Positions 1-64,000 of a DNA stretch of 64,000 nt are shown piece by piece. The notes below the pieces were generated by a model. The model did not search any database. It was not told the origin of the DNA and saw only the letters and a list, made by a program, of their open reading frames with translations. A program made the translations under genes and the position numbers. Source of the stretch: Sphingobacteriia bacterium RIFOXYC2_FULL_35_18 (GTDB lineage Bacteria > Bacteroidota > Bacteroidia > Chitinophagales > Chitinophagaceae); NCBI GenBank assembly GCA_001829005.1, contig MIAG01000002.1:175210-239209 (forward strand), in the 5' to 3' direction. Position 1 is the stretch's first letter, and each line of letters begins with the position of its first letter.

Positions 1-1578
1 AAGAATTTTTCTGCCATCAGCGCCTAACAATACAGATTTTGGAACTGTATTAACCCTTGAATAGGTATTTACTAAATATCGCTTATTGTCATCCATTGAA
101 GCATTATGATCAAAATCTCCAGGGTTTAAAAGCTTTAAACCAGTACCATCAAAATTAACTCTGTATGCATGTAAATAGTAAGGATTTTCTCCAGCTTCTT
201 TTCCATTTGCAGAGAAATATAATACTCTTGCTTTTTCATCTATTGCAAGAATGTCTTCAGCATGCCAAGCACCAGAAGTGATTTGATTTTTTAACTTACC
301 ATTTTCATCATATAGATAAAAATGTCCCCATCCATCATCTTCACTCCATTGAATCAATTCTTTGCCCTCATTAACTAAACCTATTCTACGTATCTCAACG
401 TAAGTATTCATTTTTTCTTCAATCAAGGTTTTAGCAGTAGCGGTTTTTACATCTACTAAGCCAATATCAATTCTTTTTAAATCTCTACTGGTTCTACTAA
501 AATAAAATTTATCTGCTGTTCCTAACCAGGTATTTGGACGACCTTCATCATCTCTGCTGCTTACTTTTGCTGGAGTACTCCAAACATTAACTGTTTGGTC
601 TTTATACATTCCCGTGTTGATTTCTTTCATTGTTTTGGTTGCCACTTCAAACATTCTTAGATGTTCAACAGGAGATTCCTTTTCGCCTGGCATCCAATAT
701 TTGTAGGTTTCCAAAGTTGGTCTTGGGTCTGCAATACTATTAATTACCCAAAGATCTTTTACCCTTCTATTATCAGTTACGTCTACCACAAAATATTTAG
801 AATCAGGAGACCAAAGAATAAATGCAGGTCTTCTTATCCCTTTGTTCTTTTCTCTGTCTACATTGGTTTCACCATTGCCATTATTGTGGTAACCAAAATT
901 CTCCACACCATCTTTGGTTAATTGCGTTTCTACAATACTTGAATCTTTATCGTTTACTAAAGCCTTTTTGTAGTTTGCCCAATCCATGGAGTATAGATTG
1001 TTGTTTTTACCAAATACAACCATTGAACTGTCAGGTGAAATGCTTGCCCACATTGGCTTACGCTTGGTCTTTACTGGATCAGTAATCTGAACCAAGTCTC
1101 CATTTAAAATATTGTATTCAAAATAAAATACCTTTTTTTCCATTACTGGAGGGGTTCCTTTTTTTGCAGCAGTATCTTTTTTGGGAACATCTTTGGTTGT
1201 TTTCACTTCAAAACTGATCCAATTTTCATCTCTAATGAATTTCATGCTATCAATCTTCAGATGTTGAGCATCCATAGGCTCATCGGTAATACGAGTAAGT
1301 TTTGCTGCAAGTAAAGCATTGTCGAATAATTGCTTTTTTTCTCCTTTTGCAGCGTCTACGATGTACCATTTTTTACCTTCTGTAGTTTCATACATGTACC
1401 AAAAACGATCAGACTTTTTTAGCCAATGCGGATCAACATTTAAACTAAAAATCATTTTTTGTACTTTACTAGGCGAAAAACGAGCGGCCAACGCATAATT
1501 TGCTTTGGTTACTGGAGTTTGCTGCGCCATGATTGAACTGCTTAAAAGTAGAAGCAGTAACATTTGGATTAGTCTCAT
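1..1578 (-). CDS. S9 family peptidase (DPP IV-like), 3'-truncated by the window edge
   Basis: The first 526 codons of a minus-strand gene are present; the C-terminus lies beyond base 1. It starts with a signal peptide (MRLIQM, a Leu-rich core, then SSSIMAQ) and continues as a DPP IV N-terminal beta-propeller, with blades such as 'WSPDSKYFVVDV' and 'WSEDDGWGHFYLYD'. Peptidases of this family (MEROPS S9) carry the Ser-Asp-His catalytic domain at the C-terminus, which is not in the window, so catalytic competence cannot be judged. The protein is predicted to be exported to the periplasm and to degrade oligopeptides. It is divergent from kynU, 108 bp away. Two complete S9 peptidases occur later in the window (49528 and 52893). 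The ATG at 1578 was chosen because it directly precedes the signal peptide. Confidence 0.85.
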   Translation of the reverse strand, partial: MRLIQMLLLLLLSSSIMAQQTPVTKANYALAARFSPSKVQKMIFSLNVDPHWLKKSDRFWYMYETTEGKKWYIVDAAKGEKKQLFDNALLAAKLTRITDEPMDAQHLKIDSMKFIRDENWISFEVKTTKDVPKKDTAAKKGTPPVMEKKVFYFEYNILNGDLVQITDPVKTKRKPMWASISPDSSMVVFGKNNNLYSMDWANYKKALVNDKDSSIVETQLTKDGVENFGYHNNGNGETNVDREKNKGIRRPAFILWSPDSKYFVVDVTDNRRVKDLWVINSIADPRPTLETYKYWMPGEKESPVEHLRMFEVATKTMKEINTGMYKDQTVNVWSTPAKVSSRDDEGRPNTWLGTADKFYFSRTSRDLKRIDIGLVDVKTATAKTLIEEKMNTYVEIRRIGLVNEGKELIQWSEDDGWGHFYLYDENGKLKNQITSGAWHAEDILAIDEKARVLYFSANGKEAGENPYYLHAYRVNFDGTGLKLLNPGDFDHNASMDDNKRYLVNTYSRVNTVPKSVLLGADGRKIL

Positions 1579-1686
1579 AACAGTATATTGATTTTTTGGA
1601 TGCTCAAAATAAAGGATTCAAGCTTTAACTGTGCACCATTTATCAAATAATCGGTGGATAGCTTTACTTTGCGGTAAAATAAGACT

Positions 1687-2952
1687 ATGCTGCCCCATTT
1701 TGAAGCTTCATTGGATTTTGCCCAACAACTAGACAAGCTAGACCCACTTTCGGATTTTAAAAATCAGTTTCATTTTCCTCAGCATAAGGGCCAGTCAGCC
1801 ATTTATTTTTGTGGTAACTCACTAGGACTTCAGCCAAAATCTGTTGCAACAGCAGTGGAAACAGAATTAACTACTTGGAAAGAATTGGCTGTTGGTGGAT
1901 ATTTTAATGGGCCCAATCCTTGGTTGCATTATCAAGAATACTTAAAACCAAGCTTAGCAAAACTAGTAGGCGCAAAAGAAATAGAAGTAAGTGCCATGAA
2001 CGCACTAACAGTGAACTTACACCTATTAATGCTCAGTTTTTATAGGCCTACTAAAGATCGATTTAAAATTATCATGGAAGCGGGTGCTTTTCCCTCAGAC
2101 CAATATGCTGTTGAAACACTGGTGAAACATTTTGGTCTTAATCCTTCCGAAGCAATTATTGAAATTGCTCCTTTAGAGGGCAAAAAGACACTTAGTACAG
2201 ATCAAATTGTCAACACTATAGAAGAATTAGGAGATACCTTATCAATGGTGCTATTTGGAGGTATTAATTATTATACTGGTCAATTTTTTGATTTAAAAGC
2301 CATAACGCATGCTACACATAAAGTGGGGGCTATTGCAGGATTTGACTTAGCGCATGTTACAGGAAATATTCCACTTTCTTTACACGAGTGGGAGGTGGAT
2401 TTTGCTGCATGGTGTAGCTATAAATACCTCAATGCAGGACCAGGTGCTGTAGGTGGCTTTTTTATTCATGAGAAGCACGCTGTAAATCCTACTATTCCTA
2501 GGCTCGCAGGATGGTGGGGCAACGATGAGAAAGAACGATTTAAAATGGAGAAAGGGTTCATTCCTAAAACCAATGCAAGTGGCTGGAATATCAGTACAGC
2601 ACAAGTGTTTAACATGGTTGGATTAAAAGCTTCGCTCTCAATTATAGAATTGGCAGATATTAATCGTATCAGAGAAAAAAGTATTGTTTTAACAGCCTAC
2701 TTGGCCTTTCTGCTAAATCAATTAGACCGAATTTCGTTTGAAATTATCACCCCTGAAGACAAAGATCAGAGAGGCGCCCAATTATCTTTATACTTTAAAG
2801 AAAGAGCCAAAGAAATTCATCAAAAACTAATTGACAATGGTGTGATAGTAGACTATCGGGAACCTGGGGTAATTAGGGTTGCCCCTGCCCCTTTATATTG
2901 CAGTTTTGAAGATGTATTTAAGTTTTATGAAATATTGAAAACCAATTTTTAA
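1687..2952 (+). CDS. kynU: kynureninase
   Basis: A 421-residue fold-type I PLP enzyme that cleaves L-kynurenine to anthranilate and alanine (and 3-hydroxykynurenine to 3-hydroxyanthranilate). Visible family signatures are the early 'FCGNSLGLQPKS', the 'GPNPWLHYQEYL' segment, 'FDLAHVTGN' (PLP-contacting Asp) and 'CSYKYLNAGPGAVGGFF', in which K246 is the expected Schiff-base lysine. The length is normal for the family. An SGNH hydrolase starts 1 nt after its stop, so the two form an operon. Tryptophan 2,3-dioxygenase, which catalyses the first step of the pathway, lies 2.3 kb downstream. A near-consensus -7 element (TTACTTTG, 1664-1671) precedes the ATG by 15 nt. Anthranilate produced here is also a precursor in the trp operon of this window. 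Confidence 0.95.
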   Translation: MLPHFEASLDFAQQLDKLDPLSDFKNQFHFPQHKGQSAIYFCGNSLGLQPKSVATAVETELTTWKELAVGGYFNGPNPWLHYQEYLKPSLAKLVGAKEIEVSAMNALTVNLHLLMLSFYRPTKDRFKIIMEAGAFPSDQYAVETLVKHFGLNPSEAIIEIAPLEGKKTLSTDQIVNTIEELGDTLSMVLFGGINYYTGQFFDLKAITHATHKVGAIAGFDLAHVTGNIPLSLHEWEVDFAAWCSYKYLNAGPGAVGGFFIHEKHAVNPTIPRLAGWWGNDEKERFKMEKGFIPKTNASGWNISTAQVFNMVGLKASLSIIELADINRIREKSIVLTAYLAFLLNQLDRISFEIITPEDKDQRGAQLSLYFKERAKEIHQKLIDNGVIVDYREPGVIRVAPAPLYCSFEDVFKFYEILKTNF

Positions 2953-2953
2953 T

Positions 2954-3562
2954 ATGCAGCATACCATCAGTTACTTAGCATTAGGCGATTCCTATACTAT
3001 CGGAGAATCAGTTCCCTTGCATGAGTCATTTCCCTATATTACTACCCAACTCATTCGAAAGCAAAAACTATTGATTCATGCCCCTGAAATTATTGCCCAA
3101 ACAGGATGGACTAGTACTGAATTAGCAGAACAATTACTTAAAACAGAATTACAACCACATTATGATTTTGTAAGCTTATTAATTGGTGTGAATAATCAAT
3201 ACAGGCATTTGTCTTTGGATAATTTTAGGAATGATTTTGAGTACTTACTCAAGAAAGCGATTCATTTAACTGGAAGCAAATCAGAACGAGTAATTGTTCT
3301 ATCTATACCAGATTGGGGATGTACCCCTTACGCTGCAGATAAAAATGGAAAGGAAATAAGCGTTGAAATTGATTCCTATAATCATGTTTGCGATCAGTTT
3401 TCAAAAAAATACCATACTAGCTTCATCAATATAACTGAAGAAACAAGAGTAGAGAGTAAAAACCCTGCCGCTCTTGCTTCTGATCAGTTACATTATTCTG
3501 GAATTACCCACTTGCATTGGGCCACCAAATTGGCAAATCAAATAATTGAAATTCACCAATAA
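2954..3562 (+). CDS. SGNH/GDSL hydrolase coupled to kynureninase
   Basis: A 202-residue cytoplasmic SGNH-fold hydrolase without a signal peptide. Block I is 'LALGDSYTIGE' (nucleophile Ser in GDS, about residue 12), block III is 'LIGVNNQYR' (GxN) and block V is 'SDQLHYSGITH' (DxxH catalytic Asp/His). The substrate cannot be read from the sequence. The gene starts 1 nt after the kynU stop, which implies co-translation. No recognisable N-formylkynurenine formamidase (KynB type) is in the window although the flanking pathway steps are. A role in formyl removal is therefore possible, but it is inference only; an esterase or thioesterase role is equally open. Confidence 0.8.
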   Translation: MQHTISYLALGDSYTIGESVPLHESFPYITTQLIRKQKLLIHAPEIIAQTGWTSTELAEQLLKTELQPHYDFVSLLIGVNNQYRHLSLDNFRNDFEYLLKKAIHLTGSKSERVIVLSIPDWGCTPYAADKNGKEISVEIDSYNHVCDQFSKKYHTSFINITEETRVESKNPAALASDQLHYSGITHLHWATKLANQIIEIHQ

Positions 3563-3566
3563 GATT

Positions 3567-4274
3567 TTATTGATTTTGTTTTGCTTCTGCTTTCATTTTT
3601 TCATTTGCAGTAATTACAAAATGAACTCTTCTATTTAAAGCCCTATTTTCATCACTGGTATTTTCTAGTTTAGGCTGACTTTCACCATACCATTTGGTTG
3701 TAATTCTGCTAGAAGAAACACCAGTTGCTAGCAATGCATTTGCAACTGCATTAGCCCTACGTTCAGACAAAGACATATTATAACTAGCTGAACCTGTATT
3801 ATCTGTATGCCCCTCTATCAAAATATTCGTATCAGGATATTCAGTAAAAACATTATTCAACTTATTTAAAGCCAATTGTGAATTATTATTAATTGAATAT
3901 TGATTATTGGCAAAATACACGCCTGCTTGAGATCCATCAGGATTCTTTTCATCAAATGTTACATTGATCCCTTCACCTACTCTTTCTACTGTTGCACCTG
4001 GAATGGCATTTTTTATTTCAGCTGCTTGTTTATCCATTTTGTTTCCGATGATTCCACCAGCAACTCCTCCAATTGCCGCACCTAAAATTGCTCCTAATGC
4101 AGTATTGTTTTTATTCCCAATATTATTGCCTAACACGCCTCCTATTACAGCGCCACTAGTTGCTCCAACGGCTACTCCTCTTTGTTGATTAGTTGATTGT
4201 TTAATTGTTTCACATCCGTTAATAATAAGTGCCACAAATGCAAAAAAGGTAAATTTGACGATTGTAATTTTCAT
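3567..4274 (-). CDS. OmpA-family lipoprotein with glycine-zipper domain
   Basis: About 235 residues. The N-terminus is a lipoprotein signal ending in 'IINGC' (lipobox Cys about residue 21). It is followed by a glycine-zipper region ('GAVIGGVLGNNIG', 'GAILGAAIGGVAGGIIG'), a linker, and a C-terminal OmpA peptidoglycan-binding domain with 'IEGHTDNTGSASYN' and 'LSERRANAV' and the closing 'NRRVHFVI'. It probably anchors the outer membrane to peptidoglycan. The reading frame is open 11 codons further upstream (to 4307), but the ATG at 4274 is preferred because it begins the signal peptide. It is convergent with the SGNH hydrolase, with a 4-nt gap. Confidence 0.88.
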   Translation of the reverse strand: MKITIVKFTFFAFVALIINGCETIKQSTNQQRGVAVGATSGAVIGGVLGNNIGNKNNTALGAILGAAIGGVAGGIIGNKMDKQAAEIKNAIPGATVERVGEGINVTFDEKNPDGSQAGVYFANNQYSINNNSQLALNKLNNVFTEYPDTNILIEGHTDNTGSASYNMSLSERRANAVANALLATGVSSSRITTKWYGESQPKLENTSDENRALNRRVHFVITANEKMKAEAKQNQ

Positions 4275-4330
4275 AGTGGTAAAGTTGGCTAACTCCAACC
4301 AAACCATTGTTATATAACAATTGAAATTTG

Positions 4331-5191
4331 TTACATCATTTGCAGATACCCAGCCATCTCCTTTTGGTAACTTTCCGCAACATTAGCAGCCTGAATAGCA
4401 AAATCTTCTGCTTCCGATGCAAAAATAATAGCCCTACTCGCATTAACTAATAAACCAATATTTTTATTAAGCCCATACCTGCTTACATCTTTTAAGCTTC
4501 CGCCTTGAGCCCCAACACCAGGGACTAATAGAAAATTATCTGGAACAATATTTCTGATTCGTTCTAATTCAGTTGCTTGAGTTGCACCTACAACAAACAT
4601 CAAATTGTCTTTAGTGCCCCAGGTTGATACGCGTTCTAATACATGTTCATATAATCTTTTTTCAACAGAACCCTGTGTAATATGAGGCACCATCGTTAAT
4701 GACTCGTCGTATTCTTCTAAAAGTAACTGTTGAAAATCGTTGCTCCCAATATTTGAAGTCAATCCTAAAACAATGGTTACTTTGTTATCATATTCTAAAA
4801 AAGGTCTGATACTATCTTCCCCCATATATGGGGCAACGGTAATAGCGTCAAAATTCAACGCTTCAAAAAAAGCCTTGGCATATTGGGTTGATGTATTGCC
4901 AATATCCCCTCTTTTTGCATCCGCAATGGTAAAATGTGTTGGGGGAATATAATCCAATGTTTCTTTCATTATCTCCCAACCTTTCAAACCCTGAGATTCA
5001 TAAAAGGCAGTATTGATTTTATAACTAACGCAGTAAGGGAGTGTAGCGTCAATAATTGCTTTATTAAACCGAATTACCCCGTCTGGTTTTCCTCTTAGGT
5101 GAACTGGTAATTTGGTAATATCTGAATCTAATCCTACACATAAATAAGATTGCTTCAAAACAATTTGATCAGTTAAAGAAGATGCTGTCAT
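4331..5191 (-). CDS. pyrF: orotidine 5'-phosphate decarboxylase (type 2)
   Basis: A 286-residue TIM-barrel enzyme that decarboxylates OMP to UMP, the last step of de novo pyrimidine synthesis. Visible motifs are 'LCVGLDSDITKLP', the catalytic 'FTIADAKRGDIGNTS' (D-A-K-R-G-D), 'VAPYMGEDS' and the C-terminal phosphate-binding 'LLVPGVGAQGG'. The length of about 280 residues fits the long bacterial PyrF subfamily. A near-consensus -7 element, TAATTTCG, lies at 5196-5203 on the minus strand, only 4 nt from the ATG, so the mRNA would be nearly leaderless. It is divergent from the tryptophan dioxygenase gene. Confidence 0.95.
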   Translation of the reverse strand: MTASSLTDQIVLKQSYLCVGLDSDITKLPVHLRGKPDGVIRFNKAIIDATLPYCVSYKINTAFYESQGLKGWEIMKETLDYIPPTHFTIADAKRGDIGNTSTQYAKAFFEALNFDAITVAPYMGEDSIRPFLEYDNKVTIVLGLTSNIGSNDFQQLLLEEYDESLTMVPHITQGSVEKRLYEHVLERVSTWGTKDNLMFVVGATQATELERIRNIVPDNFLLVPGVGAQGGSLKDVSRYGLNKNIGLLVNASRAIIFASEAEDFAIQAANVAESYQKEMAGYLQMM

Positions 5192-5211
5192 GCTACGAAA
5201 TTAGTGGTTCT

Positions 5212-5241
5212 TTTGCAATTGAATGAATGAAGCTATATTTG
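5212..5241 (+). promoter_or_regulatory. Bacteroidota-type promoter of the tryptophan dioxygenase gene
   Basis: TTTG (5212-5215), an 18-bp spacer, then a perfect TAnnTTTG core (TATATTTG, 5234-5241). The start of transcription would be near 5245. This rules out translation from the upstream in-frame ATG at 5227 and supports the ATG at 5260. Confidence 0.6.
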
Positions 5242-5259
5242 AAGCTTAACGTTGCTTTT

Positions 5260-6339
5260 ATGGAAAAAGAACCAATGTATTACGGGACTTATCTACAGTT
5301 GGATAAGGTTATTCAAAGCCAATACCCAGTTAGTTTTGAAACTGGGAATGAACCAGCACATGATGAAATGTTATTCATCATTATTCATCAGGCTTATGAA
5401 CTTTGGTTTAAACAAATTTTGTTTGAACTAGATTATTGTATGGCTATTTTTCAAAAAGAGGTCATTAACGATAATTCAGAAGATTTAAACCTAGTAAGGC
5501 ATCGATTTAAACGAATTATCAAAATATTAGAGCTTTTAAATCAGCAGGTAAATATTTTAGATACTATGACTCCTATGGATTTCTTAGCATTTAGAAACTT
5601 GCTAACTCCATCTTCTGGATTCCAAAGTAAACAGTTTAGATTAATTGAAGCCAAACTGGGGCTTGAACTAGAAAAAAGACATCAAAAAGATTATTATAAA
5701 AGAACCAATGAAGGCGGATTTACTCAACCAGATTATCAGCATATAACTCAAACGGAGGATGGTAAAAACTTGTTACAATTAGTAAACGATTGGTTGGAGC
5801 GAATGCCATTTTTTGATAAAGCATATTGGGATGATCCACTCTCTAACAACCCAATCAATCACCCATTTTGGAAACAATATAAAGCAGTATACACAGCTGG
5901 CTTATCTGAAAGAGAACAATCTAAGCAAGCAGATTTTGACGCTGTTTTCTTCCAACATTTTGACCCTGAAATCACTGAAGAACAAAAACAATTATTTAGC
6001 TGTAGTTTTAGCCCTGCTGCAATGCGTGCAGCATTATTCATCATGCTTTACAGAGATTTTCCTGTTTTTCAAACTTCCTATCAAATACTAGATTCTTTAA
6101 TTGAAATGGATCATTTGATGAGTAATTGGAGACATAAACACTTGATTATGGTTAGAAGAATGATTGGGATGCGTGTAGGAACTGGCAACACTTCAGGTGC
6201 TGGTTATTTAGAAGGTGCTTTGAACAAACATTATGTATACAGAGACTTATCGGGCCTTTCTACCTATTTAATAGAACGTAAAAAATTACCTAAACTACCT
6301 GAAAGTCTAATTAAATATTTAGGATTTAATTTATATTAA
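5260..6339 (+). CDS. kynA: tryptophan 2,3-dioxygenase
   Basis: A 359-residue haem dioxygenase that opens the indole ring of L-tryptophan to N-formylkynurenine. Diagnostic segments are 'YYGTYLQLDKVIQSQ', 'HDEMLFIIIHQAYELWFKQ', 'SGFQSKQFR' and 'WRHKHLIMVRRMIG' followed by 'GTGNTSGAGYL'. H294 aligns with the proximal haem ligand of the family. The ATG at 5260 (MEKEPMYYGTY) is preferred to 5227 because the predicted promoter lies between them; 5275 (MYYGTY) is also possible. Its stop overlaps the convergent methyltransferase gene by 9 bp. With kynU it provides tryptophan degradation to anthranilate. Confidence 0.94.
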   Translation: MEKEPMYYGTYLQLDKVIQSQYPVSFETGNEPAHDEMLFIIIHQAYELWFKQILFELDYCMAIFQKEVINDNSEDLNLVRHRFKRIIKILELLNQQVNILDTMTPMDFLAFRNLLTPSSGFQSKQFRLIEAKLGLELEKRHQKDYYKRTNEGGFTQPDYQHITQTEDGKNLLQLVNDWLERMPFFDKAYWDDPLSNNPINHPFWKQYKAVYTAGLSEREQSKQADFDAVFFQHFDPEITEEQKQLFSCSFSPAAMRAALFIMLYRDFPVFQTSYQILDSLIEMDHLMSNWRHKHLIMVRRMIGMRVGTGNTSGAGYLEGALNKHYVYRDLSGLSTYLIERKKLPKLPESLIKYLGFNLY

Positions 6340-7089
6340 CTTCTCCTGCATTTTTTTGGCTACAATAATCATTCTTGGCGAGGTTTTTACATTATAATGA
6401 CCAAGCTGATAATTGCCAAAAACTTCCTCAATTTGCATATGCTGATAACTGAGCATATCATTGAAATCACCCAGAGAAAACTTGGCAACCCGCTCTGTAT
6501 AAAGATGCCTAGGTGCGGAATGTTCCTGGTCGGTAATTTGAATTTGTTTAAAGAAATGTGCTTCTGTTTGCCATTTACTAATGTGAAACTTCACTTCTTC
6601 CACTTCTGTTGTAACAATTGGCGCTAGTTGGGATTCTACAAAATGAACATTCAGATAGTCAATTACTAAAATACCCCCGGGTTTAATACTATCTGCCATC
6701 ATTCTAATGGCACTATCGTGTTCCCTTCTAGTTTTGAAATAACCAAAGCTGGTAAAAAAATTAAATGCAAAATCAAAATAGTTTATCCTAAACCCTCTTC
6801 GCATATCGTGCTGATAAAAATGCAAGCGGTCTGATTCATCTAATTTAGCTTCAGCAATGGAAGCCTCGGATAAGTCTATTCCAGTCACATCAAAACCCAT
6901 TTCTGCTAATGCCATACTGTGCCTACCCTTTCCACATGCGATATCTAACATAGTAGCACCTTTTTCAGGTTTTAAATAGCTAATTAATGTTTTAATGAAC
7001 TGCTCCGCTTCATTTTCATCCCTATGTTGATATAATAAATGGTAGTAAGGTGAATTGAACCAATCCTTAAACCATGCTTTGTCTGCCAT
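6331..7089 (-). CDS. class I SAM-dependent methyltransferase
   Basis: 252 residues. The SAM-binding motif I is 'MLDIACGKGRHSMALAEMG' followed by 'VTGIDLSEASIAEA' (acidic motif II). The later 'FDFAFNFFTSFGYF' and 'LKPGG'-like 'IKPGGILVIDYLNVHFV' strands match a methyltransf_25/11-type Rossmann domain. The substrate is not identifiable. It is convergent and overlapping with the tryptophan dioxygenase gene and divergent from the glmM-like gene, so it is probably monocistronic. A UbiE-like small-molecule role is possible, but there is no specific support. Confidence 0.8.
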   Translation of the reverse strand: MADKAWFKDWFNSPYYHLLYQHRDENEAEQFIKTLISYLKPEKGATMLDIACGKGRHSMALAEMGFDVTGIDLSEASIAEAKLDESDRLHFYQHDMRRGFRINYFDFAFNFFTSFGYFKTRREHDSAIRMMADSIKPGGILVIDYLNVHFVESQLAPIVTTEVEEVKFHISKWQTEAHFFKQIQITDQEHSAPRHLYTERVAKFSLGDFNDMLSYQHMQIEEVFGNYQLGHYNVKTSPRMIIVAKKMQEKLI

Positions 7090-7171
7090 ATTAATGTTTC
7101 AACTACGAAGTTACGTTACGGAATCATACAAAAAATTTGAATTATATTCGCCGCCGTTTAAGCACTTAGAT

Positions 7172-8563
7172 ATGGCATTAATAAAAAGCATTTCAGGCAT
7201 TAGGGGTACTATTGGAGGCAAACCAGGAGACAGTTTAAGCCCTTTAGATATAGTAAGATTTACGGCTGCTTATGGCACTTTATTAAAAAAATCTAATGAT
7301 CAAAATAAAAAAGTAGTCATAGGAAGGGATGGTAGAATCAGTGGAGAAATGGTTCAAGCATTGGTAGTAAACACGCTAATTTCTATGGGGTTAGATGTAA
7401 TCAATTTAGGATTAAGTACTACTCCTACTGTTGAAATGGCTGTTGTGTCTGAGCAAGCTGTTGGAGGAATCATATTAACCGCCAGCCACAATCCCAAAGA
7501 ATGGAATGCATTAAAATTACTCAATCAAAAGGGGGAATTTATAAGTGGAGCGGAAGGGACACAACTACTTGAAATTGCGGCAAAAGAAGATTTCCAATTT
7601 GTATCAGTAGACCAATTAGGGAAAGTCATTGTTGGTGAAAATTTATTAGAAAAACATATAGAAGCTTGTGTAAATTATCCTTTAGTTGATAAAGAGGCAA
7701 TTAAGGCTGCTAATTTCTCCATTGTTATAGACGCGATTAATAGCACTGGATCAATAGCTGTTCCGGCATTATTAGATGCATTAGGGGTAAAAAAATATAC
7801 CGTTTTAAATGGTGAGGTAAATGGCCAATTTGCCCACAACCCTGAGCCGCTTCCTGAACACTTAAGAGATTTATGTAATGAAGTAAATAAACAAAAAGCA
7901 AGCATGGGTATTGCTGTTGACCCAGATGTTGATCGTCTTTGCTTTGTATGTGAAGATGGAAGCTTGTTTGGAGAAGAATATACTTTGGTTGCTGTAGCCG
8001 ATTATATTTTGCAACATCGAAATGGCAATACCGTAAGCAATATGAGTAGTACTCGTGCATTGAAAGATATTACCATTAAGCATGGTGGCACTTATTCTGC
8101 AAGTGCGGTGGGCGAAGTAAATGTGGTTACAAAAATGAAGGAAGTGAATGCAGTAATTGGTGGAGAAGGAAATGGAGGAATCATTGTACCAGATTTACAT
8201 TATGGAAGAGACGCTTTAATTGGAATAGCATTGTTTTTAACTCATTTAGCAAAAGAAAAAAAATCGATCAAACAACTCAGAAATACGTACCCAGACTATT
8301 TTATGAGTAAGAATAAGATTGAGCTTACACCAGGTGTTAATTTAACAAGCATCTTTGATCAAATTAAAAAGAAGTATAAAAAGAACCCAATTAATACCGA
8401 TGATGGGCTTAAAATTGAATTTGATAACGATTGGGTTCATTTAAGAAGTAGCAATACAGAACCCATTATTCGAATTTACGCTGAAAGCAATAGTGAAACC
8501 GTTGCTGCAAATATTGCAAAGAGATTGATGAATGATATTAAGGAAGCAGCAGGATTAAATTAA
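7172..8563 (+). CDS. glmM: phosphoglucosamine mutase-like phosphohexomutase
   Basis: 463 residues with the full alpha-D-phosphohexomutase layout: 'SISGIRGTIGG' at the start, the catalytic phosphoserine loop 'TASHNPKEWNALKLL' (S105), the metal-binding 'DPDVDRLCFV', the sugar-binding 'GEGNGG', and the phosphate-binding 'RSSNTEPIIRIYAE'. In cell-wall synthesis GlmM converts glucosamine-6-P to glucosamine-1-P. Phosphomannomutase activity cannot be excluded from sequence alone. The reading frame is open upstream to 7055, but that extension overlaps the divergent methyltransferase gene and lacks family similarity; the ATG at 7172 places the conserved IRG motif at the usual distance. Cysteine desulfurase follows after 19 nt. 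Confidence 0.85.
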   Translation: MALIKSISGIRGTIGGKPGDSLSPLDIVRFTAAYGTLLKKSNDQNKKVVIGRDGRISGEMVQALVVNTLISMGLDVINLGLSTTPTVEMAVVSEQAVGGIILTASHNPKEWNALKLLNQKGEFISGAEGTQLLEIAAKEDFQFVSVDQLGKVIVGENLLEKHIEACVNYPLVDKEAIKAANFSIVIDAINSTGSIAVPALLDALGVKKYTVLNGEVNGQFAHNPEPLPEHLRDLCNEVNKQKASMGIAVDPDVDRLCFVCEDGSLFGEEYTLVAVADYILQHRNGNTVSNMSSTRALKDITIKHGGTYSASAVGEVNVVTKMKEVNAVIGGEGNGGIIVPDLHYGRDALIGIALFLTHLAKEKKSIKQLRNTYPDYFMSKNKIELTPGVNLTSIFDQIKKKYKKNPINTDDGLKIEFDNDWVHLRSSNTEPIIRIYAESNSETVAANIAKRLMNDIKEAAGLN

Positions 8564-8582
8564 TCAATTTACAACCGATTTT

Positions 8583-9710
8583 ATGGAAAGAATCTATCTA
8601 GACAATGCAGCCACTACCTCTTTAGACCCTGCAGTATTAGAAGCCATGATGCCATACTTAACCAAACACTTTGGCAACCCTTCCTCTATTTATTCTTATG
8701 GAAGAGAATCTAGAATGGCTATTGAAAATTCCAGAAAATCGGTAGCCAAAATATTGAATGCCCACCCTGCTGAAATTTTCTTTACAAGTGGCGGAACCGA
8801 AAGCAGTAATATGGCCATCACAGCATCGGTGAGAGACCTAGGTTGCAAACATATCATTAGTTCTTCTATTGAACACCATGCAACAAGTCATACAATTGAA
8901 TATTTATATCAAAATGGAGAAGCTGCTTTAAGTTATGTAAAGCTTTTACCCAATGGACATATTGACCTTGCCGATTTAGAATCTTTGCTAGCAAATAGTG
9001 AAGAAAAATGTTTGGTAACACTGATGCATGCCAATAATGAGATCGGCAATATGTTAGATATTCATGCAGTTGGAGATCTTTGCAAAAAATACAATGCCAT
9101 TTTCCATTCTGATACTGTTCAAACAGTGGGGCATTTCCCATTTAATTTAAGAAATACACCTGTTCACTTTATAACTGGTGCTGGACATAAATTCCACGGC
9201 CCTAAAGGTGTTGGAATGTTATACATCAATGAAAATGTAAAGATTAAACCTTTCGTACATGGTGGTAGCCAGGAAAGAAATATGCGTGCTGGCACCGAAA
9301 ATTTGTATGGCATTGTGGGTTTTGCTAAAGCGCTTGAATTAGCAACTACCAACTATGAAAATGATAGTAATTATATTACTGAGTTGAAGCATTATATGAT
9401 GAATCAACTTAATAAAAATATTAAAGGCATTACTTTTAATGGTGATCCTACAGGTGAATCATTATATGCTGTTTTAAGTGTTAGCTTCCCTAAAACAGAA
9501 AAAAGTGAAATGATTTTATTCAACCTTGACATCAATAATATTTGCGCAAGCGGTGGAAGTGCCTGCACTAGTGGTGCAGACCAAGGATCACATGTTATTA
9601 GAGCTATAAATAATAACCCCAATCAAGTTACAGTTCGATTCAGCTTTAGCAAACACAATACCAAATCAGAAATTGATGCAGTAGTAGAAAAATTAAAAGA
9701 ACTGATTTAA
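8583..9710 (+). CDS. cysteine desulfurase (NifS/IscS family)
   Basis: A 375-residue PLP enzyme that mobilises sulfur from cysteine for Fe-S clusters or thio-modified tRNA. It has 'YLDNAATTSLDP' at the N-terminus, 'FTSGGTESSNMAI', 'MHANNEIGN', the PLP-lysine motif 'GAGHKFHGPKGVG' (K203) and the catalytic cysteine loop 'ASGGSACTSGAD' (C328). It lies 19 nt after glmM, so they are probably cotranscribed. No IscU, IscA or SufBCD gene is adjacent, so the recipient of the sulfur is unknown. Its stop codon interlocks with the stop of the convergent ATPase gene in a TTAA. Confidence 0.9.
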   Translation: MERIYLDNAATTSLDPAVLEAMMPYLTKHFGNPSSIYSYGRESRMAIENSRKSVAKILNAHPAEIFFTSGGTESSNMAITASVRDLGCKHIISSSIEHHATSHTIEYLYQNGEAALSYVKLLPNGHIDLADLESLLANSEEKCLVTLMHANNEIGNMLDIHAVGDLCKKYNAIFHSDTVQTVGHFPFNLRNTPVHFITGAGHKFHGPKGVGMLYINENVKIKPFVHGGSQERNMRAGTENLYGIVGFAKALELATTNYENDSNYITELKHYMMNQLNKNIKGITFNGDPTGESLYAVLSVSFPKTEKSEMILFNLDINNICASGGSACTSGADQGSHVIRAINNNPNQVTVRFSFSKHNTKSEIDAVVEKLKELI

Positions 9711-11257
9711 ATATCTTCCTCTTCTTCTTCTGTTCCTAAATTTTCAAAATTCATCATACTTCCCATCAAATCGTTGAAGCTTAATTTGCCATCAATTGAT
9801 TTCTTACTAATCATAGAGTAGGCCGCCAATCCGTGTAAAACAAATTCCATGAGCAATGCATTTTCATTTGCATTCGCATGTGGATAGTGTTTTTTAACCA
9901 ATGCATACAACCCATCTACCTGATACAGGGTTTCAATTTTTGCAGCATCTTTCATATCTAATAGCAACTCTATATGGTTACCCCCATCGAACCAACGAGT
10001 AATCATTTTATATGGATTCTCGTTTACAGCTACTTCTTCCGTAGATTTCTTACTTGTATTTCTTCTTTTTTTAGCTTGTTCAGGATTCGGGAAAAATTGA
10101 ATAAATAAATTTCTTACCGATTTATCTATCAAGTTCACTGCAACCTGATAAGGCCCTTCTTGCTCCCCTTCATATACCAATTCTATTTTACCAGTAATGG
10201 CAGGAATGATACCTGTTAAATCACTAATCCAAACCTGTGTAGATGTTTCATTGTGTATGATGGCTCTGCGTTCAGCACTACTAACCGCATTTTCTAATGC
10301 GGCAATGGTTAACCTTGCACTTACCCCACTCTTTCTATCTACATATTCATTAGACCTAGCTTCAAAAGCTACTTGCTCAATGATGCGTTTAACTAAATCA
10401 CTGATATTGACCCTTTCTTTTTGTGCAGGCAATATATTGGCTTCCTGTTCCGTAATAGCCAAAGAAGTTTCTATATTTTTGGGATAGTGTGTGAGTATTT
10501 GGCTTTCAATTCGGTCCTTCAATGGAGTAACGATACTTCCGCGATTGGTATAATCTTCTGGATTCGCGGTGAACACAAATAAAATATCTAAAGGCATTCT
10601 TAATTTGAATCCCCTGATTTGTATATCGCCTTCTTGTAAAATATTGAATAAAGCCACTTGAATTCTAGCTTGCAAATCAGGCAATTCATTAATTACAAAA
10701 ATACCTCGATTGCTTCTTGGTATAATTCCATAATGGATTACTTTTTCATCTGAGAAACTCAACTTCAAATTGGCTGCTTTAATGGGATCAATGTCTCCAA
10801 TTAAATCTGCCACACTCACATCTGGCGTAGCCAACTTTTCTCCATAACGGGCAGTTCTGTGAACCCATTCAATGGGCGTATCGTCTCCTTTTTCCGCAAT
10901 CAAATCATGGGCATACCTACTCAATGGTTTAAATGGATCATCATTTACTTCTGAACCAGCAATTACAGGAATATACTCGTCTAACAAATCAATCATCTGT
11001 CTCGCCATCCTGGTTTTTGCCTGCCCTCTTAAACCTAAAAACAAAATATTATGTTGACTCAATAAAGCCCTTTCTGTATCTGGTATAACCGTATCTTCAT
11101 ATCCCATAATACCAACAAAAGGATTTTCTTTTTCTTGTATGGTTCTAATGAGATTATTTCTCACTTCTTCTTTAACCGATTTGGATTGATACCCACTAGC
11201 TTTCAGTTGCCCTAAATTATAAATAGAATCGTATTGAGCTATTTTTGCTTTTTTCAT
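9707..11257 (-). CDS. MoxR/ChlI-type AAA+ ATPase (magnesium-chelatase subunit I-like)
   Basis: 516 residues. The P-loop is 'LFLGLRGQAKTRMARQ', the Walker B-like strand is 'RGIFVINELPDL' (the usual D-E is N-E here), and sensor 1 is 'VFTANPEDYTNRGS'. The C-terminus contains a basic linker (KKRRNTSKKST) and an acidic tail. Family members are ring ATPases that work with a von Willebrand A protein, either as Mg-chelatase in tetrapyrrole synthesis or as MoxR-type chaperones that insert metals or assemble complexes. The VWA gene lies directly upstream, 2 nt away. No ChlH or tetrapyrrole gene is nearby, so the MoxR-VWA interpretation is preferred. Confidence 0.82.
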   Translation of the reverse strand: MKKAKIAQYDSIYNLGQLKASGYQSKSVKEEVRNNLIRTIQEKENPFVGIMGYEDTVIPDTERALLSQHNILFLGLRGQAKTRMARQMIDLLDEYIPVIAGSEVNDDPFKPLSRYAHDLIAEKGDDTPIEWVHRTARYGEKLATPDVSVADLIGDIDPIKAANLKLSFSDEKVIHYGIIPRSNRGIFVINELPDLQARIQVALFNILQEGDIQIRGFKLRMPLDILFVFTANPEDYTNRGSIVTPLKDRIESQILTHYPKNIETSLAITEQEANILPAQKERVNISDLVKRIIEQVAFEARSNEYVDRKSGVSARLTIAALENAVSSAERRAIIHNETSTQVWISDLTGIIPAITGKIELVYEGEQEGPYQVAVNLIDKSVRNLFIQFFPNPEQAKKRRNTSKKSTEEVAVNENPYKMITRWFDGGNHIELLLDMKDAAKIETLYQVDGLYALVKKHYPHANANENALLMEFVLHGLAAYSMISKKSIDGKLSFNDLMGSMMNFENLGTEEEEEDI

Positions 11258-11259
11258 TT

Positions 11260-12357
11260 TTAATAAACTGTTTTTCTTTTTCCGCTTTCAAAATCTTTGA
11301 ATATAAATGCACCTAACTTATCTAATGAAGCAAAATAAGCTTTGCCATTATTCATTTCGGTGAATTCTTGTACAAACTGCTGCAAATAAGGATCTGAAGC
11401 AATCATGAATGTGGTGATAGGAATCTTTAATTTTTTACATTGAGCAGCTAAATTGATGCAACGATTCACCACTTTTCTGTCTAGCCCAAAACTATTTTTA
11501 TAATACTGCTTGCCAATTTTTAAACAAGTGGGCTTACCATCGGTAATCATGAAAATTTGCTTATTTGGATTTTTCCTTCTTCTAAGTAAGTCCATCGCTA
11601 ACTCTAATCCGGCAACAGTATTGGTATGATAGGGTCCTACTTTTAAATACGTTAGGTCTTTCATTTCAATGCTCCATGCATCATTTCCAAAAACCACGAT
11701 GTCTATGGTGTCTTTAGGATATTTAGTAGTGATTAATTCACACAATGCCATAGCCACTTTCTTTGCAGGCGTTATTCTATCTTCTCCATATAATATCATG
11801 GAATGAGAGATATCAATCATTAACACAGTAGAAGTTTGTGTTTTGAAATCGGCTTCTCTAATTTGCAAATCATCTTCATGCATCGAGAATGCCTCTACTC
11901 CCCTATTAATTTGTGCATTTCTGATACTCTCCGTAAAATCAATCTGCTCTAACATATCACCAAACTGGAATGGTCTAGTATCAGAATTCACTTCATCCCC
12001 TTGACCAGGTTTAAATGTCTGGTGATTGCCTTTACCAGCTTTCTTCAATTTCCCGAAAATCTCTTCTAAACTTTTCTTTCTAATTGTTTGTTCCGACTTA
12101 CCAGTTATGCTAAAATCTCCATTGGATGGGTCTTCTTTTAGGTATCCGTTTTGCTTGAGGTCTTCAATAAAATCGCCCATACCATACTCTTGATCAGTAA
12201 AATGGTATTGCTTATCCAATTCATTCATCCAACTCAAAGATTCTGCTGCGTCGCCACTTGTATAAGTGAGCAATTGCATGAAAATATCTAGCAATTGTTC
12301 AAATTTTGTTTTGCCGTTTTGATTTGGGTTATAAGAAAAAAATTGGTGGCCAATCAT
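11260..12357 (-). CDS. VWA-domain protein, partner of the adjacent AAA+ ATPase
   Basis: About 365 residues. The C-terminal half is a von Willebrand factor A domain with an intact MIDAS: 'VLMIDISHSMILYGEDR' (DxSxS), a Thr in the following loop, and 'IFMITDGKPT'. The N-terminal half is helical and charged, with no recognised domain. It ends 2 nt before the ATPase gene, a tight operon typical of MoxR-VWA or ChlI-ChlD-like modules. The frame is open to 12393, but that ATG lies inside the terminator of the upstream gene, so the ATG at 12357 (MIGHQFF) is chosen. Confidence 0.82.
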   Translation of the reverse strand: MIGHQFFSYNPNQNGKTKFEQLLDIFMQLLTYTSGDAAESLSWMNELDKQYHFTDQEYGMGDFIEDLKQNGYLKEDPSNGDFSITGKSEQTIRKKSLEEIFGKLKKAGKGNHQTFKPGQGDEVNSDTRPFQFGDMLEQIDFTESIRNAQINRGVEAFSMHEDDLQIREADFKTQTSTVLMIDISHSMILYGEDRITPAKKVAMALCELITTKYPKDTIDIVVFGNDAWSIEMKDLTYLKVGPYHTNTVAGLELAMDLLRRRKNPNKQIFMITDGKPTCLKIGKQYYKNSFGLDRKVVNRCINLAAQCKKLKIPITTFMIASDPYLQQFVQEFTEMNNGKAYFASLDKLGAFIFKDFESGKRKTVY

Positions 12358-12391
12358 AATATAAGATAACAGTAATAAATCGATTAAGTTC

Positions 12392-12423
12392 AAAAAAAAA
12401 TCGCCCCGAAATTCGGGACGATT
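12392..12423 (-). terminator. intrinsic terminator after the DUF2723 gene
   Basis: On the minus strand a GC-rich stem (AATCGTCCCGAA / TTCGGGGCGATT) spans 12399-12423 and is followed by a run of nine T (12392-12400). It lies 22 nt after the DUF2723 stop and separates that gene from the VWA-ATPase operon. Confidence 0.8.
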
Positions 12424-12444
12424 CCATTGGTATAATTTTGAATA

Positions 12445-15400
12445 TTATTTACTACTATCCCTTGGCGCCATCAACTTGCCAGGAATTTGAATGGCTGGAT
12501 TGTACACCGACTTCATTCTTTCCATTCCTTCCATATATCCTTCTGCAATTCGTTTTTCATCTTCCATTAACTCAGCTTTCTTTCCAGTAAGTGAATTATA
12601 ATATCTAATCTGTTGCTGAAGATCTTTACCAACAGAAGCAGCTACTTTTTCAATTAAGCCCTTATCTTCTGCCATATAACATGCTTCTAAGAACATCAAT
12701 GTATTTCTATTATGCATATTACCTCGACTTACCATGCCATAAGGGAAATTTTCTTCATCCATTAGTTGGTCTACTTTTTGTAAAACCTTTTTAGCATCAT
12801 CTTTTCTTCCTTTTGAAGCTAAGTCAATTGCTAATTCGGTATAAGCAGTTCTGATACTATTTAAATGCCTTCTGTTCTCTTCATCGAAATACACGCCTTT
12901 TACATTCGCATTTCCGGCCGCAAAAACGTTCATGGCTTTAGACATCATCCAATCGGTATTTACTTTAGAGCTTTGAACAGGAACCAGTCTATGACTTAGC
13001 CCGTCTCTTCTTAGGAACTCATCAAAGCCAAGATCAACTTGTGGATTGGTAAAATAAATAGGACGATTCCACTTGTTCGCTGCAATGATATTTAAAACAG
13101 CCATATCATTTTTCATCATTGAACTCTTTGGCAATTCAAATCTTAATTCAGCAACCACGCTATCGTTGGCGTTTACTGTTTTGTTAGCAAACACCTGTGC
13201 TTTATCTACTGGAACAGAAAACTTTCTAACAGGGAAAGTGCTTAATGCTTCCCCATTCCCTCTGTCTTCCATATTGATTGGATCGTCACTGCCTACGTAA
13301 TTCTTCATTAAATCATATAAGTCGTAGTAGCGATCTTCTGGAATATTCGGTTTAGGGCGATACAATGCATAATCTCTTTTACCACCTTCAATTTGTTCTG
13401 CCGACCAGATTACGTCAATTGGTGCGCTCTCATTTACTTTGTACCTCATTTCATTGATATACCAATCTATCCCTAATAAGCTGTAATTGATTACGCGAAT
13501 ATCAGGTCTAATACCTTCTACTTCCTGCGCGTACCATAATGGATAAGTATCATTGTCACCAAAAGTAAATAAGATGGCGTTGGGTGCACAACTCTCTAAG
13601 TAATCACGTGCTAAATCACGAGCTAAAACCTTCTTGCTCCTATCATGGTCGTCCCATTCTTGCTGCGCCATTAATGCAGGAACAGCAAGCAAACAAATAA
13701 AAGTTGCCAAAGAGGCTGCGACTGCTGGTTTCATTTTTTTCTCTAAAAAAGAAATAACTGCCATAACGCCCAATCCTATCCAAACGGCAAATGCATAGAA
13801 ACTTCCTACATAAGCATAATCTCGCTCACGCGGCTGATTACCTGCTTGATTTAAATATAATACGATTGCAAAACCTGTAAAAAAGAACATCAATAAATTG
13901 GCAAATGCATCATCTCCTCTTTTTCTACGGTGGTATACAAAACCTAAAATGCCTAAGATGAATGGTAAGGCAAATAATTTGTTATTCGCCTTATTATTCT
14001 TAAGTGAATCAGGTAGTTGAGATTGGTCTCCATAAATTAAATTGTCAACAAATGAAATACCAGTAATCCAGTTACCATCGCGAACATTCCCTGTGTAAAC
14101 GCCTTGAATATCATTTTGCTTACCAGAAAAATTCCACATAAAATAGCGGAAATACATCCAGTAAACTTGATAACCTACAAAGAATTTAACGTTGTCTACT
14201 TGGTTGGGGGCACGTTCGTAAGTGCCATCTTTTAATTTAGGAATATTCAAAAATGCAGAATAGTAGTAAGCATGGTATTGATCATCACTTGCATCCCAAA
14301 CCCTTGGGAACAACATTTTATCTTCGGGATTATACACATATTTCTTATCCTGACCAACTTCAATATATTTATCACGGGCTTTTTGATAGCGCATTCCCGT
14401 ATTTTTTAAATCAACAGGTTGAGCAGTGAATTTTTGACCATATAACAATGGGAAATCACCATATTGCTCACGACCCAAGTACCCAACTAAACTCATTGGA
14501 TTATCTACATTGTACATATCCACGGAAGGATTAGCACTGCTTCTAATCATGGTTGTTAAATAAGTACTGTAGCCAATAAACATAAAGCTGATGCACCAAA
14601 TAGATAATGTTAAATAAGGCCATGCTTTTTTAGAAGCCAACTTTAATCCATACCATAATAATGCAGCAACCAAAACAAAGAACAGTGTGAATCCACTAAA
14701 GAAAGGCATTCCAGCACCGTTTACCATCCATCTATCAAAAGAACCAGCCAATTTGATAGAATATTGTATAACACCAACCTGAACAGCACCTGTAATTACG
14801 CAACCTATAACAAAGAAAATATAAACGCCCCCATAATAAGCTTTTTGAGCTGGCTTCCATTTTTCTATAATAAATAATAAACCAACCCCAACAATTGTGG
14901 CCAATATCATTAATCCTCCGATGGTTCCATCCATTGGTACATTATCAGTAGCTTCAGCTGCAGCACCTACAAGGGCAGCAATAAAAGCAAGCCCCCCGCC
15001 AATAGAGACAATCTTAATAAACCAAGAACGAATTAATTCATAATTAAAGCTTTCTCTCTTTCTAAAATAATAAACCATTACAATTGCTGGAATAGTCAAA
15101 AGGTTTAATAAGTGAACTCCAATAGACAATCCCATCATGAAAAATATAAATACAATCCAGCGGTCGGCACCTGGTTCATCCGCATGGTTTTCCCATTTTA
15201 GTATAGCCCAAAAAACAATAGCAGTAAAAAAAGAAGACAGTGCATATACTTCACCCTCAACTGCACTATACCAAAATGAATCACTAAATGTATAAGCTAA
15301 TGCGCCTACAACGCCAGCCCCCATAATACTCCAAACTTGATAACTGTTTGGAGTATCGGTTGTTTTGATATTAATAATTCTGCGGGCAAAATGAGTAATA

Positions 15401-15687
15401 GTCCAGAATAGAAACAAAATGGTAAATGCACTTGCAATCGCACTCATCATATTCACTGCTTTTGCAGCACTCATTGGATCATCCCCAAATAAAATAATAA
15501 ATATTCTACCTAAAATAACAAACAAAGGGGCTCCTGGTGGATGAGGTATTTGTAGCTTAAAACAACTACTTACAAATTCACCACAATCCCATAAGCTTCC
15601 TCCAGCTTCGGCAGTAAGGGTATACACTGCGCTGGCAACTATGAAAACCAACCAACCCGTAATGTTATTGATCTTATTAAACTGCAT
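12445..15687 (-). CDS. DUF2723 (TMEM260-like) large membrane protein
   Basis: About 1080 residues. The N-terminal half is polytopic with about 12 hydrophobic segments and begins with the family hallmark 'SLWDCGEFVSSCFKLQIPHPPGAPL', cited here only in part (WDCGEFV, HPPGAP). The C-terminal part is soluble and contains 'ILFTFGDNDTYPLWYAQEV' and 'REDYAYVGSFYAF'-like segments. The family (PF11028) is related to GT-C glycosyltransferases, and the human relative TMEM260 is a protein O-mannosyltransferase. A role in protein glycosylation at the inner membrane is therefore plausible but inferred. The frame is open to 15903, overlapping the divergent mtaB gene; the ATG at 15687 is supported by a perfect -7 element just upstream. 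Confidence 0.82.
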   Translation of the reverse strand: MQFNKINNITGWLVFIVASAVYTLTAEAGGSLWDCGEFVSSCFKLQIPHPPGAPLFVILGRIFIILFGDDPMSAAKAVNMMSAIASAFTILFLFWTITHFARRIINIKTTDTPNSYQVWSIMGAGVVGALAYTFSDSFWYSAVEGEVYALSSFFTAIVFWAILKWENHADEPGADRWIVFIFFMMGLSIGVHLLNLLTIPAIVMVYYFRKRESFNYELIRSWFIKIVSIGGGLAFIAALVGAAAEATDNVPMDGTIGGLMILATIVGVGLLFIIEKWKPAQKAYYGGVYIFFVIGCVITGAVQVGVIQYSIKLAGSFDRWMVNGAGMPFFSGFTLFFVLVAALLWYGLKLASKKAWPYLTLSIWCISFMFIGYSTYLTTMIRSSANPSVDMYNVDNPMSLVGYLGREQYGDFPLLYGQKFTAQPVDLKNTGMRYQKARDKYIEVGQDKKYVYNPEDKMLFPRVWDASDDQYHAYYYSAFLNIPKLKDGTYERAPNQVDNVKFFVGYQVYWMYFRYFMWNFSGKQNDIQGVYTGNVRDGNWITGISFVDNLIYGDQSQLPDSLKNNKANNKLFALPFILGILGFVYHRRKRGDDAFANLLMFFFTGFAIVLYLNQAGNQPRERDYAYVGSFYAFAVWIGLGVMAVISFLEKKMKPAVAASLATFICLLAVPALMAQQEWDDHDRSKKVLARDLARDYLESCAPNAILFTFGDNDTYPLWYAQEVEGIRPDIRVINYSLLGIDWYINEMRYKVNESAPIDVIWSAEQIEGGKRDYALYRPKPNIPEDRYYDLYDLMKNYVGSDDPINMEDRGNGEALSTFPVRKFSVPVDKAQVFANKTVNANDSVVAELRFELPKSSMMKNDMAVLNIIAANKWNRPIYFTNPQVDLGFDEFLRRDGLSHRLVPVQSSKVNTDWMMSKAMNVFAAGNANVKGVYFDEENRRHLNSIRTAYTELAIDLASKGRKDDAKKVLQKVDQLMDEENFPYGMVSRGNMHNRNTLMFLEACYMAEDKGLIEKVAASVGKDLQQQIRYYNSLTGKKAELMEDEKRIAEGYMEGMERMKSVYNPAIQIPGKLMAPRDSSK

Positions 15688-15712
15688 ATTTGTTTTGGTT
15701 TTTAAAGAGGGA

Positions 15713-15720
15713 CAAACATA
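15713..15720 (-). promoter_or_regulatory. -7 promoter element of the DUF2723 gene
   Basis: TATGTTTG on the minus strand matches TAnnTTTG exactly, 25 nt before the chosen ATG at 15687. No convincing -33 element was seen at the expected distance. Confidence 0.4.
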
Positions 15721-15858
15721 GTTGATTATAGGTAAAATTTGAAATAGAATGGGCTGTTTCATGAGATTTAAGAAAGTTTTTACAGCTATAAAATGCCCAT
15801 ATTTACAGTTAAACGAACTAGAAGACCCTTCATTGAATGATTTTTGGGATTGCTGTAT

Positions 15859-15866
15859 TAACTTTG
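15859..15866 (+). promoter_or_regulatory. -7 promoter element of mtaB
   Basis: TAACTTTG matches TAnnTTTG exactly and ends 7 nt before the mtaB ATG (15874). The predicted transcript start is near 15870, giving a 5' leader of only about 4 nt. A weak TTG lies 23 bp upstream. Confidence 0.45.
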
Positions 15867-15873
15867 TGTTTGA

Positions 15874-17151
15874 ATGAATCAGAAACAAACAGTAGCATTT
15901 CATACGCTTGGATGTAAACTCAATTTTTCAGAAACCTCTACTATTTCTAGAATTATGGAAAAAGAAGGCTTTGAAAAAAAGGATTTTACCGATTCCGCGG
16001 ACGTTTATGTTATAAATACTTGCTCTGTTACCGATAATGCAGACAAAGAGTGCAGACAATTAGTTAGAAGAATTCAACGTAAATCTCCCGATAGTTTTGT
16101 CATCATTACTGGCTGCTATGCACAATTAAAACCAGCAGAAATTGCTTCAATACCAGGCGTAGACCTTGTTTTAGGTGCAGCGGAAAAATTTAATATTACT
16201 GAACATATTAAGGCACTTACAAAAACAAACGACCCTGCAAAAATTTGTAGTTGTGATATTGCCGATGTAACTGGATTTAATGCTTCATTTTCACAAAACG
16301 ATAGAACCAGAACATTTTTAAAAGTACAAGACGGATGCGATTACAACTGTTCTTTTTGCACCATACCAATGGCCCGCGGGAAAAGCAGAAGTGATACTAT
16401 TAGCAATGTAGTTGCAAATGCTAATCATTTGGCTTCAGAAGGCGTTAAAGAAATTGTTTTGACTGGGGTGAATTTAGGTGATTTTGGAAAGGGTGCACAT
16501 GGCGACAAAGTGAATGGAGAAAATTTCTTAGATCTTGTTAAGGCATTAGATGCTGTTTCTGGTATTAAGAGATATCGTATTTCTTCTATAGAGCCCAATT
16601 TAATCACCAATGAATTGATTGAATGGGTTTCAACAAGCGATCAATTTATGCCACATTTTCATATCCCTTTGCAAAGTGGATCCAATAAAATTTTAGGACT
16701 CATGCGCAGAAGGTATAAAAGAGAATTATATGCTGAACGTGTTGCATTAATAAAACAGTTAATGCCGCATGCTTCTATTGGGGTTGATGTAATCGTTGGA
16801 TTCCCTGGTGAAACAGAGGAAGATTTTAAAGAAACATTTGATTTTATTCATTCACTGGATGTGTCTTATTTACATGTATTTACTTATTCTGAAAGAGACC
16901 ATACTAAAGCGCTAGAAATAACTCCAGTGATACCTATTCATATTAGAAATGAGCGAAATAAAACTTTGCGAAACCTTTCTTATATGAAGCAGCAATTTTT
17001 TTCTCAACAACATAGTGGCACAATAAGATCTGTTTTATTTGAAGCCTATAACAAAGAAGGCATGATGGAAGGGTATACTGATAATTATATTAGAATCAGC
17101 ACACCTTACAGAAATGAATGGGCAAACCAATTGGTTGATTGGACTATTTAG
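15874..17151 (+). CDS. mtaB: tRNA (N6-threonylcarbamoyladenosine37) methylthiotransferase
   Basis: A 425-residue radical-SAM methylthiotransferase. The N-terminal UPF0004 domain supplies three cluster cysteines ('TLGCKLNFSE', 'NTCSVTDNADKEC', 'TGCYAQ'). The radical-SAM domain has CxxxCxxC in 'DGCDYNCSFCTIPMARG'. The 'TLGCKLN' start is characteristic of MtaB rather than MiaB or RimO. It thiomethylates t6A37 to ms2t6A37 in tRNAs reading ANN codons. The C-terminal TRAM region appears short. The 3' end overlaps the convergent UpxY-like gene by 8 bp. The ATG used is only 7 nt from a -7 element. Confidence 0.92.
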   Translation: MNQKQTVAFHTLGCKLNFSETSTISRIMEKEGFEKKDFTDSADVYVINTCSVTDNADKECRQLVRRIQRKSPDSFVIITGCYAQLKPAEIASIPGVDLVLGAAEKFNITEHIKALTKTNDPAKICSCDIADVTGFNASFSQNDRTRTFLKVQDGCDYNCSFCTIPMARGKSRSDTISNVVANANHLASEGVKEIVLTGVNLGDFGKGAHGDKVNGENFLDLVKALDAVSGIKRYRISSIEPNLITNELIEWVSTSDQFMPHFHIPLQSGSNKILGLMRRRYKRELYAERVALIKQLMPHASIGVDVIVGFPGETEEDFKETFDFIHSLDVSYLHVFTYSERDHTKALEITPVIPIHIRNERNKTLRNLSYMKQQFFSQQHSGTIRSVLFEAYNKEGMMEGYTDNYIRISTPYRNEWANQLVDWTI

Positions 17152-17653
17152 GTGTAAGGAAAACTGCAGGAAATTCCACAATCATTACCTGTCCTAGGCT
17201 CTGAAGTTCAACATATACCTTTTTCTTCCCTCCTCTAATTACAGTCCCTTCTTTATCCATGAATACCCCATAATTCACTTTTATTAGGTCACCTGTTGAA
17301 AAACCTTGATCAGAAATGATGGTGATTTTTGCATCTTTCTCAGACAAATAGGCTTTTATATTATTGATTTCATCCTCCTTAATAACTGCAGGTTTGCCTA
17401 AATAATATACAAAGTTTAAAGCCCCATCAGTCATCAAAACTTTAGATCGTTCTGTATCATCAATGTAAACAAATACGTATGATTTAAAAAGAGGCTCTTC
17501 AATTATTTTTTTTCTATCAGTCCATTGTCTTTCTACTTTTTGCAGTGGACACCAACTTTCTATCCCTTTTCGAACAAGAACAGAATCAATCTTCTTTTCC
17601 CATCTGGGTTTGGTATAAACTGCATACCATTTCTTCTCTAACTTCTTTTCCAT
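17144..17653 (-). CDS. UpxY/NusG-like transcription antitermination factor
   Basis: 169 residues. The N-terminal NGN domain starts 'KKWYAVYTKPRWEKKI' and contains 'ESWCPLQKVERQW' and 'LFKSYVFVYID'. The C-terminal part has a KOW-like segment around 'GDLIKVNYGVFMDKEGTVI'. UpxY proteins are specialised NusG paralogues of Bacteroidota that load on a 5' leader and promote readthrough of their own polysaccharide operon. Here the gene is the last of a minus-strand pair, 36 nt after the processing protease, and no polysaccharide cluster is in the window. Its target may be in trans or distant. Confidence 0.85.
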   Translation of the reverse strand: MEKKLEKKWYAVYTKPRWEKKIDSVLVRKGIESWCPLQKVERQWTDRKKIIEEPLFKSYVFVYIDDTERSKVLMTDGALNFVYYLGKPAVIKEDEINNIKAYLSEKDAKITIISDQGFSTGDLIKVNYGVFMDKEGTVIRGGKKKVYVELQSLGQVMIVEFPAVFLTPK

Positions 17654-17689
17654 AATGTTCTACTAATCGTTCAATATAAAAAAGACGTT

Positions 17690-19858
17690 TTAATTTTTCG
17701 CAGTATTATACTGCTGTGTTGCCAGCTCTTGTATTATTTTTGCACTAGCATCAATTTGTAAGTCTTGCTTTAACAACTTCAACCACTCCTGGTACCTAAT
17801 TCCCTTATTTTTATCAGGGTTATTGTAAAACTTGTCCTTATCTGCCTCAAGTGTTTGAACACTCATTTCATTTTTAAGTTTTAACAAGGTATTATTTTGG
17901 TTTACCGTGTTAGTGATTTGCTTTTGCAATTGCTTAAACTGATCTATTTGCAAATTGATTGGATTATCATTATTCTTAGACAACCATTTAAGGTTATCTT
18001 GAAGTAATATCAGATTTGCATCACTAGATATTCTAGTTTGTTCTTTTTTGATAATTTCTGTTAAATTACCAACACTAATTCCTTGCCAAGGTTGGTAAGG
18101 CGTTTGTGGTATAGCATCCCAAGGCAAAGAGTTGGGATTATCCTTTTCGCGAATTTTTAGATATTCATAAGTATCTGGCATTATAATATCTGGCACAACA
18201 CCTTTTAATTGCGTACTCCCCCCATTAACTCGATAAAATTTTTGAAAGGTTAAGCTTACTGCCCCAAATTCAGTTCTACTACTGTAAAAATCGATAGGTC
18301 TTCCAAAAGGTATTGGTCTTTGAACTGTTCCTTTACCATAAGTAGAACTACTACCAATAACAATACCTCTTTTATAATCTTGAATGGCGGCTGCAAATAT
18401 TTCACTTGCAGATGCACTGAGTTCATTAACCATTACAGTTAGAGGCCCATCGTATAAAACAGATTCATCGTTGTCTCGCCATGTTTGCTGATCAACTCTA
18501 CCATCTCGTTCTTTCACCTGAACTACTGGTCCTGTTTTTATAAACAGACCTACCATTTTTACAACTTCAAGTAACGAGCCTCCCCCATTATTTCTTAAGT
18601 CAATCACAATTCCCTTTACGTTTTCTGCTTTCAATTTTTTAACTTCAGTAGCAACATCTTCGGAACATTTAAACCCATTTTTATCTTCAAAATTTGCGTA
18701 AAAATCTGGCAAAGCAATGTAACCGATTTTATCTTTCCCTTGCATAATAACCGCGCTTCTTGCCAATCCTTCATCCTGCTCAATTTTTTCTCTGATTAAA
18801 GAAACGGTTTTAGTTGTACCATCTTGTTTTTTAAATGTGATTCTTACTTCCGTTCCCTTATCGCCTCTAATTAATTTAACCGCATCTTCTGTACCATATC
18901 CACTTACATCAACTGGCTCATTTGCTCCTTGAGCTACTTTGATAATTATATCTCCGGCTACAATAGAGCCTGATTTCCAAGCCGGTCCACCTGTAACTAC
19001 ACTCGCAATCTTTATTCCATTATCATCTTGTTGTAATTGAGCCCCAATTCCATAAAACTGATTACTCATCCTTTCGTCAAATGCCCTTTTTTCTATCGGA
19101 GGATAATAATCGGTATGAGGATCCATGGTATTGGTAATCACATTGATAAATGAATTAAATCGCTGTTCTTCAGTAAATGTAGTTTTGATTCGATTAAAAG
19201 TTCTATCCATCATCTTTAATACACTGGTTCTAGCTGCCAACTCTAAACTATCATCTGGCAAAACTTTGAAACTATCGTTCCCTTTATTTTTTTCTCTTTC
19301 TTCTTGCAAATCAATAAAACGTTCTAGAGAATAATATTTTAATTTTTTTCTCCAACGATCTTTTCTTTCTGCTTCAGTACTGGTATATCCTAATTGATCT
19401 CCATCTAATTGAACAGTTTCGTTAACGCTGTAATCAAAAGGTTTTGATAAAATGTCTTTATAATAAAGCATTGTTTCTGCAACTCTTTTCTCGTAAATAG
19501 CACTTACTGCAGGTTGAAATTGGATGGAAGCACCATGAATTTCATCGTCAATGGTTGTTTCGAATTTCTTTACTGCATTCACATCGGCTGCAATAAAAAT
19601 GCTTTTATCTCCATCTAACTGACTTAAATAAGCTTTAAATATTTTTCTAGAAAAGTCGTCATTGATTTTTTGGGGACTGTAATGTTGCTGTTCTAGTAAG
19701 GCACCAACCGTATTCAATAATTTTTGTTGCTGGGCTATTTTCTCATTTGAATCTGTCCCATTGATACTGCGAAATGCAATAAATAATGAACCAAATAATA
19801 CCAAGGCCGTTAGCACTAATCCTTTTCTACTCTTCATAAATTGCTTGAATTTTTGCAT
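17690..19858 (-). CDS. carboxy-terminal processing protease (Prc/Tsp family, S41)
   Basis: 722 residues. An N-terminal signal anchor ('KGLVLTALVLFGSLFIAF') is followed by an N-terminal helical domain, a PDZ domain ('YGIGAQLQQDDNGIKIASV'), the S41 catalytic domain and a C-terminal DUF3340-type extension. The catalytic Ser-Lys dyad is visible in 'ELSASASEIFAAAIQDY' and 'SSTYGKGTVQ'. It is a periplasmic protease that trims or degrades envelope proteins from the C-terminus. Start is the first ATG; a second at 19837 would also retain the signal anchor. It is followed by the UpxY-like gene at 36 nt. Confidence 0.92.
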   Translation of the reverse strand: MQKFKQFMKSRKGLVLTALVLFGSLFIAFRSINGTDSNEKIAQQQKLLNTVGALLEQQHYSPQKINDDFSRKIFKAYLSQLDGDKSIFIAADVNAVKKFETTIDDEIHGASIQFQPAVSAIYEKRVAETMLYYKDILSKPFDYSVNETVQLDGDQLGYTSTEAERKDRWRKKLKYYSLERFIDLQEEREKNKGNDSFKVLPDDSLELAARTSVLKMMDRTFNRIKTTFTEEQRFNSFINVITNTMDPHTDYYPPIEKRAFDERMSNQFYGIGAQLQQDDNGIKIASVVTGGPAWKSGSIVAGDIIIKVAQGANEPVDVSGYGTEDAVKLIRGDKGTEVRITFKKQDGTTKTVSLIREKIEQDEGLARSAVIMQGKDKIGYIALPDFYANFEDKNGFKCSEDVATEVKKLKAENVKGIVIDLRNNGGGSLLEVVKMVGLFIKTGPVVQVKERDGRVDQQTWRDNDESVLYDGPLTVMVNELSASASEIFAAAIQDYKRGIVIGSSSTYGKGTVQRPIPFGRPIDFYSSRTEFGAVSLTFQKFYRVNGGSTQLKGVVPDIIMPDTYEYLKIREKDNPNSLPWDAIPQTPYQPWQGISVGNLTEIIKKEQTRISSDANLILLQDNLKWLSKNNDNPINLQIDQFKQLQKQITNTVNQNNTLLKLKNEMSVQTLEADKDKFYNNPDKNKGIRYQEWLKLLKQDLQIDASAKIIQELATQQYNTAKN

Positions 19859-19952
19859 GATCTTTTCAAAAATAATCTAAAAAAAGTTTTCAATGGCAAG
19901 TATAAAACCAATTAACAAAGCTTTGGATGAAGTTTTTTTAAAAAATATTTAC

Positions 19953-19960
19953 TACTTTTG
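19953..19960 (+). promoter_or_regulatory. -7 promoter element of the tRNA-His gene
   Basis: TACTTTTG matches TAnnTTTG exactly and lies 15 nt before the mature tRNA 5' end. No -33 element at standard spacing is evident. Confidence 0.4.
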
Positions 19961-19974
19961 CCATCCACAAAAAC

Positions 19975-20049
19975 GGAGGGCGTAGCTCAGTTGGTTAGAG
20001 CGTCAGTTTGTGGCACTGAAGGCCGGGGGTTCGAGACCCCTCGTTCTCC
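19975..20049 (+). tRNA. tRNA-His (anticodon GTG)
   Basis: A complete cloverleaf. The acceptor arm GAGGGCG pairs with CGTTCTC (two G-U pairs), the D-stem is GCTC/GAGC, and the anticodon stem CAGT/ACTG closes the loop TTGTGGC with anticodon GTG at 20010-20012. The T-stem GGGGG/CCCCT closes the TTCGAGA loop. An encoded extra G(-1) at 19975 faces C73 at 20049, the identity element of tRNA-His. The 3' CCA is not encoded in full (C-C-A-C follows the acceptor). Confidence 0.96.
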
Positions 20050-20054
20050 CACTC

Positions 20055-20088
20055 AAAACCTATAAAACGTATGTTTTATAGGTTTTTT
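20055..20088 (+). terminator. intrinsic terminator of tRNA-His
   Basis: A perfect 14-bp stem (AAAACCTATAAAAC / GTTTTATAGGTTTT) around the 4-nt loop GTAT, ending in a T-run, 5 nt after the tRNA. AT-rich but well formed. Confidence 0.75.
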
Positions 20089-20099
20089 AACTTAAGTAC

Positions 20100-20699
20100 A
20101 TGAAGCTTTTATACCTTATCCCTTTTATCTCTGCTTTTATTGGTTGGTTTACCAATTGGGTAGCCATCAAAATGTTGTTTCACCCTAAAAAACCAATAAA
20201 AATTTTAGGCATCACTTTTATTGGCATCTTCCAGAAAAGACAGGTACAATTTGCCGAAAAATTAGGGAAATTGGTAAGTGATGAATTATTATCCTTTCAA
20301 GATATTGAATCAAAAATCACCAATCCAGCCAATATTGATCAATTAATGCCTCAGATTGATGCACATATTGACCATTTTTTAAGAGTAAAATTGGCAGAAC
20401 AAATGCCAGTTATAAGCATGTTTATTGGAGATAAAACAATTCAACAAATGAAGGCGGTTTTTATGTCCGAATTAAAAGATTTATTCCCAGGCATAATGAA
20501 GTCTTATATGGGAAATTTACAAAGAGACCTAGATTTAGAAAAAATAGTCATTGAAAAAGTAAAAGGATTTTCTACAGATAAATTGGAGCAAATATTAAAT
20601 GATATTATGTCTAAAGAATTCCGATTTATTGAAATCCTTGGTGGCGTATTAGGGTTTTTAATTGGTATAATTCAAGTCCTACTCACCCTTATTTCTTAG
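20100..20699 (+). CDS. DUF445 family membrane protein
   Basis: 199 residues. The N-terminal segment 'LIPFISAFIGWFTNWVAIKMLFHP' is the DUF445 hallmark (an N-terminal membrane helix with the NWVAIKMLF motif, cited in part). A long helical middle region follows, and a C-terminal hydrophobic helix ('GVLGFLIGIIQVLLTLI') ends the protein. It is shorter than the roughly 400-residue family members that carry two DUF445 units. The function of the family is unknown. It lies just downstream of the tRNA-His terminator and is probably monocistronic. Confidence 0.8.
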   Translation: MKLLYLIPFISAFIGWFTNWVAIKMLFHPKKPIKILGITFIGIFQKRQVQFAEKLGKLVSDELLSFQDIESKITNPANIDQLMPQIDAHIDHFLRVKLAEQMPVISMFIGDKTIQQMKAVFMSELKDLFPGIMKSYMGNLQRDLDLEKIVIEKVKGFSTDKLEQILNDIMSKEFRFIEILGGVLGFLIGIIQVLLTLIS

Positions 20700-20831
20700 T
20701 CACCGACGGATTAAACAGCCTATTCGCCGATTTTGTTAAACTTTATCCACTCAGGCTTGTCATATTACCGCTTATAAAATGCAATAACCATTCGAGCATT
20801 GCGTAAGCCAACTTTGCACTTATTAATAAAG

Positions 20832-23495
20832 ATGAATATGCGTAAATTTTTAGGATTAATTGGGTTTCTAGCCTTTTTTGTTGCAACTACTTCGGCTCAA
20901 ATGCCAGCAATGGCAGGTGGTCGTGGAGGCGCAGCAGGAGCAGGACAAAACATCAATATTGGCCATTTTTATGGAAAAATAGTAGACAGTAAAACAAACA
21001 AGGGTATTGAAGGAGTGACTGTTCAATTAAGAGGTAACAGATTTGATACAGTTAGCAAAAAAATGAAAGAAGCCATTCTTGGCACCATTATCACTAAAGC
21101 AAATGGAGATTTCAGTTTTGAAAACCTTTCTTTATTTGGCAATTTTAAACTGAATGCCACAGCACTAGCTTATAAAACAGTAGACCAAACCATTAGTTTT
21201 GGAATCAAAATGCCTTCGGGTGGTGCCAATGGTGGAAACATGCAGCAAATGCTTGGCATGGCAGATAAAGATTTAGGTAATATTAAAATGGAAGAAGATG
21301 CGACGAATTTGGGTAATGTAACTGTTACAGCATCTACTAAGCCTCAGTTTGAATTAGGAATTGATAGAAAAATATTTAATGTTGATAAAAACTTAATGGG
21401 TTCTGGACAAACCGCTACTGAATTAATGCGAAATATTCCAGCATTAAACGTAGATATTGATGGTAACGTTACACTTAGGAATGCAGCACCTACTTTATTT
21501 ATTGATGGACGTCCTACTACAATCACCTTAGATCAGATTCCTTCAGATATTATAGACAGAGTAGAATTGATTACCAATCCTTCTGCAAAATTTGATGCAT
21601 CAGGCGGAAATGCAGGAATCTTAAACATTGTTCTTAAGAAAAATAAGAAAGTAGGATACAATGGCGGTTTAAGAATGGGGGTTGATTCTCGCGGTAGGTT
21701 CAATGGCGGTGGAGATATTAATATCCGTCAAAATAAATTAAACTTTACTGGAAGTGGTGTATTAAATCAACGTAAATCTATTTCAGAAGGAATTACAGAC
21801 AGAAATAATACTTTAGCTGTTCCAAGTAATATTTACAACCTACAAAATTCCACAAATCAGGGATACTTTGGCTTTTTCAGAGGTGGATTAGATTATTTTG
21901 TTGATAATAGAAATACTTTATCTATTACTGCGAATTTCAATAGAGGACAATTTGATAATGATCAAACCCAAAGAGTAGATTCTACCATTAAGGGAATTAA
22001 AAGTTCTTACTCTAATATTGGAACCCAGTCTACAAGCAATTTTAGAAATGTTGGTACTCAATTGAGCTACAAGCACAATTTCATGAAGAATGGTCACAAT
22101 ATTTCTTCTGATTATAATTACAACAAAAGCAGCAACGACAACTTATCTAATATCAATAACTATACATATAATATGGACGGAACTCAAAAGGGTACGCCTA
22201 TTTTACAGAGAGGTATTGGTGAAGGAAGTACTACCAATCATACTTTCCAAATTGATTATGAAAATCCTCTTACTGAGGATAAAAAGTTTGAAGCTGGTGG
22301 AAGAGTTGCTATTAGAGATTTCAACAATAAATTGGATCAGTTTAGATTCAATAGTTTAACTGGACAATATCAACTGGTACCATTAATCAGTAGCAGGTAT
22401 AAATATACAGATGCTGTTTATGCAGCATATAGTACATATAGTTTCAGGGTAAACAAATGGAGCTATCAATTGGGTTTAAGAGCAGAAAGTTCAAACTATA
22501 CCGGAACATTATTAAATTCAAATGGCGCCGATTCCGCTACTTTCTCTGTAAAATTCCCATTGAGTTTGTTCCCAAGTGCATTCATCACATATAAAATTGA
22601 TGAAAAACAAGACTTTCAAATCAACTACTCTAGAAGAGTAAACAGACCAAATTTCTTTCAGTTGATGCCTTTCCCTGATTACTCAGATCCACAAAATATC
22701 AACGTAGGTAATGCAGGACTAAGTCCTGAATTCACTAATTCATTTGAAATGAGTTGGAACAATGCCTATAAAAAAGGGGCTAATTTTCTTGCCACTGCAT
22801 TTTATAAGCATTCTACTAACTTAATCACTCGATATGTTTATAGAGATGCAAATGCGTTGATTCCTGGTGACAGTGCCTTCTTTAGCACATATATTAATGC
22901 CAATAGTGCTAGATCATTTGGTTTAGAATTAACCAATAAAATGTCTATAACTCCATGGTGGGAAATGACGGTGAACTTAAATATTTTTAATTCAAGAATT
23001 AATGCAACTGTTCCTGGCCAACCCGATCTAGTTCAAGAACAATGGAGTTGGTTCACTAAAATGAACAACACATTTAAAGTGGCAAAGGGACTATCCATTC
23101 AGTTAAGTGGAGATTATCAAGCAAAAACGGTATTGCCTCAAGGTGGTGGCGGTGGTGGCCGTGGTGGTATGATGTGGGGAGGTGGCCCCCAATCTGGCGC
23201 GCAAGGTTTTAATTTACCTAGATATGGATTTGACTTGGCTATTCGTAAAGAGTTTACTTGGAAAAAAGGCAGAACTGGTATAATCACTTTAAGCATGAAT
23301 GATATATTCAGAACCCAGTTGTTCCAGAGTTATTCTGAAAGCTCTTTCTTTAATCAAACCAGTCAAAGACGTAGAGACCCACAAGTTTTAAGATTGAATT
23401 TCAGTTACCGATTTGGTAAATTTGACGCAAGCTTATTCAAGAGAAAAAATACCAAAGCTGACCAAAGTGGTGGAATGGATATGATGCAACAATAG
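20832..23495 (+). CDS. TonB-dependent receptor-like outer-membrane beta-barrel protein
   Basis: About 887 residues. After the signal peptide (MNMRKFLGLIGF...TTSAQ) come a Gly-rich linker, a carboxypeptidase-regulatory-like beta-sandwich ('GKIVDSKTNKGIEGVTVQLRG'-type, cited in part), a plug-like region ('LMRNIPALNVDIDGNVTLRN', 'GRPTTITLDQIPSDIIDRVE') and a long barrel of the OMP_b-brl_3 type. A second Gly-rich loop (GGGGGGRGGMMWGGGPQ) interrupts the late barrel strands. The substrate is unknown and no SusD partner is adjacent. The frame is open to 20799; the ATG at 20832 is preferred because a near-consensus -7 element (CAACTTTG, 20809-20816) lies between them. A terminator follows at 23517. 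Confidence 0.88.
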   Translation: MNMRKFLGLIGFLAFFVATTSAQMPAMAGGRGGAAGAGQNINIGHFYGKIVDSKTNKGIEGVTVQLRGNRFDTVSKKMKEAILGTIITKANGDFSFENLSLFGNFKLNATALAYKTVDQTISFGIKMPSGGANGGNMQQMLGMADKDLGNIKMEEDATNLGNVTVTASTKPQFELGIDRKIFNVDKNLMGSGQTATELMRNIPALNVDIDGNVTLRNAAPTLFIDGRPTTITLDQIPSDIIDRVELITNPSAKFDASGGNAGILNIVLKKNKKVGYNGGLRMGVDSRGRFNGGGDINIRQNKLNFTGSGVLNQRKSISEGITDRNNTLAVPSNIYNLQNSTNQGYFGFFRGGLDYFVDNRNTLSITANFNRGQFDNDQTQRVDSTIKGIKSSYSNIGTQSTSNFRNVGTQLSYKHNFMKNGHNISSDYNYNKSSNDNLSNINNYTYNMDGTQKGTPILQRGIGEGSTTNHTFQIDYENPLTEDKKFEAGGRVAIRDFNNKLDQFRFNSLTGQYQLVPLISSRYKYTDAVYAAYSTYSFRVNKWSYQLGLRAESSNYTGTLLNSNGADSATFSVKFPLSLFPSAFITYKIDEKQDFQINYSRRVNRPNFFQLMPFPDYSDPQNINVGNAGLSPEFTNSFEMSWNNAYKKGANFLATAFYKHSTNLITRYVYRDANALIPGDSAFFSTYINANSARSFGLELTNKMSITPWWEMTVNLNIFNSRINATVPGQPDLVQEQWSWFTKMNNTFKVAKGLSIQLSGDYQAKTVLPQGGGGGGRGGMMWGGGPQSGAQGFNLPRYGFDLAIRKEFTWKKGRTGIITLSMNDIFRTQLFQSYSESSFFNQTSQRRRDPQVLRLNFSYRFGKFDASLFKRKNTKADQSGGMDMMQQ

Positions 23496-23516
23496 TTTGG
23501 TTTTAGTTTAAGAGTT

Positions 23517-23550
23517 GGGCCTCGATCATCTGATCGGGGCCCTTTTTTTT
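23517..23550 (+). terminator. intrinsic terminator after the TonB-receptor-like gene
   Basis: An 11-bp stem (GGGCCTCGATC / GATCGGGGCCC, one T-G pair) with an ATCT loop at 23517-23542, followed by eight T (23543-23550). It lies 21 nt after the receptor stop. The T-run touches the stop codon of the convergent pcm gene. Confidence 0.88.
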
Positions 23551-24220
23551 AAACATTTTTACCTTGAAGCATTGGCACGAATGAGAACTCCTCAAATAAT
23601 TCTTCATTGAGCGTTCCATCTAAATTTTTAGTAATTCGCATCATTCTCTGAGCATCTCCTTCATCTACTGGAATGACCATTAGTCCACCTGGCTTTAATT
23701 GCTCAACCAACAATGGCGGAACAAACGGAGCTGCCGCTGTAATCAAAATTTTATCAAAGGGGGCATAAGTGGGTAGCCCTTTAAATCCATCCCCATAAAA
23801 AAATTTGATATTGGGATATTGTTTTCTAAAATGATAATACTCTTTTTGTTCATCAAACAATTTCTTTTGCCTTTCAATCGTATAAACCCACTGAGCCCCC
23901 AATGCAGCAAGAATGGTTGTCTGATAAATGCTTCCCGTTCCAATTTCTAAAACCTTATCCCCTTTTTTTATTTGAAGAAGCTGTGTTTGGTAAGCTACCG
24001 TATAGGGATGAGAAATAGTTTGGTCAGCAGAAATAGGAAAAGCACGATTTTCATAAGCAATTTTTTCAAATGCCGATTCAAGAAAAAAATGCCTCGGAAT
24101 GGAATTAATTGCATCCAAAACCATTTCATCAGTAATTCCCTTATCACGCAACGTATCTACCAAAATCTTGCGCATCCCTTTATGGGTAAATCCATCATTG
24201 TATTCTCTATCCTTTCGCAT
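23549..24220 (-). CDS. pcm: protein-L-isoaspartate O-methyltransferase
   Basis: 223 residues. The enzyme methylates isoaspartyl residues in damaged proteins. Family motifs are 'IPRHFFLESAFEKIAYEN', 'ISHPYTVAYQTQLL' (active-site region, usually S-Q-P) and the SAM motif I 'KVLEIGTGSIYQTTILA', in which the usual GSGYQ is GSIYQ. The later 'ILITAAAPFVPPLLVEQLKPGG' is the expected motif III. It lies 17 nt downstream of the phosphohexomutase gene on the same strand, so they are probably an operon. Full length for the family. Confidence 0.92.
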   Translation of the reverse strand: MRKDREYNDGFTHKGMRKILVDTLRDKGITDEMVLDAINSIPRHFFLESAFEKIAYENRAFPISADQTISHPYTVAYQTQLLQIKKGDKVLEIGTGSIYQTTILAALGAQWVYTIERQKKLFDEQKEYYHFRKQYPNIKFFYGDGFKGLPTYAPFDKILITAAAPFVPPLLVEQLKPGGLMVIPVDEGDAQRMMRITKNLDGTLNEELFEEFSFVPMLQGKNV

Positions 24221-24237
24221 ATTGCGAATATAGCAAT

Positions 24238-25965
24238 CTATTTTAGGTTCATACTATTGATAATTCCATTTATCCTATTCTCTAATTCCAATTGTTTTGC
24301 ATCAAATTCAGCCTTACTACTTAAATTGGTTTTTACACTAAAATAAAACTTGATTTTTGGTTCAGTACCAGAAGGTCTTGCAGAAATTTTACTGCCATCC
24401 GCAGTAATAAACTGCAAAACATTACTCTTAGGAAGTTGAATAGTCCATGTTTCTCCAGTTTGTAAATTCTTACCAGTTTGTAATTGATAATCTAATAGCG
24501 TAACTACTGCAGACCCATTAATTTCTTTTGGCGGACTGTTTCTATACCCCTCCATCATTGCTGCAATTTCTTTTTGGCCATTCATTCCTTTTTTGGTGAT
24601 ACTGATTAAGTTTTCATAATAGAAACCATACTGAATATATAATTCAATCATCTTATCAAATAAAGTCTTGCCTTTATTCTTTTCGTAAGCAGCCATCTCA
24701 CACATTAATGCTACAGCACTAACAGCATCTTTATCTCTAATTTGATCCCCAATCATTAATCCAAAACTTTCTTCTCCTCCAATTACATAATTTTCCTTAC
24801 CCTCTAATTCTTTAATCTTCTCTGCAATCCATTTAAATCCAGTCAATACATTGTAACAAGCAACATTATTTTGCTTTGCAACTTCATTAATCATTTCGGT
24901 AGTTACAATTGTAGATATCACCATATCATTAGGCTGCGCTATCCCCTTGGCTTTTCTGGCTTCCATCATATAGGCAAATGCCAATACCGCAGTTTGGTTA
25001 CCATTCATTAGAACCCATTCTCCTTTATGGTTTTTAACACCTATGCCAACACGATCTGCGTCTGGGTCTGTACCTAATAAAATATCTGCATTAAGATCTT
25101 GGGCTTTTTTTAACCCAATACTCATGGTTTCACTCTCTTCCGGATTAGGGTATTTAACTGTTGGAAAATTGCCATCAGGGTTAGATTGCTCTTCTACAAT
25201 ATGAACATTATTAAAACCAAATTTTTCTAAAACTTGGGGAACCAAAGTGATTCCAGTTCCATGTATGGGGGTATAAACAATTTTTAAATTATTCTGCGCT
25301 GCAATGACATCTGGATAAACGCTTAACCCTTTTACCATTTCTAAATAAGCTTGATCTAAATCTTTACCTAGAATAGTAATATTAGCCTCTCCTCCACTCC
25401 ATTTTACTTCATCTACGCTTTGAATAGCTTCTACTTCAGTGATTACATTTTTATCATGTGGTGGCACTAATTGTCCTCCATCATTCCAATATGCTTTATA
25501 CCCATTGTATTCTTTTGGATTGTGAGATGCTGTACATACCACCCCTGCTTTGCATCCTAAATGTCTAATAGCAAAACTGAGTTCAGGTGTTGGTCTTAAC
25601 GCTTCAAATAAAAAAACTTGCATCCCATTTGCAGCAAAAACATTCGCAGTAGTTTCTGCAAAAAATCGACTATTATTTCTACTATCATGGGCTATTGCCA
25701 ATTTTATTTCAACACCTGGATAGGTTTTCTTTAAATAATTGGCAAAACCTTGTGTTGCCATTCCGATGGTGTATTTATTAACTCGGTTGGTCCCTACACC
25801 CATTAATCCTCTTAATCCACCAGTTCCAAACTCTAGGTTTCGATAAAATGCATCTGCTAATTCTTCTGGACTATTAGCTTGTAATTCTTTAATGATATGC
25901 TTGGTTTCTTGGTCATAATTTCCATTTACCCAAACATTTACTCTTTCCTGTATAGATGCTTCCAT
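24238..25965 (-). CDS. phosphoglucomutase/phosphomannomutase (PGM2-like phospho-sugar mutase)
   Basis: 575 residues, the length of the long PgcA/PGM2-like phosphohexomutases. Visible motifs are 'GTGGLRGLMGVGTNR' at the N-terminus, the phosphoserine loop 'CTASHNPKEYNGYKAYW', the metal loop 'GTDPDADRVGIGV', the sugar loop 'GGEESFGLMIGD' and the phosphate-binding 'ARPSGTEPKIKFYF'. It interconverts hexose-1- and 6-phosphates; whether glucose, mannose or ribose is preferred cannot be read here. It is distinct from the glmM-like gene at 7172. It precedes pcm by 17 nt. Confidence 0.9.
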   Translation of the reverse strand: MEASIQERVNVWVNGNYDQETKHIIKELQANSPEELADAFYRNLEFGTGGLRGLMGVGTNRVNKYTIGMATQGFANYLKKTYPGVEIKLAIAHDSRNNSRFFAETTANVFAANGMQVFLFEALRPTPELSFAIRHLGCKAGVVCTASHNPKEYNGYKAYWNDGGQLVPPHDKNVITEVEAIQSVDEVKWSGGEANITILGKDLDQAYLEMVKGLSVYPDVIAAQNNLKIVYTPIHGTGITLVPQVLEKFGFNNVHIVEEQSNPDGNFPTVKYPNPEESETMSIGLKKAQDLNADILLGTDPDADRVGIGVKNHKGEWVLMNGNQTAVLAFAYMMEARKAKGIAQPNDMVISTIVTTEMINEVAKQNNVACYNVLTGFKWIAEKIKELEGKENYVIGGEESFGLMIGDQIRDKDAVSAVALMCEMAAYEKNKGKTLFDKMIELYIQYGFYYENLISITKKGMNGQKEIAAMMEGYRNSPPKEINGSAVVTLLDYQLQTGKNLQTGETWTIQLPKSNVLQFITADGSKISARPSGTEPKIKFYFSVKTNLSSKAEFDAKQLELENRINGIINSMNLK

Positions 25966-26029
25966 ATGATTTATTCGCTTTTATAATGTTTACAAAATCA
26001 ATTCAATATAAGAAAAATAGGCGATTTAT

Positions 26030-26530
26030 TTATACAACATATGCACCTACAATTTTCCCATCAATTGTTTCCACTTGAATATGCTCTTCAAGGGTTGTAG
26101 AGATAGACAAACCCACAAAATCTGGCTTAACTGGATACAACTTGTGCATTCGTTCTACCAATACTAGGGTTTGTATGGTCCTAGGATGCCAATCTAGTAA
26201 TGGCTTTAAAGCGTATAATAAGGTTTTTCCACTATTGGTGACATCATCAATCAGTATGATATTAACTCCATTTAATGGAATGCTTTCACTTAATTCTACT
26301 TTTTCTGGGAGATGCTTGTTTAATCTTACAGAAATAATATCGATTTTTTTGTCTAAAAAAGGTCTTAACAAGCTTCCGATTGCTTCTGCTATAACTACCC
26401 CACTATTCTGAACTCCAATTAATAAAATAGGTCCCTCATGACCACTCAAACTCTCCGCAATTTCCAAACTCATGCGCTTCAATTTTTGTTGGGCCTCAAC
26501 TGAACTAAGAATATATTTTTTTTCTGACAT
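26030..26530 (-). CDS. PyrR-like phosphoribosyltransferase
   Basis: 166 residues. The type I phosphoribosyltransferase PRPP loop is 'NIILIDDVTNSGKTLLYAL', preceded by a flexible-loop region and 'IGVQNSGVVIAEAIG'. The size and motifs resemble PyrR/uracil phosphoribosyltransferase or hypoxanthine phosphoribosyltransferase. No pyr operon or PyrR-binding leader is adjacent (pyrF is 21 kb away), so regulation of pyrimidine genes is not supported here. The ATG at 26530 (MSEKKYILS) is preferred to the upstream in-frame ATG at 26560. It is divergent from the Fe-S operon. Confidence 0.78.
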   Translation of the reverse strand: MSEKKYILSSVEAQQKLKRMSLEIAESLSGHEGPILLIGVQNSGVVIAEAIGSLLRPFLDKKIDIISVRLNKHLPEKVELSESIPLNGVNIILIDDVTNSGKTLLYALKPLLDWHPRTIQTLVLVERMHKLYPVKPDFVGLSISTTLEEHIQVETIDGKIVGAYVV

Positions 26531-26615
26531 AAAATGAATTGTACCCCAAATTAACAACAATAAATTGCATTACACAATTGCATTCAGCTGCTATTAAAAC
26601 TATTATCTTAGCGTA

Positions 26616-26623
26616 TAACTTTG
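26616..26623 (+). promoter_or_regulatory. -7 promoter element of the Fe-S operon
   Basis: TAACTTTG matches TAnnTTTG exactly and ends 3 nt before the ATG at 26627. Taking the usual distance from the box, transcription would start at or next to the ATG, giving a leaderless mRNA. This argues against use of the in-frame TTG at 26621. Confidence 0.45.
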
Positions 26624-26626
26624 TTT

Positions 26627-27943
26627 ATGGAGTATTTACAACAAGCCCTTTTTGTGCTTATGGCTATTTCAGCCATTTATTTATTTGCCAAAAAAGTTGG
26701 TGAAATTAGACGAAACATCTTTTTAGGCAAAGCCCTTGACCTTTCAGACAATGCTGCAATCAGATGGAAAAATTTGCTTTTACTAGCTATGGGGCAGAAA
26801 AAAATGTTTAAAAACATTCCAGTTGCATTGATGCATTTTATCATATATGCTGGTTTCATTATTATTAATATAGAGGTTCTTGAAATAGTGTTAGATGGAA
26901 TTTTAGGTACCCATCGATTATTTTTACCCTTATTAGGGGGAATTTACAATTGGCTGATTAATATTTTCGAAGTATTGGCATTGGGTGTTTTAGTTGTTTG
27001 TGTGCTATTTTTAGCAAGAAGAAATTGGTTAAAATTAAAAAGGTTAGTTAGCAAAGATTTGAATGGGTGGCCCAAAACAGATGCTAATTTTATATTAATC
27101 ACAGAGATTATTTTAATGAGCTTGTTTTTAATAATGAATGCAACTGACCAGTTGCTTCAACAAAACGGAACTGAGCATTATGCTGCAACTGGATCATTTA
27201 GCATTTCTTCTTTATTAATGCCTTTATTTGAAGGATTTAGTAACTCCACATTGATTGGCATTGAGAGAGCAGCATGGTGGATTCATATAGCAGGCATTTT
27301 TGCTTTTTTAAATTACCTCCCCTATTCAAAACATTTGCATATTGCCCTAGCATTTCCAAATGCGTATTACGCAAAATTAGACTCGCCAGGCAAAATCAAT
27401 AATATGCCTGAAGTACAAAATGAAGTATTATATGCAATGCAGCCTGAATTAGCACCTGCTAATGCAGCACCCCCAGCAAGCTTTGGCGCAAAAGATGTTT
27501 TTGATTTAAGTTGGAAAAATTTATTAGATGCCTATAGTTGCACAGAGTGTGGCAGGTGCACAGCTGAATGTCCGGCTAATATTACTGGCAAATTATTGAG
27601 CCCTCGAAAAATCATGATGGCTACAAGAGATCGTTTAGAAGAAGTTGGTAAGAATATCAACCAAAACAAATCATTTATTCAAGACGGCAAATCTTTATTG
27701 CACGACTATATATCGGTTGAAGAATTAAGAGCTTGCACTACATGTAACGCTTGTGTAGAAGCCTGTCCCGTTAGCATTTCTCCCTTGGATATTATTGTTG
27801 AATTAAGGAGGTCTTTAATAATGGAAGAAAGCAATGCCCCACAAGAGTGGAACAGTACATTTAGCAATATTGAAAACAATTTTGCCCCATGGAAATTTTC
27901 TCCAGATGATAGAGATAAATGGGCATCAGAAATGGCTTCATAA
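26627..27943 (+). CDS. membrane-bound 4Fe-4S dicluster oxidoreductase subunit (HdrC-like)
   Basis: 438 residues. The N-terminal 230 residues hold about five or six membrane helices (for example 'IPVALMHFIIYAGFIIINIEV' in part and 'FEVLALGVLVVCVLFLA') resembling a NarI/HdrE-type cytochrome domain. The C-terminal domain binds two [4Fe-4S] clusters through 'CTECGRCTAECP' and 'CTTCNACVEACP'. Such proteins pass electrons between soluble flavoproteins and the quinone pool. The CCG-domain gene follows after 32 nt, so the two subunits are probably a complex similar to fused HdrC/HdrB or LutA-like systems. The electron donor is not shown by the neighbourhood. Confidence 0.85.
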   Translation: MEYLQQALFVLMAISAIYLFAKKVGEIRRNIFLGKALDLSDNAAIRWKNLLLLAMGQKKMFKNIPVALMHFIIYAGFIIINIEVLEIVLDGILGTHRLFLPLLGGIYNWLINIFEVLALGVLVVCVLFLARRNWLKLKRLVSKDLNGWPKTDANFILITEIILMSLFLIMNATDQLLQQNGTEHYAATGSFSISSLLMPLFEGFSNSTLIGIERAAWWIHIAGIFAFLNYLPYSKHLHIALAFPNAYYAKLDSPGKINNMPEVQNEVLYAMQPELAPANAAPPASFGAKDVFDLSWKNLLDAYSCTECGRCTAECPANITGKLLSPRKIMMATRDRLEEVGKNINQNKSFIQDGKSLLHDYISVEELRACTTCNACVEACPVSISPLDIIVELRRSLIMEESNAPQEWNSTFSNIENNFAPWKFSPDDRDKWASEMAS

Positions 27944-27975
27944 TCACCTTTAAATAAACTACAAAAAATATTGAG

Positions 27976-28755
27976 ATGAAGATTAACACAATGGCTGAAA
28001 TGATGGCGAATGGAGAGACTCCTGAAATACTTTTTTGGGTTGGTTGTGCAGGAAGTTTTGATCAACGTGCCCAAAAAATCACTAAAGCATTTGCAACTAT
28101 ATTAACTAAAGTAGGATTGAAATTTGCTATTTTAGGAAAGGAAGAAGCATGCACTGGTGACCCAGCAAGAAGAGCCGGTAATGAGTTCTTATTTCAAATG
28201 ATGGCTTATCAGAATATTCAAGTATTAAACGGGTATAATATTAAAAAGATTGTTACCACTTGCCCACACTGTTTTAATACATTGAAAAATGAATATCCTG
28301 AATTAGGTGGCAGGTATGAAGTAATTCATCATACTACTTTATTACAAGAATTGATTAATGAGGGGAAAATTGTAATGAAAGAGGGTGGCAGCTTTAAAGG
28401 TAAAAAAATATCTTACCATGATAGTTGTTACTTGGGTAGGGCAAATGATATTTATGAAGCTCCTAGGAAAGTATTAGAAGCGTTGGATGCAGAGTTGGTG
28501 GAAATGAAGCGCTGCAGAACCAATGGACTTTGTTGTGGAGCGGGTGGAGCACAAATGTTTAAAGAAGACGAGCCAGGAACTTCAAGGATTAATATGGACA
28601 GAGCAGACGAAGCCCTTGAAACAGGTGCAAAATTTATTGCTGCAGCCTGCCCTTTTTGTAACACCATGATGTCTGATGGGGTCAAAAACAGAGAGAAAGA
28701 ATCAGAAGTGGCCGTTTTAGATATTGCTGAAATGATTGCGGAAAGCATGGTTTAA
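27976..28755 (+). CDS. CCG-domain Fe-S protein (HdrB/GlpC-like)
   Basis: 259 residues with two cysteine-rich CCG domains. The first has 'FWVGCAGSFDQRAQ', 'KEEACTGDPARRAG' and 'TTCPHCFNTLKNEYP'; the second has 'YHDSCYLGRAN', 'GLCCGAGGAQMF' and 'ACPFCNTMMSDG'. In HdrB these domains hold non-cubane [4Fe-4S] clusters; in LutA/GlpC relatives they serve in 2-hydroxyacid oxidation or glycerol-3-phosphate oxidation. No flavoprotein or dehydrogenase gene is adjacent. It follows the membrane Fe-S subunit by 32 nt. A second in-frame ATG (MAEMMANGE) six codons in is an alternative start. Confidence 0.88.
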   Translation: MKINTMAEMMANGETPEILFWVGCAGSFDQRAQKITKAFATILTKVGLKFAILGKEEACTGDPARRAGNEFLFQMMAYQNIQVLNGYNIKKIVTTCPHCFNTLKNEYPELGGRYEVIHHTTLLQELINEGKIVMKEGGSFKGKKISYHDSCYLGRANDIYEAPRKVLEALDAELVEMKRCRTNGLCCGAGGAQMFKEDEPGTSRINMDRADEALETGAKFIAAACPFCNTMMSDGVKNREKESEVAVLDIAEMIAESMV

Positions 28756-28767
28756 TTTGTAAATTTG
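28736..28767 (+). promoter_or_regulatory. promoter of the hypothetical gene at 28772, inside the end of the CCG gene
   Basis: TTG (28736-28738), a 21-bp spacer and TAAATTTG (28760-28767), an exact TAnnTTTG. The box ends 4 nt before the ATG at 28772, so the mRNA would be almost leaderless. Confidence 0.4.
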
Positions 28768-28771
28768 CACC

Positions 28772-29290
28772 ATGAACCTATCGGATTATCAATTGCATTG
28801 CCCTGCAGACTTTAGTAATCATTCTAAAGTTTGGATATACCAAAGTAATCGTTTATTCAGCATTAGCGAAGCGCTTGAAATCGAGTCGATTTTAAATGAT
28901 TTTGTAGCCAATTGGAAAAGCCATGGAGCTCCTGTTAAAGGTTTTGCCACTTTGTTTTTTGGACAGTTTATTGTATTAATGGCTGATGAAACCAATACTA
29001 CTGTAGGTGGTTGCAGTACGGACAGTTCGGTTCATACCATCAAAAAAATAGAGCAGTTATTCAAAGTTGATTTGTTTAACAGACAAAACCTAGCTTTCTA
29101 TATAAAAGACAAAGTTCAATTGTTGCCGATGGCCCAACTTAATTATGCTTGGGAAAATAATTTTATAAATGAAGACACCGTTTACTTCAATAATACAGTA
29201 ACTACCAAAGAAGGATTTTTAAATGATTGGTTAACCCCTGTAAAATCAAGTTGGTTAAAATCTAAAATAAAAGGGCTGACAATTGCTTAA
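28772..29290 (+). CDS. conserved-looking hypothetical protein downstream of the Fe-S pair
   Basis: 172 residues, soluble, with no signal peptide or membrane helix. Notable segments are 'FLNDWLTPVKSSWL' near the end and 'TTVGGCSTDSSVHTIKKIEQLF' (cited in part) in the middle, where a single Cys sits in a GGCSTDSS turn that could be functional. No Walker, Rossmann or metal-site pattern is present. I do not recognise a characterised family. It starts 16 nt after the CCG-domain gene and may be cotranscribed, although it also has its own promoter-like element. Its stop interlocks with the convergent receptor gene in a TTAA. Confidence 0.7.
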   Translation: MNLSDYQLHCPADFSNHSKVWIYQSNRLFSISEALEIESILNDFVANWKSHGAPVKGFATLFFGQFIVLMADETNTTVGGCSTDSSVHTIKKIEQLFKVDLFNRQNLAFYIKDKVQLLPMAQLNYAWENNFINEDTVYFNNTVTTKEGFLNDWLTPVKSSWLKSKIKGLTIA

Positions 29291-31761
29291 GCCTTCTCTT
29301 TTTTAACTTGATTCAATACCTTATTTTTTTCTTTCTCACTTAAATTACTCTTTTGAACCATTCGGTTTAATTGGTAACTAATGGAGATTCTATAATTTCT
29401 ACTTCTAGTAGTACTAAAGCTTTCTAATTGAAATCTTGGCCCATTCGTTACACTACTTAATTCTTGAGGGGTAAATGGATCAATTGCATTAAATGAAAGA
29501 ATCAATCTTCTATTAAATAGTTTATGCTGAACACCAATATTTGTATTGATATTGGTTCTGCTAATACCTTGTGGATTGGCATATCGATTGTACCGAGCAG
29601 TACCTTCAAAAGTCCAAACACTACTCGGAGTAAAGGTATAATTAAGATTAGTATAAAATGAGCCACCATCCTGATATAAATAAAGCTTTTTTTCACTTTG
29701 CCCATACTGGTTATAAGTAAAGCCAATACTAGCATTCATTCTAAACTGTTTGCTGAATGTATATCCCCCGAAAGCACTTGCTTCATACTCATTTCGGTCG
29801 GCAATATTTAACCAAGTAATATTTGTTTTACCTCCTTCTCCAAGGGTTCTAATGGTATTAAAAACTTGTGAAACTTTATTAAATCCAATAGATGTATTGA
29901 AATAATACTTTCCCTTTGTATAATTAAAATTCCAATCGAAATTATGTGATAAGGTAGGTTGCAAATCAGGATTGCCATACCTCAAATTATATGGGTCAGA
30001 ATAGTCAATGTTGGGATTTAATTCTCCAATTCCTGGCCTACGAATAGTTGCCCTATAAACCAATGAAGTATTGAAAACTTTTGTGAACTCTTTTCTTAAA
30101 GTAAGATTAGGTAATACATTCCAATAATTACTCTTTGTATTTGCTACATTTCCTTTTATAAAATCAAATGCCAGAATAGTTTGTTCGGCTTGAGCTCCAA
30201 AAGAAAATCTAAAGTCTTTTTTAAACCACAAACTAAATCCAGCCCTAAATGTGAGTATCTGTTGCTTAAAATAAAAATCATTGCTTAATAATTCGTTGGG
30301 GATCATTACCCCATCTGATTTCCTAAGGAAATTGGTATTTAAGGTATTATGAAACCAAGAGGAATAATAAGTGGCACCAGTAGTAAATTGACTATACTTT
30401 AATTTAAGTGGCTTTATATATTCTACTCGAGTTGAAAAGCTTTTATTAAAATTATTGAAGTATTGAGTTTGTGTAGAATCTATCCCCGTAGGCACCATAC
30501 CAGCACTCAAAAACTGTTGATAGAAATCACGGTCATTATCGTTTTTGCTTGTATTGGCAGATAAAAAAAATCTAAGCTGCTCAGCTAAATTTTTAGGGGC
30601 TTTGTAAATATAAGAACCTTGAACACTATGTGTATACCCATCCCCTTCACTTCTATTTTCCCGATTGCTTATTCTATAGGCTTCATTAAATCGATTGAAA
30701 TTAGTAAAACTATTATTGCTTACATTATTGAAGTAATTCATATTACCTTGGTATACCAAACCAATTAAATGCGATTTTGATAATTCATAATCAATCTGAC
30801 TCCTAATATTGGGCCTAGTATTAGTATTGGTATAATTAGAAGTGCTGAATAATCGATTACTAGAGTCTGTATATAAATTTGTTCTATTATTATAGCTATT
30901 CCCTATTAATTGACTAGCTCCGAGACCAACGGTTTGATTATAGGTGAATTTTTTATTTCGATAACTAATATTGCCTGAGAAATTTCCTTCCCCCCTTGTA
31001 CCGCCGCTAATATTCAATCTTCCAACCCATCCTATTTTTCCTTTTTTTGTGATGATATTAATAACACCCCCTGTCTCCGTTGCAAATTGAGGCGGGGGAT
31101 TGGTCATGATTTCAATTTTTTCAATACTACTACCTGGCAAGCTTTCTAATAAATCCTGCAACTGTTGAGCGTTTAAGTCAGTAGGCTTATCATCAATCAG
31201 TATTTTAGGTTCCCTGCCTTTTAGTAATAATCTGCCATTGGGATCAGTGTTCACTAATGGAATATTTTTTAACAATTCAGCAGTACTAGATCCGTTGCTA
31301 AGCGCACTTTCGCCAATATTATATGTAAGTTTATCATCTTTATTTTCAAACAAAGGTTTTTCTGCATAAACAATTACTTCAGAAAGCGACAAATCCGATG
31401 TAGGCTTTAATTTGATATCCCCTAAATTGAAATCGTATCGTTCTTCTCTTAAATAAATACTATCCAATTGGGTTAAAACAAAACCCATTGAACTGATTTT
31501 GATTGTGTAATATCCTAAAGGAAGCTTATTGAATTCAAAACTTCCATTCTTGTCTGTTAGTACACTCCTATTTATGGAGTCTAGTGATAAACGCTTAAGG
31601 TCTACTCTCGCATAAGGTACCGCATCAGCTTTGGTTGCATCTAATATGCTACCCATTATGATGCCTAAATTAAGTTTATCCTTATTCGGGTTAGTTTGAG
31701 CAACTACTCCAATACTGGTGAAAAATAACAATAAGATTGGGGCAACCCTATATATAAGCAT
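29287..31761 (-). CDS. TonB-dependent receptor-like outer-membrane protein (OMP_b-brl_3 type)
   Basis: 824 residues. The signal peptide (MLIYRVAPILLLFFTSIGVVAQ, cited in part as VAPILLLFFTSIGVVAQ) is followed by a carboxypeptidase-regulatory-like domain ('GSILDATKADAVPYARVDL'), a plug ('ELLKNIPLVNTDPNGRLLLKG', 'ETGGVINIITKKGKIGW', in part) and a barrel rich in alternating aromatic strands. It resembles the receptor at 20832 in architecture but lacks the Gly-rich loops. No TonB box could be fixed by eye. It lies 52 nt downstream of the TlpA gene on the same strand and could be the last member of the trp-his transcription unit, although the gap is larger than inside that operon. Confidence 0.87.
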   Translation of the reverse strand: MLIYRVAPILLLFFTSIGVVAQTNPNKDKLNLGIIMGSILDATKADAVPYARVDLKRLSLDSINRSVLTDKNGSFEFNKLPLGYYTIKISSMGFVLTQLDSIYLREERYDFNLGDIKLKPTSDLSLSEVIVYAEKPLFENKDDKLTYNIGESALSNGSSTAELLKNIPLVNTDPNGRLLLKGREPKILIDDKPTDLNAQQLQDLLESLPGSSIEKIEIMTNPPPQFATETGGVINIITKKGKIGWVGRLNISGGTRGEGNFSGNISYRNKKFTYNQTVGLGASQLIGNSYNNRTNLYTDSSNRLFSTSNYTNTNTRPNIRSQIDYELSKSHLIGLVYQGNMNYFNNVSNNSFTNFNRFNEAYRISNRENRSEGDGYTHSVQGSYIYKAPKNLAEQLRFFLSANTSKNDNDRDFYQQFLSAGMVPTGIDSTQTQYFNNFNKSFSTRVEYIKPLKLKYSQFTTGATYYSSWFHNTLNTNFLRKSDGVMIPNELLSNDFYFKQQILTFRAGFSLWFKKDFRFSFGAQAEQTILAFDFIKGNVANTKSNYWNVLPNLTLRKEFTKVFNTSLVYRATIRRPGIGELNPNIDYSDPYNLRYGNPDLQPTLSHNFDWNFNYTKGKYYFNTSIGFNKVSQVFNTIRTLGEGGKTNITWLNIADRNEYEASAFGGYTFSKQFRMNASIGFTYNQYGQSEKKLYLYQDGGSFYTNLNYTFTPSSVWTFEGTARYNRYANPQGISRTNINTNIGVQHKLFNRRLILSFNAIDPFTPQELSSVTNGPRFQLESFSTTRSRNYRISISYQLNRMVQKSNLSEKEKNKVLNQVKKEKA

Positions 31762-31813
31762 GTTGCAATTTAACTATAACCAGATTTGTTGAGTTCAAAA
31801 GATGGATGATTGG

Positions 31814-32893
31814 CTATTGAAGCAATTCTTTCAGCTTAACTTGCAATTCGCTTCCCCTTAAGTCTTTTGCAATGATTTTCCCTGAAGGGTCTAACAAGTA
31901 GTTGGCAGGTATGCTCTGGATTTTATATAACTGAGCTACTTTATTGTTCCAACTTTGCAAATCACTTACTTGAGTCCAGGTTAATTTGTCTTTGCGAATG
32001 GCATTCATCCAGCTTGCTTTGTTGTCGTCTAAAGAAACGCCTAAAACAGTGAAATTTTTATTAGAATATTTATTAAAGGCATTCACTAAATTAGGATTCT
32101 CAGCCCTGCAAGGACCACACCAACTAGCCCAAAAGTCTATTAAGACATATTTGCCTCGAAAAGATTTTAACGAAACTAATTTTCCTAATGTGTCTTTTTG
32201 ACTAAAGTCTAATGCTTCAGTACCAATTTTATTGATATTCGCTTCAGCAATCGTTTGTTCAATCATTCTTGCAAAAGAGCCCTTTTTAGCTGAGGGCTCC
32301 AAAGCATTGTAACGATTTTCTAAATCTGTAGTTCCATTTAATAATGGACTTATGGCAAACAAAACAAATGAGCTTACTGGGGAACTAGTTTTTTCTTTTG
32401 CAAATTTGGTAGCTTCTTGTAACACAGTACCCTTAGCTTGCTCATAAAGCACAATTAAAGAATCTCTTTTAAATCTGTTTTTTTCTGGATTGATTTGCTG
32501 CACTAAATAATTAAGTCTTTCTCTAATAGGATTAAAAGATGATTTAAACTGCTGATAATCCGTTTCAACAGCCGATCCAGTAATAGTTGCAGCGGAAATA
32601 TTATTAAAATCGGCAGTAATATTCACTTGATCATTATAAAGAAAAATATCCAATGCTTCTTTGTAACCTACAAATCCCAATTGAAAAATATCAGGTTCTG
32701 TTATATTGCCTTTTAAAACAAAATTTCCGTCTCTTACTGTATCAGTAGCAATTGTTTTGCCATCTGTTCCGTTCATTAAGAATACCAACATATTGGGTTT
32801 TGTATTGCGAATATTCCCAGTTATTTGAAATCCTGTTTGTGCTGAAACGGAAAAAAAAGACAATAATAATAGAAAAAATAAATTGGTTTTCAT
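31814..32893 (-). CDS. TlpA-like thioredoxin-fold lipoprotein-type/periplasmic protein with DUF4369-like N-domain
   Basis: 359 residues. A signal peptide (MKTNLFFLLLLSFFSVSAQ) leads into a beta-rich DUF4369-type domain ('GFQITGNIRNTKPNMLVF'), a helical linker, and a C-terminal AhpC/TlpA thioredoxin domain with the redox motif 'WASWCGPCRAENP' (CGPC). A lipobox Cys is absent, so it is predicted to be soluble or anchored otherwise. It acts as a periplasmic thiol-disulfide reductase. It starts 2 nt after the hisIE stop, so translation is coupled to the amino-acid operon. No functional reason for that link is visible. Confidence 0.86.
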   Translation of the reverse strand: MKTNLFFLLLLSFFSVSAQTGFQITGNIRNTKPNMLVFLMNGTDGKTIATDTVRDGNFVLKGNITEPDIFQLGFVGYKEALDIFLYNDQVNITADFNNISAATITGSAVETDYQQFKSSFNPIRERLNYLVQQINPEKNRFKRDSLIVLYEQAKGTVLQEATKFAKEKTSSPVSSFVLFAISPLLNGTTDLENRYNALEPSAKKGSFARMIEQTIAEANINKIGTEALDFSQKDTLGKLVSLKSFRGKYVLIDFWASWCGPCRAENPNLVNAFNKYSNKNFTVLGVSLDDNKASWMNAIRKDKLTWTQVSDLQSWNNKVAQLYKIQSIPANYLLDPSGKIIAKDLRGSELQVKLKELLQ

Positions 32894-32895
32894 TG

Positions 32896-33498
32896 TTATT
32901 TAGCGTGACGTAATTGTAAAATGTTCAATACTTCTGCTAAATTATGACCTTTAGCGTTAAGCAAAAGCAAATAATGGAAAAGTAGGTCGGCCGATTCATT
33001 TAAAAATAACTCCTTGTTATTGTCTTTGGCTTCAATAACCATTTCAACTGCTTCTTCGCCCACTTTCTGAGCTATTTTATTAAGACCTTTCTCGAACATC
33101 TTAGCAACATAAGAATTGCTCGGATCCCCTTGCTTCCTCAATTCAATGATTTGTTCTAAGTACTCTAAAAAGTTACTTGAGTGATTGGTTTCGCTAAAGC
33201 AAGTATCAGATCCTGTATGACAAGTAGGTCCTATTGGTTGAACTTTTATCAATAAGGTATCATTGTCACAGTCTAACTGTATTGATTTCAAATTTAAAAA
33301 ATGGCCACTTTCTTCGCCCTTAGTCCACAATCGCTTTTTTGTTCTACTAAAAAAAGTCACTTTCTGGCTTTCTAAAGTTTTGTCTAACGCTTCTTGATTC
33401 ATAAAACCAAGCATAAGCACTTTATTCGTTTGATGATCTTGTATTATTGCAGGCACCAATCCATCTTGGTATTTATTGTAATCAATATTCATAATCAT
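32896..33498 (-). CDS. hisIE: bifunctional phosphoribosyl-AMP cyclohydrolase / phosphoribosyl-ATP pyrophosphatase
   Basis: 200 residues. The N-terminal HisI domain has 'VLMLGFMNQEALDKTL', 'FFSRTKKRLWTKGEESGHF' and the Zn/Mg motif region 'LDCDNDTLL' with 'CHTGSDTCF'. The C-terminal HisE domain has 'IAQKVGEEAVEMVIEAKD' and 'NESADLLFHYLLLL'. It performs the second and third steps of histidine synthesis. It is the last his gene of the trp-his unit, 4 nt after hisF. The ATG at 33492 (MNIDYN) is an alternative start. Confidence 0.95.
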   Translation of the reverse strand: MIMNIDYNKYQDGLVPAIIQDHQTNKVLMLGFMNQEALDKTLESQKVTFFSRTKKRLWTKGEESGHFLNLKSIQLDCDNDTLLIKVQPIGPTCHTGSDTCFSETNHSSNFLEYLEQIIELRKQGDPSNSYVAKMFEKGLNKIAQKVGEEAVEMVIEAKDNNKELFLNESADLLFHYLLLLNAKGHNLAEVLNILQLRHAK

Positions 33499-33502
33499 TT
33501 AT

Positions 33503-34261
33503 TTATATTCTTATTGGAATTCCTTTATTTGCTAAAAATTGTTTTAAATCTGGAACCGCAATTTCCTTAAAATGAAAAATACTTGCTGCTAATGCCGCAT
33601 CCGCCTTTGCATTTTCAAAAACATCCGCAAAATCTTGCATGGTTCCTGCTCCACCAGAAGCAATCACTGGCACACCCAGTTGAGTAGACAATTGATGGGT
33701 TATATCTAATGCAAAACCCTGCTTTGTTCCATCATTGTTCATTGAAGTCAACAGTATTTCCCCTGCTCCTCTAGACACCGCTTCCTTGGCCCATTCAATA
33801 CAAAGTATATTTGTTTTAACTCGACCACCATTTAGGTAAACATACCAATTGCCATCTGATTCTTTTTTTGTATCAATGGCTAAAACAACGCATTGTGTTC
33901 CAAATTCTAATGCCAATTGGTCAATTAAATTGGGATTCTTAAAAGCAGAAGTATTGACAGAAATTTTGTCAGCTCCATTTTTTAGAAGCAATTGTACATC
34001 TTCCACTGAGGAAATACCTCCACCCACAGTGAAAGGGATATTGATATGATGTGCGATTTTATTAACTAATTCACTTAAAGTTTTTCTTCGTTCATTGGTA
34101 GCTGTGATATCTAAAAAAACCAACTCGTCGGCTCCTTCTTTCGCATAAATTGTTGCCAATTCAACAGGATCACCTGCATCTCTAATCTGCTCAAAATTAA
34201 CTCCTTTAACTGTTCTACCCTCTTTAATGTCTAAGCAGGGAATGATTCTTTTGGTTAACAC
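33503..34261 (-). CDS. hisF: imidazole glycerol phosphate synthase, cyclase subunit
   Basis: 252 residues, (beta/alpha)8 barrel. It has '[19 protein letters not shown]' with the catalytic Asp11-type residue, '[10 protein letters not shown]', '[12 protein letters not shown]' (second catalytic Asp, in 'VLAIDTK') and '[13 protein letters not shown]'. With HisH it forms the synthase that makes IGP and AICAR. Its start overlaps the hisA stop by 7 bp. Confidence 0.97.
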
Positions 34262-34962
34262 AATTCACTAATTTTAATTCTTCCTTCATAAATAGCTTTA
34301 CCTACAATTACACCACTACACCCTATTATTCTTAACTCATTAATATCCTGCATAGAACTAACACCACCACTTGCAATAAAATACAATTCAGGAAAATGCT
34401 GAATGATTTTTTTATATAATTCTATAGAAGGCCCTTCTAATTTGCCATCCTTACTAATATCGGTGCAGAACAATTGGGTAACTCCCTTTGAAATATATTT
34501 CTGAATAAATTTAATGATGTTTTCATTGGTTGTTTCAAGCCAACCTCCAATAGCAATATTTTCACCTTTAACATCTGCGCCAAGTAAAAACCGATTTTCT
34601 CCATATTCTTTTAACCATGTTTCAAAAAGGTCGGGTTCTTTTACCGCCATGCTACCAATGGTAGCAAATGCAGCACCTGAATCAAATACTATTTTCAAAT
34701 CAGATTCTTGCTTGATTCCACCTCCAAAATCAATGACTAATTGGGTGTTTTTTGCAATTGATTCCAATACTTTCCAATTGGTAACCTTACCAGCTTTCGC
34801 CCCATCTAAATCTACCAAATGAAGTCGGGTTATTCCAGCATCTTCAAATGACTTTGCTACTTCCAATGGATTATCATTGTAAACTGTTTTCTGTGAGTAA
34901 TCACCTTCAGTGAGTCTTACACATTTTCCGTCAATAATATCTATCGCTGGAATAATTTCCAT
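34255..34962 (-). CDS. hisA: ProFAR isomerase
   Basis: 235 residues from [17 protein letters not shown], a (beta/alpha)8 barrel homologous to HisF. Catalytic Asp in 'PAIDIIDG', '[12 protein letters not shown]', '[15 protein letters not shown]' (second Asp) and '[13 protein letters not shown]'. It catalyses the Amadori rearrangement of ProFAR to PRFAR. The frame is open four codons further upstream (34974, MIYN), which would overlap hisH; the ATG at 34962 matches the family start. Overlaps hisF by 7 bp. Confidence 0.96.
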
Positions 34963-34963
34963 A

Positions 34964-35554
34964 TTATAAATCAATAAAGTTTTTTAAAATTTGTTCCCCC
35001 ACCGTAGCACTTTTTTCTGGATGAAATTGTACTCCATAAAAATTATCCTTGTGCAATGCCGCACTATACGTGATGCCATAATTTGCTGAAGCAATAGTAT
35101 GCATGCCATTGGCGGCAAAATATCCATGAACAAAATAACAGTAGGCATTATTAGAAATTCCTTTAAACAAGCCAGATTGCAAGTCATAAATATTATTCCA
35201 TCCAATTTGTGGAATTTTCAACTGCTCTTCTCCTGGATTAAATTTAGCTACCTGCTCGTCAAATATGCCCAAGCATTGGGTATTATTTTCTTCGCTAAAC
35301 TTACACATCAATTGCATCCCTAAACAAATACCCAAAACAGGCTGTTTCAATTGCAGAATCAATTGATCAAGCTTTCTATGCTTTAAGTACTGCATTGCAG
35401 TACTTGCCTCTCCTACACCAGGGAATATCACTTTGTCTGCATGCTGAATTTGTTCTTCATCGTCGGAAACAATTGCCTCAACACCTATTCGCTCTAAAGC
35501 AAAAAGTACCGATTGTATGTTCCCAGCATTGTATTGTATAATTACTGTTTTCAC
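34964..35554 (-). CDS. hisH: imidazole glycerol phosphate synthase, glutamine amidotransferase subunit
   Basis: 196 residues, class I glutamine amidotransferase. The nucleophile Cys is in 'VLGICLGMQLM' and the His-Glu pair in 'GVQFHPEKSATVG'; 'VIFPGVGEASTAM' is the conserved oxyanion region. It supplies ammonia to HisF. It starts 10 nt after the trpA stop, marking the trp-to-his junction within one apparent operon. No TAnnTTTG-like element is present in that 10-nt gap. Confidence 0.96.
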   Translation of the reverse strand: MKTVIIQYNAGNIQSVLFALERIGVEAIVSDDEEQIQHADKVIFPGVGEASTAMQYLKHRKLDQLILQLKQPVLGICLGMQLMCKFSEENNTQCLGIFDEQVAKFNPGEEQLKIPQIGWNNIYDLQSGLFKGISNNAYCYFVHGYFAANGMHTIASANYGITYSAALHKDNFYGVQFHPEKSATVGEQILKNFIDL

Positions 35555-35564
35555 TTGATTTATA

Positions 35565-36344
35565 TTAAGGCCTTACCAATTTAACAAAAGACGCGACAAT
35601 ATCACTTAAAGCATTGTTTTTAGACAATGCTTTAATAAAAGCGCTCCCAATAATTGCACCCTGTGAATAAGTTGCAACTGCATTAAAACTTTCTTTGTCT
35701 TTTATTCCAAAACCAACCATGATAGGATTCTTTAGCTGGTATGACTGAAGTCGTTGAAGGTAAGCTACAACCTCTTCAAAACTAGTTTCACTACCTGTAG
35801 TTGCTGAAGAACTTACTGCGTATAAAAAGCCAGTACTCAAACCATCTAATTTTCTAATTCTATCTTCAGAAGTCTCAGGTGTAACTAAAAAAATAAAATC
35901 AAGACCAGCTGCTTTAATGATTGCCCCATATTCTTTTTCAAATTCATACTCAGGCAAATCTGGTAAAATTAAACCATCTACCCCAGCTGCTGCTGCATCA
36001 GTACAAAATCGTTTAAAACCATATTGCAGTACAGGATTCATATATCCCATCAAAACAATACCAGTTTTAGATAAGGATGGCAAGGATCTACACGACTTCA
36101 ATTGACTGAATAATACTTCGATACTCATCCCATTGGCAATAGCAATTCCGCTACTTTCTTGTATAACTGGTCCATCGGCTAAAGGATCACTATAAGGCAT
36201 TCCTATTTCAATAATATCAACACCAGCTTTCGCCAATAAATCCATTATTGTTAATGTACTATCCAAAGTGGGATATCCTGCAGTAAAATAGATATTTAAT
36301 ACGGGTTGCTTAGTATTGGAAAAAACAGATTGAATTCTACTCAT
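35565..36344 (-). CDS. trpA: tryptophan synthase alpha chain
   Basis: 259 residues. Catalytic Glu in 'VDIIEIGMPYSDPLADGPVI' (cited in part: EIGMPYSDPLADGP) and Asp in 'DGLILPDLPEYE'; the 'SSSATTGSETSF' loop and 'MVGFGIKDKESF' close the active site. It cleaves indole-3-glycerol phosphate to indole. It follows trpB by 9 nt. Confidence 0.97.
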   Translation of the reverse strand: MSRIQSVFSNTKQPVLNIYFTAGYPTLDSTLTIMDLLAKAGVDIIEIGMPYSDPLADGPVIQESSGIAIANGMSIEVLFSQLKSCRSLPSLSKTGIVLMGYMNPVLQYGFKRFCTDAAAAGVDGLILPDLPEYEFEKEYGAIIKAAGLDFIFLVTPETSEDRIRKLDGLSTGFLYAVSSSATTGSETSFEEVVAYLQRLQSYQLKNPIMVGFGIKDKESFNAVATYSQGAIIGSAFIKALSKNNALSDIVASFVKLVRP

Positions 36345-36353
36345 AAAATGAAA

Positions 36354-37559
36354 TTAAAGATCGGTTTGAATAGTTTTCATGTAAGTGGCCAAATCTTTAT
36401 CACCACGCCCGCTTAAACACACTACCACTGTGTCTGATGGAGTTAAATTTAATTTACCCAAAACCGCAAAAGCATGAGCAGTTTCAAGAGCCGGAATAAT
36501 ACCTTCTGTTTTACTCAAATGAAAAGCAGCTTCTAAAGCTTCTTCATCTGTAGCACTTACAAAATGACCTCTTCCACTTGTGTACAAATTAGCATGCATT
36601 GGACCTATCCCAGGATAATCTAACCCAGCTGAAATACTATGTGGCTCAACAACTTGTCCATCATCCGTTTGCATCAGTAAACTTTTGCTTCCATGCAAAA
36701 TTCCTTGTTTTCCCAACTGTGTAGTTGCGGCACTCATTCCTGAATACACTCCCTTTCCTGCTGCTTCAACAGCAACTATTTGTACAGTTGGCTCATTTAA
36801 GAAATGATAATAAGCCCCTGCTGCATTACTGCCACCACCAACACATGCAATAATATGAGAAGGCAATTCACTGTTGGTTTTTTCTTTCAATTGAGTTCTA
36901 ATTTCTTTACTAATAACACTTTGAAATTTGGCAACCATGTCAGGATAAGGATGAGGGCCAACTACACTACCAATAATATAATGCGTATCAATTGGATGAT
37001 TAATCCAATCTCTGATAGCTTCGTTGGTAGCATCTTTGAGGGTTTTGCTTCCACTTGTAGCAGGTACAACTTTAGCACCTAGCATTTGCATTCTAGCAAC
37101 ATTGGGTGCTTGTCTTTCAATGTCTTTTTCGCCCATATATACAATGCACTCTATTCCTTTAAGTGCACATACCGTTGCGGTTGCAACTCCATGCTGCCCT
37201 GCTCCAGTTTCAGCAATAATCCTAGTTTTACCCAACCGTATTGCCAACAAAATTTGACCGATGGTATTATTGATTTTATGTGCACCAGTATGACATAAAT
37301 CTTCTCGCTTCAAATAGATATTGGTATTAAACTCTGCACTTAATCTTTCCGCTTTAAACAATGGAGTTGGTCTTCCTACATAATCTTTTAACAACAATTC
37401 AAATTCTTGAACAAAAGAAGGTTCAGCCATTATTTTCAAATACTGTTCTTTTAGTTCTGTCACATTGCGCTGCAACATTTCTGGAATATACGCTCCTCCG
37501 AATTCCCCATAGTATCCATGCAAATCGGGCACCTGATAATTGACTGCCTCTTTAATCAT
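36354..37559 (-). CDS. trpB: tryptophan synthase beta chain
   Basis: 401 residues, PLP enzyme. Lys of the Schiff base is in 'REDLCHTGAHKINN', the phosphate loop is 'CVGGGSNAAG', and 'ETGAGQHGVATAT' carries the catalytic Glu. It joins indole and serine. The ATG overlaps the stop of the upstream repeat-protein gene as ATGA, implying translational coupling. Confidence 0.98.
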   Translation of the reverse strand: MIKEAVNYQVPDLHGYYGEFGGAYIPEMLQRNVTELKEQYLKIMAEPSFVQEFELLLKDYVGRPTPLFKAERLSAEFNTNIYLKREDLCHTGAHKINNTIGQILLAIRLGKTRIIAETGAGQHGVATATVCALKGIECIVYMGEKDIERQAPNVARMQMLGAKVVPATSGSKTLKDATNEAIRDWINHPIDTHYIIGSVVGPHPYPDMVAKFQSVISKEIRTQLKEKTNSELPSHIIACVGGGSNAAGAYYHFLNEPTVQIVAVEAAGKGVYSGMSAATTQLGKQGILHGSKSLLMQTDDGQVVEPHSISAGLDYPGIGPMHANLYTSGRGHFVSATDEEALEAAFHLSKTEGIIPALETAHAFAVLGKLNLTPSDTVVVCLSGRGDKDLATYMKTIQTDL

Positions 37560-38068
37560 TTTGTAAAATTTAATTGTAATAAAATAAGGCCCTTACTCTG
37601 ATCTATTCTAAATACATTGCCACTATAATTATAATAAATTTTATACTGCCCAATTTGATCAATAGTCTTGTTTGAATTGTATGTTATTGTATAACTTCCA
37701 ATTGATGCAATTTGTTGATTGTAATTGTATCTAAAAACCAGATTTCCTATTCGATCAATTCTCCCAGTATAATCGTACATGATGGTTACATCACCAATTT
37801 TACTTAACCAACCCTCATAATTAAATGCCAAACCCATTTCACCTATTTGCTGAGGTAATAGGTTTTTATTAAATACAATTTCACCAGAAGCATCCGTATC
37901 AATGGTTTGTATTTTCCCTTGATCGTTTAATAAAATAACTGATTTGCCAGCTAAAATTTTATAAGTTGCTTTCCCATTAGTTGATAACAACATATTCATT
38001 AATTGTTGCGAATATGCATTCATTGTTACCACAATAAATAAGCAAAAGAGCAAATATTGTTTTTTCAT
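37556..38068 (-). CDS. secreted 16-residue-repeat (YD-repeat-like) protein inside the trp operon
   Basis: 170 residues. The signal peptide (MKKQYLLFCLFIVVTMNAYS) predicts export; residues 22-74 form a short non-repeat domain. From residue 75 to the end the protein is six consecutive 16-residue units (75-90, 91-106, 107-122, 123-138, 139-154, 155-170), the first five opening with Ile-Gly and carrying an aromatic-Asn/Asp-Tyr core, as in 'IGDVTIMYDYTGRIDR'. The pattern resembles YD/RHS-type beta repeats. Both ends overlap their neighbours by ATGA (trpF before, trpB after), so it is translated as part of the trp operon. No role in tryptophan synthesis is known to me for such a protein; I do not recognise a named family. 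Confidence 0.85.
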   Translation of the reverse strand: MKKQYLLFCLFIVVTMNAYSQQLMNMLLSTNGKATYKILAGKSVILLNDQGKIQTIDTDASGEIVFNKNLLPQQIGEMGLAFNYEGWLSKIGDVTIMYDYTGRIDRIGNLVFRYNYNQQIASIGSYTITYNSNKTIDQIGQYKIYYNYSGNVFRIDQSKGLILLQLNFTK

Positions 38069-38706
38069 ATTTTGGTTAATTCTTGTATGAAAGGTTTAAC
38101 TTTTGTCATATCCTTTATGCCTGGTGTTATTTCAAACATACTATTCACATCTACCGCAAATAAGTCTTTCGCAACTGGAGTTGATGAAAATGTTTTTAAT
38201 GCTTCTATATCTGCTGGTCCAATTCCACCGCTAAGAAAAAAAGGCTTATTGATATTTAATGCTGTTAGTATTTCCCAGTTAAATCTTTTTCCGGTTCCCC
38301 CATATTCAGTGCCAGCAGTATCAAACAAAAACATGTCTACTATATCTTGGTAATCTTTAATTTTCCATAAAACATCATCATCATCCCTTAAACGAAAGGC
38401 TTTAATTACAGAAATATAATCGGCAATTTTTTCGCAATATCTTGGTGTTTCATCTCCATGTAATTGGGCCAAATACAATCCGCAATCATCTACTAACGAT
38501 AATAATTGGTCTGGATTTTCATTCACAAAAACTCCCACTTTATTAATATTTGACCCTTTGGCTTTTTTAAGGTCAACTTTTGAAATAGTATTTAAAACAT
38601 ATCTTGGAGATTTAGGATAAAAAATAAACCCTGCAAAGTCTACTCCTATTTCATCCAATTGCATCATTTGGCTCACACTGTTTAACCCACATACTTTAGC
38701 TCGCAT
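38065..38706 (-). CDS. trpF: phosphoribosylanthranilate isomerase
   Basis: 213 residues. Catalytic Cys in 'MRAKVCGLNSV' and Asp in 'LFDTAGTEYGGTGKRFNW'; 'PFFLSGGIGPADIEAL' is the phosphate-binding strand. It isomerises PRA to CdRP. It overlaps trpC by 11 bp and the repeat-protein gene by 4 bp. Confidence 0.96.
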   Translation of the reverse strand: MRAKVCGLNSVSQMMQLDEIGVDFAGFIFYPKSPRYVLNTISKVDLKKAKGSNINKVGVFVNENPDQLLSLVDDCGLYLAQLHGDETPRYCEKIADYISVIKAFRLRDDDDVLWKIKDYQDIVDMFLFDTAGTEYGGTGKRFNWEILTALNINKPFFLSGGIGPADIEALKTFSSTPVAKDLFAVDVNSMFEITPGIKDMTKVKPFIQELTKI

Positions 38707-39493
38707 TTTGTTTTAATTTTAATTCATTTACAAAATTGGCAAAAGCAATAGATGGATTCGATTCTTTCATGAAGCGTTCTCCTACTAAAAAGCCAGCGAA
38801 ACCGGCTTTCTGTAAAGTTACAATGGTATTAGGATTATCTATCCCACTTTCTGCAATTGCAGGAATGGATGTAGGAATTTGTTCAATTAGGTCTAAGGAG
38901 ACATTGATACTCACTTCAAAATTTTTCAAATTCCGATTGTTTACTCCAACTAAATCAATTTCTTCATTAATATGACCCAATTCTTCGTGATTATGCACTT
39001 CAAGCAATACCTCTAATCCTAAATTGTGCGCTAAAAGGGTCATCTCTTTTACTTGTTTTGGAGTTAAACAAGCTGCTATTAACAATATTACTGATGCACC
39101 ACTTGCTTTAGCTTCAATAATTTGGTACTCATTAATCATAAAATCCTTTCGCAAAAGTGGAATTTGATTAAAAGTAGCTGCTTCCAAATCGGCCAATGAA
39201 CCACCAAAAAATAGTTCATCAGTCAATACAGAAATTCCAGCTGCACCAAATTGCGTGTATGCCTGTGTTACTTCTTGAATAGTTGCAGTATTATTAATGA
39301 TCCCCTTACTAGGCGACTTTCTTTTAAATTCTGCAATGATTCCAGTCTTATTTCTATCTAGTAATGATTTTTTCAAAGACAAACATGGCAGCTTAAAGAA
39401 AGGGGATAGTTCAAGTTGGTCAACTGATTTTATTGCTTTTTTTGCCTCTACTTCTATGTTTTTTTGCGCAACAATAGTATCTAAAATGGTCAT
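38696..39493 (-). CDS. trpC: indole-3-glycerol phosphate synthase
   Basis: 265 residues, (beta/alpha)8 barrel. 'GIIAEFKRKSPSKG' holds the catalytic Lys and Glu, 'LLRKDFMINEYQI' the second Lys, 'VGVNNRNLKNFEV' and 'PAIAESGIDNP' the remaining conserved strands. Stand-alone enzyme, not fused to TrpF. It starts 18 nt after trpD. Confidence 0.97.
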   Translation of the reverse strand: MTILDTIVAQKNIEVEAKKAIKSVDQLELSPFFKLPCLSLKKSLLDRNKTGIIAEFKRKSPSKGIINNTATIQEVTQAYTQFGAAGISVLTDELFFGGSLADLEAATFNQIPLLRKDFMINEYQIIEAKASGASVILLIAACLTPKQVKEMTLLAHNLGLEVLLEVHNHEELGHINEEIDLVGVNNRNLKNFEVSINVSLDLIEQIPTSIPAIAESGIDNPNTIVTLQKAGFAGFLVGERFMKESNPSIAFANFVNELKLKQNAS

Positions 39494-39511
39494 AATAATA
39501 ATTTGATAATT

Positions 39512-40507
39512 CTAAGCCTGCAAGGCAATTAATTTGCTGAACGATTTTAAAGCAGATCCCGTTTCTAAACTTTCTACAGCAGCTTGATAAGCAGATTGGT
39601 AATTATTGTATTTCCCCGTAGCATTTAAAGCCATGGCTGCATTGGCTAATACCACTGCATTTTGTGACCAAGTTCCTTCTCCTTTAATAATTTTTAGAAA
39701 AATAGTCGCTGATTCTTCTACTGTATTTCCACCATATATTGCTTCTGGCATTACTATTTTTTTCCCAAGTTCAATAGCCGAAAAAATAGATTCGCCATCC
39801 TTAGTAATTACTTTAGTATCGCTGGTCAAAGAGATTTCATCATAACCATCTAAACTATGTATGATGGTAAATGACTTGCCGGTTTGCTGCAGTAAGTAAT
39901 TATAAATCCTTGCCATTTCTAAATTATAAACGCCAACTAATTGATAATCTGGGTTTGCAGGATTAACCATGGGTCCTAGCATATTAAAAAAAGTTCTTAC
40001 CCCTAGTTGTTTACGAATAGGACCTACCACTTTTAGTGCTGGATGAAAAAGAGGGGCATGCATAAAACAAATATTGGCCTCATCAATTTCCTTTTTTAAA
40101 GCGCTGCTATCTTGTTTGAAAAGGTAGCCTAATTGCTCCATCACATTTGACGCACCACTAATTGTAGAAGCCCCGTAATTACCATGTTTTGCCACTTTTT
40201 GGCCTGCACCTGCAACAATAAAGCAAGCCAATGTAGAAATATTGAATGAATTCTTTCCGTCGCCACCAGTTCCAACAATATCAACCAAATCGGTTGTTCC
40301 CAATTCTGTTTTAATACAAAGTTCTAATAGGGCATCTCTAAATCCATTTAATTCATCTATTGTTACACTTCTCATTAAATAGACTGTTATAAATGAGGCA
40401 ATTTCTGCATCATTATACTGCCCCTTAGCCATATTTAACATCACTTCATAGGCTTTAGCCCTAGTAAGGGTTTTATATTCAAACAAGTATTGTAATATTT
40501 TTTTCAT
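39512..40507 (-). CDS. trpD: anthranilate phosphoribosyltransferase
   Basis: 331 residues. The PRPP site is 'DIVGTGGDGKNSFNIST', followed by 'KHGNYGASTISGASNVMEQLG' (in part) and 'FFNMLGPMVNPANP'. It transfers phosphoribosyl to anthranilate, including any anthranilate released by the kynureninase in this window. It begins 1 nt after the trpG stop. Confidence 0.97.
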   Translation of the reverse strand: MKKILQYLFEYKTLTRAKAYEVMLNMAKGQYNDAEIASFITVYLMRSVTIDELNGFRDALLELCIKTELGTTDLVDIVGTGGDGKNSFNISTLACFIVAGAGQKVAKHGNYGASTISGASNVMEQLGYLFKQDSSALKKEIDEANICFMHAPLFHPALKVVGPIRKQLGVRTFFNMLGPMVNPANPDYQLVGVYNLEMARIYNYLLQQTGKSFTIIHSLDGYDEISLTSDTKVITKDGESIFSAIELGKKIVMPEAIYGGNTVEESATIFLKIIKGEGTWSQNAVVLANAAMALNATGKYNNYQSAYQAAVESLETGSALKSFSKLIALQA

Positions 40508-40508
40508 T

Positions 40509-41090
40509 TTATCTTTTTAGCCAGTTTTTGATAATTGTAGCACCATCTGGAGTTAAAATACTTTCTGGATGAAACTGAACACCTTCTACATCAAATTCGG
40601 TGTGTGCCAAGCCCATAATAAACCCATTGTCATCTTTAGCTGTTATTTTTAAACAAGTAGGGAATTGGCTATCGCTTACCACCCAACTATGATATCGCCC
40701 TACTTCAATTTGATTTGGCAAACCATCATATAACGAAGAGGCTTTGTCATTAATTGAATTTTCAATTTGTATAGGAGTAGCAACACCGTGAAAAACAGTA
40801 GAAAGATTAATCAGTTTCGCGCCAAATACTTCACCAATTGCTTGATGTCCTAAGCAAACTCCCAAAATACTTTTGCTTGCAGCATATTCTTTTACTAAAG
40901 GCTGCAAGAGTCCCGCTTCGGATGGAATTCCTGGTCCTGGAGAAAGTAATATTTTGTCGTATTGCTTTATCTGAGACAATTCAATTTCATCATTTCTACA
41001 AACAACTGGATGATTACCTGTTAATTGGGCAATTAGATGAACCAGGTTATATGTGAAGGAGTCATAGTTATCAAAAACCAAAATTTTCAT
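40509..41090 (-). CDS. trpG: anthranilate synthase component II (glutamine amidotransferase)
   Basis: 193 residues, class I glutamine amidotransferase. Nucleophile Cys in 'ILGVCLGHQAIGEVFG', His-Glu in 'EGVQFHPESILTPDG', and the 'LLSPGPGIPSEAG' oxyanion loop. It provides ammonia to TrpE; a PabA role shared with folate synthesis is common for this type but cannot be determined. 13 nt after trpE. Confidence 0.95.
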   Translation of the reverse strand: MKILVFDNYDSFTYNLVHLIAQLTGNHPVVCRNDEIELSQIKQYDKILLSPGPGIPSEAGLLQPLVKEYAASKSILGVCLGHQAIGEVFGAKLINLSTVFHGVATPIQIENSINDKASSLYDGLPNQIEVGRYHSWVVSDSQFPTCLKITAKDDNGFIMGLAHTEFDVEGVQFHPESILTPDGATIIKNWLKR

Positions 41091-41103
41091 ACACTTAATT
41101 TAA

Positions 41104-42516
41104 TTAATGAACCTGTGCAGCAAAAGCAGCAGCTTGTTTTAAAGCATTCAATTTATTATTCACTTCTTGCAATTCGTTTTCAGGATTACTTGCAGCAACT
41201 ACACCTGCACCTGCTTGACAGATTAACTGATTGTTTTTACTTAAAAAAGTTCTTATCATAATTGCATGATTAAAGCTGCCATCAAAACCAACAAAACCTA
41301 TTGCTCCCCCATAAAAACTTCTTGGGGTGGGCTCGTATTCAGCTATAATTTCTAATGCTTTTACTTTGGGTGCACCACTTAACGTTCCTGCAGGAAAGGT
41401 TCCTGCAAATATTTCAAATGGATTATGTGCTGCCCTTAACTTACCTTCCACTTCACTTACTAAATGTATAACATGACTATAGTATTGAACTTGTCTATAA
41501 TGAACTACATTTACTTCATCGCAAACCCTGCTCAAATCGTTCCTTGCTAAATCTACTAGCATTACATGTTCCGCATTTTCTTTTTTATCTTTTAATAGGT
41601 CTTCAGCAGCCAATTGATCCGTAGTATCATCACCTGTTCTTTTAAATGTTCCTGCTATTGGATGAACAATAGCTTTGCCATTTTTAATTACTAATTGCGC
41701 TTCAGGAGAAGAACCCATAATTTTATAATCTCCATAATCAAAGAAAAACAGATAAGGTGAAGGATTAATACTTCTCAAAGCCCTATACACATTGAATTCA
41801 TCTCCTGAGAATGAATGTTCAAACTGCCTACTTAGTACAATTTGAAAAACATCTCCCCTTAAACACCTTTTAATTCCTTTTTTAACCAATTCTATATAAG
41901 ATTCATTGGTCATATTAGATCTTTCTGTACCTACTAAACTAAATGGATAAACAGGAACGTCTTTACTTCTGATTAAAGTTTCAATCATTTGTAAATCTCC
42001 TTCTAAGCCTGCAATTTTATTTTCACAAATGATCAGCTCATCCTTAAAATGATTGAATGCAATTACGTATTGATATAAACGATAACGAATTAATGGAATC
42101 AGCGGTTTTGTGGGTTTCGAAGCAATTGCAGTATCAAAAAAAGGAACTGCATCAAAACAAGTATACCCATACAATCCTTGAGCAAATTGGTATTGATTAT
42201 CTGTTAATTTATCTACTTCGAAATTGCGCATGAAATCCCATAAATATTGGGGCACATTTGTTTTTTTATCTAATGACAACTTTATTGGGTCGTTCCCAGG
42301 CAATTTATATTCTATTGTATCATTATTTTTAACCTCAATACCTCCAACTGCATTGATGCATATAAATGAATAACTGTTTTCATTAGCATGATGATCGGTA
42401 CTCTCTAGCAATATGGTATCTCTAAAACGATCCCTCAACCTTAAATATATTCCAACAGGCGTGTATATATCCCCAAGTATCTTTTTACCTGTAGTAGTTA
42501 ATTGCATTTTATTCAT
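41104..42516 (-). CDS. trpE: anthranilate synthase component I
   Basis: 470 residues. The N-terminal region has the tryptophan feedback motif LLES (residues 36-39), and the chorismate-binding domain has 'DVFQIVLSRQFEH', 'HPIAGTFKRTGDD', 'LVDLARNDLSRV' and 'GTLSGAPKVKALEI'. It makes anthranilate from chorismate. The LLES motif predicts end-product inhibition in addition to the attenuator upstream. The start could also be the ATG at 42507. The gene begins 22 nt after the attenuator's T-run. Confidence 0.97.
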   Translation of the reverse strand: MNKMQLTTTGKKILGDIYTPVGIYLRLRDRFRDTILLESTDHHANENSYSFICINAVGGIEVKNNDTIEYKLPGNDPIKLSLDKKTNVPQYLWDFMRNFEVDKLTDNQYQFAQGLYGYTCFDAVPFFDTAIASKPTKPLIPLIRYRLYQYVIAFNHFKDELIICENKIAGLEGDLQMIETLIRSKDVPVYPFSLVGTERSNMTNESYIELVKKGIKRCLRGDVFQIVLSRQFEHSFSGDEFNVYRALRSINPSPYLFFFDYGDYKIMGSSPEAQLVIKNGKAIVHPIAGTFKRTGDDTTDQLAAEDLLKDKKENAEHVMLVDLARNDLSRVCDEVNVVHYRQVQYYSHVIHLVSEVEGKLRAAHNPFEIFAGTFPAGTLSGAPKVKALEIIAEYEPTPRSFYGGAIGFVGFDGSFNHAIMIRTFLSKNNQLICQAGAGVVAASNPENELQEVNNKLNALKQAAAFAAQVH

Positions 42517-42537
42517 TTTTTGTCAATTATAATCCAT

Positions 42538-42567
42538 AAAAAAAGCCCCAGATTAATCCGGGGCTTT
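42538..42567 (-). terminator. trp attenuator terminator
   Basis: On the minus strand AAAGCCCC...GGGGCTTT forms an 8-bp stem (42542-42549 with 42560-42567) with a 10-nt apical part, followed by seven T (42538-42544). It lies between the trpL stop and the trpE ATG. The upstream CGGGG at 42605-42609, at the end of trpL, can pair with the CCCCG of the proximal arm as an antiterminator. Confidence 0.9.
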
Positions 42568-42600
42568 GAATATATTCAATGAGTATTGGTTACACCATTA

Positions 42601-42654
42601 CTATCCCCGTAAAGAGTTAGAATGCCACCACCAATGCTTATTTATAATAATCAT
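42601..42654 (-). CDS. trpL: trp operon leader peptide (three tandem Trp codons)
   Basis: A 17-residue ORF, MIIINKHWWWHSNSLRG, with codons TGG TGG TGG at 42625-42633 and stop TAG at 42601-42603. It is followed by a terminator and precedes trpE. When charged tRNA-Trp is short, a ribosome stalled on the Trp codons leaves CGGGG (42605-42609) free to pair with the terminator's proximal arm and lets transcription reach trpE. When tryptophan is plentiful, the ribosome reaches the stop codon, covers CGGGG, and the terminator forms. The Trp-codon stretch ATTGGT (42630-42635) is also complementary to ACCAAT (42585-42590). The promoter places the transcript start about 1 nt before the ATG. Confidence 0.9.
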   Translation of the reverse strand: MIIINKHWWWHSNSLRG

Positions 42655-42658
42655 ACCA

Positions 42659-42689
42659 CAAAGATGAAGTATCGTAGTGAATTAACAAA
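42659..42689 (-). promoter_or_regulatory. trp operon promoter
   Basis: On the minus strand TTTG (42689-42686), a 19-bp spacer and CATCTTTG (42666-42659), one mismatch to TAnnTTTG. The predicted start of transcription is about 42655, adjacent to the trpL ATG at 42654. No Trp-repressor operator was recognised. Confidence 0.6.
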
Positions 42690-42750
42690 AAATAATTACG
42701 AAGTCTACAACTAAAAGCGCAATTTTATTAAACAAATGACTATTTGAAAC

Positions 42751-43209
42751 ATGAAAAAATTATATACCCTCTTACTAAGCACCATATACTTGTTACCTGT
42801 TTTTAGTACTCCCCTTTCAAACAATAACCCAGATGCAATTCTCGGGAACTGGAAAACAGGCGAAGGAACTGCTGTTGTTCAAATATTTAAGCAAGGAAGT
42901 AGTTATTTTGGTAAAATAGTTTGGCTAAAAGAGCCCAATAACCCAACTACTGGTAAACCAAGAATAGATGCTAATAATAGTGACCCTTCTAAAAGAAATA
43001 CACCCTTACTTGGATTGGTTAATTTAAGAAATTTCAGTTTTCATAAAAATAACCAATGGAAGGATGGTAAAATATACGACCCAAAATCGGGAGACGACTA
43101 TAGTTGCAAAATAACCATGAAAGACCCTAATACCATTGAGGTACGTGGCTACATAGGTATTTCATTATTAGGCAGAACAGATGTTTGGAAAAGAGAATCT
43201 AAATTATAA
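42751..43209 (+). CDS. DUF2147 secreted protein
   Basis: 152 residues. The signal peptide (MKKLYTLLLSTIYLLPVFS) is followed by a lipocalin-like DUF2147 domain: 'ILGNWKTGEGTAVVQIF', 'SSYFGKIVWLKEP', 'GKIYDPKSGDDYSCKI' and the closing 'VRGYIGISLLGRTDVWKR'. The family's function is unknown; it is exported. It is the only plus-strand gene inside the trp/his block, divergent from trpL and convergent with hisB, whose stop it overlaps by 6 bp. Confidence 0.88.
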   Translation: MKKLYTLLLSTIYLLPVFSTPLSNNNPDAILGNWKTGEGTAVVQIFKQGSSYFGKIVWLKEPNNPTTGKPRIDANNSDPSKRNTPLLGLVNLRNFSFHKNNQWKDGKIYDPKSGDDYSCKITMKDPNTIEVRGYIGISLLGRTDVWKRESKL

Positions 43210-44334
43210 TACCCCTTTGGTGGAAGGCAAATAGTTACTAATAGGATCTCTTTTTACTGCCATACGAATTGCTTTCGCAAAAGCTTTAAATATAGCTTCT
43301 ATTTTATGGTGCTCATTATCTCCTTTGCATTCAATATTCAAATTGCATTTTGCTCCATCGCTAAAGGATTTGAAAAAATGGTAAAACATTTCAGTTGGCA
43401 TTTCGCCAATTTTTTCTCTATTGAATACGGCATTCCAAACTAACCAGTTTCTCCCACCAAAATCAATTAATACTTTTGCATCTGCTTCATCCATCGGTAA
43501 TGCAAAACCATATCGCTCCATCCCACGCTTGTCAGACAATGCTTTTGCAAAAGCTTCTCCCAGCGCAATACCGGTATCTTCAATAGTATGGTGCTCATCT
43601 ATATATAAATCGCCTTTAGTTGAAATAGTTAAATCAATTTTACCGTGTCGAGCAATTTGGTCTAACATATGATCAAAAAAGCCCAAACCGGTTTCAATAG
43701 CTGCTTTACCAGAGCCGTCCATATTTACGTCTATCGAAATACTGGTTTCATTGGTATTTCGTTCATGATGTACTTTTCTAATACCAAGTTTAAGAAAAGA
43801 ATAAATTTCTTCCCATGAGTTGGTTTCTAACACAATCACTTCTTTAAAAGCCAATTCCTGTTCTGGAGTTAACTCATGCAAACCAGATTTAAAATAAATA
43901 GCTTTAGCACCTAAATTGATGGCTAATTGAATATCACTCCATCTATCCCCAATCACAAACGAATTAGGCAAATCAAACAAATCATTACTTATTAAGTGCT
44001 TTAGCAAACCTGTGCCTGGCTTACGGGTAGGCAAGTTTTCAGCAGCAAAACTTTTATCTATAATCATTTCATCAAATTGGAACCCAACAGAGTCAAGGGT
44101 TCTAATCATTAAGTCATGATAAGGATAAAATTGTTCTTCTGGATAAGACGCTGTTCCCAATCCATCTTGATTGGTCACCATTACTTTATAAAAATCAAAA
44201 TCTGCTGCGATTCTAGATAAACTATTGAGCGCCCCTTTAACAAAATTGGTTTTAGCTATTGTGTCAATTTGAAAATCAATTGGTGGTTCTTCTAACACTA
44301 CCCCATCCCTATCTATAAATAAAATTTGTTTCAT
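43204..44334 (-). CDS. hisB: bifunctional histidinol-phosphatase / imidazoleglycerol-phosphate dehydratase
   Basis: 376 residues. The N-terminal HAD phosphatase has 'LFIDRDGVVLEEP' (nucleophile Asp), 'MVTNQDGLGTASYPE' and 'VIGDRWSDIQLA'. The C-terminal IGPD domain has metal-binding His repeats in 'GFFDHMLDQIARHG' and 'IDEHHTIEDTGIALGEA'. It catalyses steps 6 and 8 of the pathway. It starts 2 nt after the cytochrome c gene, so it depends on the same transcript. Confidence 0.96.
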   Translation of the reverse strand: MKQILFIDRDGVVLEEPPIDFQIDTIAKTNFVKGALNSLSRIAADFDFYKVMVTNQDGLGTASYPEEQFYPYHDLMIRTLDSVGFQFDEMIIDKSFAAENLPTRKPGTGLLKHLISNDLFDLPNSFVIGDRWSDIQLAINLGAKAIYFKSGLHELTPEQELAFKEVIVLETNSWEEIYSFLKLGIRKVHHERNTNETSISIDVNMDGSGKAAIETGLGFFDHMLDQIARHGKIDLTISTKGDLYIDEHHTIEDTGIALGEAFAKALSDKRGMERYGFALPMDEADAKVLIDFGGRNWLVWNAVFNREKIGEMPTEMFYHFFKSFSDGAKCNLNIECKGDNEHHKIEAIFKAFAKAIRMAVKRDPISNYLPSTKGVL

Positions 44335-44336
44335 AC

Positions 44337-44753
44337 TTATTTTTTTGCCCTTTGTTTTTTCACTTCTGCAGTAGTTACTACCCCTGCTTTATTCCCGAAA
44401 CTATTTCTAATATAAGTTAGTACATCTGCAATTTGTTGATCCGTTAAAAAAGAATGGGCTGCCATTGGGTTATTGTATTCCTCTCCATTAATTTCAAGTG
44501 GGTCGGTTAATCCATTTAATACAATGTCAATTAATCTTGTTTTACTACCAGTAACATAAACAGTGCCGGCCAATGGAGGATTTAACCTAGGCACCCCATT
44601 CCCATCGGCCTGATGACAAGCTTGACAATACATATCGTACACTTTCTTTCCATTCAACATCAATTTCGATTTGCTTTGTGTAGACTTTTGAGCAAATGCT
44701 CCAACTGAAAGAAAAATCAATCCTATTATTATTATGACAACTTTCAACCTCAT
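44337..44753 (-). CDS. secreted class I c-type cytochrome inside the his operon
   Basis: 138 residues. The signal peptide (MRLKVVIIIIGLIFLSVGAFAQ, in part) leads to a mono-haem domain with CQACH as the haem-binding motif and Met in 'NPMAAHSFLTDQQ' as likely distal ligand; 'LTYIRNSFGN' is the typical C-terminal helix. It most likely accepts electrons from the dehydrogenase encoded 11 nt upstream. Its place between hisC and hisB is unusual and unrelated to known histidine chemistry. The DNA has no visible sign of transfer. Confidence 0.92.
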   Translation of the reverse strand: MRLKVVIIIIGLIFLSVGAFAQKSTQSKSKLMLNGKKVYDMYCQACHQADGNGVPRLNPPLAGTVYVTGSKTRLIDIVLNGLTDPLEINGEEYNNPMAAHSFLTDQQIADVLTYIRNSFGNKAGVVTTAEVKKQRAKK

Positions 44754-44764
44754 GATTATTGCAA

Positions 44765-46009
44765 TTATTTATTGTAAGAAATTTTCCAAACATAACCTGC
44801 TTTATCATCGGATACGTAAATAGATCCATCTTCTCCTTGTGCCAAACCTGTGGGACGATGTTTTGCTGCAGATAGATTTGTAACAGGAGTCATGCCAGAA
44901 AATCCATCTGCAAACACTTCCCATTTCCCAGTAGGAACTCCATCTTTCATAGGAACAAATACCACATAAAATCCTTCTTGAGGCTCTGGTGTTCTATTCC
45001 AACTTCCATGAAAAGCAATAAAAGCACCATGCTTATATTTTGCTGGAAATTGGTTGCCTGAATAAATCAATAAGGCATTCGGCGCCATATGTCCAGGAAA
45101 ACCTACCAACGGGGAAATAGCATTTGGAGCACCTTCTTTTTTGCCGTCTCCTCCATATTCAGGATTCAATATTTTTTTATTCTGAAAATGATCCCAATGT
45201 ATATAAGGCCAACCACAATCATCTCCTTTTTTTACTCTGTAAAAAGTTTCAGAGGGCAATTCAGCACCGCGCTTTTGATCATACATTTCAGGGAAATATT
45301 GGTACAGCATATCTCTTCCATGAATAGTTACATATAAATCGTTCACTTCATTGTTCCAATCAATTCCTAGTGCATTACGCATTCCTGTTGCATATCTTAC
45401 ACCATCATTTAAAGTTTGATTGGTTTTTGTTGTACTAAATTGCCAAATACCTCCTGCATTTTCCAAAATGGGGCAAGGTGTTAAACCAGGGGATCCCTTT
45501 TGTCTGTCTTGTTCTTGACAAACATTTGACGGAGCACCAATATTTACATATAGGTTTCCTTCTTTATCAAAAGTTATTGACTTTGAAGCATGTTGTCTTT
45601 TGTTAATTAAACCATCTACTACTATTTCAGGTTGGTCGGGATTTACAATATTTTGATTGGCATCTAGTTTATATCGATAAATAGTTTGATCAGAAGTGGC
45701 ATATAAATACCCATTATTAATAGCAATTCCCGTACCTGTATAATTACCAAAGGCCAAAGTATCTTCCATAACGCCATCATTGTTCTTATCGCGTAAACGG
45801 TAAATACCTTTCCCATTTACCAAGCGATCTAACTTCATATATAAGTCTCCATTACTGTTCACAGCAATATGTCTAACCCTACCTAAATCATTGGCAACAA
45901 TTTTACTGGAAAAACCGGTGGGCAATTGAATAGGAACTTGTTGCTTTGGTTGAGCAACAACTATATTCAAAACCATTAACATAGCGACTACTAATATTAT
46001 TTTTTGCAT
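44765..46009 (-). CDS. PQQ-dependent glucose/sorbosone dehydrogenase-like protein
   Basis: 414 residues, exported (signal ending VVAQPKQ). It is a six-bladed beta-propeller of the GSDH/sorbosone dehydrogenase type: 'HIAVNSNGDLYMKLD', 'SKSITFDKEGNLYVNIGAPS', 'RYATGMRNALGIDWN', 'DDCGWPYIHWDH' and 'FHGSWNRTPEPQEG'. The His and Arg near 'ATGMRNA' and 'FAFHGSW'-type loops fit the cofactor region, but the PQQ ligands cannot be confirmed by eye. The substrate is unknown. With the cytochrome c gene it forms a periplasmic dehydrogenase module set inside the his operon, 23 nt after hisC. Confidence 0.85.
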   Translation of the reverse strand: MQKIILVVAMLMVLNIVVAQPKQQVPIQLPTGFSSKIVANDLGRVRHIAVNSNGDLYMKLDRLVNGKGIYRLRDKNNDGVMEDTLAFGNYTGTGIAINNGYLYATSDQTIYRYKLDANQNIVNPDQPEIVVDGLINKRQHASKSITFDKEGNLYVNIGAPSNVCQEQDRQKGSPGLTPCPILENAGGIWQFSTTKTNQTLNDGVRYATGMRNALGIDWNNEVNDLYVTIHGRDMLYQYFPEMYDQKRGAELPSETFYRVKKGDDCGWPYIHWDHFQNKKILNPEYGGDGKKEGAPNAISPLVGFPGHMAPNALLIYSGNQFPAKYKHGAFIAFHGSWNRTPEPQEGFYVVFVPMKDGVPTGKWEVFADGFSGMTPVTNLSAAKHRPTGLAQGEDGSIYVSDDKAGYVWKISYNK

Positions 46010-46032
46010 ATATATTATATTAAAGTATGAAT

Positions 46033-47094
46033 TTATGAATTCAATTGATACCAGTCTTGCATAGCTTCCACCAAAATGGTATTATCATGCTCTGAACCTA
46101 CAGTAATTCTTAAGCAATCGTTGCAGAGTTGCACATTACTCCTATCTCTTAATACAATCCCTTTGGTTAATAAAAATTCATACACTTTTCTAGCATCTTT
46201 TATTTTAACCAATAAAAAATTGGCATCAGATGGATACACTTCTTGTACTGTTGGCATCAAATTAAAAACATCTGCTAATGCATCTCTCATATCTACCAAT
46301 AATCGAATCATGTCGTTTACTTGACCCACTTCTTCCAAAGCCTTTAATGCCAACTCTTGTGTTGATTGATTAATATTATATGGAGGTTTAACCCGATTAA
46401 GCACTTCAATAATTGCTGTTGATGCAAAAGCCATACCTAATCTTAATCCAGCTAACCCCCAAGCTTTACTGAAAGTTTGCAATACAACAAGATTTGGGTA
46501 CTCAGTTAATTCTTGAACAAATGATTTTTGCTTTGAGAAATTAATATAAGCCTCGTCTATTATAACTATTCCTTTGAAATTATTTAAAATCGTTTCTATA
46601 TCTATGCGATTAATTGAATTCCCTGTTGGATTATTGGGGGAGCAAATCCAAATTAGTTTAGTATTACTATCAATAGCTTGTTCTATTTCAACCAAGTTTA
46701 ACTGAAAACTAGGCAGCAGAGGAATCTTTTTTAGCTCAATATCATTTATATGAGCACTTACTTCGTACATGCCATAGGTTGGTGGGCATATTATAACATT
46801 ATCTTTTGATGGAATACAAAAACTTCTATACAACAAGTCTATGCATTCATCACTTCCATTACCTAAAAAAATATGTTCTGCAGTAATTCCTTTGACAACA
46901 GCAAGCTTATTTTTTACAGCAACCTGATGAGGGTCAGGATAACGATTATACCATTTAGGTAATGGTGAACCTAAGCTATTCTCATTGGCATCTAAAAACA
47001 CTTTTGCCTCCCCACTATACTCATCTCTTGCAGAAGAATATGGGGTTAATTGAGCAATATTGGGCCTAACAAGGTCATTTAAATTAAACAACAT
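46033..47094 (-). CDS. hisC: histidinol-phosphate aminotransferase
   Basis: 353 residues, fold-type I PLP enzyme. 'VFLDANENSLGSPLP' at the N-terminus, 'LGNGSDECIDLL', 'CSPNNPTGNSI', 'VIIDEAYINFS' and the PLP-lysine motif 'LQTFSKAWGLAGLRLG' are all visible. Normal length. It follows hisD by 5 nt. Confidence 0.96.
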   Translation of the reverse strand: MLFNLNDLVRPNIAQLTPYSSARDEYSGEAKVFLDANENSLGSPLPKWYNRYPDPHQVAVKNKLAVVKGITAEHIFLGNGSDECIDLLYRSFCIPSKDNVIICPPTYGMYEVSAHINDIELKKIPLLPSFQLNLVEIEQAIDSNTKLIWICSPNNPTGNSINRIDIETILNNFKGIVIIDEAYINFSKQKSFVQELTEYPNLVVLQTFSKAWGLAGLRLGMAFASTAIIEVLNRVKPPYNINQSTQELALKALEEVGQVNDMIRLLVDMRDALADVFNLMPTVQEVYPSDANFLLVKIKDARKVYEFLLTKGIVLRDRSNVQLCNDCLRITVGSEHDNTILVEAMQDWYQLNS

Positions 47095-47099
47095 AATAT

Positions 47100-48377
47100 T
47101 TATTTTAATCTCACTCTTACGGCTTCTGCATGGGCTCTTAATCCTTCTGCTTCAGCCATTGTTTCAACCGTTTGTGCAATTGCAGTTAACCCTTCTTTGG
47201 TTAATTGCTGGAATGTAATTTTTTTTATAAAACTATCAACACTTACCCCACTATACATTCTTGCATAGGCATTAGTGGGTAATGTATGATTCGTTCCGCT
47301 GGCATAATCACCTACTGCTTCAGGTGAATAATTACCAATGAAAACAGATCCTGCATTTGAAATTTGTTCGGCAATATCATTGGCATTTACGCAAGCAATA
47401 ATTAAATGTTCTGCAGCATACTCATTAACTAAATCAACTGCATCCGACAAATTACTCATCAACACAGCACGGCTGTTTTGTAATGCTTTTAATGCTAATT
47501 CTTTTCTTGGCAACAGTGCTAGTTGACTAACTAAACATTCATTAACTGTATTAATTAATTGAGCAGAAGTACTAACCAATAATACTTGGCTATCTGGTCC
47601 GTGTTCGGCTTGACTTAATAAATCTGCTGCAACAAAATTGGGTACTGCTGTTTCATCAGCTAATACGCATACTTCACTGGGTCCTGCCGGCATATCAATG
47701 GCAACTCCACTCTGCTGAACCATTTGTTTAGCTGCGGTTACATATTGATTACCTGGTCCAAATATTTTATATACAGCCGGAACGGTTTCTGTTCCATATG
47801 CCATTGCTGCAATTGCTTGTACACCGCCAATTTTATACAACTGCTTTATTCCAACTAGATTGGCTGCAAAAATGATTGCAGGATGTAATTTGCCGTTTTT
47901 ATCTGGTGGAGAGCAAAGTACTACTTGCTTACATTTTGCAATTTCAGCGGGTATACCCAACATTAAAATAGTGGAAAACAAGGGAGCCGAACCACCGGGA
48001 ATATATAAGCCTACTTTATCAATCCCCACCCACTTGCGCCAGCAAGTTATACCAGGCATTGTTTCTATGGGTAATTCTTTATTAATTTGAGCCAAATGAA
48101 ACCTTCTAATATTAGTAGCTGCAGCTTCAATAGCTTTCTTTAATGTTGGGTCAAGCAAATCAATGGCTTCTTTTATTTCTGCTTCAGAAACAAAGGAATT
48201 ATTGAGTTGTACCCCATCAAATTCTAATGTATATTGCTGAACAGCTTTATCACCATTCAGTTTCACCGCATTTAAAACATTCGCCACCTTCTCATTTAAC
48301 AATAAAGTATCTACTTCAGGTCTTTTTGTGATTGCAGGCCAACTTGCTCTTTCAGGAAACTCAAGAATTTTCATCAT
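47100..48377 (-). CDS. hisD: histidinol dehydrogenase
   Basis: 425 residues. Zn and catalytic motifs are 'MPAGPSEVCVLADETA' , 'DLLSQAEHGPDSQVLLV' (His/Gln ligands) and 'GDYASGTNHTLPTNAYA'. It oxidises histidinol to histidine in two NAD-dependent steps. The start ATG at 48377 could also be the second Met. It follows hisG by 3 nt. Confidence 0.97.
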   Translation of the reverse strand: MMKILEFPERASWPAITKRPEVDTLLLNEKVANVLNAVKLNGDKAVQQYTLEFDGVQLNNSFVSEAEIKEAIDLLDPTLKKAIEAAATNIRRFHLAQINKELPIETMPGITCWRKWVGIDKVGLYIPGGSAPLFSTILMLGIPAEIAKCKQVVLCSPPDKNGKLHPAIIFAANLVGIKQLYKIGGVQAIAAMAYGTETVPAVYKIFGPGNQYVTAAKQMVQQSGVAIDMPAGPSEVCVLADETAVPNFVAADLLSQAEHGPDSQVLLVSTSAQLINTVNECLVSQLALLPRKELALKALQNSRAVLMSNLSDAVDLVNEYAAEHLIIACVNANDIAEQISNAGSVFIGNYSPEAVGDYASGTNHTLPTNAYARMYSGVSVDSFIKKITFQQLTKEGLTAIAQTVETMAEAEGLRAHAEAVRVRLK

Positions 48378-48380
48378 AAC

Positions 48381-49256
48381 TTAAATAATCATTTTTTCAA
48401 TTGGAACTACTAAAATTCCCTCAGCACCAGCCGCTTTCAGTTGTTCAATAATATTCCAAAAATCATTTTCATTTAAAACACTATGTACGCTGCTCCAGCC
48501 TTCTGTTGCTAGTGGCAACACAGTAGGACTTTTCATACCAGGAAGCAATCCTATGATTTCATCTAATTTATTATTGGGGGCATTTAGAAGTATATATTTA
48601 TTATTTTTTGCTTTCTTAACCGACTGAATTCTAAAAATAAGTCTTTGCAATAATTGCTGTTGTACTTCATTTAATAGATTATTCTTTATTAATACAGCTT
48701 GAGATTCAAAAATAACTTCCACTTCTTTAAGCCCATTCATAAATAAGGTAGATCCACTACTCACTAAATCACAAATGGCATCAGCTAATCCTATCCCGGG
48801 GGCAATTTCCACACTTCCGCTGATTTCATGAATTTCTGCTTCAATGCCTTTTGTTTTCAAAAAATTGGAGACAATTACCGGATAACTAGTGGCAATTTTT
48901 TTATTCTGCAAAAAATAGGCGTTCTCATATACTTCGTTTCTTTGAACTGCCATACTAAGTCTACACTTACCAAACCCCAGCTTTTCTTCAATTTCTACTT
49001 TTTTATTTTTTTCGAAAACAACATTCTCTCCCACAAACCCAATATCTGCAACCCCATCTTCAACATATTGAGGAATATCATCGTCTCTTAAGAAAAACAC
49101 TTCTATTGGGAAGTTGGTTGCATCTGCTTTCAACTTGTTTACACCATTGCTTATATCTATGCCACATTCCTTCAACAAACGCATAGAATCATCGTGTAAT
49201 CTTCCACTTTTTTGTATGGCCAATCTCAATTTGTAGTTTTCATTATTATTTTTCAT
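48381..49256 (-). CDS. hisG: ATP phosphoribosyltransferase (long form)
   Basis: 291 residues, the HisG(L) form with its own regulatory C-terminal domain, so no HisZ is required. 'LAIQKSGRLHDDSMRLL', 'DDIPQYVEDGVADIGFVG' and 'EIAPGIGLADAICDLVSSG' (PRPP loop) define the catalytic part. The C-terminal ferredoxin-like domain normally mediates histidine feedback. It is the first structural gene after the his attenuator. Confidence 0.96.
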   Translation of the reverse strand: MKNNNENYKLRLAIQKSGRLHDDSMRLLKECGIDISNGVNKLKADATNFPIEVFFLRDDDIPQYVEDGVADIGFVGENVVFEKNKKVEIEEKLGFGKCRLSMAVQRNEVYENAYFLQNKKIATSYPVIVSNFLKTKGIEAEIHEISGSVEIAPGIGLADAICDLVSSGSTLFMNGLKEVEVIFESQAVLIKNNLLNEVQQQLLQRLIFRIQSVKKAKNNKYILLNAPNNKLDEIIGLLPGMKSPTVLPLATEGWSSVHSVLNENDFWNIIEQLKAAGAEGILVVPIEKMII

Positions 49257-49285
49257 GTTCCGTTATTTATTCTTCCTGTTAAAGC

Positions 49286-49314
49286 AAAAAAAAAGCCTAC
49301 CAGTAGGTAAGCTT
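49286..49314 (-). terminator. his attenuator terminator
   Basis: On the minus strand AAGCTTACC (49306-49314) and GGTAGGCTT (49293-49301) form a 9-bp stem with a 4-nt loop, followed by a run of T (49286-49294). It lies between hisL and hisG. The same GGTAGGC string occurs at 49345-49351, overlapping the hisL stop codon, and can replace the distal arm in a competing pairing. Confidence 0.9.
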
Positions 49315-49346
49315 GAATTCAATATATTGGTACAATACACCGATGC

Positions 49347-49397
49347 CTACCCTTTCGGATGCATATGATGGTGATGTATATGTAGATTTTGTATCAT
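49347..49397 (-). CDS. hisL: his operon leader peptide (six His codons)
   Basis: A 16-residue ORF, MIQNLHIHHHHMHPKG, with six His codons among eight between 49359 and 49382, and stop TAG at 49347-49349. The stop lies inside GGTAGGC (49345-49351), which is identical to the terminator's distal arm and can pair 7 bp with the proximal arm GCTTACC. Under histidine starvation a ribosome stalled upstream frees this antiterminator; with histidine available the ribosome reaches the stop, masks it, and the terminator stops transcription before hisG. The predicted transcript starts about 4 nt before the ATG. Confidence 0.92.
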   Translation of the reverse strand: MIQNLHIHHHHMHPKG

Positions 49398-49404
49398 TAT
49401 GTTA

Positions 49405-49436
49405 CAAAACTAAGCCCCTATTTCAACAAAGACAAA
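49405..49436 (-). promoter_or_regulatory. his operon promoter
   Basis: On the minus strand TTTG (49436-49433), a 20-bp spacer and TAGTTTTG (49412-49405), an exact TAnnTTTG. The predicted start is about 49401, only 4 nt before the hisL ATG. Confidence 0.65.
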
Positions 49437-49527
49437 TATTTTTTCTAGTTCACCTTATTGCTGCATTTACTAAACTAATTATTGGTAATTTGAGCAGCAT
49501 TGAATTGCCCAAATAAATTAAGCAAAT

Positions 49528-51945
49528 ATGAAAATGATCAAACATTTATTTACTGTATTAACCTTTCTGGTTACCACCACAATGGTTATTGGCCAAGATG
49601 CCGCCAGTTATCAAAATCCACCTAAAGTAATTGAAGATTTATTACTTGCAAAACCAACACCTTCCGTAAGTGTAGACGGCAAAGGGGTATGGATGTTGCT
49701 TTCTGAACGAAACTCTTACCCTACAGTAGAAGAATTAGGACAACCAGAAATTAGGGTTGCTGGCTTAAGACTAAATCCTAATAACTTTTCTCCAAGCAGA
49801 CAAACGTATATCAACAATTTTCAACTTAAAAATTTAAAAGAAGATAAAGTCTATTCAGTTATAGGATTGCCTGCTACGCTTTTGGCTGGTGCAGTTAGCT
49901 GGAGTCCTTCAGAAACTAAAATAGCTTTTACTCATACAAGTAGTAATAAGGTAGAACTCTATATTATTGATATTGCTACAAAAAAAGCCAGTCTGGTAAG
50001 CAAACGACCATTGAATTCAGTGTTGGGCAACCCTTATACATGGGTAGACGATAACACTATTATTTATAAATCAACCATCTCGTCTGCTGCAAATGCCCCT
50101 AAAAGACCAATTACTCCAAAGGGTCCAACCATACAGCAGAACTTAGGGAAAGCCGCTCCAAGTCCTACCTATCAAGACTTAATAAAAAGCCCATATGACG
50201 AACAATTGTTTCAGTTTTATGCAACAACCCAATTAGTGATTAGTAAAAATGGAGTAGAAACGCTATCTGGCAAACCTTGTATATTAAGTGGTTTCAGCTT
50301 ATCCCCTGATAAAAAATACCTATTACAAAAAAAATTACAGCAACCGTTTTCGTATTTAGTTACGGCAAATGGCTTCCCATCTAAAATGATTATAACCGAT
50401 TTAGCTGGAAAAACAATCAAAATTGTAGCCGAATTACCTTCAACAGAAGGCACCCCTTCAGGTTATGATAATACACAGAATGTCCCAAGAAGTTTTGATT
50501 GGAGAGATGATGAAGCGGCAACTATTACTTGGGCAGAACCTTTAGATAGTGGACTCATTAAAAAACAAGTGGAATTTAGAGACGCTGTATATGCATTGAG
50601 TGCCCCTTTTACAGAAAAGGCCTCATTGCTATTCAAAACCAAATTAAGATATGGAGGCACTACTTGGGGCAATGAAAATATTGCATTAGTAAATGAAATT
50701 TCAAGAAGCAAGCAGTTAGTTAGAGTAAACCTTTTCAATTCAAGTAAAGGAAGTTTAGAATTATTACTAGAGCGTAACCAAACAGATGCTTATGGCAACC
50801 CAGGTTCACCAGTTACTAGTAAAAATAAATATGGTCGCAACGTAATTACCACCATAGAAAATGGAACAAAATTATTGATGAATAACACTACAGGATCTTC
50901 TCCAAATGGAGATTTACCATTTTTAGCAAAGTTTGATTTAACTACTAAGCAAAATGAAATTATTTGGAGATCCAATGTAGGCAGTTTTGAATTTATAGTA
51001 GAAGTATTGGATGCCAATAATTTGATTTTACTAAGTAGAAAAGAATCACAAAAAGAAGTACCCAATTATTTTATTAAAAATCTACGGCTTAGAATAGCAG
51101 ACAGAGCTATCACAAATTTCACCAACCCATACCCTGCTTTAGAAGGGGTTACAAAAGAAAAAATAAAATATAAAAGAGCAGACGGGGTAGATTTAACTGG
51201 TGATTTATATTTACCAAGTGGATACAGTAAAGACAAAGGCCCTCTTCCTTTAATTATTTGGGCTTACCCAAGAGAATTCAACTCTGCAGCTGATGCTGCA
51301 CAAATTAGAGGAAGTAAAGACAGATTTACTACCTTAAGTTGGGGTTCCCCAATTTACTATGTAACTCAGGGCTATGCCGTTTTAGACAATGCAGAAATGC
51401 CCATTGTTGCTGCAGGAAAAGATAAAAAACCCAATGACAACTTTATTGAACAATTGAAATTGAACGCCGCATCTGCTATAGAACATTTATCAGGATTAGG
51501 TATCGCAGACAAAAATAGGGTTGCTGTTGGTGGTCATAGTTATGGCGCATTTATGACTGCCAATTTATTGGCACATACCAAATTGTTTAAAGCAGGTATT
51601 GCTAGAAGTGGTGCATATAATAGAACACTTACTCCATTTGGATTTCAAAATGAAGATAGAACCTATTGGCAAGCCCCAGAATTGTATTACAATATGAGTC
51701 CATTTAGTTACGCAGATAAAATTAAAACACCTATCTTATTAATACACGGCGAAGCAGACGACAATACGGGTACTTACCCAATTAATAGCGAGCGACTATT
51801 TGCTGCAATAAAAGGAAATGGTGGAACGGTAAGATTTGTTTACTTGCCTTATGAGGCGCATGGATACAGAGGCAAAGAAAATGTTTTACATACACTATGG
51901 GAGCAATTCCAATGGCTTGAAAAGTATGTAAAGAATTCAAAATAA
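49528..51945 (+). CDS. S9 family prolyl oligopeptidase-like peptidase
   Basis: 805 residues. Signal peptide (MKMIKHLFTVLTFLVTTTMVIGQ, in part), beta-propeller N-domain, and a complete alpha/beta-hydrolase catalytic domain: Ser in 'AVGGHSYGAFMTANL', Asp in 'LLIHGEADDNTGTYP' and His in 'YLPYEAHGYRG'. The arrangement resembles glutamyl endopeptidase/S9C-type enzymes. It is periplasmic. It is divergent from hisL and ends in a terminator shared with the CHASE gene. Confidence 0.9.
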   Translation: MKMIKHLFTVLTFLVTTTMVIGQDAASYQNPPKVIEDLLLAKPTPSVSVDGKGVWMLLSERNSYPTVEELGQPEIRVAGLRLNPNNFSPSRQTYINNFQLKNLKEDKVYSVIGLPATLLAGAVSWSPSETKIAFTHTSSNKVELYIIDIATKKASLVSKRPLNSVLGNPYTWVDDNTIIYKSTISSAANAPKRPITPKGPTIQQNLGKAAPSPTYQDLIKSPYDEQLFQFYATTQLVISKNGVETLSGKPCILSGFSLSPDKKYLLQKKLQQPFSYLVTANGFPSKMIITDLAGKTIKIVAELPSTEGTPSGYDNTQNVPRSFDWRDDEAATITWAEPLDSGLIKKQVEFRDAVYALSAPFTEKASLLFKTKLRYGGTTWGNENIALVNEISRSKQLVRVNLFNSSKGSLELLLERNQTDAYGNPGSPVTSKNKYGRNVITTIENGTKLLMNNTTGSSPNGDLPFLAKFDLTTKQNEIIWRSNVGSFEFIVEVLDANNLILLSRKESQKEVPNYFIKNLRLRIADRAITNFTNPYPALEGVTKEKIKYKRADGVDLTGDLYLPSGYSKDKGPLPLIIWAYPREFNSAADAAQIRGSKDRFTTLSWGSPIYYVTQGYAVLDNAEMPIVAAGKDKKPNDNFIEQLKLNAASAIEHLSGLGIADKNRVAVGGHSYGAFMTANLLAHTKLFKAGIARSGAYNRTLTPFGFQNEDRTYWQAPELYYNMSPFSYADKIKTPILLIHGEADDNTGTYPINSERLFAAIKGNGGTVRFVYLPYEAHGYRGKENVLHTLWEQFQWLEKYVKNSK

Positions 51946-51956
51946 ATTGACAAAAT

Positions 51957-51996
51957 AAAAAAAGTCCCAGTTGCCTTCGGTAGCTGGGACTTTTTT
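51957..51996. terminator. bidirectional intrinsic terminator
   Basis: A long, nearly perfect stem (AAAGTCCCAG with CTGGGACTTT, extended by TTGCC/GGTAG, loop TTC) spans 51961-51993, flanked by A-run and T-run on the two sides. It can terminate the S9 peptidase transcript on the plus strand and the CHASE-gene transcript on the minus strand. Confidence 0.88.
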
Positions 51997-52822
51997 ATTT
52001 AACCTGCATACGTTTACAATGTAAGAGGAGACTAAAAATTAGTGAAAAAACAATTCCACCTAAAGAAAATATTATTGATCTTTTCAAGTATACGGGATTT
52101 CGCAGCTTAACTTGTATAATCCAATCGCCAATAGGCATATATTGTTCATGAACAATACCTGTTGAAAACTTAGCAGCATGCACATTAAATAAAGGAATAT
52201 AATTATTACCCTCTTGTTGTTTTTTTATTTGATAGAAAAAAGATTTATTCATGCCAGTACTATCTAATCCAAGAAAACGAATAAATCTTTCTTTTTTAAT
52301 AATAACAGCCGAATAACCCCACAAAGTGTCGTGTTGAATAATTGGATATCTCCCTACAAAACCAACTCCGCCTTGTCTTAATTTAAATGGCCCCTCAAAA
52401 TGAAGACCATTTGAACTGGAAGTCAACATCACTTCCCTTATATGCCCACTATTTGTTCCTAAATCATATCCAATAGTTTGTTCATTCCCTTTTAAAGGAT
52501 AGGTATTAATGATAACCATGTCTCGAACCAACTGAATTGCGTCTAAATATTCGTTATGCTTCAATAGCTCTTTTGCAACTTCCTCAAAATGATCTTTTAG
52601 CAAATCATGCTCTATCATAATAGCAATCATGCTAGTAGCATTATTGCTTTGGCTTAAAGCTGCTTCAATTCGTTGTTTAACATGTGCTGACTCATTTTGC
52701 ACTAATTCTATTTCCCTCGCTTTTTCAACAGTAAAAATATACCAAGCAACTGCTTGGGTAATTGCAATTGAGATTACAAAAACCCAAACAGCTGCATATT
52801 TATATTGAAAAAAGCGAAGCAT
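51995..52822 (-). CDS. stand-alone CHASE-domain membrane protein
   Basis: 275 residues. An N-terminal membrane helix ('YAAVWVFVISIAITQAVAWYIF', in part), a CHASE-type extracytoplasmic domain ('VKQRIEAALSQSNNATSMIA', 'AIQLVRDMVIINTYPLKGNE', 'GPFKLRQGGVGFVGRYPI'), and a C-terminal helix ('SIIFSLGGIVFSLIFSLLL') with only about seven residues after it. CHASE domains normally feed a histidine kinase or cyclase in the cytoplasm; none follows here, and the gene ends at a terminator. It could be a remnant, or a sensor that signals through a partner. No frameshifted kinase sequence is seen beyond its stop, where the plus-strand peptidase begins. Confidence 0.78.
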   Translation of the reverse strand: MLRFFQYKYAAVWVFVISIAITQAVAWYIFTVEKAREIELVQNESAHVKQRIEAALSQSNNATSMIAIMIEHDLLKDHFEEVAKELLKHNEYLDAIQLVRDMVIINTYPLKGNEQTIGYDLGTNSGHIREVMLTSSSNGLHFEGPFKLRQGGVGFVGRYPIIQHDTLWGYSAVIIKKERFIRFLGLDSTGMNKSFFYQIKKQQEGNNYIPLFNVHAAKFSTGIVHEQYMPIGDWIIQVKLRNPVYLKRSIIFSLGGIVFSLIFSLLLHCKRMQVK

Positions 52823-52892
52823 GAACTATTGGTAAAAAATCATTTGATAAATGCAATTTAAGTTATACAAAATAGTTCAGATGATTCAATAT

Positions 52893-55748
52893 TTAGTATC
52901 CCAACCCCCAATCTCTACCTTTTAAAACAGCAGGCACTCCTTCCGCTATCCATTTAGCAGGCTTATCTCCTTTTAGTAAATAATCAAAAAATTGCTGTTC
53001 GCGTATTTGAATATCCTTTCGATTTCTACGCTCTACTAAATTATGGTCTTCATTGTTATAATTCAACATCCAAACAGGCTTTCCTAATCTTCTAAGCGCT
53101 GTAAACATTTCAATTCCCTGGTACCAAGGAACTGCTCCGTCCGCATCATTATGCATGATAACAACAGGCGTTTTTACTTTCGGGAAATGAAATAATGGTG
53201 AGTTTTCTATGTACAAATTGGGTTTCTCCCATAATGTAGCACCAATTCTACTCTGTGTTTTTTCATATTGAAACTGTCTATTTAAACCAGTACCCCAACG
53301 GATTCCACCATAAGCACTAGTCATATTTGCAACAGGGGCACCTGCCCAAGCTGCAGCATATAAATTGGTACGTGTAATCAAATGTGCAATTTGATATCCA
53401 CCCCAACTTTGGCCCTGTAACCCTAATTTGGTACTATCCACATATCCTTTTGCAACCAATGCCCTTGTTCCACTTACAATATAATCATATGCACCTTGAC
53501 CAGGATATCCAGTTTTATACCAAATGTCTGGGACAAACACAATGTATCCTCTGCTAACAAAAAATGGAATATTTAATCTTGAAGGAGTTGGCGCAGGTGC
53601 ACTATATCCGTATAATCCATCGCTGCTTCTTTCATAGAAATAGGCAATCATTGGATATTTTTTGTTTGGATCAAAATCTTCTGGCTTATACACAATTCCT
53701 TCAGCTGTTTTTCCTGTATAAGCTTTCCATGTGAATAATTCAGCTGTTCCCCAATTATATTGAGATTGCTGAGGATTAGGTTGATGCAAAGATTGTGCTG
53801 TTTGCACATCTTGTAGAATTGAATTTGGCTGCCAATCTATAACAGAAATATTTGATGAACGCTGAAATGTTTCTGTTCCAAAACTAATTACCGCGGCATC
53901 TTTAGCTTTAGACACAGCAGAAATCCTCAAAGGCAAAGTAGCAGTTGAAGCAGCTATATCAAACAAAGTACCCATTATATGCGTCTTTAAACCAGCCCCC
54001 TTATTCTTTCTATTGAAAACGTTTAGCATTAAAGTTTGATTCTTTTTAATAAATCTAGCTTCTCTATCTAAAGTAATATTTCTTAAAACAAGATTATTTT
54101 TTCTACCTAACCCACCGGTAATATTAATAGAAGGTTTTGCTCCCATTGGATCAATTTGCCAAATATCAAATTGATCATAAATCAATAATGATTCATCATT
54201 TTCCAACCAACCAACTACCCCATAAGCATTAGGATCATCTGGAACATCATTTTCAATATCATATAATGGCACTTTAATATCAGCAGCGATGGGGGTCATT
54301 TTTTGAGACTCACTTGCATAGGCAGAATATTTTTTCTTTACTTCATCATACACAACTAAGTATTTGCCTGTTGATGAAGGATAAGTATTCCCTTTTATAT
54401 CGCGAAGTATCAATTGCTTATTTCCAGTTAATGGATTAATGGCATACAAATCAGCAAACGAAGCCCCTTGCCACTGGGAAGCAATTCTTTTTCCCTCGTC
54501 TGATACCCCATAAAAAACAGCCCCATCTCCTTCATTCGTTTGAATAATACTTCTAAAAGCTGGACTACCAATTTGCACTACTGTACCTTTATCAAAATCA
54601 AATCTTGCCAAATAAGCTCGATTGAGCTCTTGCTGTAGGTTACGCAATTGAAAAGGCTGTAAATAATCGTCTTTATAATGCCATACGTCAACACTTACTT
54701 TTTCAAGGTCAGGCGTGATAGTATCTTTTACAGGCAAAATTGGGCCAGTCCCAAAAAATAACCGATTCCCTGTTTTACTAAAGCTAATTGCTTGTGTATT
54801 CTCACTTAATTTGAAATTTGTAGGCATACCACTGGTATTTTTTTGTACCAATAAAACAGCGCTATCTGTACCATCCTTGTGGTAATATAATTTATAAAAT
54901 TTTTGAAGTGATTTAGTACTACTGTCTCTCTCGGCAATAAATGCCAATTGATTTCCAACCTCATCCATTCTATAAGCTTTGGCATCATTAAATCCAGTTA
55001 AAACAATTGCCTTTTTCTTATTCATCAAATCAACTTTAACTACTTGGGGTTTAATTTTAGCATCGCCAGTCTTTTTGGTAGTTTCAAGTAACAAAATATT
55101 TCCTTTTTTATTAAAGAAATATTCACTTACTAAATGATAAACAATAGTATCACCTGTTATTAAATTTTGAACTACTAAATCTGTTCCTTCTTCAAAAGGT
55201 TCTGTAGCAACTCTTGGTGTGGGGGGAGCAACGGGCCCTAATGACTTAGCTGAACTATCTGTTTGAGTATTCTTTGGTGCTGGAGTGGCCGGCTTTTTTT
55301 CTAAATGATAAGCAAGAAACTGCGCTTGCTCATCTGAAATTTTAAAACTTTTAACCTGCGCTACTTTGGTAATTTTACCAGTGTTTAAATCTACAATTGC
55401 CAAAGAATCCTTAGGCATTTCGTCAGGACGCTTCTTTTTAATTTTAGCTTCTCTAGTATCTTTAAAAAATGGTTTAATTCTACAAATCAAAAAACGACTA
55501 TTGTCGGTCATATTAGCGTTGTATCCTCTTGCAATTTCAGCTACATTAGATCCATCTTTTTTCTTGATGTACAAGTGTCCATCACCTTCTTGAGGCACAA
55601 CTGTAAAAGCAATATAGTTTCCATTATCGCTAATTAAACGTTCTGCAATATTTTGCCATCCATCATATACACTATGATCCAATGGTTTTTTTTGAGCTGA
55701 ACTAGCAATAGTCAGGAATAAGAAAACAATAAATGGGGTAAGTCTCAT
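52893..55748 (-). CDS. S9 family peptidase (large prolyl oligopeptidase-like)
   Basis: 951 residues. Signal peptide (MRLTPFIVFLFLTIASSAQ), long beta-propeller region with a Pro-rich linker around residue 165 ('KKPATPAPKNTQTD'), and a C-terminal catalytic domain with Ser in 'LGLQGQSWGGYQIAHL', Asp in 'VIMHNDADGAVPW' and His in 'NNEDHNLVERR'. All three catalytic residues are present. It is periplasmic. The frame has an ATG two codons upstream (55754). Confidence 0.9.
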   Translation of the reverse strand: MRLTPFIVFLFLTIASSAQKKPLDHSVYDGWQNIAERLISDNGNYIAFTVVPQEGDGHLYIKKKDGSNVAEIARGYNANMTDNSRFLICRIKPFFKDTREAKIKKKRPDEMPKDSLAIVDLNTGKITKVAQVKSFKISDEQAQFLAYHLEKKPATPAPKNTQTDSSAKSLGPVAPPTPRVATEPFEEGTDLVVQNLITGDTIVYHLVSEYFFNKKGNILLLETTKKTGDAKIKPQVVKVDLMNKKKAIVLTGFNDAKAYRMDEVGNQLAFIAERDSSTKSLQKFYKLYYHKDGTDSAVLLVQKNTSGMPTNFKLSENTQAISFSKTGNRLFFGTGPILPVKDTITPDLEKVSVDVWHYKDDYLQPFQLRNLQQELNRAYLARFDFDKGTVVQIGSPAFRSIIQTNEGDGAVFYGVSDEGKRIASQWQGASFADLYAINPLTGNKQLILRDIKGNTYPSSTGKYLVVYDEVKKKYSAYASESQKMTPIAADIKVPLYDIENDVPDDPNAYGVVGWLENDESLLIYDQFDIWQIDPMGAKPSINITGGLGRKNNLVLRNITLDREARFIKKNQTLMLNVFNRKNKGAGLKTHIMGTLFDIAASTATLPLRISAVSKAKDAAVISFGTETFQRSSNISVIDWQPNSILQDVQTAQSLHQPNPQQSQYNWGTAELFTWKAYTGKTAEGIVYKPEDFDPNKKYPMIAYFYERSSDGLYGYSAPAPTPSRLNIPFFVSRGYIVFVPDIWYKTGYPGQGAYDYIVSGTRALVAKGYVDSTKLGLQGQSWGGYQIAHLITRTNLYAAAWAGAPVANMTSAYGGIRWGTGLNRQFQYEKTQSRIGATLWEKPNLYIENSPLFHFPKVKTPVVIMHNDADGAVPWYQGIEMFTALRRLGKPVWMLNYNNEDHNLVERRNRKDIQIREQQFFDYLLKGDKPAKWIAEGVPAVLKGRDWGLGY

Positions 55749-55836
55749 GTTCATATTAATTTTGGATATTCCGAAGATAATTAAACAATAGGCAAAACCT
55801 ATTGTTGAACTTAGGTATTTGATAAATGGACGAATT

Positions 55837-58287
55837 ATGAAGCATTTCTCTTTGTTACTAGTGATACTATTTACCCTATTTCAATCAAAAGCACAAAACA
55901 CCGGTGTTTTTTCTGGAATAATTATAGATAAACAATTACAAAAGCCCATACAAGGCGCTGTGGTTAAATTGGTTCAATTAGAGAAATCAGTAATTACAGA
56001 TAGTGCGGGTAAGTTCCAATTTAATCAAATCAAATCTGGATATTACTCATTCATTTTCAGCGCATTAGGATACTCAACTCAATCAAAATTCAATGTAACA
56101 ATTGCCAGTGGAAATGAAAATACGATGGTAATTGAATTAGAATCAACTGTTCAAGAATTGTCAGCTGTAACCGTAAACAGCACCAATCGGAACAAATCGG
56201 CAAAAGCAGCTACATTAGAAACTCCACTTAGTGTTCAAAGATTAACCAGCGAAGAAATAAAAGCCAACCCAGGAGGAAACTTTGATATATCTAGAGTAAT
56301 ACAAGCATTGCCTGGCGTAGGAGGCTCATCTAGTACTGCTGGATTCAGAAACGATATCATCATAAGAGGCGGGGCACCTAATGAAAATGTATTTTATTTA
56401 GATGGAATAGAAATTCCGGTTATCAATCACTTTGCAACACAGGGCAGTGCGGGAGGACCAACTGGAATTTTAAACGTCAGTTTTATTGAAGAAGTCAAAC
56501 TTTCTTCTTCAGCATTTGATGCAAGATTTGACAACACGCTTTCTTCTGTATTTGAATTTAAACAGAAGCGAGGCAACAGTAATCGAGTACAAGGAAATAT
56601 TCGCTTAAGCGGTACAGAGTTAGCAACTACTTTTGATGGGCCAATTGGAAAATCGGGCAAAACCACTTTCTTAGCATCGGCTAGAAGAAGCTATTTACAA
56701 TTACTATTCAAAGCAATTGATTTACCTATTAGACCTAATTATTGGGATTTTCAATATAAAATTGCTCATCAGCTAAGTAAAAAAACAACCCTAACCCTAC
56801 TAGGCGTAGGGGCAATCGATGAGTTTAATTTTGCTGCCCCTAAAGAAGCTACACCAGAAAAATTATACGTACTGAACAGCAACCCATCTATTCAACAGTG
56901 GAATTATACAATTGGAGCATCAGTTAGGCATCAATTAACAAATGGTTATTGGAACTTGGCAATTAGTAGAAACGCATTCAATAACCAATTAGAAAAATTC
57001 GAAAACAACTTGGGCCCAATCAGGGGCAATAAAACACTTGCGTTAAAGTCTACCGAAGTAGAAAACAAATTAAGATTTGATGTAAACCAAACATTTTATG
57101 GATTTAAATTGAGCTATGGGCTCGTAGCACAATTGGTTTCTTTCAATAATAATACCAATCAATTAATTAGTAACGCCATTGTAGACAACAACAACAATAT
57201 TGTTCAACCTGCAGTTATTTACAATTTTAATAGCAAAATTCAGTTTGCAAGAATGGGCGCATTTACTCAGGTAGGAAAACGTTTTTTGGATAACAGATTG
57301 GGGATAAGTGCGGGTATTCGATTTGACCAAAACACATTTACTCAAACAGGCATGAATCCGTTAAAAACATTATCGCCAAGGGTTGCAGCAAGTTATGTAA
57401 TCACAGATAAAATTACTTTCAATGCATCAATTGGAACCTATTTTAAAATGCTTCCATATACTGCTCTTGGATATCAAAATAACAATAATGAATTGGTTAA
57501 CAAAAACACCGATTATACTCAAAGTACCCATTATGTGGCTGGATTTGAATACCTGCCATCAACTGCTACTCGATTTACAGTAGAGGGCTTCTACAAACAA
57601 TACAATAATGTACCCATTAGTGTTAGAAATGGCATTAGCTTATCAAACCAAGGGGCAGACTTTAATGTGTTAGGAAATGAAGCAGTGAATACAACAGGTA
57701 GAGGTAAAGCCTATGGCTTTGAATTTTTTGCACAACAAAAACTTACACAACGATTTTATGGAGTGTTCAGCTATACCTGGTTTGTAAGTAAGTATACCAA
57801 TGCCAATAATACCTATACTTCAAGTTCATGGGATAATCGACATTTATTAAGTGCTGTGATTGGATACAAAATGAAAAGAAACTGGGAAATCGGGCTCAAA
57901 TTTAGGTACCAAGGTGGAGTACCCTTTACACCCTATGATTTAATTGCAAGTAGACAGAACTACCTAGCACTAGGAACAGGCATTCCCGATTACAATAATA
58001 TTAACACCCAACGTTTAAACGCATTCAATAGTAGTGATATTAGAATAGATAAAAAATGGTATTACAAGAGATTTACCTTAGACTTATTTGTAGATATTAC
58101 CAATTGGTATTTAGCTAAAAGTCCAGCACAAGCATCCTATACCTTTCAACGGAATACTACTAACACTGGCTTTCTTACAACTGATGGACAACCTATACAA
58201 AATAATGGCAGCAATGCAATACCGTTCTTATTAAGTAATAATGATGCAAACGTTACGCCAACTATTGGATTTATTATTGAGTTTTAG
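55837..58287 (+). CDS. TonB-dependent receptor
   Basis: About 816 residues. Signal peptide (MKHFSLLLVILFTLFQSKAQ), a carboxypeptidase-regulatory-like domain ('GIIIDKQLQKPIQGAVVKL'), a canonical plug ('TPLSVQRLTSEEIKANPGG', 'DIIIRGGAPNENVFYLDGIE') and a C-terminal beta-barrel ending in an aromatic residue (IIEF). The clear plug makes this a truer TonB-dependent receptor than the two other barrel proteins. The substrate is unknown and no SusD gene is adjacent. The frame is open six codons upstream (55819). Its end overlaps the convergent EamA gene by 14 bp. Confidence 0.92.
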   Translation: MKHFSLLLVILFTLFQSKAQNTGVFSGIIIDKQLQKPIQGAVVKLVQLEKSVITDSAGKFQFNQIKSGYYSFIFSALGYSTQSKFNVTIASGNENTMVIELESTVQELSAVTVNSTNRNKSAKAATLETPLSVQRLTSEEIKANPGGNFDISRVIQALPGVGGSSSTAGFRNDIIIRGGAPNENVFYLDGIEIPVINHFATQGSAGGPTGILNVSFIEEVKLSSSAFDARFDNTLSSVFEFKQKRGNSNRVQGNIRLSGTELATTFDGPIGKSGKTTFLASARRSYLQLLFKAIDLPIRPNYWDFQYKIAHQLSKKTTLTLLGVGAIDEFNFAAPKEATPEKLYVLNSNPSIQQWNYTIGASVRHQLTNGYWNLAISRNAFNNQLEKFENNLGPIRGNKTLALKSTEVENKLRFDVNQTFYGFKLSYGLVAQLVSFNNNTNQLISNAIVDNNNNIVQPAVIYNFNSKIQFARMGAFTQVGKRFLDNRLGISAGIRFDQNTFTQTGMNPLKTLSPRVAASYVITDKITFNASIGTYFKMLPYTALGYQNNNNELVNKNTDYTQSTHYVAGFEYLPSTATRFTVEGFYKQYNNVPISVRNGISLSNQGADFNVLGNEAVNTTGRGKAYGFEFFAQQKLTQRFYGVFSYTWFVSKYTNANNTYTSSSWDNRHLLSAVIGYKMKRNWEIGLKFRYQGGVPFTPYDLIASRQNYLALGTGIPDYNNINTQRLNAFNSSDIRIDKKWYYKRFTLDLFVDITNWYLAKSPAQASYTFQRNTTNTGFLTTDGQPIQNNGSNAIPFLLSNNDANVTPTIGFIIEF

Positions 58288-59155
58288 TTTTGTTCTTGAA
58301 TACAACTCTTATCATTTGTAATACAACTGATAAGATAATTAATGCAACCCCATAATAAAAGCTTTTAGAGAGGTGTTTATTTTCGTCAAATAAAACAAAC
58401 GCCATAATGATTGCATAAACTGGTTCTAAATTTAGACTTAGGTTTTGGGTAAATGCAGAAACTTTTTTTAAAGAGTCTAGCATGAGCTGCATTGCTACTA
58501 TGGTGCAAAGCCAACTCAATACAATTAACCATCCCCAATCTGATAATGTAGGAATTAGACTCATTTCAGGAAAAAAATAGCCATAAGCCGGCATTAGCAA
58601 AGTTAGAACCAGCAAGCCTCCCGTTAATTCATATAACATAATCACAAGGGGCTCTGCTTTATTCACTTGTTTTTTATTTAGCACAGAAAACAATGCAGCT
58701 AAAAATGCAGAAATAATTCCTACAATAATTCCGGTTTGATAACGCTGATCAAAATGAAAAATCAGGTAAATACCCAATAAACTAATTAGCCCTAAACCAA
58801 GTTCTGCCCATTGTATTTTTTTAGTAACCAATAAAGGCTCTAATAAAGCAGTAAATAGGCCTGTTGCAGAAAAACAAACTAATCCAATAGAGACATTCGA
58901 TAATTTAATACTTCCATAAAAAGCGACCCAATGTAATGCAATTAAGCAGCCAATTAATAAAAATCGAATAACAGTACTTTTTGGGAGTTGGGCAGACTTG
59001 CCAGTTATTTTAAATAATACCGATAAGCTAACTACGGTAATCATGATTCTATACCAAACCAAACTCATTTCATTCAAACTAATCAAAACACCTAATATAC
59101 CGGTAAAGCCTGCTAAAAAAACAGAGATATGTAATTTGATTAGTGCTTGCTTCAC
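58274..59155 (-). CDS. EamA/DMT-family transporter
   Basis: 293 residues with about ten hydrophobic segments in two five-helix halves, the EamA (DMT) layout. 'NEMSLVWYRIMITVVSLSVLF' in part and 'ALHWVAFYGSIKLSNVSIGL' are typical of the first half; 'SLNLEPVYAIIMAFVLFDE' (in part) is typical of the second. Substrates of DMT exporters include amino acids and metabolites, but none can be assigned. It is the last gene of a minus-strand run (mpl, exonuclease, glycosyltransferase, transporter), 8 nt after the glycosyltransferase. Confidence 0.86.
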   Translation of the reverse strand: MKQALIKLHISVFLAGFTGILGVLISLNEMSLVWYRIMITVVSLSVLFKITGKSAQLPKSTVIRFLLIGCLIALHWVAFYGSIKLSNVSIGLVCFSATGLFTALLEPLLVTKKIQWAELGLGLISLLGIYLIFHFDQRYQTGIIVGIISAFLAALFSVLNKKQVNKAEPLVIMLYELTGGLLVLTLLMPAYGYFFPEMSLIPTLSDWGWLIVLSWLCTIVAMQLMLDSLKKVSAFTQNLSLNLEPVYAIIMAFVLFDENKHLSKSFYYGVALIILSVVLQMIRVVFKNKTKTQ

Positions 59156-59163
59156 AATTATAT

Positions 59164-59907
59164 TTAATTGGCTTTAACTCGTTTCCGATAATTTTTAAAC
59201 ATACTCTGCCACTGAATACTAATCACCCCAAGTACCCCTTCTTTAATAATTCCCTTATTCATTTTACTCACCCCTATCTTTCTATCTCTAAAAATGATGG
59301 GGACTTCTTTAATAGTAAATCCAAGCTTCCAAGCGGCAAATTTCATTTCAATTTGAAATGCATAGCCAACAAATGAAATCATGTCGAAATTGATGGCTTC
59401 TAATACTTCCCGTTTATAGCAAACAAAACCTGCAGTAGGATCTTGAACGGGCATCCATGTAAGCATTTTTGTATACAATGCTCCTCCCCTTGAATACAAC
59501 TGCCTATCCCATGGCCAATTTTCTGTTTGTCCTCCTTTTACATACCTACTTCCTACTGCTACTTGAGCTCCATCTGTTTTACAAGACATATACAATCTTT
59601 CTAAATCATTGGGGTCATGCGAAAAATCTGCATCCATTTCAAAAATAAATTGATAGTCTCGATTCAAACACCATTTAAATCCGTGTATATATGCAGTACC
59701 AAGCCCGAGCTTACCTTTTCGTTCTTCCAAAAATAATTGTTGGGGATACAACTGAGTTAATTGTTTTACAATTGTTGCCGTGCCATCAGGTGACCCATCG
59801 TCTATAACTAATATATGATAACCTTGATTCAAGGAAAAAACTGCTTGAATAATGGAAGCAATATTATCCTTCTCATTAAAAGTGGGTATGATTACAATTT
59901 TTTCCAA
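59164..59907 (-). CDS. polyprenol-phosphate mannosyltransferase-like glycosyltransferase (GT2)
   Basis: 247 residues, soluble GT-A fold. 'VIIPTFNEKDNIASII' and 'LVIDDGSPDGTATIV' bind the nucleotide; 'FEMDADFSHDPNDL' holds the DxD metal site; 'VGSRYVKGG' and 'PTAGFVCYKREVLEA' are characteristic of Dpm1-like enzymes. No C-terminal membrane helix is present. It may make a lipid-linked sugar donor, possibly used by a GT-C enzyme such as the DUF2723 protein, which is speculation. Starts 3 nt after the exonuclease stop. Confidence 0.88.
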   Translation of the reverse strand: MEKIVIIPTFNEKDNIASIIQAVFSLNQGYHILVIDDGSPDGTATIVKQLTQLYPQQLFLEERKGKLGLGTAYIHGFKWCLNRDYQFIFEMDADFSHDPNDLERLYMSCKTDGAQVAVGSRYVKGGQTENWPWDRQLYSRGGALYTKMLTWMPVQDPTAGFVCYKREVLEAINFDMISFVGYAFQIEMKFAAWKLGFTIKEVPIIFRDRKIGVSKMNKGIIKEGVLGVISIQWQSMFKNYRKRVKAN

Positions 59908-59910
59908 TGC

Positions 59911-60678
59911 CTATTTCTTCAGTAAAGTTCTGTTTAAAATTTCTGTGAGCTTTTGTTTCGTATTCATTGCAAAATCACCCTTCATCATCCAATCATAATA
60001 TTGAGGCTCTTCTTTTAATACTTGTGTTACAGGCTTCCCTTTATGTTTCCCAAAATTGAATACTTCAATTCCATTTTCTTTCACAAATCTTCTTGCAAAG
60101 TCTACAATATCATCTTCGCCAGTAAACTTAACTATACTGTCTACAGTATCCCCTATTTGAGGATATCTTTCAATTTGAGCTTCTAATACTTCCCAAGTAG
60201 CTGTTGCATCTACTTCTGCGCTATGAGCTCCATCTAATACCTTATTGCAATAAAATTTATAAGCTGCTCCAAGGGTTCTTTGTTCCATCATATGAAACAC
60301 TTTCTGCACATCTACCAATTTTCGCCCATCTGCCGAAAATGAAACGCCTGCTCTTAAAAATTCTTCAATTAACATGGGTACATCAAATCGATTGCTATTA
60401 TAGCCACCCATATCACAATTGTCCATGAACTGTTTAATTTCATTGGCAACCTGTTTAAAACTAGGTGCGTCTTTAACCATATCATCAGTTATTCCATGAA
60501 CATCAGATGCACCAGAAGGAATTGGGATAAGTGGGTTAATTAATTTTCGCTTCACTTGTCTTGTTCCATCAGGCAAAATTTTTACGATGGCTATTTCAAC
60601 AATTCTGTCATTACTGATATTTACACCAGTTGTCTCAAGATCAATAAATGCGATGGGTCTGGTTAAATTTAATTTCAT
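59911..60678 (-). CDS. DEDDh 3'-5' exonuclease (DNA polymerase III epsilon-like)
   Basis: 255 residues. Exo I 'AFIDLETTGVNISNDRIVEIA' (D-E, in part), Exo II 'GYNSNRFDVPMLIEEF', and Exo III 'AHSAEVDATATWEVLEA' (H-D) are all present, so the nuclease site looks intact. The C-terminal 'FGKHKGKPVTQVLKEEPQYYDWMMKGDF' region (in part) is a DUF3820-like extension. It could be a proofreading-type or RNase T-like nuclease. It lies 2 nt after mpl. Confidence 0.88.
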   Translation of the reverse strand: MKLNLTRPIAFIDLETTGVNISNDRIVEIAIVKILPDGTRQVKRKLINPLIPIPSGASDVHGITDDMVKDAPSFKQVANEIKQFMDNCDMGGYNSNRFDVPMLIEEFLRAGVSFSADGRKLVDVQKVFHMMEQRTLGAAYKFYCNKVLDGAHSAEVDATATWEVLEAQIERYPQIGDTVDSIVKFTGEDDIVDFARRFVKENGIEVFNFGKHKGKPVTQVLKEEPQYYDWMMKGDFAMNTKQKLTEILNRTLLKK

Positions 60679-60680
60679 TG

Positions 60681-62054
60681 TTATCCTTCAGAATGATTAT
60701 TGATGATTGCTTTGGCCAACGAATTTATGTTTAATCCATCATAATTACCACTACTCATGAATAGAATATTTGCATCATGATTAGGTATGTTTAATAACCA
60801 TTTTTCTAACTCACTCTTTTCATTCATTACAATAAGACCTGGCTTACCAAATCCCTCTACAACTTTTTGTGCAGGCAATTCGGGCATTTGCTTGATTTCC
60901 AATGCATGTTTAGCATAAAATACAACACTCTCATCTAATTCTTCTAATGCGCCCTTGTATTCATTCATGAAATGAACATTTAAGCTACTATAGGTATGTA
61001 ACTCAAGAATCCCATATAATCTTCGCTCAGGAAATTGTTGCTTAACTGCTTGAACCGTAGCTTTCACTTTGCTTGGCGCATGTGCAAAATCTCTATAAAT
61101 ACGCATAGTGTCATTCCACTCTAATAACTCTAATCTTTTAGCTGCCCCAGTGAAATCTTTCATTGATTCTAAAAAATCAATGGTACTAACACCAAGTTCA
61201 GCACATGCATAATAAGCTGCAAAGCAATTCATTAAATTATGGTTTCCAAAAACACTTAAAGGACCTTTATAAGAACCTATTTCAATTGTAGTAATTCCAT
61301 TTTCAATTGTAAACGGGGGAACTTGATAAGGTTGGTAAAGAATATCATCACGGCGGTTATTGGCAACTAAATTCGCTAATACTTCATCTGATTCATTGTA
61401 AATAAGTATTCCTCCTTTTTCAATTCGATTAATGAAAATGAGGAACTGTTCTAAATAGAAATCAAAAGTGGGAAACACATTAATATGATCCCAGGCTATT
61501 CCTGTAAGAATGGCAATATGTGGATATAAAAAGTGAAACTTGGGCTTTTTCTCAATTGCACTTGCAGGGTATTCGTCTCCTTCACAAACAATAATTGGCG
61601 CGTCTGTAATATTTACAGATTGTTCAAATCCAGACAGTTTTGCTCCCACCAAGTAATCGAAAGCAAGTTGCTGCTTTTTAAGCACATGCATAATCATGCT
61701 TGTAGTTGTGGTTTTACCATGACTTCCCCCAACCACTACTCGCTTTTTTTGTAAAGACTCTTTATAAATATATTCTGGGAATGAATAAATATTTAAGCCT
61801 AAAGTCTTGGCTTTCAATAGTTCAGGGTTATCTGCACGAGCATGCATTCCTAAAATAACGGCATCCAATTGGGGTTGAATTAAATTATCATCCCAACCAA
61901 TTTTGGCAGGCAATAAACCCGCTTCCTTTAAATTACTTAAGGCTGGTTCAAATATCTCATCATCCGTTCCCGTCACTTCGTACCCTTTTTTACTTAATGC
62001 GATGGCTAATTGATGCATTACACTACCACCAATTGAAATAAAATGAACCTTCAT
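60681..62054 (-). CDS. mpl: UDP-N-acetylmuramate:L-alanyl-gamma-D-glutamyl-meso-diaminopimelate ligase
   Basis: 457 residues, Mur-ligase fold used in peptidoglycan recycling. 'MKVHFISIGGSVMHQLAIAL' starts the N-domain; 'VVGGSHGKTTTTSMI' is the ATP P-loop; 'ICEGDEYPASAIEKKPKF' in part and 'DFAHAPSKVKATVQAV' are Mpl/MurC signatures. The frame is open to 62174, but the ATG at 62054 matches the conserved family start and avoids overlap with the divergent lipoprotein region. First gene of a minus-strand run of four. Confidence 0.93.
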   Translation of the reverse strand: MKVHFISIGGSVMHQLAIALSKKGYEVTGTDDEIFEPALSNLKEAGLLPAKIGWDDNLIQPQLDAVILGMHARADNPELLKAKTLGLNIYSFPEYIYKESLQKKRVVVGGSHGKTTTTSMIMHVLKKQQLAFDYLVGAKLSGFEQSVNITDAPIIVCEGDEYPASAIEKKPKFHFLYPHIAILTGIAWDHINVFPTFDFYLEQFLIFINRIEKGGILIYNESDEVLANLVANNRRDDILYQPYQVPPFTIENGITTIEIGSYKGPLSVFGNHNLMNCFAAYYACAELGVSTIDFLESMKDFTGAAKRLELLEWNDTMRIYRDFAHAPSKVKATVQAVKQQFPERRLYGILELHTYSSLNVHFMNEYKGALEELDESVVFYAKHALEIKQMPELPAQKVVEGFGKPGLIVMNEKSELEKWLLNIPNHDANILFMSSGNYDGLNINSLAKAIINNHSEG

Positions 62055-62130
62055 ACGTTTATATTTATGGAATTTTATATTTTTAACAATATCAATGACG
62101 TTAACAGGCTGCATATTCACCTGAATCAAT

Positions 62131-62138
62131 ATCTTTGT
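62131..62138 (+). promoter_or_regulatory. -7 promoter element upstream of the small lipoprotein
   Basis: TATCTTTG, an exact TAnnTTTG, 39 nt before the ATG at 62178. No good -33 element at the expected distance. Confidence 0.35.
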
Positions 62139-62177
62139 TTCACTGCAAAATACAGCTTCCAACACAAAGCCCAACGT

Positions 62178-62297
62178 ATGAAAAAGATTAGCCTCATTAT
62201 TTTACTTGCCGCTTTTACAAGTGTACTTTTGAGTTCTTGTGCATCCGTTAAAGGCAAAGGTTGCCCAACTACCAATCCACGTTATTTCAGGGGATAA
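62178..62297 (+). CDS. 39-residue predicted lipoprotein
   Basis: A small ORF beginning MKKISLIILLAAF and carrying a lipobox LSSC, with C21 as the acylated Cys. Mature protein is only 19 residues with a second Cys, ending in 'KGCPTTNPRYFRG'. The signal is textbook, so the gene is likely real although tiny. The frame remains open to 62043, but the ATG at 62178 begins the signal peptide. It precedes the bacilliredoxin-like gene by 35 nt. Confidence 0.72.
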   Translation: MKKISLIILLAAFTSVLLSSCASVKGKGCPTTNPRYFRG

Positions 62298-62332
62298 GCT
62301 ATAAAAGAATTAATTTTGCAGAAAGTATTTGC

Positions 62333-62662
62333 ATGAATTGGATTCCTTTAACAGAAATAGCTCAATTAGAGCAGATTAGTAAAACTTCGTTTGACACTCC
62401 TCAAATTATTTTCAAACACAGTACACGTTGCAGTATCAGTTCAATGGCTTTGAATAGATTAGAAAGAGAAACGCCTCCTTCTAATGCTGATTTCCACTTC
62501 CTCGACTTAATAAAAAACCGTAATATTTCAAATGCTATAGCGGAAAAGTTTAGTGTATATCATGAGTCTCCACAAATTTTAGTAATTAAAAATGGAGAAT
62601 GCATTTACGACGAAAGCCATCAAGGTATTAGTATGATGGAGATAGCAGAACAAGTTGCATAA
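62333..62662 (+). CDS. bacilliredoxin-like protein (YtxJ/BrxC family)
   Basis: 109 residues with a thioredoxin-like fold. The 'FKHSTRCSISSMALNRLE' segment is the family's active-site region, a monothiol Cys in the CSIS motif. 'SPQILVIKNGECIYDESH' is the conserved C-terminal part (cis-Pro 'SPQ'). The family removes bacillithiol from protein mixed disulfides. No bacillithiol synthesis gene is in the window. The ATG at 62333 is 14 nt after an exact -7 element (TAATTTTG, 62311-62318). Confidence 0.85.
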   Translation: MNWIPLTEIAQLEQISKTSFDTPQIIFKHSTRCSISSMALNRLERETPPSNADFHFLDLIKNRNISNAIAEKFSVYHESPQILVIKNGECIYDESHQGISMMEIAEQVA

Positions 62663-62684
62663 TCTATTGTATAAATTAAATTCT

Positions 62685-63323
62685 ATGCATATTACTGTTT
62701 TTGGCGCAACGGGTCAGGTTGGCAAAAGAATTGTTCAGCAGGCACTAAACAAAGGTTATTTTGTTACTGCATTCGGAAGAAATGTTGAATCACTCATTGA
62801 TCAAGATAATTTAAACGAAAAACTGACCGCACAAAAAGGATATCTTTTTGATGAAAAAGATGTAGCAAAAGCAATTGATAAAGCTGATGTAATAATTTCA
62901 GTATTAGGAGGCGCTTCTGATGGTTCAGATAAAACCAGAAGTTTAGGAATTAAACAGATCATTACCCAGATGCAAAAAAAAGGAAAGAAACGGATTATTG
63001 CATTAGGGGGAATGGGGGTATTAAATGCAGAAGACAATACATTATTATTACACGCAGATGATTATCCGGAAGAATATCTTGCCGTAGGTTTGGAACACTT
63101 AAAAGCTTTTGAACTTTTGTTAGAAAGCAATTTAGATTGGACATTTTTTTGTCCGGCAGATATTCATGATAAGGATGAAACGGGCATTTTTATAACTAGT
63201 ATCAACTATGCACCTGACCCCAATCATTTTAGAATAAACGCCGGCGACCTTGCAATGGCTATGCTAAAAGCAGCAACCAATCAAGAGTACGTTCAGCAAA
63301 GAGTGGGAATCAGTAATTACTAA
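62685..63323 (+). CDS. NAD(P)-binding Rossmann protein (atypical SDR/NmrA-like)
   Basis: 212 residues. The N-terminal dinucleotide motif 'ITVFGATGQVGKRIVQQAL' is GATGxxG; 'VIISVLGGASDGSDKTR' and 'RIIALGGMGVL' are the following strands; 'DWTFFCPADI' is the typical late segment. It resembles atypical SDRs such as flavin/biliverdin reductase B. The substrate is unknown. It starts 22 nt after the bacilliredoxin gene and may be cotranscribed. The frame is open to 62655, overlapping that gene. Confidence 0.85.
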   Translation: MHITVFGATGQVGKRIVQQALNKGYFVTAFGRNVESLIDQDNLNEKLTAQKGYLFDEKDVAKAIDKADVIISVLGGASDGSDKTRSLGIKQIITQMQKKGKKRIIALGGMGVLNAEDNTLLLHADDYPEEYLAVGLEHLKAFELLLESNLDWTFFCPADIHDKDETGIFITSINYAPDPNHFRINAGDLAMAMLKAATNQEYVQQRVGISNY

Positions 63324-64000
63324 GCAAGTTCTATTACCATTGCACTTGCACCTCCGCCCCCATTACAAATACCTGCAGCACCTATTTTACCTCCCTGTTG
63401 TTTCAGTACATTAATTAATGTAACAATAATTCTGGCACCACTGCAACCCAAAGGATGTCCTATAGAAACAGCACCGCCATGAACATTCACTTTTGCTGGG
63501 CTTAATCCTAATTTTTGCGTATTGGCAATACCTACAACGGAGAAAGCTTCATTTAATTCAACGAAGTCTATATCTCCAATAGATAAACCCGCTTTTGCTA
63601 CAGCTTTAGGTATTGCTAAAGATGGAGTAGTTGTAAACCATTCTGGAGCTTGTTCTGCATCTGCATATGATTTGATGATTGCCAAAGGCTTTATTCCCAA
63701 CTCATCTGCTTTTTCTTTACTCATTAAAACCACTGCGGCTGCACCATCGTTCATGGTACTTGCATTAGCTGCAGTTACAGTACCATCTTTAATGAAGGCT
63801 GATTTTAACTCTGGAATTTTATCGAATTTAACATTAAAGGGTTCTTCGTCTTTAGAAAAAGGGATAGGTTCTCCTTTCCTTTGTGGAATTTCAACAGGAA
63901 CAATCTCTTCATTAAACCAACCATTGTTCCAAGCTGTTTGGCTTCTTTGATAACTCTCAATTGCGAAAGCATCCTGATCGGCCCTAGAAATATTACATTC
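63320..64000 (-). CDS. acetyl-CoA acyltransferase (thiolase), 5'-truncated by the window edge
   Basis: The last 226 codons of a thiolase are present; the N-terminus with the nucleophilic Cys lies beyond 64000. Visible are 'DAFAIESYQRS', 'TMNDGAAAVVLMSKEKA', the catalytic His in 'NVHGGAVSIGHPLGCSGARI' and the final Cys region 'AAGICNGGGGASAMVIELA'. The enzyme condenses or cleaves acyl-CoAs; direction cannot be told. Its stop overlaps the convergent Rossmann-protein gene by 4 bp. Confidence 0.93.
   Translation of the reverse strand, partial: ECNISRADQDAFAIESYQRSQTAWNNGWFNEEIVPVEIPQRKGEPIPFSKDEEPFNVKFDKIPELKSAFIKDGTVTAANASTMNDGAAAVVLMSKEKADELGIKPLAIIKSYADAEQAPEWFTTTPSLAIPKAVAKAGLSIGDIDFVELNEAFSVVGIANTQKLGLSPAKVNVHGGAVSIGHPLGCSGARIIVTLINVLKQQGGKIGAAGICNGGGGASAMVIELA

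Follow-up and report, generated by a model that had tools for sequence, protein, structure and literature searches.

Among the known systems closest to the element described here is the attenuator of the his operon of E. coli and Salmonella (hisL; Rfam His_leader), which likewise stands in front of the his operon and combines a short leader peptide rich in His with an antiterminator and a terminator that exclude each other; a leader peptide of 18 aa with seven consecutive His residues is cited in PMC3896937. A His leader peptide combined with a premature terminator is also found at the hisZ/hisS paralogues of bacilli (PMC2965389). The authors of that paper saw no similarity between the leaders of Firmicutes and those of Proteobacteria, and stated in 2010 that, to their knowledge, no phyla other than Proteobacteria and Actinobacteria had been shown to have such regulation until they described their Firmicutes cases. 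Within the Bacteroidota, a structured 5′ element precedes hisG in F. psychrophilum and is kept in other Flavobacteriaceae, with no Rfam match in the account given by PMC9723704, and the same source finds strong indications that amino-acid operons are preceded by leader-peptide attenuators. Small ORFs resembling leader peptides are described within long 5′ UTRs of B. thetaiotaomicron (PMC7366714). Finally, the trpL leader RNA of S. meliloti has its 5′ end at the ATG, so that it may be translated as a leaderless mRNA (PMC7298713).

We analyzed a window of 64,000 nucleotides, in which a first-pass annotation had placed a histidine attenuator with a six-His leader peptide ahead of hisG. The stretch in question, 49436-49286, is read on the minus strand, and all of the elements named in that annotation (TTTG-N20-TAGTTTTG, a 16-codon ORF MIQNLHIHHHHMHPKG and a terminator) were confirmed base for base. 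We also counted six His codons in the leader, and the identity of hisG was established by both Pfam and NCBIfam. It is highly likely that the element works as a ribosome-mediated transcription attenuator, with charged tRNA-His as the signal and with hisG and the genes that follow as its targets, a reading that is strongly supported by sequence comparison with relatives. Put simply, a decoy His leader and two competing hairpins very probably turn the his genes on only when histidine is short.

Unlike hisL of E. coli and Salmonella, the element has a different RNA sequence without a His_leader match, a Bacteroidota promoter, a predicted 5′ UTR of 2-3 nt, and an arm copy that contains the leader stop. 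The F. psychrophilum element shares with ours the phylum and the gene that it precedes, and may be a counterpart of it. The S. meliloti leader differs in that it encodes Trp instead of His and that its RNA start is known, whereas ours is deduced from promoter spacing, and the bacillar His leaders belong to other genes in another phylum. The his element is thus a well-defined addition to a known attenuator type that has been little described in Bacteroidota, where attenuation of hisG has already been hinted at for Flavobacteriaceae (PMC9723704). It shows in detail how amino-acid attenuation could be built in a phylum whose promoters are unusual and which lacks Shine-Dalgarno sequences. Since attenuation requires that a ribosome follow the polymerase closely, a near-leaderless leader makes initiation and coupling testable in these bacteria.

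The first gene of the operon is hisG, which encodes ATP phosphoribosyltransferase (48381..49256, minus strand; PF01634/PF08029, TIGR00070) and whose product in the source genome is 98% identical to HisG of Sediminibacterium sp. (Chitinophagaceae, Bacteroidota). It is followed on the same strand by hisD for histidinol dehydrogenase (47100..48377; PF00815, TIGR00069), hisC for histidinol-phosphate transaminase (46033..47094; TIGR01141 above cut-off) and, further down and possibly on the same transcript, a bifunctional hisB (43204..44334; NF003937 above cut-off). The controlled genes hisG, hisD and hisC make histidine, the amino acid that is sensed. Glucose/Sorbosone dehydrogenase and cytochrome c genes are situated between hisC and hisB (44337-46009, minus strand).

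Leader peptide and promoter

The leader ORF MIQNLHIHHHHMHPKG (49347..49397, minus strand) extends from ATG to TAG over 16 codons, and its six His codons comprise five CAT and one CAC, with a Met breaking the His run. Over the whole 64 kb, the window contains one small ORF of 8-30 aa with at least five His residues, where 20 Markov resamples averaged 0.45, and a resampled intergenic stretch of 271 bases held such a His-rich ORF in 6 of 3000 cases. The His ORF alone is only moderately improbable and would not be decisive; what is decisive is its conservation.

For the comparison we used 110 hisG loci, these being the closest relatives offered: a set of loci from 30 genomes, namely the source genome and the best of the 41 relatives in which a match was obtained, and the best 80 of 338. 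Removal of six loci that were exact duplicates over their last 300 nt left 104 distinct upstream regions, although near-identical hisG loci remain among them and the two sets (L001-L030 and L031-L110) share species. An ATG-started His leader was present in 102 of the 104 regions, and the other two (L058 and L066) had a His leader with a non-ATG start. The leaders in the 102 regions were 9-21 codons long and contained at least three His residues (three in 6, four in 23, five in 61 and six in 12 of them). When the leaders were anchored on their longest His run, which makes position 1 His by construction, position 2 was His in 101 and position 3 in 95 of the 102; His also stood two residues ahead of the run in 89. 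Both synonymous codons are used across the leaders (393 CAT and 94 CAC). The peptide positions outside the His run are mostly variable, and a Leu-Pro-x-Gly end, which is encoded by the RNA arms, is common but not universal.

His-rich peptides can bind metals, and conservation of the His residues would also be seen if the terminator merely set a fixed low level of hisG and the peptide had its own job, for example in metal binding. We consider this very unlikely, since the arm at the stop is conserved along with the terminator, even in those leaders where the stop has moved, and since the same layout carries Trp codons before trpE and Lys codons before asd, in each case matched to the pathway. 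The attenuator reading is the one that we follow below.

The predicted promoter of the leader, TTTG-N20-TAGTTTTG (49436-49405, minus strand), is composed of a -33-like element, TTTG (49433..49436), and a -7 box, TAGTTTTG (49405..49412), with the sigma-ABfr consensus TAnnTTTG; from these two boxes and their counterparts in relatives, the promoter appears to be of the sigma-ABfr type. We found TAnnT[TC][TC]G at 2-14 nt 5′ of the leader ATG in 92 of the 102 relatives, against a background of 157/9520 for all ATGs on one strand of the 110 loci, a figure that itself contains many of the His leaders. The same spacing rule applied to the hisG starts gave 0/102. Where a -7 box could be recognised (92 relatives), a TTTG lay 17-24 nt 5′ of it in 83 cases, compared with 675 of 6593 arbitrary positions in these regions. 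A transcript start downstream of 49397, which the first-pass annotation had regarded as contrary to its proposal, finds no favor in the promoter boxes, the TAnnTTTG box being present between the leader ATG and hisG in 0/102 regions versus 16/102 control stretches.

The end of the -7 box lies 4-12 nt from the leader ATG in 92 of the 102 relatives (28 at 4 nt and 29 at 7 nt). In F. johnsoniae, transcription begins 4-5 nt past this -7 box (PMC6847099), and on the basis of that spacing the leader transcript of the window would start at about 49400-49399, 2-3 nt 5′ of the leader ATG; the same rule therefore predicts leader 5′ UTRs of 0-8 nt in the relatives. Judged by promoter spacing, the his leader would thus be nearly leaderless, in a phylum in which leaderless mRNAs are rare, amounting to 5.5% in F. 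psychrophilum (PMC9723704), with 5′ UTRs of <10 nt making up ~3.7% in B. thetaiotaomicron (PMC7366714). As a separate observation, the distances from the -7 box to the ATG cluster at 4, 7 and 10 nt (65/92), that is, in steps of three, for which kinship is a possible cause.

RNA segments and folding of the switch

Three of the RNA segments on which the switch would depend could be located directly in the minus-strand sequence. Segment 2 (GGTAGGC, 49345..49351), the putative antiterminator arm, lies over the TAG stop of the leader; segment 3 (AAGCTTACC, 49306..49314) is the proximal terminator arm and would be a partner of both segment 2 and segment 4; and segment 4 (GGTAGGCTT and the U-run, 49286..49301) is the distal terminator arm. 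The exact duplication of the distal arm over the leader stop, which the first-pass annotation had named as making the switch unusually easy to recognise, is borne out by the two copies of GGTAGGC at 49351-49345, containing the TAG, and at 49301-49295; the motif occurs four times on both strands of the 64 kb. The terminator is AAGCTTACC-TACT-GGTAGGCTT within a nine-T run (49314-49286), and a consensus scan of 49200-49560 detected this one alone (shuffle mean 0.0). We rejected the possibility that it serves another gene: the gene upstream is transcribed divergently (49528, plus strand), so that no other transcript needs this terminator, and only when read on the minus strand does the hairpin have a T-run after it.

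The terminator pattern was present in 101 of the 102 ATG-leader regions, and in L089, the sole region without a match, a variant hairpin can be made out by eye. This bears on the alternative that the RNA controls translation or reinitiation at hisG and not termination. Leader genes in Bacteroidetes peak 11-14 bp before the genes that follow, which the authors of PMC4833913 interpret as reinitiation; in the present case, however, the leader stop is 90 nt from the hisG start, the leader ATG is 107-210 nt away in the 102 relatives, and the terminator pattern that recurs so regularly is U-tailed. Control at the level of translation is therefore highly improbable, and we return to attenuation at the terminator.

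An alignment of 101 leaders (leaving out the six duplicates, the non-ATG leaders L058 and L066, and L089, which has no pattern match) allowed us to investigate the pairing of the arms. All eight 3:4 terminator pairs were formed in 100 of the 101 leaders and seven of eight in the remaining one, with covariation from GC (67) to AU (33) and from CG (70) to UA (21), and 99.9% of terminator cells were paired as compared with 95.4% when partners were swapped between sequences. The His codons and duplicated arm singled out in the first-pass annotation have thus been conserved together, the former in 102/104 leaders and the latter as complete 2:3 pairing (7/7) in 97 of the 101, with 6/7 in the other four. 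The 2:3 helix was paired in 99.4% of cells versus 99.3% after partner swaps, and the antiterminator structure had a covariation score of 0.138 versus 0.151 when slid by +1 column. With the swap and slide controls not passed, the predicted antiterminator rests on conservation and not on covariation; low variation is expected for a sequence that pairs with two partners. For the terminator-state structure as a whole, changes on both sides were seen in 116 cells, where column shuffles gave 52.1 and a slide by +1 gave 101, and the covariation score was 0.211 against 0.201 when slid by +1. Such whole-structure figures are weak when taken alone.

Two further hairpins were predicted by folding; neither had been mentioned in the first-pass annotation, nor had the near-leaderless start or the Trp attenuator described below. 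In the untranslated leader of the window, segment 2 would be held in a 1:2 hairpin, TGCATCC-GAAA-GGGT..GCA (49344..49363, minus strand), with seven pairs and a GAAA loop, in another register than that of the alignment columns. By those columns the window's own clade has 3-4/7 pairs for 1:2, the register in most relatives being CTTACCC:GGGTAGG, and the helix was 85.0% paired across the 101 relatives versus 83.5% after partner swaps. A middle hairpin (49319..49343, minus strand) lies within the antiterminator; on the alignment, 7/8 of its pairs showed changes on both sides and 67.7% of its cells were paired, compared with 62.9% after partner swaps, so that its register is tentative.

The leader stop falls inside segment 2 in 92 leaders. 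In six leaders (L043, L050, L077, L084, L092 and L095) it comes before segment 2, and in three (L101, L107 and L110) the ORF reads through segment 2, with the arm being kept in either case. The leaders with a moved stop amount to a natural separation of code from structure.

The masking of segment 2 by a ribosome that finishes the leader, and its exposure by one stalled at the His codons, had been put forward as the logic of the switch. We modeled ribosome cover as 12 nt beyond the codon read (value from PMC4833913), and a helix was counted as formed with at least 5/7 pairs for 2:3 or at least 6/8 pairs for 3:4. When the RNA had been made up to segment 3, the antiterminator folded in 101/101 leaders for one or more of the His codons on which a ribosome was placed, and the RNA past a stop-bound ribosome folded into the terminator in 101/101. 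That a stop-bound ribosome leaves no antiterminator is a direct consequence of masking segment 2 and cannot count as an independent test. In the absence of a ribosome, the terminator was formed in 90/101 and the antiterminator in 11/101. Taken with the conserved 2:3 pairs, these modeled folds lend support to the proposed switch, whose logic they follow. A ribosome stalled at codon 13, the last His codon, would itself cover segment 2.

With the complete RNA, stalling on one or more of the His codons made the antiterminator the best fold in only 69/101 leaders and not in the window, where the terminator was the best fold even under a stalled ribosome once segment 4 had been made. The switch must therefore be kinetic, with the order of synthesis being what matters. 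The order of RNA synthesis matters in known attenuators as well.

The mechanism that we propose can be described as follows. Translation would be initiated on a transcript that begins 2-3 nt 5′ of the leader ATG. With ample His-tRNA, the ribosome would reach the TAG within segment 2 and cover this segment, whereupon segments 3 and 4 would pair and the polymerase would stop at ~49286. When His-tRNA is scarce, the ribosome would stall on His codons 6-11 and leave segment 2 free, so that segments 2 and 3 could pair, enclosing the middle hairpin, while segment 4 is still to be made; with the antiterminator formed, the polymerase would continue into hisG. If the leader is not translated, the 1:2 hairpin would hold segment 2 and the terminator would form.

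Range of the element and Rfam comparison

A covariance model built from the 101 aligned leaders matched 116/395 genomes of the class (E up to 0.1) and 30/296 genomes of a phylum sample (E up to 0.01), the two samples overlapping. We examined 53 matches, consisting of the 29 best new class loci and 24 new loci of the phylum sample. A position at most 200 nt before hisG, together with a His-rich ORF, was found for 49 of the 53, six of which were outside the class (L145, L150, L155, L158, L162 and L166). The other four matches (L151, with E 1.1e-4, L163, L164 and L165) were not before hisG, and the model is therefore not perfectly specific.

T-boxes stand before his genes in other lineages (PMC2965389, PMC3896937), and histidine could in principle be sensed here by a T-box, by a metabolite riboswitch or by a leader that binds a protein, leaving the ORF incidental. 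Against this, scans with the T-box and riboswitch families of Rfam, run without a positive control, gave no match at E up to 1 in 44000-60000 and nine loci and none at the gathering score in the whole window, and the leader is only ~105 nt long and mostly explained. Sensing of this kind is therefore improbable in the extreme, and a peptide-coding attenuator remains our preferred explanation. The Rfam His_leader family likewise had no match at E up to 1 in 44000-60000 and the nine loci, again without a positive control, and no Rfam family reaches its gathering score at the his leader. Several hits below gathering score were set aside as look-alikes, namely SorY, which covered both leader and terminator (E 0.022), STnc40 (E 0.62) and, at L158, RAGATH-27, snoU30 and sroH (E 0.096-0.4), of which sroH overlaps the leader.

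Leaders before trpE, asd and ilvD

The same window carries a Trp attenuator before trpE (42516-41104, minus strand), with the layout seen at the his genes. Its leader, MIIINKHWWWHSNSLRG (42654-42601, minus strand), has a GGGG copy of the terminator arm at its end, and the terminator itself is AGCCCCGG..CTGGGGCT with a T-run (42565-42537, minus strand). A WWW leader was present in 16/30 trpE-like loci; among the 14 without one, contig ends truncate L203 and L210, while the others come from other families or are second copies. The folding of the Trp and Lys leaders follows the logic of the his leader, and the terminator wins again on the full Trp RNA.

The second match of the covariance model in the source genome was a Lys leader, MTMIKNIKRNKKPR, which precedes asd together with an arm copy and a terminator (L112 1501-1614, minus strand) on contig C1, the window being on contig C2. 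Lys leaders of the form K(H/N)(T/I)K(R/Q)xKKP were found in 21/30 asd loci, comprising 21/24 in the genus of the source genome and 0/6 in other families, and a GGAAGG-like copy of the terminator arm follows the leader stop. The codon preceding the stop and the triplet following it make three pairs in 15 of the 21, with changes on both sides (CGC/GCG in 8, CTC/GAG in 3, CTG/TAG in 3 and CTA/TAG in 1). A strict Lys-leader pattern was matched in 8/294 genomes of the family, an undercount, as the pattern misses the source genome itself; these belong to three genera, two of them beyond the source genus, and all eight matches lie before asd, while a reversed control of the pattern matched one genome.

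The model trained on His leaders only also scores the asd Lys leaders of the source genome and of G010, G011, G017, G021 and G358, and the set of sensors is therefore mappable from sequence. To our knowledge, a lysine-specific leader-peptide attenuator is known nowhere else, and a search of open PubMed Central papers gave none on such a device, judged by titles and the beginnings of abstracts. Of all our findings, the Lys leader was the one least to be expected. We hold it to be an even question whether there is a Bacteroidota-wide set of leader-peptide attenuators for His, Trp, Lys (including the one at asd) and probably branched-chain amino acids, each with an arm copy at the stop and a leaderless or nearly leaderless start. 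Leaderless leaders would let ribosomes load once the 5′ end emerges, in a phylum that does without Shine-Dalgarno sequences.

Upstream regions of ilvD were read at 15 of 20 loci. There was no leader before the ilvD of the source genome (L236), and branched-chain-rich leaders, MNNKQLSVILSIIISVVNIY and MSTSLTQLLLWLSLLYLH, were seen in L229 and L232.
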